From Earliella scabrosa (lineage: Eukaryota > Basidiomycota > Agaricomycetes > Polyporales > Polyporaceae): a stretch of DNA of 64,000 nucleotides. The notes below the pieces were generated by a model. That model was not told the DNA's origin, made no database searches, and saw only the letters and a list, made by a program, of their open reading frames with translations. The DNA is taken from assembly GCA_022605405.1 (NCBI GenBank), contig JABYQQ010000002.1:1736001-1800000 (forward strand), read 5' to 3'. Positions 1 to 64,000 of this stretch are shown here, piece after piece (position 1 is the stretch's first letter; each line of letters starts with the position of its first letter). The position numbers were made by a program, and so were the translations under genes.

Positions 1-3000
1 GAGACTCGGGTGAGCTGGGGTTGAGCATGCTGGATCGCCCACGAATGGATGTGTGACATCAGCACATTGCGCTGGTTGGACTCGAGACGAGCCAGCAGAT
101 TCTTGATGAGCTCTGCAGCCATCTCGCGGCACTTCGCAGACTCGTCGTTCGCTATGACCATGACAAGACCGACGAACAACAGATCCGAGTACTCTCGCAC
201 AAGTTCTCCCTCGAACTTCGCGATCATTGCACCCAGGAGTTCCATCACAGACTTGCGACCGCTCTCGTAGACGTACGAAAGATTCTTGACGAGGAAGGTC
301 ATCTGATTCTTCAGGCGGCCCTTGCCCTGCGGATAGTCGAGAAGGAACTGGAGAAGCGCGCCGCGACATAGCTCCTGGACCTGAGGCGATTGGTTGGTCA
401 CCATGATCTCCGCGACCTTCTCCATGACGTCATAGATCTCGGGCACGACGAAGCGCCGGGCGACGATGGCGCGCAGCATTGTGAACACTGCCGCTTGACG
501 GGAGGGCTCTTCGAGGTCGGGAGCCAACAGTTCCAGCAAGTAGACGAGATCCTTCTCTTTGACCTGTGCGCCGGAATGGTCGCGGAGGATGGTGGCCAGC
601 GACTTGAAGGCAGTTTGGACGACCTCCGGCTCAGTGGACCCAGCCTGCTTGATGATGTCGATGATCTGGCGGATGAAGACCGGCAGCGACTTGTCGACTG
701 ACTTAAGAGGACACTTGACGATGGCGGAGGCGGCTTTCAACCCTGGGGCTACGACTTGCATGTGCGACGAGTAGAGTGTGTTCCCTATCACCGCGACCAT
801 CGGCTCAAGGCGAGATAAGACGGCCGCATCCTTGAAGTCGAACCGACCTCGACGATGCGCAGTGTTGAAGAGCTCCAGACCAAATACGACGAACCTGGTA
901 ACATGTGAGGATAGTACCACTCAATGAATTGAGTGGCGACGCACCTGAACGAGTTGTTCGCATAGTGGTCGTCATCCACAGTGACGCGACGCTTCAGCTG
1001 CACAATGGCAGCGTCCTGCTTACGGCCCTTCTTACCGACGTCAGCTTTAGGCACCTCCTTCAAGAAGCGGGCGTTCTGGCTAATGAGCGTGTGGCAGAGC
1101 ACGAGCAGCTCCGTAGGTACCAGATGGACGTTCGAATTGAGGCCACTAGCGATGCGGCGGAGAAGCTCCTCGACCTGCTGCATCACCTTCAGTGTCTCAG
1201 TCTCGTGCATGATCTTGCGGATTGGGAGAAGGAGGCTGCTGATCTTTGGAGGGGTGATGTGCTTGGCCAGAAGAGCGAATGAGTCCACGCCTTTCGACGA
1301 CGACCCGCGGACCTCTCGCATCTTCGTCTTGAAGCCCTCGGCCTGAACGTCTTTGCCTGATTCCCCGAAGATGACTTCCGAAGAGACAGCAGCGACGTCG
1401 TTGACACAGTCGTCGAGCTTGTCGAACACAGCCGCATGCTCTCCTGAAGTGACGTGGACGAGGAGCGCATGGACCGAGTACGCCAGCACGTGGAGATGGG
1501 GACCGCGAAGCAGAGCGGCTCTCATCTCACGTATCATGACGGGCAGGTAGCCGGGGCCAAGCGTGCAGGCGATGCGACAGAGCGTTTCCCTCGCGAGGTC
1601 CCTGGTCTCCTGGGACTTGCTGCGCAGAACCTGACTCAACACGGTGAGCAGCTTCGAGATCTGCGCGTCGCGCTGGTCGAGCGGGAGGTGCTTCGCGATC
1701 TGCACAATGCCGACCGCGACAGGGATACGGAGACTGTCCTCAGTCTCGTCACGCTTCTCGAGGTACAGTATCAGGCTGGGAAGCAAGCGGGAGTTGACCG
1801 CGTCCTGGATCCGTGCGACCTTCTGCGCGTCCTGAACCAGCTGCGCTGGAGGTTGTGGCTCACCTTCGCCATCTTCATCGTCCAGATCCGCACTCGTCAT
1901 GTCAGCAGCATCCTCATTGCGGACGGCCTCGTCCATGGGGAAGTGGAAGCTGTCGAGGACAGCGACGATGGTCCGCACGTACACGCGCTCCGATGGATCT
2001 TTCTGTTTGGCAAGCTTGAGGTAGCGCTGGACGAGGGCGTAGTACGCGCCCCAACTGAGATGCTTGGCCATGTGCCCTATAGCGAGTATAGCCTCGTTGA
2101 CGAGATGATGGTCGAGGATGTCAGTGGAGACGACATAGTTGCCAACGAGCGGGATGAACACCTCCGCGAGGGTGGTGCTCCGGAGGTGTCCTTGCTCTGC
2201 GTACTCGGCCAGACGACGAAGAGCGCGGGAGCGCCGATGGATCTGGACGTGGTGGATGTTGTTGAAGAAGTTAGCTTCCTCGTCCCCGCCAGCCAGGAGC
2301 ACACGCATCTCCTGAAGGGATGCGATGGCAGTACAGCTCGAAACGGCATGGGAGAGGACTCCCAGGAGCTCTGCGCGAACGAGCTCCGCCCGCGAGCGCA
2401 GGCCATTCCTCAGGCCGGGGTAGAGAATTTTCAAGAATGTCTCCTCGTACTCGCCCTGCTCCTCCGCGACAAAGTCAATGAAGTGCTTGAGCGCCGTCGC
2501 AGCGTTGCTACGGATGGTGAGTTCCAACGGGTCCTGGATGAAACTCAGCATGTTGTAGATGATGGGCAACCAGTCGCGGCAGGAAAGGCTCTTGTAGAGT
2601 GAGTCGTTGAGCTCGGCGAACGCGGTCAACCGACGGTCGAAGTCGGGCTCCTCCAATCGCTTGGTCGAGTACGCATTGAGCGATTCCATCAGCTCGGCGA
2701 GAGGCTTGAGACTTGGCTGAACGTCGGTGAGACAGCTGAAGGCCTTGACGAGTGCTATACGAGCCTGTCTTGAGCGGAGAGTCTGGAAGAGCTGGGACAG
2801 CAGCCCATATGCCTTCACGTAGACCGTGCTATCCGGGTCCGACAGCTCGGGAATGAGCGGGAAAAGGCTGCATAGTATCATGGTCATGTCGACCTTGATC
2901 TTCTCCGGTACGGTCTTGTGCGGCTTGCGTAGCAGAGGCGAAAAGAGCTCGAGGAGCATGGTCGCCTGCGTTGAATCGGAGAGATATGGTGCGAGCTCGG

Positions 3001-6000
3001 AGAGGATGGTGATCTGTCTCCTGCCAAGAACATCTACAACAGCGGCGACGCTACCCTTGGTTCGCGACACGAGTACCGAGATATTCGTCAAGAGGCGGGA
3101 AACGTAGGGCTTGAAGACGGACTCGAGGATGGTCGGGTCAGCCACAGAAAGCGACTGGAGCTGTTCAACGATGTCGAAGACCTTGGAGATGACGGCCGGC
3201 TTCACGTTGGTGGCGATGAGGCAGTCGTACACCTTGGGTAGTGTACGATCGTCGTACTGCACAAGGTAGATCGCGTACTCCGAGCGCTGTGACCACGCAT
3301 GGAAGAGATCGAGAAGTGCGGAGGGAGACTGAGTGTTCTCCTGGTCTAACATCGGAAGCCGTGGGGAGATGAACGCGCGGAATGCCTCTGGCATGTACGG
3401 AGAGAAGTCGTACGTGACAGGAGCGCGGGCAAAGTCTGCTAGACGCTTCAGTCCGAGCTGGCGCACAGTTCGCAGCGCCCTAGATGGCCCACTTCCTTCC
3501 TCGACCTCTTCATCCTCGTCAGCGACTACCTCGTCGTCCTCGGCGGGCTCCGGGGCACGCCCATCCTTGTGCAATTCCAGGGATGCCTGCGCATGTCCGA
3601 CAAGATCGAGCACAGTCTCCAGCAAGACAGGCCAGCGAGATACAAGCCGAGACGCCAAGTGTTTGAGGACGTCCCCAAGCAAAGTTAGGAATCCAACCTG
3701 CTGCTTCTCCGACACGTCTTCAGGAAGAGGACAGATCTTGAAGCCTTCCGTGGGCGAATGGGATGGGCGCTGCTTCCTGATGGGTTGTAACATGAGGTCC
3801 ACGAGGAGGGTCAATTCTTCGTCAGAGCATCCCGCGAGCGACGACAAGACAGCCGCACGACGGTCCGCCCCACGAGAGCGGCCCTTCTTCTCCAGCATCG
3901 TGCCAAAGAGCAGACGGATGACCACGTCTATAAGCTCTGGGCGCTCGTCCGCCTCGATCTGAGCGAAGTCGAACTGCGTGAGCTCGTCGCGCCACTTGGT
4001 CTCGTCCAGCAGGGTGCGCAACGAGTCCTCATGGGCGAGCAGCCGCGGAGACTTGTACGAGAGCAGGCAGGAGAGCGCGAGACGCTGGAGGGCGCGGTCG
4101 GGATGGGAGAGAAGGGAGACGTAGAGTGCGCGCATGGTTTCTGTCGATCGGAGTGCGTTCGGGTTGGTGAACTTTGTGAACAGCTTCAGCCACGCGCTGA
4201 GCTTGTACCGAGGAAGCTTCGTCGCCGAGTCGGGGCCGGCCAACGAGAGGAAGTACGGGACGAGGTCGCGATTGTGCCTCTCCGCCAAAGACGAGCACTC
4301 CTCCAGGACCGCGAGCAGTTGAACTTCGTACGTCGTCGCATCGAACCTGTCACCGGTGTGCTGACTCTGTGGGACGCATCAGCAAGAATCCCGTTCAGGA
4401 TAGCGAGCGACAGACCTGGACAATCGCCTGCTGGGCTGACGCATGATGAAGCCACTTCGCGAGCGCCGTACGAATCTTGTGCGCACTCGGATCCCGCCAC
4501 GACCGTTCCTCCTCCCAGACATCGTCTCCTTGTTGATCAGCGCCGTCCTGTGCCCACGCGGGGTTGGAGGTGCCAACACCGCTCGACGAGACAGCTTGTA
4601 GCTCTCTGAACAACAAGTCCCAAACCAAATCTCCAAAACGGCTAGACAGGCTCGACAGCGCAGTGGCAGCAGGAGCCCACAGGGGCCGGAGGTTGACCTT
4701 GAGCTGGGCTGGTGGCAGTGAGCACGGAGCGCACATATTCCTCGATCAAAGGGAGACACGCACCTATCAACCACCGTGCACAGATCTCGGCTGCGACTTC
4801 ATCGCCATCTTTCACCACCACGGGCAACCTCCCTATTCGAAGCACGCGCTCGCGAACGCCCTGGACGTCGATGGAGATTTCCTCCGCCTGCAGCGCTTTC
4901 TTGAGTAGCTCTGCCGACCCTTCTGGAGCCTGGACCACTGATGAAGTGAGAAGCCGTAGCGCGTTGAGCCGTAACGTGCGCGAGTGCGACACAAGCGCTG
5001 TCTTCAACGGCTCGTACACGACATCGAGCGCAAGGTGAACGTCCTTATTGCCACTGTAAATCGTCAGCGCCTAGATTGACGGTAGCCACATATTGCTCAC
5101 CTAGAACTCACAAGGGACGCCAGCCCTTCCAGCGCGCGTCCTGACCAGCCCCACCGTTCGACGACCTGCGTCGTCCACTTAGAGACGTCGACCAGGCTCT
5201 TCCACTCTGTCGTGGGGCGTGCCGAGATGCACTCAGCGCAACTACCAATCACCCACGCCGAGTTCGCGTGCGTCGCCTCGTACTCAGCGCGCGGCTCTTC
5301 GCTCTCTAGCTCACGCTCGACAACGTTCACAAGGAGCGTCGTAAGTGACGGAAGCAGCTTCGACAGCTCAATTACGTGTGCAAGCATGTGTACCTATTGG
5401 CGACAGGTCAGTATGTGGTACCATGGAGGCACGATCGACGTACATTCTCTGTGTTATGCTGCCAGGTCGAGAACCTCTGGTCCACCCACGTCTGGAACCG
5501 TTGCTTCCACACAATGTCCATGTCGCTTAACCGTTTCTCGCGATTGAGGGCAGCCAGAAGCTCGAGGGTCTGCGCGGGGTGCGTCTCCAAGAGCTTGTGA
5601 GTGTTGGTGGAAATGTAAGGGAGCGCGACGAGTTTCCAGCCGCCCCACGACAGGTCGGACAGCGCACCAGTGAGCTCGATCCCTAATAGTGGTTGTTCCC
5701 AGGAGCGATCCAACACTCTGCGCGCGTGCGCCATCCACAGCGCCATATCGCCGGCCATGAGCGCGCTCGTCGCAAATTTGAGGAGCGAGGCGTGGAGGGT
5801 GTCTTTTACCGGGATCGTGCTGTACTTCTCGAGGAGTGAACCGAGCTGTTTGTCTGCATCACATGTCAGCACTGGGTCGGGAGGGGGATGACAGTACGCA
5901 CGGGTCATGCGAGAGCCCTGCCGCACAGAGCAAACGACACTGACGACCTCCAGCACGCGACGGATGCGCTCTTCGTCCGCGGTGTTGAGTTCGTCGAGGT

Positions 6001-7096
6001 ACAGCTTGATGATGACATCCGAAACGGGAGCGAATTGATCGGCGCCCTTGCAGTGGTGAATAAGCGCGGTGAGCACCCGACGGACGAGTGTATGCGTCTC
6101 ATCCGGGTTGTCGCAAGCGAGATAGTGTTGAATGAGAGGGGTGATCACGCTTGGGGTGACGGTATGGAGGGTTTGGGAGACAGACTGCGACAATGGTCAG
6201 CCCTGAACGGTCGAGAACGAAAGGCGTTCACATACCTGGCAGGCTGTGACGAATATCCAAGCACAGACGTCTGCAAGTTCACCCGCGCTAGCTGCCAGGA
6301 GACGTACAGCATCGTCCCGAAGAGCTACCTTGATTCGGCGCAGTGTTGCACCCCAGACCTCCGCAGTTGCGCGCTGCACTTCGGGATGGCATTGCGGTAG
6401 TACGTCACAGAAGGCTTGCCATGCCTGACTCAAAAGCTCCGAGTCGATCGAAGGGACCAGTACATATTTGAACAGAGCAGAAAATGTCGCCAGAAGAGCC
6501 GTTAGAGCTTCGGCAGACAGAGAGCGGGGTAATAGCTTGAGCAGTTTCTTGAGGACGCGTGGATACTCGGGCGCGAGGGTCGTCCGGAGGTCGTGCGCAA
6601 GCTTTTGGAACAAACTACGCACCGGGTTCGCGTTGAGTTACGCCATGTAGAGAATAACGGGACGTACTCGAGGATCGCCTTCAGCCCCTCGTCGTCGCTC
6701 TTATCCAAAGCCTCTGTCCATAGTCCCAAGACCTCCTTCCAGTTATGTAGCAGCAACGGCATCGACGCCGAGAGTGGGTCTGCATCCCGAGCGAACTTGA
6801 GGAAGGCCGGGGCGAGGTTCAGCTCCTGCCAGTGCAAGAGTGCTTCATGAAAATGCGACTCATGGTCCTACGGCCCAGTAAGCATCGTAATTCAGAGCAG
6901 CAAGAACTCGACAACGTACCTCGATCTCATGGTCAAATTTTGTTTGGTTAAGAGCAGAAGGAAGGTGGACACTCTTCAAAGTTTCCTTGTAGGACTCGTG
7001 CTGCATGAAGCCGTTGGTTGCTTATTTGTTTCTGCGTATTCGAGACTGACGAACCTTAAAGCGTTTCGCTGGACGTTCATCTGGATGCGAGTCCAT
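1..7096 (-). CDS. UTP20: UTP20, U3 snoRNP/SSU-processome HEAT-repeat protein (3' end off window)
   Basis: Utp20 (human DRIM) is a very large alpha-helical HEAT-repeat scaffold of the nucleolar 90S pre-ribosome, needed for 18S rRNA processing. I recognise it from the start MDSHPDERPAKRFK, the early segment VHLPSALNQ, and the late segment with FKTKMREVRGSSSKGVDSF. Eleven exons join in frame (minus strand): 7055-7096, 6920-7000, 6668-6867, 6236-6614, 5902-6184, 5444-5853, 5112-5393, 4764-5070, 4416-4708, 945-4366 and 1-894. All introns are about 30-75 nt with GT-AG ends. The visible coding part is about 2,197 residues; the family is about 2,500-2,800, so the C-terminus lies beyond position 1. 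An acidic stretch (EDDEVVADEDEEVEEGSG) sits inside the large exon. The start at 7096 is the first ATG that leads into the conserved KRFK..ESYK start. No frameshift is seen; it is probably functional. Confidence 0.93.
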
Positions 7097-7744
7097 GTAG
7101 AGAAGTGGTGGGGGAGGAGGACTCGGAGGAGAAGGAGAAGGGGTACTGGGCAGAAATATGCCAAGCGCCGTGCTCGCAAAATGATTGTGAGCGCCTGCTT
7201 TTAGTACTCGGTAAGCGCCGTTGTAGTGGGATAAGAAACTTCGACTTACCACCCCACTAGCCCTACTTACTCATCTAACATCGATTTCGTACCAGATTAC
7301 AACTGTTGAGTTAATGTTCCCACCGTTCCGTTTCGTTGGTCCCTAGGCCTTGTCTTGAACACCGACCATCACCATCACTGTGTGATCTGCACGGGAATTG
7401 CACCTCATCCCACGCAGTCCCATCTGCTCCGTTGATGATCTGGGCGACGTTGGGACACTGACGTCGCGAAGTACAGCGCATCACCCGTACTTGGGCGGGC
7501 TATATAAGCCGTGAACCTGGAACTGGAAGCAACCCTCGACCAGCCACCACCGTCGGGTCGGTTGCATTCACGCTCATTTCTGCCTTTCATTCCCTTCGAA
7601 CACTCTCGTACCCCCAGCGAGACTTCAGGTGAGTTGCAAAATCACGGGGACGCGTCTCAGGCACTTAGGCGGCGCCCAAGCAGATTTCTTGCTTGAGCAT
7701 CGACCAGCAACAGTGAAAGTGGCGCACCTCACTTGCCTACCACC
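7097..7744 (+). promoter_or_regulatory. Divergent promoter region between UTP20 and the small membrane-protein gene
   Basis: This is a 650-bp gene-free stretch between two divergent starts. A clear TATA box (tatataag) lies at 7501-7508, facing the downstream plus-strand gene and about 240 bp before its ATG. A GTGAGT at about 7629 followed by candidate CAG acceptors near 7682 could form a 5'-UTR intron. No TATA box was found for UTP20. The pyrimidine-rich stretch at 7101-7150 on the minus strand lies just upstream of the UTP20 ATG. Confidence 0.55.
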
Positions 7745-8698
7745 ATGTCGAGCCAGTCGACGTCCACCGCGACGGCCTCAGTGAGCCCCACCGCGAGCAT
7801 CACGCCGGAATCGTCGCATTCAGCCACCACGCTCGCCCTGGGCATCTCCCTCGCTGTGGTCGCTACGATCGTCTTCGGCGGACTCGCTTTCTACTTCGTG
7901 CGGAGACGGTACAAGCGGAGGAAGACGCAGCAGCGGTTGGAGGAGATCTCGTCGCACAGACGAACGTACATGGTCCCCGTCGACCCAACCCATCTCGCCG
8001 CTCGTGTGACACCATTCGGTGTGAACGCGCCTAACGTAGAGGTGCCTAAGTTTGGTGAGTCTCACATCTATCTTGCGGAGGCGTTGTTGGTGGGGACCAT
8101 GGCTGGGCTGCCCAGCATGTTGAACAAGGAGGCACGGGTTCGGTGACATCCGGGGTAGTGGCTTGGGCGATGTGATATTCAGTCCGCGTGGATCTGACCG
8201 TCGAGGGTTCCTGGAGGGTACTCACGTCGACTCCATCTTGGGCGGCGATGATCTCTCGTGTAATCTGTCTCACTGATGCCCTGACTATGCCCTTATACCG
8301 TGCGGCGCCCACATCCGAGGGTGCGTACCGGAGAATCTGAGGCATGCCCAACCGCCAAGCGAGTGCTCCCTCGTACCAAGATGGTGCTTCTCATAAATCT
8401 GGTCGCTGACACTCAACTTACAGTCCACAATCCCGGCGAGAACATGCGCGTCGCCTTTCGACGGTCGGACGGCGGATGGAGTTTTCACCAACCCTCGGAG
8501 CCAAGTCATTCCGTGGACCTCCACCGTGAGCCGACCGCGACCACGATGTACACGCGTCCGAACCAGAGCACCAAGGAGACGAAACTGCGCCCCGGCGAGC
8601 TTACCACACGCGGCTACGTCGAGCACGACGTCGAGGGCAACCCTCCGCCCGCGTACCACCATACCGAGAGCGTCGTCAGCGACAGCACCGGCGCATAG
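7745..8698 (+). CDS. Small single-pass membrane protein with Ser/Thr-rich ectodomain
   Basis: I do not recognise a named family. Two exons join in frame: 7745-8054 (donor GTGAGT) and 8424-8698 (acceptor CAG at 8421-8423), giving about 194 residues. The N-terminal 28 or so residues are Ser/Thr rich (MSSQSTSTATASVSPTAS). One membrane helix follows (about residues 29-52, ending FGGLAFYFV), then a strongly basic stop-transfer run RRRYKRRK. The cytoplasmic tail ends with PPPAYHHTESVVSDSTGA, where PPPAY resembles a PPxY motif. No cleaved signal peptide is evident. The layout resembles small Wsc/Slg1-like or mucin-like fungal surface proteins, but no cysteine-rich WSC domain is present. The 369-nt intron is long for this genome, so a missed internal exon or a shorter form ending at 8146 is possible. 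Confidence 0.6.
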
Positions 8699-9167
8699 CC
8701 TGATGCTCCCCGGTCTTCTCCGCTTTCTCCACGTTGCCTCCATGTCATCACGCTCTTGCACCATGCTCTACGCTGCACGCACGCTACGCTCTCGGATTGC
8801 CCATGCTCTCTATGCGTATTTATACTTGCCACTAATTCGGTTGTATCATATACCACTCTTTTACCTTGCGTCGGTCCAAAATCACCCCTTCTCCCACTCG
8901 CAAGGCACTCCTTCGTTGGGCTATTTATCGTATTCACCTTCGCGACGCGCATATGCGCTAATTTTGTTAGTTAGTCGCAATCAATACCTACATGGCTGGT
9001 CTGAACCTAGGAGGCAGGATACGGAATGCATTATCAATGGTTTGAATCTACGAGGGCCGTGAATAGCTTGAATCAGGATGGTACCGTCTGTAGGCCTCCT
9101 GAGATCGAAGTCCAGCATATGAGCGCCCGTCCTCTACTCTGGCTTGTACGTCCATCTCCGCGGAGCC
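8699..9167. other. Intergenic region, no gene seen
   Basis: It separates the membrane-protein gene from SRP72. AT-rich and pyrimidine tracts around 8810-8990 fit a 3' UTR and terminator zone. No coding exon with splice-compatible frames was found. Confidence 0.5.
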
Positions 9168-10557
9168 ATGCCTCCCAAACCTACTGCGAAACACGCAACC
9201 AAACCTGCGGCGGCGACGAGGACCCGACAGAAAGCGGCGCCGAAGCAACCCTTGCCCGTCGCGGACCGGTTGAAGCGGCTCTTCACGTCGCTGTGCGCGC
9301 AGGTAGACGGCGGGCACTTCGCGAACGCGATCAAGACGTGCGACAAGAGTACGTCGCGCATCTGCGGCCTCCGCTATCCAATAACCTGCAGATTCTGACG
9401 GGAGCCATGTGCTGCAGTCCTCAGGCTCGACCCGCACGACCGCGATGCGCTACAGACGAAGCTCTTCCTCCTGCTCCAGACCGACCAGTATGCCGCCGCG
9501 CTCGCCATGACAGAGGCCCCCGCCGGGCTTCCGAGCGCAAGCAGTAACGGAAATGCATTCGAGAAGGCGTACTCGTTGTACCGGCTGCACCGGGAGGAGG
9601 AGGCGTCGACGGTGCTGGGTGCGATCAAGGAGGGCGAAGAGGAGGTGGACAGAGGGGTGCTGCATCTTGAGGCTCAGCTGGTGCGTGGTACTGCCTGTTC
9701 GTCAACGTGGTTTCCGGCTTGCTGAGAACCGTTCGGTCGCCTGCAGGCGTATCGGCAAGGGTCCTACCAGGCTGCGTTCGATCTCTACAACCAGCTGTTG
9801 GACAGCGCGGAACTGGTGCGTGTCAATCTCTTCATCTTCATCTCTCGTCCCGGTCTCTCTTCGATCTGTCGATGGATGGGCTGGTTGTATGCGGTGAACA
9901 TCTCGGGTCGGGTAGCTGCCTCCGTTGGCTGGCTCCGCGATCTCACTTTTGACTGTATGAGGTATAGCTCTGAGCCGGACCCCACACTTCAACACTTCAA
10001 GGTCACCGCATACAGATATCCTTCACAGTCTCGCGGGGCCGGAGTCGCAGATCATGAGCGGGCTGCCCGGTTATTGACCCTCTAAGCACTCGGAGCTGAC
10101 ACTGTACCGTCTCCAGAACACGGAGGAGCACTCCGACATTCTCACCAACCTTGAAGCGGCGCAGAAGCACCTCGACTTCCTCACCTCAGGGTACCTACAT
10201 GCGCTCGATGCGCTCCCGGCGTCCGTCTCCAACACTCTCCAGACTGCGCCTCCTCCCCAGCAGCAGCAGCACCAGGCTGCTTCGGTCTCGGCACTCGCAT
10301 CCGCGTCAGCCGCTCCAGCTCCTGCAGATGCGCAGAAACCCAAGAAGGTGCGAATGAAGCGCGTGCCCAAGGGCGTCGTCCCCGGCGTGACGCCGCCCCC
10401 AGACCCCGAGAGGTGGCTCAAGAAGAGCGAGCGGACAACGTTCGGGCAGGGCAACAGGCGGCGGAAAGGTGGGGGTGGTGCGACGCAAGGGGCGATGGAG
10501 CCTGCCAGCGTTGGCGGCAAGAGCTCCGGTGGGGGGAAGGGCAAGAAAAAGAAGTAG
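9168..10557 (+). CDS. SRP72: SRP72-like signal recognition particle subunit, short form lacking the TPR block
   Basis: SRP72 pairs with SRP68 in the signal recognition particle and binds 7S RNA, directing secretory ribosomes to the ER. Exons 9168-9348, 9418-9680, 9747-9815 and 10117-10557 join in frame to about 317 residues. The N-terminal part has the first helical repeats (DRLKRLFTSLCAQVDGGHFA, KILRLDPHDRDAL). The C-terminus carries the SRP72 RNA-binding signature PPPDPERWLKKSER followed by a Lys/Gly-rich tail ending GGKGKKKK. Human (671 aa) and yeast (640 aa) proteins have about 300 more residues of tetratricopeptide repeats between these parts. Here DILTNLEAAQKHLDF leads through a Gln/Ala/Pro-rich linker straight to the C-terminal domain. 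A 301-nt intron (9816-10116) lies just before this junction. It could be a lineage-specific short form, an internal deletion, or a missed exon. Confidence 0.8.
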
Positions 10558-11543
10558 TCGCCGGAGGTGTAAAGTTAGGCAAGTCCTCCGGCCCCTTCTG
10601 GTGCTCCTCAATTTTCGGCTGATGCCCCCGCGTGGCCAACGCGCTGCTTTGTGCCAGATGTCCGCAACATGCGTCGAAACAAAGTTGCCTTGTGTGCTTG
10701 TCGTGCATCCCGCTCTGCGCCGTGTGCAGTTCTGATCTCAGCAGATTCGCTATTGCCGGGCCTCATGATGCTGGAATCCACGATCCGCCCACCCAGATAG
10801 CGCGCTATCGAACGCAGCCTCCGTCATGCATCATCCCGGCTAGCGATTTCCCCGTCGTTTGCAGCAGCCAGAACACTGTCGAGAACGGCTTGGGGAGCAA
10901 TCACGTGGTCGGTATAACTGCGCGTGTTGAACGCGAGGTCGACGGCGAAGAGTGGGCGAGGTCCCCAAGCGCGCAATATACATTCGCCTTTCGCAAGACG
11001 GCCTGTGAAGAAGCGGGCTCAATTTCTTAGACGACCACGCTTCGATGGCCGTCTCTTTATTCCGCCATTGTATGTGAACTCGGCTACTGCTCATGGGACT
11101 AACGCTTGAAGACTGCCTGACATTGTCGGGTCAAGAAGACAAGGTGGAATGTTTCATCCATGCGCCACCGCGGAGATGGCGGGTCTGGTGTAAGGTACGA
11201 TTGTTCACCATCTCCGCCGCGAAGCTTCATGCAGGCCAGGCAGTGGCCAGCGTACAACACGTTTGCGATCGCGGTTATTCATTCGCTCTCATCTTCCATT
11301 CCATGTCAAGCTGCGTGGCCCCCCACCCTTGCACTACAGGCATGGACGCCATGCCCCCACGCCACTCGGCACCAGCGCGGTGTCGCGTACAAGTATGAGC
11401 TCGCGAGCCGTTGGAGTCCTCAGCACTGCGGTCTCCTCCGAGCCCTCGCGTCCTCTCTGATCTGCACTTCCTTCGAGCACAGAGCTCATTCTCCCTACTA
11501 GCCACCGTCTCCACGCTCACGAGCACAACGCAGAACAGCAGAC
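10558..11543. other. Intergenic region upstream of the phosphatase-like gene
   Basis: About 1 kb without a supportable gene. An imperfect inverted repeat around gcggagatgg (about 11,170) and ccatctccgc (about 11,208) is the only structure noticed. No clear TATA box precedes the ATG at 11,544. Confidence 0.45.
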
Positions 11544-13407
11544 ATGTCCGCACACCACGACGTCCTCGGCGCTGTCATCCTCGCCCGCAACGGCGACCGC
11601 ACTGAGTGCTACCAGCACCCCGTCTCCCAGAAGTCGAGCTTCACCCAGAGCACGCCTCTCGGCGAGGTGCGTCGTCCGTGCCGCCCACTCGGAGTCGTGA
11701 TAAGATGAGGACTCATTCATTCTACCTGATTACGGCAGGTCCAAGCCTACCAGCTCGGGCAGTACCTCCGGAACCTGTACCTGAACCCAGACTCGCCCTC
11801 GTACATCCGCGGCATCCACTCCGACCTCGTCGACCTCAAGGAGGTCGCCGTCCGCGTCAAGGTCGGCGGTGAGGGCGCTGCGGTGTTTGACTCTGCGACC
11901 GCGCTCCTCCAGGGTCTCTTCCCGCCGAACCCGAACCACAGGATCACGCTCGCGAACGAAACCACGATTGTGGCGCCCCTCAACGGTTATCAGTACATCC
12001 CCGTCGAGACCGTCGAGCCCAGCAACGACCGCTCGCTCGAGCCCTGGACTGACTGCCCGGTACGTATCATTTCCTTGTCATTCTCTCGACGACGAGTGAT
12101 TGAGTATTGTACTCGAATGCAGGCCTTCCAGAGGCACGCCCAGAAGGTCCACAGCTCGTCCGAGTTCCAGGCGGTCGCGAAGCAGGCACAGCCGTTCTTC
12201 CACGCACTCAAGGACTTTGCCTTCGGAAGGGAGCTCTCTCTTGAGAATGCCGTCAGTGCCCTCCTGTCATATCAGCTCATGGCATAGCAACTAATCGAGT
12301 ATTGCCTCATGACAACCATATAGTACAACGTAAGTTCACTACCACATCAGCTCGGAGATCAACTGAATGTCTCCTTTTGATCAGGTCTGGGATTTCGTCT
12401 CGTCCTCCCTCGTCCACAACAGGACATATGCGCACCGTCTGCCCCCCACCTTCATTGAGCAGGCGCGTGGCTTCGCCAACTACCGCGAAAACGCCATCTA
12501 CTCTGACTCTGCCATGGGCGGCATTGGAAACAGTACGCGTCTGCTTCTTCGCTGCTCTAGTTCTGTCATTGACTCTGGTTCAAGTTGCGAGCCGCACGGC
12601 GCTCAGCTCAATCTTGAAGGCGCTCCAGCGCATTTCCTTCAACGGCGACCAGCTCCAGCTGATGGTCATCGAGACGACGTACCAGCCGTTCATCTCGTTC
12701 TTCCACCAGGCCGATGTTATCAAGTCCCACCCGGAGCTCCAAACCATCCGTAAGTTCTTTCAACTGGTATGCACCGCCACCCTGTGTGCTAATCGTCACA
12801 CGATCTCTTCTTCCATACACCTCTCATTCACGCCCATGCCACCATACCGTCCGTGATTGACTCACGCGCCCGTCTCTCACCCACGCCAGCCGACTTCGGT
12901 TCCGCGTTGGCCATCGAGCTGCGCCGCGCGCCCCCACCGGACCAGCGCGACTTCCTCCGCTTCAAGTTCCGGAACGGCACGAACGAGGACTTCCGCACGA
13001 TCCACGTCTTCAAGCACCGCGAGGACATCCCGCTCACCGAGTTCATCTACCGCCTCGAGAACTCGGTCATCAACAGCAACAGCGAGTGGGCGCAGGCGTG
13101 CAGCGCCTCCTCGGCCGACTTCGTGGACGCCGCGCGGAGCACGCTCGGCCTCCCCGAGGGCGCGACGACGGGCAACACCCTCGTCGACGCCTCGATCGGC
13201 GTGTTCTTTGCCCTGATGATGGTGCTCTTCGTGTTCTTTGGCGCGAAGGCGATCCGCCGCAGGCGGTCTGTCCGTCTTGCTGGCCCCGAGGTGCGTGTCC
13301 TTCCGCTCCCAAGCTGAACCCAGTCTCACGGGGTGCGCGATCATCAGGAGAACCTCTCCGCCGTCCCCGCGGAGATCGTCATCCAGAAGGCTCCCGTCCG
13401 CTACTGA
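11544..13407 (+). CDS. Histidine-acid-phosphatase-like (phosphoglycerate-mutase fold) membrane-anchored protein
   Basis: Eight exons join in frame: 11544-11666, 11739-12059, 12123-12251, 12324-12329, 12385-12532, 12585-12749, 12890-13290 and 13348-13407, giving about 450 residues. The fold is suggested by the N-terminal motif AVILARNGDR at the place of the histidine acid phosphatase RHGxR motif, and by the overall pattern (APLNGYQYIPVETVEPSNDRS; HRLPPTFIEQARGFANYREN; QLMVIETTYQPFISFF). A single C-terminal membrane helix (VFFALMMVLFVFFGA) is followed by KAIRRRRS. The catalytic His of RHG is Asn here, and no HD/HAE motif is evident in the C-terminal half, so activity is doubtful. Exon 4 is only 6 nt (TACAAC). 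The gene converges on ceramidase A with about 295 bp between stops. Its 3' end is duplicated in units B and C. Confidence 0.8.
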
Positions 13408-13702
13408 GCGCTGAGCGCCGAGCTTGGGGTCTGAACAACACACGCATGGACTTCCTCTCTGGTGGCTGACTTGACTGGACTGTGGTTTCGGCAATTTGTA
13501 CGATGGCTCGCATGGCTTGTATCACTATCGGTCGGGACGCCCGACTTGTATATATCCCCCTTTCCCCTCACTACGATACCAGCACGGCCATGCGGATGCA
13601 AGAAAAACAGCACGGGTGTGCCCCAAAAGTTCATTGTCCAAGTCGTACAAGCTCCGAAAACAGATGAGGTGGTATACAGTACAGGTAACAAGACGGACGT
13701 GC
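13408..13702. other. Convergent 3' intergenic region (copy A)
   Basis: Short spacer between the phosphatase-like and ceramidase stops; it presumably holds both 3' ends. It is repeated downstream of the phosphatase fragments in units B and C with a few base changes and a 3-bp length difference near 13,450. Confidence 0.5.
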
Positions 13703-16700
13703 TCATGCAGCGATCGTGAAGTTCGAAGAGTGGGCCACAAACGGCGTGATGCTCCCGATGAACGGCTTGTGGTCGCCAAAGTACGTGAGGCGGTACGTGC
13801 CCGCTGCAGCGCGCGCGGGGTCAGTCTCAGGTGGCGAATGCGCAGGGGTTGTGAGACTTACAGGGCGTGCCGTTCTCGACGATCCAGGTGATGTTGACGC
13901 TGCTCGTGCCGGCGATCTGTGTGCGGGAGCGGTGAGCGAGGAGGTCTGGGAGATGCAGAACGGCCCACGCACGGTGCTCTCCCGCTTCCACTGGAATGTC
14001 GTCGACGGGTGCGAGTCGGACCGCACGGGCTTCCACTGGCCGCCGGCGAACTGGTCGACGGTGAGGAACGTCTGTTCGAGGCGGAGGTTGTTCTACAGAT
14101 CGCGTCAGTAGGGGGCCCTAACTCCTTCCGTCTCTCCCGCTCACCCTTGGGTTCGCACTGAGAACCGACGGCGTCAGCATCAAGGGTCGTGTGCCCAGCG
14201 CAGTGCACTCACCCGATGAACGTCGCGATGACAGCCTCGCCAGCCCTGTACGGGGAAGACGTGCGGACGTCCGTGATGATGTCACCGAAGCTCTTGCCAA
14301 TGCCCGGAGCGTCGAAGACCACGCCGGTCTGCAGAGCCGTCAACGTGCTGTCACGGAGCATCGGGGGAGGACTCACCTGGAGTGAGATCGCCTTGCCCGT
14401 CTGGTCGGCCGGTGCAGGGTCGGACTCGGGCTTGCCAGTCGCGTTGTCAGCGAGGAGGGAGACGAGGCTCGTGTACTTGTCCTGTCGATGGGGCATGTTC
14501 GTTAGCAGTAGTACCTCGAACGAAGAGGCTGACGTACGATGTAGGACTCGAGCGTGTCTGCGTACCAGGAATATCAGTATATCAATCCCAGACTCACAGC
14601 AAAGACGACGCACAGGGCCCGAAGATCGTCGACGCGCCCTCATAACGCTGGATCGAGTACTCCTCCCGCGTCGTCACATAGTGCGCATACGTGTTCGCGG
14701 GGCCCGCGATGACGACGTACGCGTCGTCGCCCAAAACACCCTCCGAGATGAGCCGCGCGCGGACCGCGTCGCGCAGACGGCGGCCCGCCATCGTCGTCAT
14801 CTCGCCGGGGATGATCAGCATCACAAAGTTGCCGACGCGCAGGATCTGGATGTCGACCGTGCTCGGGGCCCACTCGTACGGGAAGTGTGCGTAGCCCTGT
14901 GCCGGCAGTGAGCGTCAGAAGCGCCGACCAAGAACGCGGACTGACGGTGTTCAGCAGGATGGGCTTGGGAGCCTGGCAGTCGATCTGCTCCTGCGGCGGC
15001 AGAGGCGTGACGGCGCCCTTGACGATCTCCCAGAACGGGTTCCTGTGAGACTGTCAGCCAGAGGCGATTGGCGACAGGGACGTGTACTCACTGAGGAGTG
15101 GACGTGTTGTCGCCCTGGATGAAATCTAACGCTCCCGGACCATCGCTACACGCTCGTCAGAGCAAGATCGCCAGCGACCCAGCGAGACACCTACGTGGTG
15201 CCACCAGCAAACGAGTAACCCATCGCGGGCGGGCAGGTGCGCGCGGTCGTGCCATCGGGAAGCTTGAATTCGCGGAACGACCTGTCGCGGCATCAGTGCT
15301 CAAGCTGGAAACGGAGCAACAGACTACGACGTACATGTTCATGTAGGTGTGCACATACTTGACCGCGCCGCTGACTGCGGGCAGGGTCTGACTCATGATT
15401 GTCTTCGCGCCGTCGACCTGGCGCTGCGCGATGATCCTGTTCGACTCAAAGTCCGAAATCTGGAACCCAGGGCCGCGGCCGTGGCAGTCCTGAGTCTTGT
15501 TCCCGCACGTCGAGTGCTCAAACTCGCACAGCTGGCCGTCCCACGGCTCGCCAGGGCTTTCGCAGTATGCGCCAAGCCTTCAAATGACGTCAGCATCGCG
15601 CTCGACAGGGATGGACGCAGTGCCTACGTGTTCGGGCTAGTGTCTCCGACGTTGGCTGTGGGATAGAAACCTCAGCACGGAGACCGTTGTGAGACACGAG
15701 GTACATACACTGAGTGAAGCCGGCGACGAACGTCGTGTTGCCGGGCATTGCGTCGGGCTCGACCATCGCTTCGTAGAGGTACGCAGCCATGCCCTTGTTA
15801 TCGCTGCTGACCAGCGTGTTGTTCTGCGTGACGTTAGATGATACCTAACATATTCCCAGAGCCGAACACACCTCGTAAATACTCGTGCCGTGGACCGGGT
15901 AGAAGCTGAGGAAGCCCCTCGCGTTCCCGCTCTGGTCGTCGAACCGGAGGAGCGTCATGTCCTTGTCTTGGTCATGCTCATAGTGGGCACGCTCGGCGGC
16001 CGGGTTCGCAAGATACGCGAACGGAGAACGGTTGATGTTCCCGTCCAATACCGTCGTGTTGCCGACACTGAGCTTGCCTGGCGCAAGGCTGTTGTGTGCG
16101 CGTTGGACCGCGAGGACTGTACCGGCGACGATCGCATCTGCGCTCTGCTTGACGTACCCGAGCGCAGTAATCTGCGGGAGAAGGTTCTCAAGGTACCCGC
16201 CGACCCCGCTGTGCTGGTGCGTCGAGACGAGCGCGATATTGTCGTTGTTGTATAGGTCGGGGAACTGCGAGGAGAGGGCCTTGACGATCGAGCGGCGGAT
16301 ACCGGTGTCGCCCATGGCGATGTCTAGCAGGAGCGTGAATCTTTGCCGGAGTGGACAGGATAGAGAATGGACGTACCTGCATTGATGAAGACAACGCGGT
16401 TTGATGGGTTCGAAGGGTCCGCGATGATCCACGCACGGCTGCGTTGCCGCATATGCAATCCTGTGTCGACCTGGGCGAGGCTGGCGTATCCCTAGATACG
16501 TGAAGGATCAGCATACGATCCAGATCAAGAGGAGGCGGAGCTCAAAAGAGGTCCGCAGGGCGAGAGATTGGAACGCATTCAAATAGGTACCGAACTTAGC
16601 ATTGAATGACAATGCCCGTGTACGTGAACAAGCTCATGTCACCAGTGCACTGCTCTGACTGTCATCGCGGCCTACAGCGCGAGCTCTATAATGAGATCAA

Positions 16701-17506
16701 GAGCTATCCAATGGGCGCGTATACGGTTTGATGACCGGGAGTAGCGCGAGACACGGGGATAGAGTGGTGCTTAGCAAGCATACATCGGACTCTGCCTGTA
16801 CTCACTTCGCCAAGTCCAGATGCGCCTCATCATGCATATGGGTGACAAGGAAATCCTCCGACGCGCCATGACTAGCGTTTTAGACGGTACTTATTCGGGC
16901 ATATACAGATCAATATCAGACATAGCACGTTTAGAATTCAAACATTTGTGTCCTGTCGTCCATGAGCACGGCGAGCATACGAGAATATGAGACGAGAGAA
17001 AAGGCAGCGAGAGGAAGATGACCCGGGATGACCGAGGCAGGATGGGTCGCGTCCAGGGGCGGAACGCACCGGATGATCGCATTGCGGACGCGCCGGAGCA
17101 AGAGACTCGGACATGGGAGTTATGCTCTAGTTCCCGACGAGCTCAAGCATCGTTGGGCAGCGTTGGGCACGGGCCGCACGGCGATAGACACGGTCGAGGG
17201 CAGCGAAGACAAGAACTCACCATCATATTCGTCTCCACGACCGGACTTGGGCACAATACTATCCTCAGCATACATGCAAAGATAGCGCAGGCGTAGAATA
17301 ACTACCCAGTGACGTCCCCGATGCCTACATACGCGTCGTTTCGTCCACGTCGAGCTCCATGACCTCTCAGATGATGGATACGCACCGAGACCGAGCAAGT
17401 ACTGCGCAGCGACTCCCTGAACTCCCGGTTGCGCTCCATTGAGGAAGACGGTGGCGGTCGTGAGGTATGCGGTCAAGCAGAGGAGGGCATGGTGAGGGAG
17501 CTGCAT
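13703..17506 (-). CDS. Neutral/alkaline ceramidase, copy A
   Basis: Neutral ceramidases are secreted or ER/Golgi lumenal Zn-dependent amidases that split ceramide into sphingosine and a fatty acid. The gene starts at 17506 with a signal peptide (MQLPHHALLCLTAYLTTATV). Exon 1 (17386-17506) is followed by two tiny exons of 19 nt (17306-17324) and 25 nt (17221-17245), which together encode IGDVTGPVVETNMM. A 726-nt intron follows, then exon 4 (16377-16494, GYASLAQVDTGLHMRQRSRA). Further exons carry DIAMGDTGIRRSIV, the zinc-site segment STHQHSGVGGYL (about 16,200) and the catalytic hexapeptide GDTSPN (15,630-15,647; GDVSPN in human). Later parts include LRVGNFVMLIIPGEMTTMAGRRL and a C-terminal immunoglobulin-like domain ending HSSNFTIAA. 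The product is roughly 700 residues, the normal family length. No stop or frameshift was noticed. Confidence 0.88.
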
Positions 17507-17585
17507 GATGGACCGCCCGAGTCCCCAGAGGTCGTCGGGGAGAGATGCGGGGTCGACGAGGTACATGGGCACGACGAGGCCGGGG

Positions 17586-17592
17586 TATATAT
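17586..17592 (-). promoter_or_regulatory. TATA box of ceramidase A
   Basis: On the minus strand the sequence reads CATATATACCCC, about 80 bp upstream of the ceramidase ATG at 17506. Position and sequence fit a core promoter. The same site is kept in copy B. Confidence 0.5.
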
Positions 17593-19888
17593 GGGCGGTG
17601 GAGAGACGGCAATCGGTGATGAGGTCACCATGCGGTCGATATGTATGCTTGCTATCACGGGAACCAAATCCAGGTCCTGAGGCACTTGAGCGGTCCAAGG
17701 GCAAATCGAGAGGAAGACGAGGAGAGGGAGCGATCGGAGATCTGCGGCGCGCGATGCGCTTCGCGGGCGCCCAGAGGACGCTGACGTCTGCACTGTGCAG
17801 GACGTCGCTCGAGCGAAGCTCGAGCCTCCTTGCAGCCGTCGCTGTCGCTGCCCACGCTCGGCGTTGCGAGCTCTGCTATCATATCGCGAGTGGCAGGCTG
17901 CCTGCGATCGCCCGCCTGCTCGCTCTCTGGCTGCTCTCGGTGGTGCTCCTCGCGAGGTGCGTGCATCGCTTCGATTACGCGCATACAGGCTCCTCCAAGC
18001 TAGCTACACGTTCCATCGCGCACGCTCCGCATCTCCTCTGCCGCCTCGCCTCGGACACTTCCCGCAGTGCTTCCCATGCAAAACCACCGACAGGCCTCAG
18101 CCCGCCCTCGCCCTCTCCCCCGCGCCTCTGCATCCGCCGCACGCAGGCCGTTCCCGTCCTCAACACCTATCGCTATGGGCCGTATGTACGCATCTACCCC
18201 GTGCGGTGAGTCGACTATCTGCATCCCGGCTTGCTTCCTGCTCACAACACGCGCCGTAGCTGTCCGTCCTGCGCCTCCGCCCACACGCGCTCGCATACAA
18301 CGGTCTCCTGCGCGATCAAGACCGATCAGCGTCCCGTCGCGGCTCTCACAGACGTGCTCGGAACTACTCACCAGCACTCACTGGCCGTCCTCGACGGGAC
18401 GGATCCGTGCACAGCTCGGGAGCTCGTCTCTTCAGTAGAACGGTATGCCGGCCGCGCTGTCCCATCATCAGTGAGTAATCCGCGGCGCGTATCGCAGTCG
18501 CACGGGACACTCACGTTCTCTCTTCCGCCTTCACTGCACACAGCACGGACAGCGCCCCGGCAGCGAGCGAAGCACAATGACGCCGGAGGCATCAACAGTC
18601 GGCGAAACCGAGCAGGAAAACATTAGTGCGACGAACGAGTGGGCGGGGGAAGACAGGGCGGCACCAAACGCGCTGAGCAACGCTTATATACTCTCAGCGT
18701 GTCTCCGCACGCACGGGCCACCCCGCTTCGCCCCCCGCCCGCAATAGTCGACTCCTAGCCGACCCCGCGCCCGCCCCGCTCTCCAATATCGCGCTCCGCA
18801 CCGTGCGCGTCCCGCCTCGCTTCCCGTCTTGGTGCGTTTCAGACATGCACGTAATACGCACGACTAACCCTGCTCCCAATCCACAGCCGCCGTCCCGTCC
18901 GACTCCCGCCTTTCCTCGCGCCGTCGTGCGGGACGTCGTCGCTCAAGCTCACCCAGTTCTCAGCTGCACCACGCGCGCACGACCGGGTTCGAGGCGAGAC
19001 GTGTGCGCAAGTGCAGGCCCTGTCCGGGACGGCTGCGCATGTCGATGCGCGCACGAATATGGCGCACTCGGGAGCGTCCCCGGACCCCATCCCACTCGGG
19101 TCCCGTCGCCCGACGCTTCGCATCCGGGATTGCGCCGTGCGGGACTCGAGAGCTCACGCCCGCGTCGCGACGCTAACAGCTCGAGTCGAGATCACCTCGC
19201 AGACCGTAGACGCGTGCGCACAAGACGACGGCAACATCGAGCGCGCCCTCGGATCCTGCGCAAGGTTCAAGCGCAATACATGTTGCATGTCGAACGGATC
19301 GGTCCGAACGTCGCGCGTCGACGCTGCTAGGCTTCCGGCTGCACCAACCGGGCGGTCCGAGCGGGAGCTGTCCGTCAGCATCGGACTCGCAGTCCACGCT
19401 CAGCACTCAGCACTCAGTACTCAGCTTTGGCCATCGACGGAGTTCCTGGCAGTAGCTGCTGGGAAGCAAGCTCAAGTCCGACTGCCCGCAGAGTCTCAGC
19501 GTGCGCCCCGGCGAGGCCATCCTCTACGATCGTCCGGGACCTGGACGTCCATCTCAATCCCGAACCCGGTCCCCGACTCTCGCGAGTGGCAGACGGAAGC
19601 GCAAAGACGTCATCGTCCGTGCCGTTCAACTCGTCCTCGTCGTCTGCAGTTTGACATCATCAAGAGCTACGTATACGACGCTCCGCACTGCGGACTTTCT
19701 GGGCCTTTCAATATCAGTATGTACCACCGTCGCACGCGCTCCGTCCGGGCACCGAAACGAATCTGATCCTCCTTGATATTATCATGGACCCGGGCCCGGC
19801 CGATGCGATTGCAATCCGCATGCGGACAGCTCGGAGACGGCGGCACACATCTAGTGCCACGCCGATATGTATGCGCATGCGCATCTCG
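17593..19888. other. Upstream flank of ceramidase A, no supportable gene
   Basis: A GC-rich region with several open frames on both strands that are rich in Arg, Ser and Pro and show no family motif. A second TATA-like string (ttatatactc, about 18,687) faces right, so an unrecognised plus-strand transcript from about 18.7 kb is possible. The whole flank is repeated in unit B with no difference noticed. Confidence 0.4.
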
Positions 19889-22800
19889 GCGCGCTGCGCT
19901 GCGCCGCTGGCCGTTCAGCCTCTATTCGCCCCACGTCGAGTTCAGCAGCCGCACGCGAGTTCGACGGCCGTGCTGCCAGTGGCTGGGAGTCCGAGACGAT
20001 TGCGCCCGCCGCCCGCCCCGCACGCTGAGACGCCTCTCGCATCTCCGAGTCGAGAGGTGACAACATACACGTCCACGGTCCGGGAGCCCGAGACGTTGAG
20101 CACACGCGCACAGCTGCACGCGTGCGGTGCGAATGCGGGGTCACGCCGGACGGCGGGTTATGTACCCTAGCACGCGAGCTTCGTCTCGAGAGTCTCGAGG
20201 GGAAGTCGGAGTCCCAAGTACTCGTCGTCCCGCGCAGGGCTCCCGTCGTGTTGCGTCTCCCGGCGGAGATCCGCTCATCCGGCGACGGCGTACGCGCGCT
20301 GAGAATCATGCCCGCGGCCTGTGGACGTGCAGCGTCGGGAAGCAGGAGAGGTGGCGGCGCTGTACATCCAGACCAAGGCCGGGAGTTGGACGCTGAGCTC
20401 GGGATGCTCGTTGCCACTGCCAGCGCCGCGGTGCGCCCATTGCTCGCTCCCACCTGCAGGTGCTCCGAGTCCTCGTGTTGGACAATGGAGACTGGGGTCC
20501 GGCGCGCACCCTCCCGCCTCCCGACTCGGACTCCCGACGGTGCGCAATCAGTCCAACAGCGTGGGCGTCGTCTACCCCGGGTCTGGCACTGGGCAGAAGC
20601 AGAGCTTCCACGCTCGTGCGCAGACATGCGCATGCGCATGCGCATGCGACCACTGCCGTCCATCCATCCGCTGTCGCAGCGTTCGTCCCCGCTGTCAATG
20701 TCATGCTGGATTGAGGCTCGAGCCGACGAACAACTGCTGATTCATGCAGTCTCGGACCGCCCTTTGCACGGGCCCGGGAGCGGCGGAGGTTATGCATGTG
20801 CGCATTCTGAGATTCCGGGATACGGCTCTCGAGCGCACTGCTCAGCATTGTCAGTGTCAGTTGGCCGCTCGGGACCGCTCGTGTTCTCGTTTTGCGCTGC
20901 AATGATTGCGCGCGAGAACTGAAGACCGTCGACTCCAGAGCGGTCCATCGCACCGGCCAGAGTTGTGACAGTCGTACGGTGCGGTATGTCTCGCGCCTCT
21001 GCTCCTAGAACTGCACCGGACGCGCGTCCTGGGTTGTTGTAAGTTGTGCGGTGTCGTGTGTGTACGCCGGAGAGCACGGCACACAGCGCATTCGACGCGG
21101 TTCACGAGGACCGTCTTCGACTCGGATTGGAACTGGCACGATGGCAATGGAGCTGGGCTGCATGCGGCTTGTGGTGCGATTCCAGAGAGGGTGCGTCCGT
21201 CCGGCGGGGTAGTATTAAAATTGCTTTGTGCAACTTGCGCATCTCCGATACAGACAGTGCGCTCCCGGGCCACTTAGCGGTTGCTATTACCCTTCCGCAT
21301 CCGAGCTGCGTGAGCCTGAATCCTGCCGCACGACGGTCCGGTTGCGGCTTGTCTGCGCCGGCCGGGTTTGACATGCGTTAGCTAGCAGGAAATGAAGACC
21401 TGCGTGCACAACAGAGCGCATGCTGCAGGGTGTTCAGAATGGTGTCCGCTCGTCTGTCTAGTCCCGGCGCTCAGACGACCTCTTGCAGCATCGTATTCGA
21501 GTCCCGAGCATCCACACGCCACTTCCTTCTGCTCCTCCCCGCACTGCTCGTCATGCTCCCGTGCGACCGCGGTGGACGCCTCAGGCTCTTGCCCTTGCCC
21601 TGACAATGACACACATTGCAGTAGTCCGTTCCAGGATGCTCCGGTTCATCCCGCGCCCATCAATCTCAGCCGAATCCCAATAGCTCAGCCAGCTTCACGC
21701 GACCGCTCACGGCTGTCTGAGCGGTTTGGGAGGCAAGCGTGTTTATCACACCGGCTATCCTAGAGACTCACCGTCATTTCTCCCTGCAGCACCGAATCTG
21801 GACTCGGACCATCGCGCGCCGGCGATGGGACATGCCGTCAGGTCGGCCTGCACCACGTACGTCCACCGGTTGAGGACCTCTGCAGCGCGAAGATTAACTG
21901 GCTGGCCAGCGGACACAACACGGAACACTCATCCAGCTCGTCGTTCTCAACACGCGCCCGTTGGATGCATCCCGTCTCCGACGGTGCTCATGCGCAGACG
22001 ACGACACATCCAGAACATCCCGCTCCCGATGATGAGCACGGGGCGTTCACCGCACATCTTCGCATGCTCATCTGTGAAGGTCTCCGCTTCGCCTGTCGCA
22101 GCCGCAGCCGGGGCGTGGCCGCTCGGGACGGGCCGCCGACGGCTCATATTCTCGTTTGCGTTGCAGCGAGTGCCAGCCGCGAGACGGAAAACCGCCGTAT
22201 GGCGGTCTGTCTCGGAGTGTCGCTCCTTGTGCGCGGCGGTGCATCGTGGTGCTCAACCGCACCAGACGAGCGCCTTAGGGTCTTGCGCGGTGTCGTGTGC
22301 GTCCGCCGGGCACGGCAGACACCCCGTTCGACGCGGTTTGTTCTCCCGGACAGCTTGCATACGTCACGGTCCCGACGGAATCCCATGCGGGTCATGGCTT
22401 TGAGCGACTTGGGAATCTCCACAGACAGCGCGCTCCGGTCGCTATTCCCCTCCCGCATGCATGAGTTTGACTGCTGCTGCGTGACGGTCCGGTTGCAGCT
22501 TGTCCGCGGTTGGGTTCTGGACAGCGGCGGGATGCACATGATGGTGTCCGCTCGCCTGTCCAGTCCCGCGTTCGCCGGCCAGGCCAGATCCAGACGTACT
22601 ACGGTCCCGAGCCTCTGCAGCGCCCACTGCTTGCTTGCATGTCACTCGCACTGCTCGTCATGTTTACGTGTGACTTGAATGGCGCGATACGCTCTTGCCC
22701 TCTCGTCTGCGTATCACATTCATGGAGAAAGTCCGTCCCCGGCACCCACGGAGGCTCCCATTCGTCCCGGGCCCAGAATAATGCCATGATGGTCCAATTG

Positions 22801-24050
22801 TTTCTCATTCCGCCCAATCCCACCCAGGCAGCTTTCCGCGACTGTTCGCTGTGACGGAAATGTCCGGAGCCATAGAGGTGGCTGTCTCGGGTATGTGTGT
22901 TAATCACACCGGCTATCTCGGAGACTCGTCTCATTTCGTGGTTACAGCACGTACTCTTGGCAATCCCACCGTTAAGCGGGTCTACTAGTACTGCAGTTGC
23001 GTCGTCGCTTGACCTCACTGCCGGGTCCGGACTCCGGCAGCGGGAAGATCAAGGCTTGTCAGCGGACATGATACCGTCTCTTGTGCAGTCGTGGCTTCCT
23101 GCGTGCACCTGTTGGACGGATCCTGCGTCCGATCCAAGTGCACGTGCGCAGACGACCAGGAAACGTCCGAGGATCCCAATCGCGCACCTCCCAATGACGA
23201 AAACGAGAATGACATGCTCACCGGACATCCCCGCGCGAGTGCACGGGCGCGAATCGGGTCTCGAATGTTGGTGAAGGTCTCCGCTTCGCCCGTCCCACCC
23301 ATAGCCGGGGCGCAGACTCGTTTGGTGCCCTGCAAGTCGCGCATGCTCGAAGTCGAGCTGTGCATTATTCCAGCTTCTGCGGCCGTGTCTGTGCTTGCTT
23401 CATGCCAAGGACGATCTGGGGTTTGGATGCGGATTGCCGATGCGAGTCTGGGATCGCTGCCCATTGCCCTGGCCCTGCGCTTGAGTGCCGCGGTGCAATT
23501 TCTGCGGCTACAAGCGACTTGAAGCGACTCCATGAGCCGATGTACACAACGCGGTTCCGGAGAAGTGGAAAGGCTGTCCGTCAGGCTTCCGGCAAGTTCT
23601 CCGCATCAGTCATTATTGCTCACCCGTCCTCCGTATGTCCGCATCTCCCAATTTCATTTGCTATCCTCTTCAAGGAGCGTCTTGTACGAGCAGCACAGCC
23701 CCGTGGCGATATGCAGAGCTGAGAGGAGAGAGAGACAACTTTCGCGCTTGCATAGGCGCCTGTGGCTGGACTGTCAGATTGCTTCGAAGGCTGCTCGCTC
23801 TTGCACGGATTCCTGTTCATGGTTCTCATTGCAGCTTGTTTGCGGAACTCTGGAGCCGGGTGCAAGAACTGAGCAAGTCTGAGCCTTGCGCGAGGCAGCT
23901 CTGTGCTGAACCATACTTACCAGGCTGTTTGCTCAGCTCCGTACTCAAGTATGCACGGCCGTACTCAACTATACTCCCTCAGAGTGCTGTACTCAACTAT
24001 GCCTCCTGAAAGTGCCCTAAGGTAAATGATCGATCCGGGAGATCTTGCTC
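19889..24050. repeat. Spacer A: degenerate repeats of about 1.1-1.2 kb, non-coding
   Basis: No gene is seen. Recurring landmarks show diverged tandem units. Examples are gcggtgtcgtgtg at about 21,047 and 22,299; accggctatc followed by gagactc at about 21,753 and 22,910; acagacagtgcgctcc or acagacagcgcgctcc at about 21,250 and 22,420; and tgcatcccgtctccgac near 21,966. The same landmarks recur at 32.3-33.6 kb and 57.7-58.2 kb. A (CATGCG)n run lies at about 20,625-20,650. The right end (gcctcctgaaagtgcccta) matches the end of spacer B at about 59,300. Confidence 0.65.
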
Positions 24051-24087
24051 GTCTGCTCACCTCGCCTGCTGTAGCCGCGCACCGCCC

Positions 24088-24633
24088 ATGTCTGAGTCCG
24101 TGCGCCCGCGATCTCTTGTCCTCCGTCCCTGCTCCCCGCTCCACCGCCTCGTCCTCACGCTCGCACAACAGCCAGCAGTCAGCGCGACTTCGTTCCGGAA
24201 CGGCACGAACGAGGACTTCCGCACGATCCATGTCTTCAAGCACCGCGAGGACATCCCGCTCACCGAGTTCATCTACCGCCTCGAGAACTCGGTCATCAAC
24301 AGCAACAGCGAGTGGGCGCAGGCGTGCAGCGCCTCCTCGGCCGACTTCGTGGACGCCGCGCGGAGCACACTCGGCCTCCCCGAGGGCGCGACGACGGGCA
24401 ACACCCTCGTCGACGCGTCGATCGGCGTGTTCTTTGCCCTGATGATGATGTTCTTCGTGTTCTTTGGCGCAAAGGCGATCCGCCGCAGGCGGTCTGTCCG
24501 TCTCGCCGGCCCCGAGGTGCGTATCCTTCCGCTCCCACGCAAAACCTAGTCTCACGGGGTGCGCAATCATCAGGAGAACCTCTCCGCCGTCCCCGCGGAG
24601 ATCGTCATCCAGAAGGCTCCCGTCCGCTACTGA
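24088..24633 (+). pseudogene. Unit B fragment of the phosphatase-like gene, fused in frame to new 5' sequence
   Basis: The last part of the phosphatase-like gene, from FRNGTNEDFR to the stop, is kept with its final intron (24517-24573) and last exon (24574-24633). The first six exons and most of exon 7's start are missing. The breakpoint is at about 24,176, where an 11-nt gap relative to copy A follows cagcgcgacttc. Upstream spacer sequence supplies an ATG at 24,088 that stays in frame, giving a hypothetical 162-residue protein. Its N-terminus (LVLTLAQQPAVSA) could pass for a signal peptide, followed by the old C-terminal membrane helix. The phosphatase-fold core is gone, so the original function is lost. 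Expression as a chimera cannot be judged from sequence. Confidence 0.65.
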
Positions 24634-24925
24634 GCGCTGAGCGCCGAGCTTGGGGTCTGAACAACACACGCATGGACTTCTTTGGTGGCTGACTTGACTG
24701 GACTGTGGTTTCGGCAATTTGTACGATGACTCGCATGGCTTGTATCACTATCGGTCGGGACGCCCGACTTGTATATATCCCCCTTTCCCCTCACTACGAT
24801 ACCAGCACGGCCATGCGGATGCAAGAAAAACAGCACGGGTGTGCCCCAAAAGTTCATTGTCCAAGTCGTACAAGCTCCGAAAACAGATGAGGTGGTATAC
24901 AGTACAGGTAACAAGACGGACGTGC

Positions 24926-27900
24926 TCATGCAGCGATCGTGAAGTTCGAAGAGTGGGCCACAAACGGCGTGATGCTCCCGATGAACGGCTTGTGGTCGCC
25001 AAAGTACGTGAGGCGGTACGTGCCCGCTGCAGCGCGCGCGGGGTCAGTCTCAGGTGGCGAATGCGCAGGGGTTGTGAGACTTACAGGGCGTGCCGTTCTC
25101 GACGATCCAGGTGATGTTGACGCTGCTCGTGCCGGCGATCTGTGTGCGGGAGCGGTGAGCGAGGAGGTCTGGGAGATGCAGAACGGCCCACGCACGGTGC
25201 TCTCCCGCTTCCACTGGAATGTCGTCGACGGGTGCGAGTCGGACCGCACGGGCTTCCACTGGCCGCCGGCGAACTGGTCGACGGTGAGGAACGTCTGTTC
25301 GAGGCGGAGGTTGTTCTACAGATCGCGTCAGTAGGGGGCCCTAACTCCTTCCGTCTCTCCCGCTCACCCTTGGGTTCGCACTGAGAACCGACGGCGTCAG
25401 CATCAAGGGTCGTGTGCCCAGCGCAGTGCACTCACCCGATGAACGTCGCGATGACAGCCTCGCCAGCCCTGTACGGGGAAGACGTGCGGACGTCCGTGAT
25501 GATGTCACCGAAGCTCTTGCCAATGCCCGGAGCGTCGAAGACCACGCCGGTCTGCAGAGCCGTCAACGTGCTGTCACGGAGCATCGGGGGAGGACTCACC
25601 TGGAGTGAGATCGCCTTGCCCGTCTGGTCGGCCGGTGCAGGGTCGGACTCGGGCTTGCCAGTCGCGTTGTCAGCGAGGAGGGAGACGAGGCTCGTGTACT
25701 TGTCCTGTCGATGGGGCATGTTCGTTAGCAGTAGTACCTCGAACGAAGAGGCTGACGTACGATGTAGGACTCGAGCGTGTCTGCGTACCAGGAATATCAG
25801 TATATCAATCCCAGACTCACAGCAAAGACGACGCACAGGGCCCGAAGATCGTCGACGCGCCCTCATAACGCTGGATCGAGTACTCCTCCCGCGTCGTCAC
25901 ATAGTGCGCATACGTGTTCGCGGGGCCCGCGATGACGACGTACGCGTCGTCGCCCAAAACACCCTCCGAGATGAGCCGCGCGCGGACCGCGTCGCGCAGA
26001 CGGCGGCCCGCCATCGTCGTCATCTCGCCGGGGATGATCAGCATCACAAAGTTGCCGACGCGCAGGATCTGGATGTCGACCGTGCTCGGGGCCCACTCGT
26101 ACGGGAAGTGTGCGTAGCCCTGTGCCGGCAGTGAGCGTCAGAAGCGCCGACCAAGAACGCGGACTGACGGTGTTCAGCAGGATGGGCTTGGGAGCCTGGC
26201 AGTCGATCTGCTCCTGCGGCGGCAGAGGCGTGACGGCGCCCTTGACGATCTCCCAGAACGGGTTCCTGTGAGACTGTCAGCCAGAGGCGATTGGCGACAG
26301 GGACGTGTACTCACTGAGGAGTGGACGTGTTGTCGCCCTGGATGAAATCTAACGCTCCCGGACCATCGCTACACGCTCGTCAGAGCAAGATCGCCAGCGA
26401 CCCAGCGAGACACCTACGTGGTGCCACCAGCAAACGAGTAACCCATCGCGGGCGGGCAGGTGCGCGCGGTCGTGCCATCGGGAAGCTTGAATTCGCGGAA
26501 CGACCTGTCGCGGCATCAGTGCTCAAGCTGGAAACGGAGCAACAGACTACGACGTACATGTTCATGTAGGTGTGCACATACTTGACCGCGCCGCTGACTG
26601 CGGGCAGGGTCTGACTCATGATTGTCTTCGCGCCGTCGACCTGGCGCTGCGCGATGATCCTGTTCGACTCAAAGTCCGAAATCTGGAACCCAGGGCCGCG
26701 GCCGTGGCAGTCCTGAGTCTTGTTCCCGCACGTCGAGTGCTCAAACTCGCACAGCTGGCCGTCCCACGGCTCGCCAGGGCTTTCGCAGTATGCGCCAAGC
26801 CTTCAAATGACGTCAGCATCGCGCTCGACAGGGATGGACGCAGTGCCTACGTGTTCGGGCTAGTGTCTCCGACGTTGGCTGTGGGATAGAAACCTCAGCA
26901 CGGAGACCGTTGTGAGACACGAGGTACATACACTGAGTGAAGCCGGCGACGAACGTCGTGTTGCCGGGCATTGCGTCGGGCTCGACCATCGCTTCGTAGA
27001 GGTACGCAGCCATGCCCTTGTTATCGCTGCTGACCAGCGTGTTGTTCTGCGTGACGTTAGATGATACCTAACATATTCCCAGAGCCGAACACACCTCGTA
27101 AATACTCGTGCCGTGGACCGGGTAGAAGCTGAGGAAGCCCCTCGCGTTCCCGCTCTGGTCGTCGAACCGGAGGAGCGTCATGTCCTTGTCTTGGTCATGC
27201 TCATAGTGGGCACGCTCGGCGGCCGGGTTCGCAAGATACGCGAACGGAGAACGGTTGATGTTCCCGTCCAATACCGTCGTGTTGCCGACACTGAGCTTGC
27301 CTGGCGCAAGGCTGTTGTGTGCGCGTTGGACCGCGAGGACTGTACCGGCGACGATCGCATCTGCGCTCTGCTTGACGTACCCGAGCGCAGTAATCTGCGG
27401 GAGAAGGTTCTCAAGGTACCCGCCGACCCCGCTGTGCTGGTGCGTCGAGACGAGCGCGATATTGTCGTTGTTGTATAGGTCGGGGAACTGCGAGGAGAGG
27501 GCCTTGACGATCGAGCGGCGGATACCGGTGTCGCCCATGGCGATGTCTAGCAGGAGCGTGAATCTTTGCCGGAGTGGACAGGATAGAGAATGGACGTACC
27601 TGCATTGATGAAGACAACGCGGTTTGATGGGTTCGAAGGGTCCGCGATGATCCACGCACGGCTGCGTTGCCGCATATGCAATCCTGTGTCGACCTGGGCG
27701 AGGCTGGCGTATCCCTAGATACGTGAAGGATCAGCATACGATCCAGATCAAGAGGAGGCGGAGCTCAAAAGAGGTCCGCAGGGCGAGAGATTGGAACGCA
27801 TTCAAATAGGTACCGAACTTAGCATTGAATGACAATGCCCGTGTACGTGAACAAGCTCATGTCACCAGTGCACTGCTCTGACTGTCATCGCGGCCTACAG

Positions 27901-28729
27901 CGCGAGCTCTATAATGAGATCAAGAGCTATCCAATGGGCGCGTATACGGTTTGATGACCGGGAGTAGCGCGAGACACGGGGATAGAGTGGTGCTTAGCAA
28001 GCATACATCGGACTCTGCCTGTACTCACTTCGCCAAGTCCAGATGCGCCTCATCATGCATATGGGTGACAAGGAAATCCTCCGACGCGCCATGACTAGCG
28101 TTTTAGACGGTACTTATTCGGGCATATACAGATCAATATCAGACATAGCACGTTTAGAATTCAAACATTTGTGTCCTGTCGTCCATGAGCACGGCGAGCA
28201 TACGAGAATATGAGACGAGAGAAAAGGCAGCGAGAGGAAGATGACCCGGGATGACCGAGGCAGGATGGGTCGCGTCCAGGGGCGGAACGCACCGGATGAT
28301 CGCATTGCGGACGCGCCGGAGCAAGAGACTCGGACATGGGAGTTATGCTCTAGTTCCCGACGAGCTCAAGCATCGTTGGGCAGCGTTGGGCACGGGCCGC
28401 ACGGCGATAGACACGGTCGAGGGCAGCGAAGACAAGAACTCACCATCATATTCGTCTCCACGACCGGACTTGGGCACAATACTATCCTCAGCATACATGC
28501 AAAGATAGCGCAGGCGTAGAATAACTACCCAGTGACGTCCCCGATGCCTACATACGCGTCGTTTCGTCCACGTCGAGCTCCATGACCTCTCAGATGATGG
28601 ATACGCACCGAGACCGAGCAAGTACTGCGCAGCGACTCCCTGAACTCCCGGTTGCGCTCCATTGAGGAAGACGGTGGCGGTCGTGAGGTATGCGGTCAAG
28701 CAGAGGAGGGCATGGTGAGGGAGCTGCAT
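24926..28729 (-). CDS. Neutral/alkaline ceramidase, copy B
   Basis: Exact offset (+11,223) copy of ceramidase A with the same start (28729), microexons (28529-28547, 28444-28468), 726-nt intron, zinc segment and catalytic GDTSPN (26,853-26,870). The translated segments I compared between A and B carry no difference. It should therefore encode the same secreted or lumenal ceramide amidase. Identity extends upstream to 31,111, so promoter sequence is shared as well. It is either a very recent duplicate, a gene-conversion product, or a duplicated assembly. Confidence 0.87.
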
Positions 28730-28808
28730 GATGGACCGCCCGAGTCCCCAGAGGTCGTCGGGGAGAGATGCGGGGTCGACGAGGTACATGGGCACGACGA
28801 GGCCGGGG

Positions 28809-28815
28809 TATATAT
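28809..28815 (-). promoter_or_regulatory. TATA box of ceramidase B
   Basis: Same CATATATACCCC context as copy A, about 80 bp upstream of the start at 28729. Confidence 0.5.
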
Positions 28816-31111
28816 GGGCGGTGGAGAGACGGCAATCGGTGATGAGGTCACCATGCGGTCGATATGTATGCTTGCTATCACGGGAACCAAATCCAGGTCC
28901 TGAGGCACTTGAGCGGTCCAAGGGCAAATCGAGAGGAAGACGAGGAGAGGGAGCGATCGGAGATCTGCGGCGCGCGATGCGCTTCGCGGGCGCCCAGAGG
29001 ACGCTGACGTCTGCACTGTGCAGGACGTCGCTCGAGCGAAGCTCGAGCCTCCTTGCAGCCGTCGCTGTCGCTGCCCACGCTCGGCGTTGCGAGCTCTGCT
29101 ATCATATCGCGAGTGGCAGGCTGCCTGCGATCGCCCGCCTGCTCGCTCTCTGGCTGCTCTCGGTGGTGCTCCTCGCGAGGTGCGTGCATCGCTTCGATTA
29201 CGCGCATACAGGCTCCTCCAAGCTAGCTACACGTTCCATCGCGCACGCTCCGCATCTCCTCTGCCGCCTCGCCTCGGACACTTCCCGCAGTGCTTCCCAT
29301 GCAAAACCACCGACAGGCCTCAGCCCGCCCTCGCCCTCTCCCCCGCGCCTCTGCATCCGCCGCACGCAGGCCGTTCCCGTCCTCAACACCTATCGCTATG
29401 GGCCGTATGTACGCATCTACCCCGTGCGGTGAGTCGACTATCTGCATCCCGGCTTGCTTCCTGCTCACAACACGCGCCGTAGCTGTCCGTCCTGCGCCTC
29501 CGCCCACACGCGCTCGCATACAACGGTCTCCTGCGCGATCAAGACCGATCAGCGTCCCGTCGCGGCTCTCACAGACGTGCTCGGAACTACTCACCAGCAC
29601 TCACTGGCCGTCCTCGACGGGACGGATCCGTGCACAGCTCGGGAGCTCGTCTCTTCAGTAGAACGGTATGCCGGCCGCGCTGTCCCATCATCAGTGAGTA
29701 ATCCGCGGCGCGTATCGCAGTCGCACGGGACACTCACGTTCTCTCTTCCGCCTTCACTGCACACAGCACGGACAGCGCCCCGGCAGCGAGCGAAGCACAA
29801 TGACGCCGGAGGCATCAACAGTCGGCGAAACCGAGCAGGAAAACATTAGTGCGACGAACGAGTGGGCGGGGGAAGACAGGGCGGCACCAAACGCGCTGAG
29901 CAACGCTTATATACTCTCAGCGTGTCTCCGCACGCACGGGCCACCCCGCTTCGCCCCCCGCCCGCAATAGTCGACTCCTAGCCGACCCCGCGCCCGCCCC
30001 GCTCTCCAATATCGCGCTCCGCACCGTGCGCGTCCCGCCTCGCTTCCCGTCTTGGTGCGTTTCAGACATGCACGTAATACGCACGACTAACCCTGCTCCC
30101 AATCCACAGCCGCCGTCCCGTCCGACTCCCGCCTTTCCTCGCGCCGTCGTGCGGGACGTCGTCGCTCAAGCTCACCCAGTTCTCAGCTGCACCACGCGCG
30201 CACGACCGGGTTCGAGGCGAGACGTGTGCGCAAGTGCAGGCCCTGTCCGGGACGGCTGCGCATGTCGATGCGCGCACGAATATGGCGCACTCGGGAGCGT
30301 CCCCGGACCCCATCCCACTCGGGTCCCGTCGCCCGACGCTTCGCATCCGGGATTGCGCCGTGCGGGACTCGAGAGCTCACGCCCGCGTCGCGACGCTAAC
30401 AGCTCGAGTCGAGATCACCTCGCAGACCGTAGACGCGTGCGCACAAGACGACGGCAACATCGAGCGCGCCCTCGGATCCTGCGCAAGGTTCAAGCGCAAT
30501 ACATGTTGCATGTCGAACGGATCGGTCCGAACGTCGCGCGTCGACGCTGCTAGGCTTCCGGCTGCACCAACCGGGCGGTCCGAGCGGGAGCTGTCCGTCA
30601 GCATCGGACTCGCAGTCCACGCTCAGCACTCAGCACTCAGTACTCAGCTTTGGCCATCGACGGAGTTCCTGGCAGTAGCTGCTGGGAAGCAAGCTCAAGT
30701 CCGACTGCCCGCAGAGTCTCAGCGTGCGCCCCGGCGAGGCCATCCTCTACGATCGTCCGGGACCTGGACGTCCATCTCAATCCCGAACCCGGTCCCCGAC
30801 TCTCGCGAGTGGCAGACGGAAGCGCAAAGACGTCATCGTCCGTGCCGTTCAACTCGTCCTCGTCGTCTGCAGTTTGACATCATCAAGAGCTACGTATACG
30901 ACGCTCCGCACTGCGGACTTTCTGGGCCTTTCAATATCAGTATGTACCACCGTCGCACGCGCTCCGTCCGGGCACCGAAACGAATCTGATCCTCCTTGAT
31001 ATTATCATGGACCCGGGCCCGGCCGATGCGATTGCAATCCGCATGCGGACAGCTCGGAGACGGCGGCACACATCTAGTGCCACGCCGATATGTATGCGCA
31101 TGCGCATCTCG
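28816..31111. other. Upstream flank of ceramidase B, no supportable gene
   Basis: Copy of the unit A flank with no difference noticed; the same unconvincing open frames and the TATA-like string at about 29,910. Identity with A stops abruptly at 31,111, where A reads gcatctcggcgcgctgcgct and B reads gcatctcgagctgccgct. Confidence 0.45.
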
Positions 31112-33719
31112 AGCTGCCGCTGCGCCGCTGGCCGTTCAGCCTCTATTCGCCCCACGTCGAGTTCAGCAGCCGCACGCGAGTTCGACGGTCGTGCTGCCAG
31201 TGGCTGGGAGTCCGAGACGATTGCGCCCGCCGCCCGCCCCGCACGCTGAGACGCCTCTCGCATCTCCGAGTCGAGAGGCGACAACAGACATACACGTCCG
31301 GGAGCCCGAGACGTTGAGCACACGCGCACGGCTGCACGCGTACGGTGCGAATGCGGGGTCACGCCGGACGGCGGGTCTTGTACCCTAGCACGCGAGCTCC
31401 GTCTCGAGAGTCTCGACTCCAAAACGGAGTCGGAGTCCAAGTACTAGTCGTCCCGCGCCGGGCTCCCGTCGTGTTGCGTCTCCAGGCGGAGATCCGCCCA
31501 TCCGGTGACGGCGTACGCGCGCTGAGAATCATGCCCGCGGCCTGTGAATCGTGATCGTGCAGCGTCGGGAAGCAGGAGAGGTGGCGGCTCTGTACATCCA
31601 GACCAAGGCCGGGAGTTGAACGCTGAGCTCGGGATGCTCGTTGCCACTGCCAGCGCCGCGGTGCGCCCATTGCTCGCTCCCACCTGTAGTGCTCCGAGTC
31701 CTCGTGTTGGAGACTGGGGTCCGGCACGCACCCTCCCGCCTCCCGACTCGGACTCCCGACGGTGCGCAATTAGTCCAACAGCCTGAGCGTTGTTTACCCC
31801 GGGTCCGGCACTGGGCAGAAGCAGAGCTTCCACGCTCGTGCGCAGACATGCGCATGCGCATGCGTCCACTGCCGTCCATCCGCTGTCGCAGTGTTCATCT
31901 CCGCTATCGATGTCATGCTGGATCGAGGCTCGAGCCGACGAATCGGAGTGCGGATTCATGCAGTCTCGGACCGCCCTGCTTTTGGCGAGACAAATTATAG
32001 TCCCGGCGCAACGGACCCTTTGCATGGAGCGACGGAGGTTATGCATGTGCGCATTCTGGGATTCCCGGAGACGGCTGTCGAGCGCACTCAGGAGTCAGCA
32101 CTGTCGGTTGGCCACTCGGGACGGGCAGCGGACCGCTCGTGTTCTCTTCAAGTTGCGCGCGAGACCGAATCAGAACACCGCTGCAGACTCCCGAGCGGTC
32201 CGTCGCACCGGCCAGAGTTGTGAGAGTCGTGCGGCGTGCAGAGCAGTACGTCTGGCAACTAGTGCTAGAGCGTACCGGATGAGCGGCGGCGTTCCGGGTC
32301 CCTGCGCGGTGTCGTGTGCATCCGCCGGAGAGCACGCAGACACCCCGATTGACGTGGTTGTTGCTAATCCGCTTGTGCATCTGGGCTGCATGAGCCTGGG
32401 TCCCGCCGCACGACGGTCCAGTTTCAGCATGCGTCCTCGGACCTCAGTGCCTGCTTCAGACTCGATCTCTCTGACAGAGACTTGGACCGGTCCGTCACCG
32501 TCGCTGTCACAGCAGATGGCAGAAGTGTGTGCACGACAGAGCGCATGCTGCAGGCTCGTCTGTTCAGTCCCGGCGCTCGAAGGACCTTCTGCAGCATTGT
32601 ATTCCGAGTCCCGAGCATCCGCACGCCACTTGCTTCTGCTCCCATTTCACTCGCGCTGCTCGTCATGCTCCCATGCGACCGCGGTTGCCCTTGCCCTGAC
32701 GATCACATACATTACAGAAGACCGTCCCAGCATGCTCCGGTTCATACCGCCGGGCGCATCTATTTCTGCCGAATTCCAATAGCTCACTAGTCACTGCTCA
32801 GCCAGCTGTACGCGGCCGCTCACGGCGATGTCCGGAGCTATATCCACGGCTCAGGTTTAGGCAAGTGCGTTTATCACACCGGCTATCCCATAGACTCAAC
32901 GTCATTTCTCCCTGTAGCACCTATTCTGTACATTCCCGTTGCGGCAATGAGATATGCCGTTAGGTGGGTCTGCAGCATGTACGTCAACTGGTCGAGTACA
33001 TGGATCTCTGCATGCGCCCGTTGGATGCATCCCGTCTTCTATCCAAGTGCTCATGCGCAGACGACCAAACGTCCGGAACCCAATCTCATTCCGCTCTCGA
33101 TGACAAGCACAAGGCGTTCACCGCACATCTACACATGCCCACCTGCCGCACGGAGGGTGGGTGCGGATTGGATATGAAGGTGTCCGCTTCGCCCGTCGCA
33201 GCCGCAGCCGGGAGTGATGATCGGGTTGTTTCGACTGCTCATGCGAGTGAGCACGAGACGGAACACCGCCGCATCGCGGTCCGTCGTGCCCGCGAGTATT
33301 GCGAGTGTCACCGTTACTGGTGCGGGTCGGTGAATCGTGCTAGACCGCACTGGACGAGCATCCCGAATTCTTGCGCGGTGTCATGTGCGTACGCCGGAGA
33401 GCACGGCAAACATCCCATGCGATGCGCTTTGCGATCCCGGCGAGCTTGCGTGCGTCCCGACGGAATCCCATGCGGTTTATGGCTTTGAGCGACTTGCGCA
33501 TCTCCACAGACAGCGCGCACCGGTCGCTATTCCCCTTTAGCATGCATGAGTCCGAGTCTGAGTCCCGCTGCACGACGCTCCGGCTGCGGCTTGTCTGGGG
33601 TCGAATTCCGGACATGCATCCGTGGATGCGTCAAATTAGCAGGGGATGAAGACATGCATGCTAACCCGCAGTGCCTGCTTCAGACTTCTGACAGATCCTC
33701 AGACCTATCTGTCAGAGTA
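31112..33719. repeat. Spacer B (left part): diverged repeats, non-coding
   Basis: Homologous to spacer A but clearly diverged by substitutions and indels (for example, a shorter CATGCG run at about 31,850). Landmarks recur: gcggtgtcgtgtg at about 32,307, gcggtgtcatgtg at about 33,374, gtttatcacaccggctatcc at about 32,870. No gene found. The array is broken at 33,722 by the Harbinger element and resumes at 57,662. Confidence 0.6.
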
Positions 33720-33722
33720 TTA

Positions 33723-33770
33723 GAGCCTGTTCGGCTGCCGCTCCAGATATCCTGGGCTCCTGGATATCAA
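33723..33770 (+). repeat. Left TIR of the Harbinger element
   Basis: Begins GAGCCTGTTCGGCTGCCGCT and ends near CTCCTGGATAT. It matches the reverse complement of the right end with about four mismatches. Confidence 0.88.
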
Positions 33771-33771
33771 C

Positions 33772-34155
33772 TAAGGCTGAGCATGGATCCAGGTCAAGCA
33801 CAGGTAGATCTGGATCCGATCTGAAATTTGACCTGTAGGTTCAGGTCAAAACAGATCCAGATCAAACAGATCCAGGTCATTGCGGATCCAGGTCAGAGAT
33901 TCTGTTTTACATTCAGGTCACAGGTCAAAACTTTTGAGCAATATATCACTTGTTTTCATAAATTTTATCTATTTATACATGAAACATATTGCTGATCCAC
34001 AGATCAATCCATGATCTGACCTGTAGGTTCAGGTCAGAACAGATCCAGGTCACAATGGATTATGATCCGTGCAGATCCAGTTCGAGCATTTTTTGACTGC
34101 TTGACCTGTAGGTACAGATCCAGATCATCCGTGGATCGATCCGTGCTCAGCCTTA
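33772..34155. mobile_element. 384-bp hAT-like MITE inside the Harbinger element
   Basis: Both ends read TAAGGCTGAGCA then one variable base then GGATC when read inward. The element is flanked by perfect 8-bp duplications ATATCAAC (33,764-33,771 and 34,156-34,163). An 8-bp duplication and TA-starting short TIRs fit the hAT superfamily. The interior is AT-rich with repeated blocks around cagatccaggtca and acctgtaggttcaggtc and has no coding frame, so it is non-autonomous. Confidence 0.8.
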
Positions 34156-34286
34156 ATATCAACAAGAGTGGCGCGCCGGTGACAGACATCAGTCACGAGA
34201 TGACGTGGGCGCTCCGGCATACGCGTCGCGGACGCGTCGTCTAGCTAGCGCTCTCGGACGTTAATCCATGTCTCTTTGCTTGCCTC

Positions 34287-35642
34287 ATGCCTCCATATCC
34301 GCCGCAAAATCGTCGTCTGTTGCTGGTATGGGCAGCTGCCTATGCCGTTCACCTCGTTATGGCAGCTGTCACACTTGCGGTCAACCCGCTCCTTGACCGG
34401 ATTCCCTATCATACATCAGCTTTATCTGGCCATGCCTGGGTACTCGAGCTAATTAACGGCCACCCCGACCGCATCAAAACTGAGCTGGGAATGAGAAAGC
34501 ATGTCTTTCATGCTCTGGTGGCTGCCCTACGTGCCTGCGGTTTGCAGGATTCCCGACACATCATGCTGGAGGAGAAATTAGCCATTTTCCTCTACATGTC
34601 GGTCACTGGTCTGCGTATTCGTCACGTTGGAGAGCGCTTTCAGCACTCGAATGAAACCATCTCAAGGTGAGTACATTATAATATTGATGTCCATGGGTCT
34701 CAGGTGCGATGGTATAGATATTACCGGGAGATTTTGGGCGCATTATCATCATTTCCGTTCTATGACACATACGTTCATCTGCCTCCGCGTGATGTCCCGG
34801 TTCCCGATTATATCCAGAGCAACCCCAAATTCTTTCCATACTTTGAGGGTGCTCTGGGTGCAATTGATGGAACGCACATCCGGTGCACACCGTCAGCTGT
34901 GGAACGTCATCTTGCTCGTGACCGCAAAGGCCAGGTTACGCAAAACACCCTTGCAGTTTGTGGGTTTGATATGTTCTTCTACTATATCGTCAGTGGCTGG
35001 GATGGCTCTGCCACTGACGCATATATGTACAATGATGCTCGACTTGTCGACTTTGCGGTGCCCAGCGGGCGATACTATCTGGCCGATGCAGGTTTTGGGC
35101 AGTGTGACGCTCTGCTTGTGCCGTACCGTGGTGTACGTTACCATCTGGCAGAATGGGGACGTGCAAATCTGCAGTAGGTTCATTAAATATTTTCTGTCAA
35201 ACAGTTGATCATTATATATTCAGACCGCAAAATCGGGAGGAGCTTTACAACCTTCGACATGATTCAGCACGCAATGTCGTTGAACGCATCTTTGGTGTTC
35301 TCAAGCGTCGATTTGGGTATGTCTTATATTTCAACAGACTATTTAATATGGTGCTCACAGAAAATTATCAGAATCCTTGACCGACCACCGGAATTTGACA
35401 TGAACATCCAGGCGCAAATCCCACCTGCGCTGGTTGCGGTACATAACTTCATCCGAGTTCATGATCCTGATGAGATCATGGACTTCAAAGACATCCTCGA
35501 TGACGTACCGGATGTGGATGAGTTTGGTGATCTTGCTGAGGGGCCTACAGGACAAGCAGAGCGCATTCGGGCAGAAGCGACTCGAGATGGGATTGCAGAG
35601 GCTATGTGGCAGGATTATCGGAGTTACATGAGCACATTGTAG
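34287..35642 (+). CDS. PIF/Harbinger DDE transposase (DDE_Tnp_4 type)
   Basis: This transposase cuts and pastes the surrounding element. Exon 1 (34287-34666) encodes MPPYPPQ to HSNETISR, with a helix-turn-helix-like stretch (LYMSVTGLRIRHVGERFQHS). Exon 2 starts at 34718 (RYYREILGALSSFPFY). Further exons start with RPQNREELYNLRHDSARN and with ILDRPPEFDMNIQAQ, and the gene ends at the TAG at 35640. Catalytic landmarks are visible in order: GAIDGTHI (first Asp), YYLADAGF (second Asp) and ARNVVERIFGVLKRRF (Glu). Introns are about 45-65 nt and all joins keep frame, giving roughly 410 residues, a normal length. No stop inside exons. It converges on the Myb-like gene with only a few bases between stops. 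Confidence 0.86.
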
Positions 35643-36540
35643 ATCTACTCTACTCGAACAAGCGGCGCTGTACCCAACTCTTCCGCAACGAGTCGCTCTC
35701 GATGCTGAGATAGGCATCTGCCATAGTGACGTCTTTGCAGAAGAGATCCATAAGATCAAGCTTTTGCTCATCATCCAGGTCGCTCTCCATGGTCTCGACA
35801 CGCTTCACAGCCTTGTTCTTGCGAACAGAAGTGGCATCGAGACCGAGAGGACGACCGGTCCCCACAGCAGCAAGAACATCAGTGAAACGGTCAAGACCGT
35901 CACTGATATTCCCCAGAGCACTGGAAGTGGTGGGACGAGAACGCTTGCCTACCGGCGTGGCACCTGCAGCGGCCTTGGGCTGCGACTGCACAGGGCTGTC
36001 CAGAACGACTGATGCACTCTGTGTGGACGACGGAGCCGGTTCAGTCTAAATGCCACCAGTGAGATCAATGTGCTATACAGACAAACAAATAACATACCTC
36101 CTGCACTGATGTCTGCGAGAGGAAACCCGCTTCAGTCTGAGTCATGGCAGGTTCCTCGAGCTCTGCACCCATGGACGGAGGAGACGGCGGTGGTAACGGA
36201 GCAGCTGAAGAACCTGACTCCGGCTGGCCTCCGTTGCGCCTCTTCCTGTTCTTTCCCCCATGGTACACATGGGTCCCTTTGGGGACGTTGGGAACCAGGG
36301 CACGAACAGCTTCGTAATGGATCCAGCCCTTGTTTTTGAAGTTGGCAGCGCCAGGGTTGGCCTAGTGATCACACATGTCAATGGTCCATAAATAGACCAC
36401 AACGGAATCAACTCACCTTTACGAATGCCTCCCAAGCCGGCTCATCTGCCTCCGTGATTGTTCCGCCATACTTCGGCTCCCAGTTGAACCCAGACGCGTT
36501 GCGGAGCTTCTCAACGAGCTCAAGGGTCGCACGAAGCTGT

Positions 36541-37120
36541 TGATGAACTTCAGACCTGGAAGGCTGGGAGCCGACTGTAAGTCGAACAGAGAGAGATCTT
36601 CAGTCAGTGAGCGAACGACTATATTGCATAGATAAGTACCTGTAAGTCGAACAGAGAGAGACTACAAGTACTTAGTCAGTAAGTAAGTAGAAGGCATATG
36701 TATGTAGGAGACTTACTCTTCAGTCAGTGAGCGAACGACTGAAGAGCAGAGGCGAAATGTGAGCTGCTTATATAGAGGGAGGGAAGGTAGCTGAGTAAGC
36801 GTAGAAAGCAGTCACATGTTAGCCACAAGACGATGAGTAAGAGGCATACGAGGCTATGGTGCGAGGATGAGTCAGTATGACACGAGGATGAGCACCAAGT
36901 CTGAGTCAGACATAAGGTCTGGAACTATCCGGAACATCGTAGAACGCACTGGTACGTAGAGGTAAAGTCCGGAAAGAAAGAACTATCGTACAGATGCAGA
37001 GTTATCTATATATAGTAACGAAGAAGCATAGCCCATGCTGTGCGTCATGTGAACGCATAGCCACAAGTCCATATGGGGACATATCGGTCCGGACAGTGCC
37101 GGATAACCCTAAGTTCAACA
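36541..37120 (-). repeat. 3' LTR of the copia element
   Basis: 580 bp, TG...CA. It contains short internal direct repeats (tgtaagtcgaacagagagag twice; cttcagtcagtgagcgaacg twice). On the minus strand it has a TATA box (TATATAAG, about 36,768-36,775). Confidence 0.92.
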
Positions 37121-37131
37121 CTCCCACTCGT
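37121..37131 (-). other. Polypurine tract of the copia element
   Basis: On the minus strand GAGTGGGAG directly precedes the 3' LTR start TGTTGAAC. This is the expected position of the plus-strand primer, between the RNase H stop and the LTR. Confidence 0.6.
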
Positions 37132-40100
37132 TCAAGATGTGACATAAGCAAGACCAATCTCTTGGACGAACTTCGACTGAATTGCCAAAGGCACATTCTT
37201 AGTCAGAGCGTCGGCGAGTTGATCCGCAGTCGCTACATAGAAGATCTCGGTCGATCCCAACTCCACCTGCTCTCGGATGAAGTGGTATCTAACCTCGATG
37301 TGCTTGGTCCGGCGGTCGATCACGGGATTGACAGACAGGAAGATAGACCCCTGATTGTCCAGACACATGGGAGTTGGTCGAGACATGTCATCGCCGAGTT
37401 CTTCACCGAACGTCCTCAGCCACACCAATTGACGACAAGTGTCAGAGGCCGCTTTATACTCCGCTTCGGTCGAGGAAAGCGAAATGGTAGGCTGACGCCT
37501 CGATGCCCACGATATAGCAGCACCTGCCATCAGAAAGATGAAGCCAGAGGTAGAATGCCGATCATCACGGTCTTCGGCCCAGTCCGAATCGGAGTACGAA
37601 ATCAGACCGTCATTAGACGCTCCCTGGTAGCGCAGCCGGTACGCCTTAGTACCCTGAAGATACCGGAGGACATACTTGGCATAGTGAAGATGCGCGTCTG
37701 AGGGATTGGCATTGAACTTCGAAAGCCGCGTGACAGCAAAGGCTATGTCGGGCCGCGTACCGAGCATGGCGTACAGAAGACTGCCAATCAAGCTCTGATA
37801 GCGCTGACGCGACGCATCGGTGGCGGTGTGCTCAGATGACTCTAGAACAGCACCAGCAGGGAGAGGGGTACGCGACGGCTTACAGTCGGCCATGTGAAAG
37901 CGCTCGAGAACAGACTGGATGTACTCTTCCTGGTCAATCTCGATGATCCGCGAAGCACGGTCACGAGTGATGCGAAGACCAAGGAATCGCTGAACTGGTC
38001 CCAAGTCCGTCATTTTGTACTGCTTAGAAAGCGAACGCTTCACGTGCTGTATGTGGCCAGGCTGATCGCCGAGGAGAAGTAGATCGTCGACATAAAGAAC
38101 GACGATAGTGACGTGATCCCCCCCTTGTCGCCGATATACGTAGATCCCGGCATCGGAATAGGTCCGTTTGAATCCCAGGCTAATAAGCGACTGGTGGATT
38201 TTCACGTTCCACTGACGGGATGCCTGCTTAAGACCGTAGATTGCCTTTTTCAGCAGACACACGTGATCCTCCTTGCCAGGAACGATCCAACCTTCCGGCT
38301 GTTCCATGTAGATCTCCTCATCCAGATCGCCGTTAAGGAACGCGGTCTTGACATCCATTGACTCGATGTCCCAGTCCTCAAGCGCTGCATGCGCGAGAAG
38401 GTACCGTATAGACTCGAACCGCGCCACGGGGGAGAAGGTCTCGTGATAGTCCTCGCCCCACACCTGAGTGAAACCCTTAGCGACTAGACGAGCTTTGTAC
38501 CGCCCATCGTGCTTGATGTCATAGACCCAGCGGTTAGAGACCACGTGCCGATCTTTCGGACGAGGGACAAGGACCCAAGTCTTATTCTCGAGCAACGAGT
38601 CATACTCCGCTTTCTCCGCATCGCGCCATTTCTCAGCTTCAGGCGACTTCATGGCTTCCTTGTGGGAGTTCGGAATGCCAGTTTTGTACTGAGACGCCAT
38701 GAGAAACATGAGAAGCGCTTGGTCCTCTCGCTGCGTGCCATCCGGATCAGTCCGGGCATCGACTTTAGCCGGTGGCTCGTTGCCGTATACGTTATCACGA
38801 GTCTTCGACTCGGACCGTTTACCCGCGTTCTCACGCCGTGGTCTGTCACGTGCAAGGCTGGGAGGTTGTTCTCCCACTGGAGGGTGACGTCCTCGCTTGT
38901 GAGCAGGCTTAGGCGGTGGTACAGCAGGCGGTTGAGGCGGTTGCGGCGGCGGAGGAGCAGGGGCGTCGGCTGGAGGAGGCGCTTCAGCTGGAGTTGGCTG
39001 AGCATCCGCTGGAGGGTCAGGTGGTAGATCTGGGAGTTCAGGAACAATCTCGGGATGGAGGTCGTCCTCATGACCGTCGACATCGGCTTCGGAAGCCTTA
39101 TCAGACTGATCATCTGGGAACGGATGGTCATCCGGGGTAACAGGATGATTGCCGGGGAGTTTACGAGCAGGGAAAGACTCTTCATCGAATGTCACATCGC
39201 GAGACACTACGATAGAGCGGTTGGCTGGATTCCAAAACTTGTACCCCTTGGAACCAGACTCATACCCCACGAAGATCATCTCGACAGCCTTTTTGTCGAG
39301 TTTCCCTTCGCGCTTTGCCTTCTGCACGTGTACAAAGGCTTTGCACCCGAACACTCGGAAGTAGGAGACGTCCGGAACGGTTCCATCCCACTTGGTGATG
39401 GGGCATTGCCATTTGTGTCGACGCATCGGTTGACGATTGTAGATATGAACGGCTGCATCAACGGCGAGTTGCCAGAAACCGTGACTAAGACCTGCCTGAT
39501 GGAGCATGGCCATGGCTTTTTCGACGATAGTACGGTTCCAGCGCTCAGCGCGTCCATTCTGCTGCGGAGAGCCAGGCATAGTCTTCTGGTGCTCGATCCC
39601 GTGCGAACGAAGAAGCTCAGAGAACTCGGTAGAAGTGTATTCTCCCCCTCGGTCCGAGCGGACCTTCTTGATCTTTCGACCGGTCTGGGTCTCAGCCCAC
39701 GCCTTGTAGTCGAGGAACGCTTGGAACGCATCCGACTTCGACTTAAGGTAGTAAGCACGGGCGAGTCCGGAGTAGTCATCAATGAAACCGGCGAAATACT
39801 TGTAACCTCCGATAGCTTGTGTGCGCATCGGGCCATCAAGATCGGTGTGAACGAGCTCGAGTGGTTCCGTAGCACGCTTATCAGAAGGCGGGAAGGGGAG
39901 ACGAGTGGATTTGCCCCAGGCACATCCTTCACACGGTTCATCTTCGTCTTCAGGGGAATCAACTGAATCAACCCCTCGGACGTTCTTCGGGAGATGGCGC
40001 AGCGCGTCCTTGCCGAGATGACCAAAGCGACGGTGCAAGGTACGAAAACGGCTGACGTTAAGATGAACACGCTGGCCATTGTGAAGTTCGAGCTTAGCCC

Positions 40101-41436
40101 AGTAGATATTGCTCAGGACGTTGTACTCCGCTTCAAGGATCTTGCGACCCTTGATTCGAATCGTCGAACCAAATTTGACAGCGCCTTCTGGCAGCTTGTC
40201 AAAGATGCACATCTTCCCATCTCCTTGGACAAGGGAGTACCCGTTGCGCTCAATGGTGCCTGTCGAGAAGATACGACCTCTCAACTTCGGGATGTAGTAC
40301 ACATGGGTGAGCGCGATCGGAACTTTGTCACCATCAACCCAAGTGTTACCACGGACCGTGCCCTTCCCGAGAGCAAGGATCATGTTGCTCGCATCAGCAG
40401 TATTGAAGCTGATGGGCGTATCAAACGGCTGATACTCGGAGAAGTCACTTAGGTCGCCCGTGATGTGTTGAGAGGCACCTGAGTCCATCAGCCATGCAGT
40501 CCAGTTCTCACTAGAGGCAACGAGGGCCTCGGGGTAGAAAGAACCAACAATGTTAGATGACGCAACTACATTTACAGACTGAGACTCGACGACGGTATGC
40601 GCATGGGGCTGATTGTCCTTGTTATTTCCTTTGTCCTTGTCCTTATCCTTGTCCTTCGCCTTTCCCTTTCCCTTGCCTTTGCCCTTGGGCTTCTTCTCGG
40701 GATGCTTGTCCCAGCAGTTAGACTCATGATGATTAGAGCCACCGCAGTGAGAGCAAGGACCCTTAGGCTTAGGCTTGGTCTGCGAGACCCGGTTCGCAGA
40801 TTGTCCGGCCTTGCGCAGCGACTCCTCGGCCAAGGTCTTGGACATGATGTCCTCGACGGTGACCTTGTCGACGTCGATGGTCGCCATGAGCGCAGAGATC
40901 ATAGACCGATAAGACTCCGGAATCTTCGACAGAAGGAGGAGGGCCTTCATCTGGGCAGAGAGCGTCACCTTGTTCTTGGTGATGTCATCCATGCGGTTGA
41001 CGATACGCATCATCTGATCCTGCAGGGACTTCTGCTCGTTCATCCGAGGTTCAGCCACAAGGGTCTCGAACTGTCCCCAGACGTGAGCACTGTTCGGCGT
41101 GCCAAATTTGTCCTTCAGGGACTTCCACATGTCTGCTGCGGTCTGTTCCCGAGATGTAGTGGTAGAGGACCCACTGGTTGTAACGGTGTCGAGAATTTCC
41201 GCATCGAGGATGTAATGGAAGCTCTGAGCGACCCGCATGTACATCATGCCGCGAGCCTGCCCGTCGAGCTTGTCCCAGGACTCCTGCTTGTCAGCAGCAG
41301 TCGGACGTTTGGTCTTGCCGTTGACGACGTCCCAACAGCCCATGAAGATGAAGTAGCCCTTCATCTTGGCAGACCAGTCGGTGTACTGGTTCGCCGACGA
41401 AAGGGAAGGGATAGAGTCGAGCTTGACGTCTCCCAT
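37132..41436 (-). CDS. Copia Gag-Pol polyprotein
   Basis: One uninterrupted 1,434-codon frame. The order is a Gag region (DWSAKMKGYFIFMGCWDVVN), zinc knuckle CSHCGGSNHHESNC, aspartic protease site WLMDSGASQHITGD, and GAG-pre-integrase HRRFGHLG. Then come integrase (HTDLDGPM, FIDDYSGLARAY, VRSDRGGEYTS, PQQNGRAERWNRT), a Pro-rich linker, reverse transcriptase (MDVKTAFLNGDL, VVLYVDDLLLLGD), and RNase H (SSTEAEYKAASD, DNQGSIFL, KHIEVRYHFIRE, DQLADALTKNVP). All catalytic landmarks I looked for are present, so it is potentially competent. The same frame stays open upstream of the ATG for 115 codons to the KDZ insertion, so the original protein may have begun further upstream. Confidence 0.92.
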   Translation of the reverse strand: MGDVKLDSIPSLSSANQYTDWSAKMKGYFIFMGCWDVVNGKTKRPTAADKQESWDKLDGQARGMMYMRVAQSFHYILDAEILDTVTTSGSSTTTSREQTAADMWKSLKDKFGTPNSAHVWGQFETLVAEPRMNEQKSLQDQMMRIVNRMDDITKNKVTLSAQMKALLLLSKIPESYRSMISALMATIDVDKVTVEDIMSKTLAEESLRKAGQSANRVSQTKPKPKGPCSHCGGSNHHESNCWDKHPEKKPKGKGKGKGKAKDKDKDKDKGNNKDNQPHAHTVVESQSVNVVASSNIVGSFYPEALVASSENWTAWLMDSGASQHITGDLSDFSEYQPFDTPISFNTADASNMILALGKGTVRGNTWVDGDKVPIALTHVYYIPKLRGRIFSTGTIERNGYSLVQGDGKMCIFDKLPEGAVKFGSTIRIKGRKILEAEYNVLSNIYWAKLELHNGQRVHLNVSRFRTLHRRFGHLGKDALRHLPKNVRGVDSVDSPEDEDEPCEGCAWGKSTRLPFPPSDKRATEPLELVHTDLDGPMRTQAIGGYKYFAGFIDDYSGLARAYYLKSKSDAFQAFLDYKAWAETQTGRKIKKVRSDRGGEYTSTEFSELLRSHGIEHQKTMPGSPQQNGRAERWNRTIVEKAMAMLHQAGLSHGFWQLAVDAAVHIYNRQPMRRHKWQCPITKWDGTVPDVSYFRVFGCKAFVHVQKAKREGKLDKKAVEMIFVGYESGSKGYKFWNPANRSIVVSRDVTFDEESFPARKLPGNHPVTPDDHPFPDDQSDKASEADVDGHEDDLHPEIVPELPDLPPDPPADAQPTPAEAPPPADAPAPPPPQPPQPPAVPPPKPAHKRGRHPPVGEQPPSLARDRPRRENAGKRSESKTRDNVYGNEPPAKVDARTDPDGTQREDQALLMFLMASQYKTGIPNSHKEAMKSPEAEKWRDAEKAEYDSLLENKTWVLVPRPKDRHVVSNRWVYDIKHDGRYKARLVAKGFTQVWGEDYHETFSPVARFESIRYLLAHAALEDWDIESMDVKTAFLNGDLDEEIYMEQPEGWIVPGKEDHVCLLKKAIYGLKQASRQWNVKIHQSLISLGFKRTYSDAGIYVYRRQGGDHVTIVVLYVDDLLLLGDQPGHIQHVKRSLSKQYKMTDLGPVQRFLGLRITRDRASRIIEIDQEEYIQSVLERFHMADCKPSRTPLPAGAVLESSEHTATDASRQRYQSLIGSLLYAMLGTRPDIAFAVTRLSKFNANPSDAHLHYAKYVLRYLQGTKAYRLRYQGASNDGLISYSDSDWAEDRDDRHSTSGFIFLMAGAAISWASRRQPTISLSSTEAEYKAASDTCRQLVWLRTFGEELGDDMSRPTPMCLDNQGSIFLSVNPVIDRRTKHIEVRYHFIREQVELGSTEIFYVATADQLADALTKNVPLAIQSKFVQEIGLAYVTS

Positions 41437-41772
41437 GATTGATAAGAGAAAGTGCGATGAGTCGAGATAGTCCTCCGAGAAGTCTACAGATGTTGTTACC
41501 GGTGTGACCGGCGGAAGCGGTGTTGCGATAGGAGGAGGTAACTCGACGAGAGGAGGAGGGAGAGTCTCGAATGGCTCAGGGATAACCTCCGGAGTAGGAG
41601 GGATTAGGACGATGAAAGGAAGAGGAGTGGTATAGGGTGTGTCTGATGCGACTGGAAGGGCAGTGTTGACTCCAGCAAGGAAATCCTCTTGGTCAGGAGA
41701 GGGGAAAGCCCACTTGAATGTGTCAGGATAATCTTCGGGTTGAACGGGAACCCCGTTGTACCGATGAGGACA

Positions 41773-42010
41773 GAGCCTCTTCAGTGAATGTAACTAGTTG
41801 AAAGTGGGTAGGTAGTCTATGTTATCTAGTTGCAACTAGTTGACGGCACGATGACTCCTTGTCAGGAGTAACTAGTCGTGACTAGTCACCACGGCGCCTG
41901 CTGTCGAGAGTAACTAGTTGTTAGTACTACTTAGTAGTAGTAAGTCATAACTAGTCAGCCTCGGACTAAGTACTAGTAGTACTTGCTAGCAGTGACCCCG
42001 GGTTGCAAGT
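41773..42010 (+). repeat. Left subterminal repeats of the KDZ element
   Basis: Dense copies of aactagt and its variants (taactagttg, gtgactagtc, ctagtagtac) within about 230 bp, matching the motif cluster at the other end. Such clusters are typical transposase-binding arrays. Confidence 0.7.
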
Positions 42011-42212
42011 CATGTTTTGATCTATTAGAACCCTCTATAGGATATGAGTACATTCTGATAAATCGCATACAAAAAGAGGCACAAGAACATCTAGATTATC
42101 GTTGAAACACATCAAGCAGTGAGTTGCGTGTCAAACTCGACGACTCGGACACTTGCTGTGGCGTGACAGTGGGATGGTGACGTTGCCATCCATATCGTCG
42201 ACGTTATCTCCA

Positions 42213-43437
42213 TCAGGCAATGCTTATGCCATCGGAGTCCGCCTCCTCGGAGTCCAAGTCCGACTCGTCACCGTTGGCCAGCCCACAGAAGCGGAGCATG
42301 TCAACATCGACGGGTTCAGCAGGAAGCCCACGCCGCTCGAGCTCTGCCTTGGCGCGCTGATAACTCAGATCCCACCACCGTTGTTCTTCGAGCTCCTCTG
42401 ACCAAAGTGGTCCCCCAATGTCACCTAAGTTCTATTGTGAGTCCTCGCAATGCACCGCACGTCAAAACAATGTACTCACCGGTCCGTTTGTCTATGCCTG
42501 GCAGTATGGTAACTCCTGCCTTGACCCAGACCAAGTCCTGCCCATCGTCCAGGGCGTACAGGAGTACGTCAGCCTCATATACCTCGCAAGCCGTCCACCT
42601 GTCTTTCCATGATGCGAAGTAAGCGATCCGATCAGTGGCGTCGAGCCCGAACGGTTCGAACAGCAGCTCGATCGCTGTGGTTTGGGTCCAGATAAACTCA
42701 TACTCCATTGGTTGCTCGAAGTCCTAGGGGGTCTTTGGTGTTCACAACGTCGGTTGATAGAAGAAGAAGATACATACATCATAGTACGCACACACCTTCC
42801 AGGTGCGGCTCGCCTTCACGGGTGGAGGAGCTTGAAGTTGAGAAGCGCACGGGACATGCGCCACCGCGGACGTTGCAAGTCTGTGCTCGAGAGCTGTGGC
42901 ATGTGAGGGTGCAGCCGCTAGGTGGCTTGCACGCTGCCGATCTAGGAATTCCAGGTTAGAGCAGTATGTACGGTTGAGATAGATGAAGTTGTTTGCATAC
43001 GAGCGTGAGAAGCGCGAGTCGTGATCGCTGGCATGGCAGGTTGCTGAAGTTCCGCGGCCTTCTCACGGACGGTCTCCAATTCGGCAGGCGTCAGGCGTTC
43101 AGAAACGTACTGAACAGCGCCTTTCCGAGGGCATCCGTCATCCGAGCACTACGATGGACTCAGCATGACTTGTACTACTCATGAGAGTCTACTAGGCAGT
43201 CTAGGCCGCACTCACAATGACATAATATCGCCCGCGGTTGTCGTTATCATCCCGGTACTGGAGTTGCTTCCTGTACGTAGGGTGTTTACAACGCTTGCAT
43301 GGTCCCTTAGTGTCCGCTATCGCTTTGATGAAGTCTTTGAGTGCAAGCAATACTGGATTGCTGGTGTCCCTTGTCTGAGTCGCTGAGCGGGAAGGCGTGC
43401 AAGGGGCACTCGAAGCGGTTGAGGTGGGTGGAGGCAT
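42213..43437 (-). CDS. KDZ-element cargo gene with GRF-like zinc cluster
   Basis: I recognise no named protein. The start is at 43437 (MPPPTSTASSAPC). Exon 1 contains CKRCKHPTYRKQLQY and NRGRYYVI. After a GTGAGT intron the reading continues CSDDGCPRKGAVQYV. The Cys-x2-Cys ... GRYY ... Cys-x4-Cys layout resembles a GRF-type zinc finger, a nucleic-acid-binding module. Downstream exons give FEQPMEYEFIWTQTTAIELL (about 42,719) with YFASWKDRWTACEVYEADVL, and a last exon with GGPLWSEELEEQRWWDLSYQ ending in an acidic tail ESDLDSEEADSDGISIA (stop 42,213). Middle splice sites between about 42,960 and 42,720 are uncertain. It lies wholly inside the KDZ element and is probably an accessory gene. Confidence 0.55.
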
Positions 43438-43577
43438 GTTGAGTAAATCCCCGTCGAGAGGACGCCCTGCTATTTAACACCTACCGGTGGCCCAAATATT
43501 GCTCACGAGGATGCGCGTGGCCGTGAACTCGGAAATAAATTGACATAGTTACTATACATACAATAGAGCTGCAATCA

Positions 43578-45969
43578 TCAAACCTGGCTCTTGCGTCCGT
43601 TGGTCTTGGCACGCTTAGGGGCACTGCGCACATGTCAGTGGTAGCACGATCACGTAGAATTGAGGTGCTCTACCTTGTGTGGTGGTCATCAGTGGACTCA
43701 GCCTTGCGCTTCAGGACATTTGCAGCAGACCGCAGTTGGTCGTCTCGCGGGGGAGCCTGACGATTGCGGGTGCCACGACGCACTGATAGTTCACTCTGAG
43801 GCTCCGGCTCTGGTGCGCGGGCCTTCTGAGGAGCTTTGGGAGCTCGAGCCGGTCGAGCTTTGCCCTTGGCCACAACGCTGGCACCCACCCGTCCAGGGAC
43901 AGACGACCCATGCTCCTCCTCTTGACCAGGTCGTCCATGCATGGCGGTGGCCGCGCCGGCTTGGGATGTGTCAGCGATGGGCTCGTTGGACTTGGTGGCC
44001 TGCGTCGCAGGCCCCGTTGCCGTTGCGACGGACTCAGCGTCAATGCTCGTCGGGGTGTGCTCAGCATCGCGGCTCGTCGGTGCTGGCTTAGCGTCGAGGC
44101 TTCTCGAAGGCTGATTCGTTGGAGCGGGCTGAGCGTCGAGGCTCGTCGGGGCGGGTGGAATGCCGCAGCTCGTCGGAGACTGACGCGTCGGACCGGGTGC
44201 AATATCGCAGCTCGTCGGGCAAGGCTGAGCGTCGAGGCTGATCCTGGTGGGCGGAATGACGCAGCTCGTCGGGACAGGCTGAGCGTTGAGGCTTGTCAGA
44301 GGCTGACTTGTCGTAGCAGGCTGGGCCTCGAGGCTCGTCGGGGGCTGACGCGTCGGACCGGGTGCAATATCGCCGCTCGTCGGGGAAGGCTGAGCGTCAA
44401 GGCTCATCCGGGTGGGCGGAATGTCGCAGCTCGTCGGGACAGGCTGAGCGTTGAGGCTTGTCAGAGGCTGACTTGTCGTAGCAGGCTGGGCCTCGAGGCT
44501 CGTCGGGGGCTGACGCGTCGGACCGGGTGCAATATCGCCGCTCGTCGGGGAAGGCTGAGCGTCAAGGCTCATCCGGGTGGGCGGAATGTCGCAGCTCGTC
44601 AGGACAGGCTGAGTGTCCAGGCTTGTCAGAGGCTGACTCGTCGGCGTCGGAGTGGGTTGTGCCACGAGGCTCGTCAGACCGGGCGCAAGGTCGCAGCTCG
44701 TTGGGACAGTCTCAGCATTACAGGTCGCCGGCGCGTGCGGAATGTTGGAGGGTTGATTGTCGCGGCTCGTGGCGGCGAGCTGAACGTCGGGGGCAAGTTC
44801 GGGTAGGGGTGGTGCATACTTTCGAATCCAGGCATCGATAGCTTCGTGTGCTTGTGGGATCTTCTTGAGTTCCACCACAATGTCATCAGGCGCGTTGGGG
44901 GTGCTCGAAACCCTGGTTAACCTCATCAGTACAACAACAAGTAACATCGATACAAAAGACATACATCCACTTGCGCAGTTTCCCGCCAGCCTGCCAGCCA
45001 CCGTAGATGGTGAGCATAGCGGTCTTCGTCTGGGAGCTCAGACTGTCCACGTTATTCTGCGTCGTGTACCGTAGGTTGTTCATGAGCCTGCAGAGAGACG
45101 CTCAGCTGTGAGTCGGTTGCATTCATGTAACTACTATGACGTACTCGAGCCTGGCCTCAGCTGGTGACGCCGCCACAGGTGGAGCCGCAGTCGACTTCGA
45201 GTTTGACGAAGAAGGTTGAGGATCGGCACGACGTTTGTCGGCCGCTGCAAGCTTTGCTGCTTGTGCCTCCGCCTCAAAGGCGCTGAACGCGCCCTTCTTC
45301 TTGGCCTCTTGAATGGCCGCCGTGTACGCCTTGTTGATCGCACCAACGACATCTGACTGTCTGGTGACGCCCTCAGCGGTTGCTCTCTGGCGGGTCGCAT
45401 CGCGGATCTCAGGATGGGCCGCTATGAAGAGATCGCGTGCGCTTTTGGCACGCACGACAGGGGCAGGTGGTTCTGGCGCAGCAAGGAGGTTCGTTGGAGC
45501 AGGCTGACTGTCGCGACCTTTCACAAGCTTCGCCCAGTTGTTCTCCACCCACTTTTTGGCTTGCTACAAGACGACAGCAACTTAGCAGGATGGCGGAGGA
45601 GAAATCAGCTGAGCACGTACGGCATACTGTCCAGCAGTTCGTTTGGTCGCTTCCTCTGGCGTCTCCATCCGACCGAGCTCCGCAGAGTACATGGGTATGT
45701 CGCGCGCCCAGTGCGCATCGAAGTCCTTTGCGACATCCGCGGCATAGCTGGCGCGCCCAGACCACTGGCTGTTAGGGCCAAAGTACAAGCCAAGATCGCG
45801 TTGGGCCCGAGCAGTGATCCAGCTGAGTTGATCTATGCCTCGCGTACGGTCAACCACTAACCACTGCTTCCCTGGAGGCATGTCGACGGCGGAGTAGAGA
45901 TCTACGGAAGGTTCGTCAAGTCAGATCTCAAGGTATGTAACATTAAATACCTGCTCGTGTGGTGGCCAT
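43578..45969 (-). CDS. KDZ-element cargo gene with Pro/Ser/Thr repeats and basic tail
   Basis: Function unknown. The start is at 45969 (MATTRA), spliced to DLYSAVDMPPGKQWLVVDRT. The next exon has KKWVENNWAKLVKGRDSQPA, then a helical segment SARDLFIAAHPEIRDATRQR ... AINKAYTAAIQEAKKKGAF that loosely recalls an HMG-box. Then a short exon LRYTTQNNVDSLSSQTKTAM, and the large exon from about 44,930 with LKKIPQAHEAIDAWIRKY. That exon continues into a low-complexity region of TSxDAQPxPTS-type repeats, including a 55-residue block present twice in tandem (165-bp period, about 44,281-44,610). The last exon gives a basic, NLS-like end PKRAKTNGRKSQV (stop 43,578). An in-frame ATG at 46,080 is an alternative start. 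Nuclear DNA-binding accessory protein is an inference only. Confidence 0.5.
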
Positions 45970-47698
45970 TGCGCCTTGTATGCTTGCAGCTTTGGTTTGA
46001 CATAGCACATAGCGGTGGTCGTTGTAAGCGCCGGTGAAAGCGATACTTGGCCACGTTCCGGGTCCCAGTCGCCAAGTCATGAGTCGCCACGTAGACCCGA
46101 TGTTGTCAATGCCAATGATGAGACATAGACGTGGCGACTCAGCGACTCAAAGTTGAACGAACACGGCGATAGACCACCAAGGTCGTTCGGCTGGATCTCT
46201 GCACTGGTATGATGTACACTCCGAGATTGACCACCACGGTGAGGTCCGCACTGTCTGTGTTGCGTAGATAGTAAGCTAGAATATACAAGGAATGAATGAA
46301 GGCGGCGATTCACTGATTGTAGTAGAGTGGGTTGCGAGGATGTGTCTTCGCATCGTAACGGCAGAGCGCGAGTTACATTGCATGGGGTCTGGACAATAGA
46401 GGCGGGTGAGCAGCGAGGATACACGACGGCGAATTTGACTGTCGATCACGTAGGAGGTGGGCCGATTCCCGCGAATCGGAGCCATCGACGTGCATAAGCT
46501 GTCACGATACGGTGGTGAGAGGTTGGTCGACTGGGCTGAATACGTGGTGTTGGGGTAGAGGGGAACAGAGGTGACCGCCCGCGTATGGTCGAGGTTGGGC
46601 GGAGGAGAAGAACGAGAAGGACCTTGTGATCAGCGTCATCACGGCAACATCGAGGTATTCCAAGTCACGTACACGAGCGAAGGGGCTGAGAGCCCGCTGC
46701 TTGCGCATTACAACTTGGGGACGGCCACGGAGCGAGATACGATCACACGGCCAGGGAACGATATAGTATGGAAGGGACTACGTGGATTCCGTAGATGAGA
46801 TCTATGCCTGCGGCAGAAGCGGAGCGCGAGAGACTGAGACAAAAGAGATCTCAGCATACTGCTTGGGTGCGCGCGTGTGGAGGGGATTATGAAGGTGTAC
46901 TGATAGATGGAGACACTCACCACTTGCTGGCCGTAATGCCCAAAGCGAGCGGAGCGCGCACTCTATGAAGAGCGGTGTACGTTCTCCCGCACTGTAGAGT
47001 GATGCCGTGTAGGCCTTGAGCCAGGCTTGAGACTAGCCTGTGCGTTCGCGCAACGTGCCCTTGAGTGATGGGGACCGGGTCCAGGCTGTAGATTTGAACA
47101 CAGATATCAGGAGTTCGGCGTGGACAGGTTCTGCGGGCTTGACCAATGTCTGTTGAGCGCAGACGAACGGAGGGAAATTTCGCGCTCTTGCGGAGGAGGG
47201 GCGGAGGAGGAGGGGTGCGCAGTGGCACTGCAGCAAAGTGACGAAGTTACTGACGACAGTCGAGAATACTTGCAACGGTGCGCGTCGGACGAAGAGATCT
47301 GAACCCGACGCTATGATGGAACGACGAGAGACTGAGACTCGAAAGAGGCTGCAGGCTCCGGGAGTCTGGAGAGAGCGCACGGGCGCGCGCGCGAAGCTGC
47401 CGGACGTTTGCGAGGTTCCGAGCACGGAGCGCTGAGCGCGCGAGGACGGCGGACGCCAGCGTCGCCGTCCTGATTTTTCATCGACCTCCCTTCTCCCACC
47501 ATCCCTCCTCTCTCCTCTCCATTCCAAAGCTCACTGCCAGCTCACAATTGTCCCCCGCCGGTCACACCCACGCCTTCGACACCCAGCCTGCAGAGGGGCG
47601 CCCCAGAGTGCGAAGTGCAAGACGACGGGCGTGTCGCTTGGCTCCCTTCTCCACTCTCCCGCCGTCTCTCTCTCCTCTCGCAACTGTCAGCTCAAGAC
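45970..47698. other. KDZ interior without a supportable gene
   Basis: Only short frames rich in Arg, Ser and Pro, with no splice-linked chain I can defend. It probably contains the divergent promoters of the flanking cargo genes. Confidence 0.35.
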
Positions 47699-50100
47699 AT
47701 GCCTTCAAGACGAAGCTGGAATGGAGGACTCCTTGCGACTCGTGAGGAGCAGGTGCAAGATCATGATATCGACATGTCAAAGTGAGTTATACCCCTGCCT
47801 CTCAAATTTCGATGGTGAAGGCGTGGAGTTGGCATTAGGCAGCACTTCGTTTCTTCGAAACTTGAGACGACCCCGTGCGTGTCGTTGTTTGAGCTGCTCG
47901 GGACGGAGATGTACTTACTCCTTGCGCCGCCGGCGTTCGACACCCAACGCGCGACCTGTGCGTATCTCCCCTGTCATCCTGAACCGTCCTTGTGTAGCAT
48001 AGCCATCCCTTCTCCCCTGAAACTGTTCGCTTCCTCGTTCTATGCAAGCGTTCTGACACTGTGTTCGTCTCCCGACGGTCATTCGTCCCGTGCGGCTCCA
48101 TTTTCCACGCCTTTGCTCGCTCGCCATCGCTCCACTCCCCGTGTCTGTGGACGGCTCGCTGACGGACCCTCTACTCGCAGGTGCGATCCTTGGTCCGCCC
48201 TCGAGAAAGTCGTGGCAGCTCGGCTGCAGTCCTCCTCGCTGCCAGAGTCGGTCGTATACATAGTCTACCAGGGTCTACCTCGAACAGTTACTCTTGACCC
48301 AGGTGCGTACAACGCGTCCAGCCGTGTCGGCCTCCCGAACACGTTCGTAGGCTACAGCTGAACTCTCGCTCGCACGTCTGCAGGTCTTTTTTGTGGCACC
48401 CTCGCGCTGCTCAAGGGCGAGTCTGTGGGCGGCGGTAGCGACGCCAAGGAGCGGAATCAGGAGCGGAATCAGGAGGGATATGTACCTGGTACGTCTTTGT
48501 CGAGTGTCGCCGTGGTGGAAGGGTGTGCCTCGACGTGCTGTGCGCGGCGTGGTGATCCCGACGCCGACCATTAACTTGGCGGTCATTTCACAGCAACTGC
48601 GCTTTTTGACTATGTGCTCCGTTGCGCTCTGCTGGAGTACGTAGTCGTCTCTACCTACCAATAGGGAGAGCCCAAGGTCTGCTTTTGAGCTCTTCAGTGG
48701 CTGCCCTGTGCCAAAGGCGCCGAATCAGTGCAGACCCTCGTCTGCACTGATTCGGCGCCTAGAGCATGGGCACAGACCCGTACCACTGGCAGTGTTATGG
48801 TGAAACTGCAGGATTAAACCGTGCTCCGACCTTGTCTACTTCGTGCTTGACTGTACTAGTATTACTGACTATTTGATGGTCAAGGATGCGTTCTTGGCAA
48901 TGTACTGCCTGAAATGGCCGTTGGCAAGCGCCGAACCGCCTTCCGTTAACGGTAGGTCGCCGGGCACCTATCGAAGTCCGTGGACTCATTTCAATGATTG
49001 CTGTCAGGCGATCATGCTAATCTACTCTATTGGTCGTCCAGATGCATGCCATACCGACGTTTTAGGAGCTTCACGATGCAGCACGACTACACCCAATGGC
49101 ACGGGGATGTGCCCGAGCAATACCGTGACGCTCTGCCGGTCAGTCCGGTTTGGGACATGTGCCCGTCTATCAAAGTGCGTATAGACCAGTGTGGCATGAT
49201 ACCGCGTGTACTCACCCCTACCACGTTGCATTAACAGGAAGGGGTTCGAAGAGCCCAAGCGGGCCACCAGTGGCTAGGGTATCAGGTTGTGGAGGGAGGA
49301 GATGATCTCGGACGGGGTGTCGCTCTTCTGCGACGCACTGTATGAGTCGGCGGCGTGAGACCTGGACGACAGCCAGACGGACGCATGCGGCGAGCGTGAC
49401 TTCGAGGTGCTTATCAGCCTCGTCGTGCTGAGGCAGGAGCAGTCGTGTGCAAATTACTAGCGCGAAATTGATATCGTCTGCGCCGCATCTGCCCTCCTAC
49501 GTGCGCAACTCGGAGATGAGGCCACTGATGGACGCCCTCGCTAACAGTGTCATGCCGCAGCCTTGCCTCTCATCTCTGCCCTTCGCGCGGAGCCGGGCGA
49601 CTGCCACATCCTGACTGGTTCCCTAGCTTAGGGCCTCAAGCCGTCCAAGGACACTCTCAACTTGCCGGCCCATAAGCCCGAGATTGTCGCACCCATAATC
49701 GTCCGCCTACTCACCTTGGATGCCCATGGGAAGTGTCGGGGATCGAGACTCGCAAGATACTCCAGAACGCGCCCGTGGACTTCTCCACTCACGACACGTC
49801 GCAGAACAACTGAAGACGCCCGCTGGCTCTGGTCCACCAACACAGATGCAGCTCACCAAGGCACAGGGTGCAGCCGCACGTCGGATTACAAACGGCCACG
49901 CGCTTCTCGGGCTCTATCACAAGGTACGCCCCAAGCGTACTGCTCACCCCGCGCTATCGTCTAACTCCGAGCGGCATTGAGCTGTGCCCTCGGCGAGCTA
50001 GAAACAGGGCATCTGTTCCACTAGCTCCGAACACTCGGTCAGTGCTGGCCACTTCGGTATTGGTGCTTGCGTCGACGGATGTCGACAACAAGAACTGAAG
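47699..50100 (+). pseudogene. Remnants of one or two spliced cargo genes of unknown family
   Basis: A plausible 5' part starts at 47,699 (MPSRRSWNGGLLATREEQVQ) with a GTGAGT donor, then QHFVSSKLETTPCVSLFELL. Further downstream are ALEKVVAARLQSSSLPESVV with YIVYQGLPRTVTLDPG, and LFCGTLALLKGESVGGGSD. More coding-like pieces occur at about 48,870 (DYLMVKDAFLAMYCLKWPLA), 49,075-49,175 (MQHDYTQWHGDVPEQYRDAL ... WDMCPSIK), 49,660-49,800 and 49,830-49,930 (QMQLTKAQGAAARRITNGHA). Stops and frame changes separate the later pieces, so this stretch looks decayed. No family is recognised, and the first block may be a separate, still intact gene. Confidence 0.35.
48715..48760. repeat. Perfect 21-bp hairpin
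   Basis: Arms 48,715-48,735 (aggcgccgaatcagtgcaga plus c) and 48,740-48,760 are exact reverse complements around the 4-base loop cctc. It could fold as RNA or extrude as a cruciform. No terminator-type T run follows. Confidence 0.9.
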
Positions 50101-50118
50101 TGAGCTAAGTCGGTTCTG

Positions 50119-50260
50119 CGTGAACATCAAAGCGCCGTCATGTTAGGTGGCCCATTCACAAGCCCGGACGACCCCAGCGTGCAAAATAACGTGAACATCA
50201 AAGCGCCGTAATGTTAGGTGGCCCATTCACAAGCCCGAACGACCCCAGCGTGCAAAATCA
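50119..50260 (+). repeat. 71-bp tandem duplication
   Basis: Two head-to-tail copies (50,119-50,189 and 50,190-50,260), each starting cgtgaacatcaaagcgccgt, with about three mismatches. It lies just upstream of the cargo gene that starts at 50,310. Confidence 0.9.
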
Positions 50261-50309
50261 ATCTCTCTATTAAGTGCCGACGTACAGCTCTGCCCCGTTG
50301 TGATGCACC

Positions 50310-51307
50310 ATGCCTCCGTCCACCTCTGCAGTGCGATCTGCTGATCCCGCCACCCAAGGCAACACCACAACATCCCCGCGTCCCAGCCTCCTGTACACTC
50401 CAACGCACCAACTCACGACGGAGACTTTCACTCAGCTGATGGAGGAGCTCTTCCCAGACAACGGGGTTCCTGGGGGTCGGCGTGGCGATGTGCACGACAT
50501 ATGGCTGTTCGTGTATAACGCGGTACGTACACCCTCCTACCGGGGTTCCACTATGACGTAGATGTACTTACGGCTATCATACAGGCAGACGAGTTCCCGA
50601 CAATCATCTTGGCCACCGGGTTCCTCGAGGGAACTCGTGTGCGCCTGACTTTCAAGCAACCTCACGTATACGACCGGCTTGGTTTGGACTACGACAGCGA
50701 GGCCGATACGCCACTCTTTGAGCGCTACCGCCCCGAGGCCAAGACGTGGGGTGAGCCACTGCGCCCCGACATCCCGGAACTGTTCGCAGCGGAGCAGCAG
50801 ATCCTCTACCGTCGTGCCGGCCTCACTGAGTGTCCTTGTGTTTCACACTATACCGCCATCGCGTCTCGACACTTGTCCCGTCCTGGTGCCTCCATCCAGA
50901 ACGCCGAGGTCGACGTCGGAGCATTTCAATCCCAGAAGAACGACCATGTCCGCAGGCAATCCACTTCCCCGTCCCTACCCCTCACAATTGGACCCCGGCG
51001 CTCTCGTATCCAGCAGGAGAACGTCACGCTCCCTGCGAACGCGCCTCTAATCAGCTCATCGCCAGATGGTCCATGGGTGCCCCTCCGACGCAACGATCGT
51101 CGTGTCCACCCGTCGCGAGCACCTGCGGCTGTGCGTGCACGCATGGGCTCTGACGGACAGGTTGTCTCGAACAAGCGCGGTCAGACCATCGACACTGACG
51201 AGACTGTGGATGACCTCTCCTGTGGCGCTAAGCGTCTCAAGACCAACTTACATGGCGCCGGTGACAGCTATGACAATCCGATTGTGTTGTATGACGACAA
51301 AGACTGA
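50310..51307 (+). CDS. KDZ-element cargo gene, hypothetical protein
   Basis: Two exons (50310-50522 and 50585-51307) join in frame to about 311 residues. The N-terminal domain contains LTTETFTQLMEELFPDNGVP and DVHDIWLFVYNAADEFPTII; the middle has YDRLGLDYDSEADTPLFERY and a Cys pair (TECPCVSHY). The C-terminal third is polar and basic with candidate nuclear signals (NKRGQTIDTDE, GAKRLKTNL) and an acidic end VLYDDKD. No family is recognised. It lies 277 bp upstream of the KDZ transposase on the same strand, which makes a role in the element's life cycle plausible but unproven. Confidence 0.6.
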
Positions 51308-51583
51308 TACATACTTGAGTACTTACCACCTACGAATACTAGTAGAACCTCTCGGCCATCAAGTAATACTGCTGCATTCTCTCTTCCCCTCAGTAGCTAT
51401 CCAAGTAATATCTACTATACGGTAGTTTGCCCTTCTGAGCATGACATCAATCTGAAAGTCTTGTCTTTGCTGTCATGAGGTGCCGACGAGTGGCGTGGGG
51501 CATTAGTCAGTGGAGTGGTTTCAGCGCCAAACCCCAACGACAAACATACGTCGCTCTACCACACACCCGCATGAGCGCTGACA

Positions 51584-54500
51584 ATGCCGCCGAAGAATCG
51601 AGGACAACGTGCCCGTCGCCCAGCTCGCGACCATGTAGCGGATGAAGGCGAGGAGGTAGCACCTGAGGTTGACGCGGTGGCTACAGTGATGATTGGCCCA
51701 AATGGTGCTGAGGAACTCGCATATCTATCACCCCGCAAACCACCACCTCCATCCGTCATCCCGACTCTTCCCCCTCTACCGTCGCTCTTTGCATCATCAA
51801 GCTCTGTCAAACTTGATGCTCCGGCAGCCAAGTCTGTGGAAACGAGCAGTTCACCGAACCCTATCCACGATCGTGAGCGAGCCCCAGAAGCCGTGGCATC
51901 GCAAGGCAAAGCACCGGCTAAGGTCAACAACACGATTGTAAGTTGGAAGCCCCTCACACCTTGCCATGAACCTTATGTGTAAATCTACCAGGCACCCCAC
52001 GAATATATGACGGACTTCCTCACCAATTGGGCGCAGAAGCTCCTGGATGTTTTCCGGTCTCGTGAGGTTGATCCACTCATTGACACCCCATGTTCCCTCT
52101 GTCCGTCGCTCGAAGGTCTTGCCCATACCCTTGGTATTCCCCCTCCAGATCCTGGCGCACATCTCCCTACTCCCACCCCCATTCTTGACGAGAGCCGCGA
52201 CGCTGTCACCGACTCAGCCACACTGGGAAGTTCACTCACTGGGACCACCGCAAAGTATCGATGCGTGTCTTGTTTCAATGCCCCCCCGCTTTGCGGCTCA
52301 TGCATGGTCCGCACTCACCTTTGGAATCCGTTCCATCGTGTGCAGTATTGGAATGGTCGCTACTTCGAGAAGGTCTCACTGGCCGACCTGGGCCTCGTAA
52401 TTCATCTCGGTCATCATGGCTCCATTTGTCCCTCCACGTCTCAGCACCATTCCAGTCGGCCTCGCACCCAAAATATGACAGTCGTGCACACCGACGGAGT
52501 TCAGACATCGCGCGTGCAATACTGCGAATGCCCCTTGGGGCCGGGCGCGCGCGAACCGACTGACCGACCGCTTCAATTGTGGAACATCGGTCTGTGGCCT
52601 GCAACGTACAAGCGCACACAAACCGTCTTCACGCTAGATGTCCTCAAGTACTACGATCGACTGTCCCTCCAAGCGAAGACGACGACTATGGACTTCATCG
52701 CCGCGCTTCGTCGCCTCACTGACCATGCGTTTGGACATTATCGTGTGCCGGTGCGTCCAACATCCCAGGACTTGTATCCCGATGCTGACCATGCCCCCGT
52801 AGGACCGTTACCGGGAGTTCATGACAGCATATCGCGAGTTCACCTACATTCAAGCGTTGCGACGCTTCGGGCTCAACGTTGCCAAGAAGCTGGCGCCTCG
52901 AGCTCTTGCCATCTATTGCCCTGCTTGTCCACTCCCTGGTGTGAACATGGATCCTGGCTGGGAGAAGCGTCCGCGAGATGAACGGTGGGGTGCACTTTTT
53001 TATCAACACCGTAAACCCCGGTCTCATGAGCATTGACAGCTACATTGATGCTTTCCACTACGCCAAGGATGGAAACTTTGTTCTGTGCCAGCATCAGAAG
53101 AAGCTCGACAAGCTCGACTTTGCGCTTATGGATGGCGCTGGCACGTACGCAGACAACGGCGAGTATTCCCAGTTTCTGAGAAAATCAGAGGGTGATGTGG
53201 ATGCTCAGCGCGAGGTGAGCATTAGTATACCATCCTCATGCTACCTTCACTAATTGCCGGCTGTTGCAGACCGACACCTGTAGCAACTTCAAGGCAGGAA
53301 ACACGCGCTACAAAGGGAAGTTGAAGAGCGGACAAGTCGGATTATCATGTTCGCGACACGGCTTCATCCTGCCATGTGGAACTGTTGACCTTGACGGCGC
53401 AGAGAAGTGCGTTTACGTTGTGGCACCCATCTATCTTGCACTGATCTTGCACGCTAGATACGGACCTGTCGATTTTGCCACCGTCAACGGTGTGCTACCA
53501 TGGCTCACTCTCCTCCTTTTCTTCTCCTCGTACGACATCAATTGCAAGTACGGCATCAATTGGCTACGTCGCCTGGGCGCCATGTTTGCGCTTGATCGGG
53601 TCTGGCCCCTCATTCGTCGATGCATCCCCAAGTGGCACATCAACGCTCACAGCGGCGTGTGCAAGTGGATGAATTCCTTCTACTACATGCCCGGCGTAGG
53701 TCAGACAGACGGAGAGGAACCGGAGCGCAAGTGGTCCGTCATGAACCTGCTAGGACGTGCCATTCGAGAGATGACACTGGGTCATCGTCAAGACTACCTC
53801 AACCTACACTTCGCTGACTACAACATTCAGAAGCTCTTCCGTCTTGGTATGTATTCATGTCTGGACTGCCACATGTACTGACTCCGATGATCAGCGAAGA
53901 CGCTAATTGAGCGTTACACTGAGGCAGTGAAGTTCTGGAAGAAGAACGCCGAAGAGCTGGCTGACTTCGAACAGACTCTCACGAGGAACCAACTCCCACT
54001 TGCGCAGTGGAAGGAGGAGGAGCGCGTCTTCATGGAGCAGATGATGGACGAGAACATTGATCAGAACGACATCAAGAATCCGTATGAGCCTCCGCCAGAT
54101 ACGGGTAAGCTTGGTATCCCTATAGTATATGATGCAGCGCTCAACAATTCTGCAGCCCCATCGCTGAAGGCGGTGCGCACACTCCTTGATGAAGAGGAGA
54201 AGAAGAAGGAGGCAGCGCGGGCTGCAAGTCGACGACAGAGTACGCGAATGTCAAAGAAACGTACCCATGACGACCTGGAAGCGGAGGACGCCTTGTCTGA
54301 CGAGTACCGCTTGACTCAGCTATACCTGGATGGGCTTGACATTCAGCGGGACCAGTACGTTGCATGCAAGCTGATGAAAGTGTGTTTACTCATTTATTGA
54401 ATGCAGACGGGCTATTCTTCAGCACCTATCACAGACTGCTAAAGATGCAGACGACGAGCTGATCATCCCACCAATCGTCAAGCGTCTCCGCACCCCGCTC

Positions 54501-55470
54501 AAGCAGAAGATCGCGCTATGGTTCGAGACACACACTAAGCTCATGGTCCCAATCGTCGACGAACTCCGTGAGGTCGCCGAGTTTTCCCATATCGACTTTC
54601 CTGCTCGTGATTTGTTTGCTGAGCCCGAAGACGAGACCTTGCTCTTTCCTCACAACTATCCCTCTGCTGCCCGCTCACATCCTCGTTTCACTACCATGAT
54701 CGATGTCGAACGCCGCATCTTGCGCGCACAGGCCAGCGATGCTCTGCGAGAGGTTCGGCAAAAGCAAGGCCTCCATGCGTTTCTCTGGAAGAAGACGGAG
54801 GGCACATTCGGGCAGTTGGCAAAGACTCGCAACCAGAAGACGCTCAAAGATGTCCGGGACAAAATCGAGACCGCGCGGCTCGACTACGAGCGTGCTCGAA
54901 TGAACCTCTACACCATCGCCGAGGAATGCGATCTCACGGACTACCGACCACTTACCGCCGACGACTGCAAGCAGATGACGCTGTATCATCACCAAGAGGC
55001 GCCAGGCATGAAGAAGAAGGAGGTTTCCTGGTTCTTTCGTGACGGGAAGCTCCACGGGGAGGAGATGGATGCGTACACGCTCGAAGGTGTGTGAGTATCC
55101 ATCCTTGTGCCGGTGACTGCCTCTGACTCAGAACATGGTCCAAAGCGCTCCGCGTCGAATGGTTCCGAGCCAGCGCGCGTTGCTGTCGGTGGAAGGAAGA
55201 AGTTCGGATCCTGGAAGCAGAGATGCGTCGCACACAGCGGTCATTTCTGCACCAGTACCGTACGTGGATGGCACGCTCTGTTGTCACATCAACGTCAAGC
55301 CTCCTTGAGCGTGGCGCGGCCGCATATGGTGCTCGGTAAGTAATGACAGTGGGTATATTTATATCACACTGTATTCAATGTTTGGCAGGCAAGCTGCCAT
55401 GTGGCTACGGCTCCTGAAGGACGCACAGGAGATATTCCCTTCCGAGCAGCACGTGGAGTACTCGCTGTAG
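51584..55470 (+). CDS. KDZ transposase with CxC2-type cysteine cluster
   Basis: KDZ transposases mobilise large DNA transposons in basidiomycetes. Exon 1 (51584-51937) is a low-complexity head; exon 2 starts at 51,992. The CxC2-like cluster is seen in CVSCFNAPPLCGSCMVRTHL ... WNPFHRVQYWNGRYFEKVSL ... LGHHG, with further pairs CECPLGPG and CPACPLPG. The catalytic region has YIDAFHYAKDGNFVLCQHQK, DFALMDGAGTYAD, SYDINCKYGINW, WHINAHSGVCKWMNSFYYMP and TDGEEPERKWSVMN. A long helical C-terminal part follows (ERYTEAVKFWKKNAEELADF, LTDYRPLTADDCKQMTLYHH), ending SEQHVEYSL at 55,470. About ten introns are inferred, one with a weak donor near 52,983. All joins I checked keep frame, so the gene looks intact. 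Roughly 1,000 residues, normal for the family. Confidence 0.82.
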
Positions 55471-55708
55471 TTGCTGCATTGGGGTTTGACTAGTCGATAG
55501 TCAGCACATCGACGACGACTAACTACTTATTAGTGTATTGGTGACTAGTTGAAAGGCTAACTAGTCACCCCCGGAGACTAGTTAACGATGATACTGACAT
55601 GTGAGGCAGGCTATCTAGTTAGAACGCGACTATAATCGGAGTCAATATGTAGACTAGTTGGATTTGACTGAATAGTCAGCAAGAACTAGTTACGGTCACT
55701 GCAGCTAT
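55471..55708 (+). repeat. Right subterminal repeats of the KDZ element
   Basis: A cluster of aactagt/actagtt motifs mirroring the left end, finishing with aactagttacggtcactg, the partner of the left-end inverted repeat. Confidence 0.7.
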
Positions 55709-55717
55709 ATGAGGACA

Positions 55718-56438
55718 AGGACTCCGGTGACAGTTGTACCAGAAGCCGTCCTCCGGATGGAGATGAGAATCGGCAGGGTATTCCTCGTCGAGAACGTGTG
55801 GAAGTTCCTGACAAGAGTCGACGGTGGGTTTGTAGTCAGAGGAGTCAGACGACGACTGGGAGTCAATCAGATCCTCGACTTCCGCCTCAGAGGGAGGAGA
55901 TGCTGGTGTCGGCTCCAAAACTGTGGTCTAGAAGGGTGCGATGATTGACGATGCCACGTGCGAAACGGTAGATGGGGAACACCTATTGAGGCGAGCCAAG
56001 AGAGTCAGGAAGCTGGAGATCCCGACAATCTGGATAGAAGTTGCCAACTGTGCCCCGAAAGACTATAGTAGCTATACGAGAGCAAAGGGTACGGTAAGGA
56101 GGGTCCACACGGTTGTCCTCCGTCTCCAAAGGTGATAAGCACCCCGGATACAACTGCTGGCGGGCGCAAGTGCGTGGCCTGGCAGAGGGATACCTGAAAG
56201 CCCAAATGCCTCGAGAGCACAACAGGCTGTACAACAGTACTTAGCTACGCGACAACTAAACAAAAGCGCTCAGGGCTGCGTCACGAGCGCAGGAATGTCC
56301 CCCTGGCAGCAGTGTCGGCGGGCACAGTCAAGAGGTGAGGAAAGATGGAGGGAGCACGGGCAGAGAGTCGACGAAGAGAGGTGTGCGCACGAAGATGTCG
56401 ACGAAGTAGCAACCGGTCAGAGCGCAGGGCTCATAACC
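55718..56438 (-). other. Copia leader region upstream of gag
   Basis: Sequence between the 5' LTR and the KDZ insertion. On the minus strand it contains an open stretch (EAEVEDLIDSQSSSDSSDYK ... FWYNCHRSPCPH) that is in frame with the segment left of the KDZ element, so it belongs to a longer leader reading frame. That frame is opened by an acceptor-like TAG/CAG near 55,925; an upstream coding exon (about 56,230-55,985) is possible. Confidence 0.5.
56415..56438 (-). other. Copia primer-binding site, complementary to an internal Met-tRNA segment
   Basis: The plus strand next to the 5' LTR reads agcgcagggctcataacc, which resembles the D-stem to anticodon loop (CAU) of a methionine tRNA. The retroelement RNA carries its complement directly after the LTR. 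Priming from an internal tRNA site or half-tRNA is known for Drosophila copia. There is no tRNA acceptor stem, so this is not a tRNA gene. Confidence 0.65.
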
Positions 56439-57018
56439 TGATGAACTTCAGACCTGGAAGGCTGGGAGCCGACTGTAAGTCGAACAGAGAGAGATCTTCA
56501 GTCAGTGAGCGAACGACTATATTGCATAGATAAGTACCTGTAAGTCGAACAGAGAGAGACTACAAGTACTTAGTCAGTAAGTAAGTAGAAGGCATATGTA
56601 TGTAGGAGACTTACTCTTCAGTCAGTGAGCGAACGACTGAAGAGCAGAGGCGAAATGTGAGCTGCTTATATAGAGGGAGGGAAGGTAGCTGAGTAAGCGT
56701 AGAAAGCAGTCACATGTTAGCCACAAGACGATGAGTAAGAGGCATACGAGGCTATGGTGCGAGGATGAGTCAGTATGACACGAGGATGAGCACCAAGTCT
56801 GAGTCAGACATAAGGTCTGGAACTATCCGGAACATCGTAGAACGCACTGGTACGTAGAGGTAAAGTCCGGAAAGAAAGAACTATCGTACAGATGCAGAGT
56901 TATCTATATATAGTAACGAAGAAGCATAGCCCATGCTGTGCGTCATGTGAACGCATAGCCACAAGTCCATATGGGGACATATCGGTCCGGACAGTGCCGG
57001 ATAACCCTAAGTTCAACA
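56439..57018 (-). repeat. 5' LTR of the copia element
   Basis: 580 bp; no difference from the other LTR was noticed. It carries the minus-strand TATA box (about 56,666-56,673) expected to drive element transcription. Confidence 0.92.
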
Positions 57019-57610
57019 GCTGTCATGCTTCTAAGAATGGAAGCAGTCTCAATTTAATAATAGACTTACTGCCGTCCATTTGCTTTTGCACACAGACCAA
57101 GTCTTCTCAGCTCCAAGAGTGCGGACAGCCTCCACCGGAGGGGCAATGGCCTGCCAGACAGTCTGAGAGAAGTTCATACCATCTCCGCCCCTGTGCTTCT
57201 GGCCCTCCACTGCTCCGAGAAGCACTATGACATCGCCGTCCGTCCAGAAGGCCCGGGTGGCTGCTCCGGGGGCTACTGGTACTGCTCCGAGAGGCCCTGG
57301 TGCGGCGGCCACCACTGGGAGAGCCGGAGGAACTGGAGCCGGAGCTGGAGCTGGCACTGGGACTGGAATGGGAGCCGCCGGGGCTGCGGGAGCTGTGGCT
57401 GGAGCTGCAGGTACAGGATCGGCCATGCTGTCACCAAGGGAGGGAGGAATGGAAGCACAGTGCGACGAGGAAGCACTCTACGACGAGTACGGACGCGTTG
57501 AGCGCCAGCTGTCGCGTCCATTCGCGTCTGGTCACACATGATCACACATAGTCACACGGGTGACTTCTCATCACACAATCACGGCGTAGCTCCGGAGAAT
57601 TGCTTTTGGC

Positions 57611-57658
57611 AGTATATCCAGGGGTCCCGGATATCTGGAGCGGCAGCCGAACAGGCTC
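57611..57658 (-). repeat. Right TIR of the Harbinger element
   Basis: The reverse complement starts GAGCCTGTTCGGCTGCCGCT. It is followed on the plus strand by TAA (57,659-57,661). Confidence 0.88.
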
Positions 57659-57661
57659 TAA

Positions 57662-59483
57662 GTTAAGCAGGATGATGCGCGCGACAGAGCGCATGCCACG
57701 GGGCGCGCATGCCAGTGATGGTGTCCGCTTGCCTATCCAGTCCTGCGTTCATCGGCCGGGGCTAGATCTACACGCACTACTGTCCCGAACCACGGCAGCG
57801 CCCACCGCTTGCTCGCATGTCACTCGCACTGCTCGTCATGCTTACGTATGAATTGAATAGCGCAATACGCTCTTGCCCTCTCGTCTGCGCATCGCATCCA
57901 TGGAGGAAGTCCGTCCCGGGAGGCTCCCGTTCGTCCCGGGCCCTGCATAATGCCATTCAATATGGTCCAATGGCCACTGTTTCATTTCTGATTCCGCCAA
58001 ATCCTACACAGGCAGCTTTACGCGACCGTTCACGGTAATGTCCAGAGCTATAGCGGCGGCTGTCTACTAAGCGGTTTGCGGGTACGTGTGTTAATCACGC
58101 CGGCTATCTTGGAGACTCGTCTCATTTCGTGGTTACAGCACGTACTCTTGGCTATCCCACCGCCGCGATGATCCACACTGTGAAGCGGGTATACTACTGC
58201 ATTCCTGTCATTGCAAGTTAACCCTCTCTGCCGGGCTCTGTCCGTCCTCCAGCGGGAAGATCAAGGCTTGTCCGTGGACACGATATCGTCTCTTCCCATG
58301 GTTGTGGCCTCCTGCATGCACCTGTTGGTATCCCAACTTAAGTGCACATGCACAGACGACAAGGAAACGTCCGGGGATCCCAATCACGCACCTCTCAATG
58401 ACGAGAACGAGAATGACATGCTCATCGGTCTAGGACATCCCCACGTGAGTGCGCGGGTGCAAATTGGGTCTCGGATGTTGGTGAAGGTCTCCGCTTGGAT
58501 GCGGATTGTCGATGCGAGTCTGGGGTCACCGCCCATTGCCCCGGCTCCGGGCTTGAGTGCCGCGGTTCAATTTCTGCGGCTACAAGCGAGGTGAGCCGAC
58601 GACCGCAAGGCGGTCCCGGAGAGGTGGAAATGCTCATTGCTATCAGCATGACTTGAGGCCGTCAAACGCCTTCAGAATGAGCTGAAGGCCTCAGACTCCT
58701 GAGTTCTTCACTTCACGGCGAGTGCTCACACACTGGCAGTGGGCGTAACCTCTTGGAAATGGTGCGTTCATTACTGGATTTGATATTATGAGCCCTGATG
58801 AGACACAATGGAGACTTGGCAGCATATTTCGGTTCCGGGCTCCCTTGTGTCAGTGGAGGACCGATCGGCATCTCTGTTGTGTCTTTCTGACGGAGCCGCC
58901 GCTTAGTCGATAACCGCGGCGACCCTTCACACACCTGGTCACAGCGCATGCTGAGGGTCCGGATCAGCACTCTCGACTGCCCGCCTCCGCATCCACATCT
59001 GCATCCTCCGGCTCCTATGTTGACTTTGACAGCTGCTCATAGGTGTGCGGAGGAGAGAGAGACAACTTGACGGTAGTTGCATCATAAGCGCCCGTGGCCG
59101 GAGTGTCCGATTACTATTCAAGTTGCGCATATTCCTGTCTTTGCACCACACGTTTCTCGTTGCAGCTTGATAGTAGACGTCTTTTGTCACATGCAAGAAC
59201 TGAGCAAGCCTGAGCCTTGCGCGAGGCAGCTCTGTGCTGAACCATACTTACCAGGCTGTTCGCTCAGCTCCGTACTCACCTATGCACGGCCGTACTCAAC
59301 TATGCCTCCTGAAAGTGCCCTAAGGTAAATGATCGATCCGGGAGATCTTGCTCGTCTGCTCACCTCGCCTGCTGTAGCCGCGCACCGCCCATGTCCGAGT
59401 CCGTGCGCCCGCAATCTCTTCTCCTCCGTCCCTGCTCCCCGTTCCACGACTCGTCTTCACGCTCGCACAGCAGCCAGCAGTCA
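57662..59483. repeat. Spacer B (right part): diverged repeats, non-coding
   Basis: Continuation of the spacer array broken at 33,722: gacagagcgcatgcc (about 57,683) picks up the repeat register seen at about 32,527. Landmarks tcactcgcactgctcgtcat (about 57,818) and gtgttaatcacgccggctat (about 58,088) match spacer A at about 22,640 and 22,890. The last 200 bp match the sequence before the unit B phosphatase fragment. No gene seen. Confidence 0.6.
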
Positions 59484-59935
59484 GCGCGACCTCGTTCCGG
59501 AACGGCACGAACGAGGACTTCCGCACGATCCACGTCTTCAAGCACCGCGAGGACATCCCGCTCACCGAGTTCATCTACCGCCTCGAGAACTCGGTCATCA
59601 ACAGCAACAGCGAGTGGGCGCAGGCGTGCAGCGCATCCTCGGCCGACTTCGTGGACGCCGCGCGGAACAGCCTCGGCCTCCCCGAGGGCGCGACGACGGG
59701 CAACACCCTCGTCGACGCCTCGATCGGCGTGTTCTTTGCCCTGATGATGGTGCTCTTCGTGTTCTTTGGCGCGAAGGCGATCCGCCGCAGGCGGTCTGTC
59801 CGTCTTGCTGGCCCCGAGGTGCGTGTCCTTCCGCTCCCAAGCTGAACCCAGTCTCACGGGGTGCGCGATCATCAGGAGAACCTCTCCGCCGTCCCCGCGG
59901 AGATCGTCATCCAGAAGGCTCCCGTCCGCTACTGA
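59484..59935 (+). pseudogene. Unit C fragment of the phosphatase-like gene
   Basis: It has the same left breakpoint and the same upstream spacer as the unit B fragment, with the final intron and last exon kept. Unlike B, a base loss in the upstream segment puts the nearby ATG (about 59,393) out of frame with the phosphatase part. Internal bases mostly follow copy A rather than B, for example in the membrane-helix codons. Confidence 0.7.
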
Positions 59936-60227
59936 GCGCTGAGCGCCGAGCTTGGGGTCTGAACAACACACGCATGGACTTCTTTGGTGGCTGACTTGAC
60001 TGGACTGTGGTTTCGGCGATTTGTACGATGACTCGCATGGCTTGTATCACTATCGGTCGGGACGCCCGACTTGTATATATCCCCTTTTCCCCTCACTACG
60101 AGACCAGCGCGGCCATGCGGATGCAAGAAAAACAGCACGGGGATGCTCCAAAAGTTCATTGTCCAAGTCGTACAAGCTCCGAAAGCGGATGAGGTGGTAT
60201 ACAGTACAGGTAACAAGACGGACGTGC

Positions 60228-63019
60228 TCATGCAGCGATTGTGAAGTTGGAAGAGTGGGCCACAAACGGCGTAATGCTCCCGATGAATGGCTTGTGGTCG
60301 CCAAAGTACGTGAGGCGGTACGTGCCCGCTGCAGCGCGCGCGGGGTCAGTCTCAGGTGGCGAATGCGCAGGGGCGGCGAGACTTACAGGGCGTGCCGTTC
60401 TCGACAATCCAGGTGATGTTGACGCTGCTCGTGCCGGCGATCTGTGCGCGGGGGCGGTGAGCGAGGAGGTCTGGGAGATGCAGAACGGCCCACGCACGGT
60501 GCTCTCCCGCTTCCACTGGAATGTCGTCGACGGGTGCGAGTCGGAGCGCACGGGCTTCCACTGGCCGCCGGCCAACTGGTCGACGGTGAGGAACGTCTGC
60601 TCCAGGCGGAGGTTGTTCTACAGATCGCGTCAGTAGGGGGGCCTGATCCTTCCAGCATCCCCGCTTACCCTTGGGTTCGCACTGAGAACCGACAGCGTCA
60701 GCAGAAAGCGTCGTGTGTCCGCTCGCAGTGCACTCACCCGATGAACGTCGCAATGACGGCCTCGCCAGCCCTGTACGGGGAAGACGTGCGGACGTCCGTG
60801 ATGATGTCACCGAAGCTCTTGCCGATCCCCGGAGCGTCGAAGACCACGCCGGTCTGCAGAGCCGTCAACGTGCTGTCACGGAGCATCGGGGGAGGACTCA
60901 CCTGGAGTGAGATCGCCTTGCCCGTCTGGTCGGCCGGTGCAGGGTCTGAGTCGGGCTTGCCAGTCGCGTTGTCAGCGAGGAGGGAGACGAGGCTTGTGTA
61001 CTTGTCCTGTCGATGGGGCGTGTCCGTCAGCACTAGTGCGCCCGAATGGAAGAGGCTCACGTACGATGTAGGACTCGAGTGTGTCTGCACACCAGAGACA
61101 TCAGTATGTCAGTTCCATGCTCACAGCGAAGACGACGCACAGGGCCCAAAGATCGTCGACGCGCCCTCATAGCGCTGGATCGAGTACTCCTCTCGCGTTG
61201 TCACATAGTGCGCATACGTGTTCGCGGGGCCCGCGATGACCACGTACGCGTCGTCGCCCAAAACACCCTCCGAGATGAGCCGCGCGCGGACCGCGTCGCG
61301 CAGACGGCGGCCCGCCATCGTCGTCATCTCGCCGGGGATGATCAGCATCACAAAGTTGCCGACGCGCAGGATCTGGATGTCGACCGTGCTCGGGGCCCAC
61401 TCGTACGGGAAGTGTGCGTAGCCCTGTGCCGGCAGTGAGCGTCAGAAGCGCCGACCAAGAACGCGGACTGACGGTGTTCAGCAGGATGGGCTTGGGAGCC
61501 TGGCAGTCGATCTGCTCCTGCGGCGGCAGAGGCGTGACGGCGCCCTTGACGATCTCCCAGAACGGGTTCCTTCAAGGCGGTGAGCGAGCAGCCATTGGCG
61601 ATAGGAGCGTGCACTTACTGGGGAGTGGACGTGTTGTCGCCCTGGATGAAATCTAACGCTCCCGGACCATCGCTACACGCTCGTCAGAGCAAGATCGCCA
61701 GTGACCCAGCGAGACACCTACGTGGTGCCACCAGCAAACGAGTAACCCATAGCTGGCGGACAAGTGCGCGCGGTCGTGCCATCGGGAAGCTTGAATTCGC
61801 GGAACGACCTGTCGCGGGATCAGTGCTCAAGCTGCAAATGGAGCAACAGACTACGACGTACATGTTCATGTAGGTGTGCACATACTTGACCGCACCGCTG
61901 ACTGAGGGCAGGGTCTGGCTCATGATCGTCTTCGCACCGTCGACCTGGCGCTGCGCGATGATCCTGTTCGACTCAAAGTCCGAAATCTGGAACCCAGGGC
62001 CGCGGCCGTGGCAGTCCTGAGTCTTGTTCCCGCACGTCGAGTGCTCGAACTCGCACAGCTGGCCGTCCCACGGCTCGCCAGGGCTTTCGCAGTATGCGCC
62101 AAGCCTTCAAATCACGTCAGCATCGCGCTCGACAGGGATGGACGCAGTGCCTACGTGTTCGGGCTAGTGTCTCCGACGTTGGCTGTGGGACAGAAACCTC
62201 AGCACGGAGATCGTTGTGAGACACAAGGTACATACATTGAGTGAAGCCGGCGACGAACGTCGTGTTGCCGGGCATTGCGTCGGGCTCAACCATCGCTTCG
62301 TAGAGGTACGCAGCCATGCCCTTGTTGTCGCTGCTGACCAGCGTGTTGTTCTGCGTGACGTTAGAAGATACCTAACATATTCCCAAGAGCCGAACACACC
62401 TCGTAAATACTCGTGCCGTGGACCGGGTAGAAGCTGAGGAAGCCCCTCGCGTTCCCGCTCTGGTCGTCGAACCGGAGGAGCGTCATGTCCTTGTCTTGGT
62501 CATGCTCATAGCGGGCACGCTCGGCGGCCGGGTTCGCAAGATACGCGAACGGAGACCGGTTGATGTTCCCGTCCAATACCGTCGTGTTGCCGACACTGAG
62601 CTTGCCTGGCGCAAGGCTGTTGTGTGCGCGTTGGACCGCGAGGACTGTACCGGCGACGATCGCATCTGCGCTCTGCTTGACGTACCCGAGCGCAGTAATC
62701 TGCGGGAGGAGGTTCTCAAGGTACCCGCCGACCCCGCTGTGCTGGTGCGTCGAGACGAGCGCGATATTGTCGTTGTTGTACAAGTCGGGGAACTGCGAGG
62801 ATAGGGCCTTGACGATCGAGCGGCGGATACCGGTGTCGCCCATGGCGATGTCTAGCAGGAGCGTGAATCTTTGCCTGAGTGGACAGGATAGAGAATGGAC
62901 GTACCTGCGTTGATGAAGACAACGCGGTTTGATGGGTTCGAAGGGTCCGCGATGATCCACGCACGGCTGCGTTGCCGCATATGCAATCCTGTGTCGACCT
63001 GGGCGAGGCTGGCATATCC
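60228..63019 (-). CDS. Neutral/alkaline ceramidase, copy C (5' exons off window)
   Basis: A diverged paralogue of copies A and B, with the stop at 60,228 and exons matched up to exon 4 (starts 63,019, GYASLAQVD). The zinc segment STHQHSGVGGYL and the catalytic GDTSPN (about 62,150-62,176) are kept. Only scattered substitutions are seen (for example a His-to-Arg change in the segment ERARYEHDQDKDM). Exons 1-3 are not in the window because intron 3 is longer here. No stop was noticed in the visible exons, so it may be functional. Confidence 0.8.
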
Positions 63020-64000
63020 CTAGATACGTGAAGGATCAGCATACGATCCGGTTTGAGAGGAGGCGGAGCTCAAAAGAGGTCCGCAGGGCGAGAGATTGGA
63101 ACGCATTCAAGCAGGTACCGAACCTAGCATTGAATGACAATGCCTGTGTGCGTGAACAAACTCATGTCACCAGTGCACCGCTCTGACTGTCATCACGGCC
63201 CACGGCGCGAGCTCTAAGACTATAATGAGATCAAGAGCTATCCAGTCGGCACGTATACAGTTTGATGACCGGGATGAGCCACCGTCGACGCTCGTGTGAC
63301 TGGGGTAAAACCTAGTGGCCTGCCACGCTCGCAGAATAACTCAAGGCCAGCGCTGCCGCGTTCTCAGGCAACGACCTGGGCTGACGCTGAATAGCCGCCA
63401 GTGCGAACGTTGTGAAGCAATGCGCATATATGCATCTGCCAGCATCAACACGTGCACAAGACTAAGTATCTCGTGGATCCGCGTAATGGCATCTTACGCT
63501 GTTCTCTGTCCATCTCAGTGTCCCTTTTCGGACGGGGCGGAGACGAGGCAGATATCGTCTGGTGACGAGATTATCATAGCGCGTCATCGTCTCGATGCAA
63601 GGGCAGCAAGCCCATCGAGCATATCTCAGGTCCGGATGCACCTCGCTATATGCGCCTCATCATGGGACGAGAAGGAAATCCTCGGACGCGCCATGACGCG
63701 TGATATGAACCCTGCTTGTTCGGGTGTAGGCAGTTCCGTATCAGACATAGCACGTTCAGAACGTGAATATATGCGTCCTTTCGTTCCCGAGCACGGCGAG
63801 CATACCAGAATTTGGGATGAGAGAAAAGGCAGCGAGGGGAAGATCACCCAAGGTGACTGAGGAAGCCTGATGCGTCGCGTCCAGGGGCAGAACCCGCCGG
63901 ATAATCGCAGTACCGACGCGCCGGAGCAAGGGACATGGGAGTTATCTTCTTAGTTCCCGACGAGCCCGACTCCGAGCATCGTTAGGCAGCGTTGGGCATG
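63020..64000 (-). other. Intron 3 of ceramidase C and window edge
   Basis: Homologous to the 726-nt intron of copies A and B, with extra sequence at about 63,275-63,580 that they lack. No coding exon was recognised before the window ends. Confidence 0.5.

What the first reader, a model, noticed from the sequence alone, without database searches (positions are those of the whole stretch)
41764..55717. KDZ transposon inserted in a copia reading frame; boundaries proved by frame rejoining
A 13.9-kb element is flanked by atgaggaca on both sides. Its ends share CAGTGAnnGTAACTAGTT. Removing the element plus one flank copy makes the copia frame from the right flank (ending SPCPH) run on into the left flank (RYNGVPVQ) without a shift, down to the gag ATG. 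Complete KDZ elements with defined ends, target duplication and empty-site logic are rarely documented in fungi.
Basis: partly seen in the sequence, partly recalled or inferred. Interest (0 to 1): 0.75.

Follow-up and report, generated by a model that had tools for sequence, protein, structure and literature searches.

The report
KDZ transposon inserted inside a copia retrotransposon
A 13.9-kb jumping gene of a known family landed inside another jumping gene of a wood-decay polypore, and uninterrupted copies of the host element show where it went in; it is a well-defined but ordinary member of its family, with one possible novelty, a second gene that may encode a DNA-bending protein.

Summary
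A 13.9-kb element interrupts a copia retrotransposon (36541-57018; 580-bp LTRs identical) in a polypore genome, very probably Earliella scabrosa. The empty site was read base by base at 24 distinct copia copies (all those fetched); each has one ATGAGGACA. The element carries an open 11-exon CxC2-KDZ transposase gene (1124 aa) with its acidic motifs. The edges hold in relatives: homology to a C8 locus starts at the element's first base (GAGCC...), and a second, complete relative on C17 (11,066 bp) has ends GAGCC...CTATA and an 8-bp target duplication. The window's duplication is therefore most likely 8 bp (TGAGGACA); the ninth base is best read as chance. The shared CAGTGAnnGTAACTAGTT is not the tip but lies 9 bp (left) and 7-8 bp (right) inside. 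Both elements have CTAG palindromes clustered in the terminal 250-400 bp and a divergent second gene whose domain is predicted to resemble an HMG box (weak evidence). No second full copy or donor was found. Fungal KDZ elements with defined ends and 7-8 bp duplications, some active, are already published. New member of a known kind.

The parts
36541..57018 (-). Host copia retrotransposon, LTR to LTR (LTRs 36541-37120 and 56439-57018, 580 bp, no difference), 5-bp target duplication GCTGT at 36536-36540 and 57019-57023
   Evidence: RVT_2, rve, Retrotran_gag_2 in ORF 37132-41793
41765..41772 (.). Left copy of the target duplication, TGAGGACA (8 bp; 9 bp ATGAGGACA from 41764 is identical at both sides)
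55710..55717 (.). Right copy of the target duplication, TGAGGACA
41773..55709 (+). KDZ transposon, 13,937 bp with an 8-bp duplication (13,936 bp if 9 bp), ends GAGCC...CTATA
41779..41799 (+). Left terminal inverted repeat core (18 of 21 bp match the right end)
   Evidence: score 27; highest of 300 shuffles 21
55684..55704 (-). Right terminal inverted repeat core
41793..41977 (.). Left subterminal cluster of ACTAGT palindromes (7)
55489..55690 (.). Right subterminal cluster of ACTAGT palindromes (6)
43670..45881 (-). Second gene, divergent from the transposase; exon 1 about 45621-45881, exon 2 within 45123-45563 (HMG-box-like helical domain), later exons to 43670 with proline/threonine-rich repeats; exact splicing of later exons unsure
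   Evidence: homologue in the same arrangement in the C17 element; fold
46398..49871 (.). Interior stretch with pieces 64-81% identical to a repeated locus at C25:45-112 kb and pieces 72-74% identical to C3:2661-2663 kb; origin unresolved
50310..51307 (+). Two-exon gene (50310-50522, 50585-51307), 311 aa, annotated as hypothetical protein C8Q76DRAFT_791031; no other relative found
51584..55470 (+). Transposase gene, 11 exons, 10 GT-AG introns of 41-55 nt, 1124 aa, no internal stop; CxC2 and KDZ domains; D442, D562, E625 in the model

Best explanation
The segment is a complete, potentially autonomous KDZ-superfamily DNA transposon. Shown: its sequence interrupts a copia element, with a short target duplication and uninterrupted copies elsewhere; its ends are shared with relatives; its transposase frame is open. 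Inferred: the CxC2-KDZ transposase binds the GTAACTAG-type motifs repeated near both ends, pairs the ends, cuts at GAGCC and CTATA, and joins the free 3' ends to target strands 8 bp apart, so that gap repair makes an 8-bp duplication. The divergent second gene is kept in a relative whose transposase is about half identical, so it probably helps transposition, possibly by bending DNA.
For: Empty sites at 24 of 24 distinct copia copies read. Open frame across the site in a natural copy. KDZ (PF18758, 117.2 bits) and CxC2 (PF18803, 88.8 bits) in the gene model, over cut-off; alignment with Ganoderma sinense GSI_06620 along its whole 833 aa, 58% over 893 columns; YD and ER motifs in 17 of 17 aligned sequences, the window's included. 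Homology of C8:1731582 begins at element base 1 (34 bp, 94%), and that of C8:1640688 runs to the last base of the 13,936-bp query (56 bp, 80%). C17 relative: GAGCC/CTATA ends, 8-bp CCTGCCGT duplication, open frame when its flanks are joined, Plavaka domain in the right flank. ACTAGT: 13 of 15 copies in the terminal 250 bp of either side; shuffled mean 0.15, maximum 2.
Against: No second full copy of this element and no donor found, so mobility beyond this one insertion is unproven (the DNA search skips very common words). The C17 duplication rests on an 8-mer: about 0.6 such matches are expected by chance in the area searched (my estimate), and no empty C17 site was found, so its weight comes from lying exactly between GAGCC and CTATA and from the open frame. 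9 bp cannot be excluded for the window copy; C8:1640688 shares one base more (ATATAG), so 7 bp cannot be excluded from it alone. L069 (C8:1731582) lacks a recognisable right end. Binding, cutting and joining are inferred, not tested.
Confidence: 0.9

Rival explanations
1. The duplication is truly 9 bp and the element ends ...CTAT, making a KDZ lineage with 9-bp staggered cuts.
For: All 9 bases ATGAGGACA match at both sides and the natural empty site holds them once.
Against: In the C17 relative the duplication is 8 bp and the right end reads CTATA; C8:1640688 also reads CTATA. Published KDZ duplications are 7 or 8 bp, or 4-8 bp (PMC12730594, PMC12810828, passages read).
Confidence: 0.15
2. CAGTGA...TCACTG are the true tips (as 5'-CA..TG-3' in Kyakuja) and the 9 and 7 outer bases are donor DNA carried along.
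For: The best inverted match begins only 5-6 bases inside the ends, close to CAGTGA; Kyakuja has CA..TG tips (PMC12730594, section read).
Against: The outer bases are themselves conserved: GAGCCTCTT in C8:1731582, GAGCC in C17, TATAG inward from the right end of C8:1640688 and C17.
Confidence: 0.03
3. The insertion is not a transposition but a host segment that carries a KDZ gene and was inserted by repair or ectopic recombination.
For: Single copy; interior pieces resemble other loci.
Against: Short exact duplication, paired ends with inverted repeats and motif clusters at both edges, and a relative with the same ends.
Confidence: 0.03

Closest known systems
Zisupton and Dileera (KDZ superfamily)
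   Same: KDZ transposase; 8-bp target duplication as given for Zisupton and for the Dileera Zisupton-1_PGr in PMC12730594 (passages read)
   Different: That Dileera encodes a TET/JBP dioxygenase; none was found here in the ORFs scanned. Tips GAGCC/CTATA and a short imperfect inverted repeat; place within KDZ not settled here
Kyakuja-1_LB and Kyakuja-2_LB (PMC12730594)
   Same: KDZ superfamily, Agaricomycetes
   Different: Kyakuja is described with 7-bp duplications, CA..TG tips and no inverted repeats; here about 8 bp, GAGCC..CTATA and an inverted repeat
Cryptococcus KDZ1, KDZ2, KDZ3 (PMC12810828)
   Same: About 9-11 kb, KDZ transposase with a CxC cysteine cluster, 8-bp (KDZ1) or 4-8 bp (KDZ2, KDZ3) duplications
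   Different: CxC1 and TIRs of 139-241 bp there; CxC2 and a 21-bp imperfect core here; activity shown there, not here
CxC2-KDZ protein GSI_06620 of Ganoderma sinense
   Same: 58% identical along its whole length
   Different: The element around it was not seen

Membership tests
KDZ superfamily | KDZ transposase domain over the curated cut-off | tested here: met
   PF18758 117.2 bits against 26.6
KDZ superfamily | Acidic catalytic motifs kept | tested here: met
   DGNF, YDINC, ERKW in the model; which residues are catalytic is recalled, not from a call
KDZ superfamily | CxC cysteine cluster fused to the transposase | tested here: met
   CxC2 88.8 bits against 27
KDZ superfamily | Target duplication of 7-8 bp | tested here: met
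   8 bp most likely (9 identical) in the window, 8 bp in the C17 relative
Kyakuja | 7-bp duplication, CA..TG tips, no inverted repeats | tested here: not met
   GAGCC..CTATA tips, inverted repeat 18 of 21 bp
Zisupton or Dileera | Place in the transposase tree | not tested
   No named reference sequences were on hand and no tree was built
TET+ KDZ elements | TET/JBP dioxygenase gene inside | tested here: inconclusive
   No such domain in the 17 of 30 ORFs of 120 aa or more in the element that were scanned, nor in 3 gene models
HMG-box proteins (second gene) | HMG-box sequence profile | tested here: inconclusive
   No HMG-box profile listed for either homologue up to E 10; the best is DUF6388, E 0.0012 in C17 and 0.018 in the window, below its cut-off; HMMER's filters drop most weak matches
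HMG-box proteins (second gene) | HMG-box fold | tested here: inconclusive

The most novel reading that the evidence does not exclude
A polypore KDZ lineage, seen in two elements with about half-identical transposases, carries its own divergent gene for an HMG-box-like DNA-bending protein beside the transposase, which would help fold end regions studded with CTAG palindromes into a synaptic complex, as host HMGB1 does for RAG (the RAG part is recalled; one RAG complex title names HMGB1).
Probability: 0.3. Interest if true: 0.55.

Novelty: new member of a known kind. Interest (0 to 1): 0.35.

Why it matters
It gives a KDZ element whose insertion point is fixed by 24 natural empty sites, plus a relative with the same ends, which makes the transposase binding sites and the second gene directly testable. 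The second gene, if it encodes a DNA bender, would make these elements self-sufficient for a function that related systems borrow from the host.

Tried and rejected
Coupling-sequence idea: I considered that the 9 and 7 bases between duplication and CAGTGA were donor DNA; rejected because they recur in C8 and C17 relatives.

More copies: the longer end patterns with up to 3 mismatches found only the window and one C8 site each. The two C8 sites are 91 kb apart and face as one element would, but their flanks do not match as a duplication, so I do not call them a pair. The decayed C23 relative has only 3 CTAG sites in the 1.4 kb past its transposase remnant, no cluster. The other loci checked with a KDZ domain cover too little flank to show their ends.

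C17 empty site: the right flank finds Plavaka-like copies about 67-70% identical, and short matches of up to 100% identity further out, none of which reach the duplication; the left flank is single-copy. So it stays unproven by an empty site.

Protein searches: the 311-aa protein found only itself; the second gene found nothing at E 0.001 among the 7994 candidates scored. The PDB sequence search with the transposase core gave one match, E 0.77, to an unrelated protein. An ungapped divergence count against sibling copia copies was spoilt by indels on the right side and is not used. A paper search with 'KDZ transposase' plus 'target site duplication' found none.

Full report
What is there. The window lies in contig C2 of a 51.7-Mb, 48-contig genome. 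The 311-aa protein predicted from this element is 100% identical to hypothetical protein C8Q76DRAFT_791031 of Earliella scabrosa, whose longest contig is 3,668,086 bp, the length of C2; the source is therefore very probably that polypore (Polyporaceae).

Host. A copia element runs from 36541 to 57018 on the minus strand. Its LTRs (580 bp) are identical and it has a 5-bp duplication GCTGT. Its ORF holds gag, integrase and reverse-transcriptase domains. So the host looks young, and the KDZ insertion is younger still (inference).

Empty sites. In the best-matching other copies the left-flank query matches up to the last base of atgaggaca and the right-flank query from its first base. Reading the loci, 38 of 38 from copies other than the window, which are 24 distinct sites, have one ATGAGGACA followed directly by the right flank. 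By coordinates 34 of 39 right-flank matches pair with a left-flank match, 24 with 9 bp and 10 with 12 bp of overlap; 5 on each side are unpaired, within tables capped at 40. The reading frame runs open through the site in the one uninterrupted copy read for it, L027.

Edges. The pattern search for the inner end motif with up to 2 mismatches gave 13 matches (2 of them the window's own ends) against 30 for the reversed control, so most are chance; two of the others proved related. C8:1731582 carries GAGCCTCTTCAGTAAACGTAACTAGTTGAAAGTG, and homology begins exactly at element base 1; it also carries the transposase C-terminus some 250-490 bp in, so it is an internally deleted and truncated relative without a recognised right end. 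C8:1640688 matches the last 56 bases of the 13,936-bp query at 80% and shares the next bases too (ATATAG). Stricter patterns find only the window and these two places, with no control match.

A complete relative. C17 holds a transposase homologue (38-51% identical in the tblastn blocks; 60% in the core block). CTAG motifs cluster at two places 11 kb apart. There, GAGCCGATGTAGGTA... and ...TACCTACATCTATA are flanked by the same 8 bases, CCTGCCGT; the element is C17:73134-84199, 11,066 bp. Joining the flanks leaves an open frame through the site, and the right flank encodes part of a Plavaka transposase (91.8 bits). No empty C17 copy was found, and an 8-mer match in the area searched is not rare in itself (about 0.6 expected). 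Since the right end there is CTATA, as in C8:1640688 and in the window if its last base is 55709, the window's duplication is most likely TGAGGACA, 8 bp, with the ninth base a coincidence.

End anatomy. The inverted repeat core matches at 18 of 21 bases (score 27 against at most 21 in 300 shuffles); C17 has a longer imperfect one (score 40 against at most 22). ACTAGT occurs 15 times in the element, 13 of them in the terminal 250 bp of either side; shuffled mean 0.15, maximum 2. In C17 TCTAGA has 10 of 11 copies in the terminal 400 bp of either side, and its left end has a 15-bp tandem array with the same GTAACTAG core. I infer that these are transposase binding sites.

Literature. PMC12730594 (abstract, section 3.2 and passages read) gives 8-bp duplications for Zisupton and a Dileera, and 7 bp, CA..TG and no TIRs for Kyakuja. 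PMC12810828 (passages read) shows active Cryptococcus KDZ1-3 with TIRs of 139-241 bp and 8-bp or 4-8-bp duplications. PMC8290104 (passages read) says TIR motifs of KDZ and Plavaka were characterised in Marasmius oreades; I did not see that supplement. PMC7641404 (passages read) links CxC2 with intact KDZ in Pleurotus. [quoted passage not shown] I saw no report of an HMG-box gene in KDZ elements in the listings; one search listed 8 of 91 papers, most were seen as listings only, and the library holds open-licence papers only.

Verdict. A genuine and well-bounded KDZ insertion, younger than its young host; ordinary as a kind, useful for its exact ends, and with one gene worth testing.

Noticed in passing
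window 46398-48429 and C25:45-112 kb: Pieces of the element's interior match several places in one 67-kb stretch of C25 at 64-81% identity, in at least three runs in the same order, as if the element holds an old copy of part of a repeated locus; not identified.
   Followed up: partly
window 48715-48760: Perfect 21-bp inverted repeat with a 4-base loop; similar copies of about 46-53 bp on C11, C13 and C23.
   Followed up: no
window 50119-50258: Two adjacent copies of a 69-bp unit, 97% identical, just upstream of the 311-aa gene.
   Followed up: no
G000 genome: 129 matches to the KDZ domain (matches, not elements: one gene can give several), including three loci (C1, C7, C11) with 0-2 differences over 3.8 kb, so other KDZ families are multi-copy and may be recently active.
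   Followed up: partly
C8:1640688 and C8:1731582: A right-type and a left-type end 91 kb apart, oriented as one element would be, without matching flanks.
   Followed up: partly
C17:73134-84199: The related KDZ element sits inside a Plavaka-type reading frame, so both complete elements studied landed in coding regions of other transposons.
   Followed up: yes
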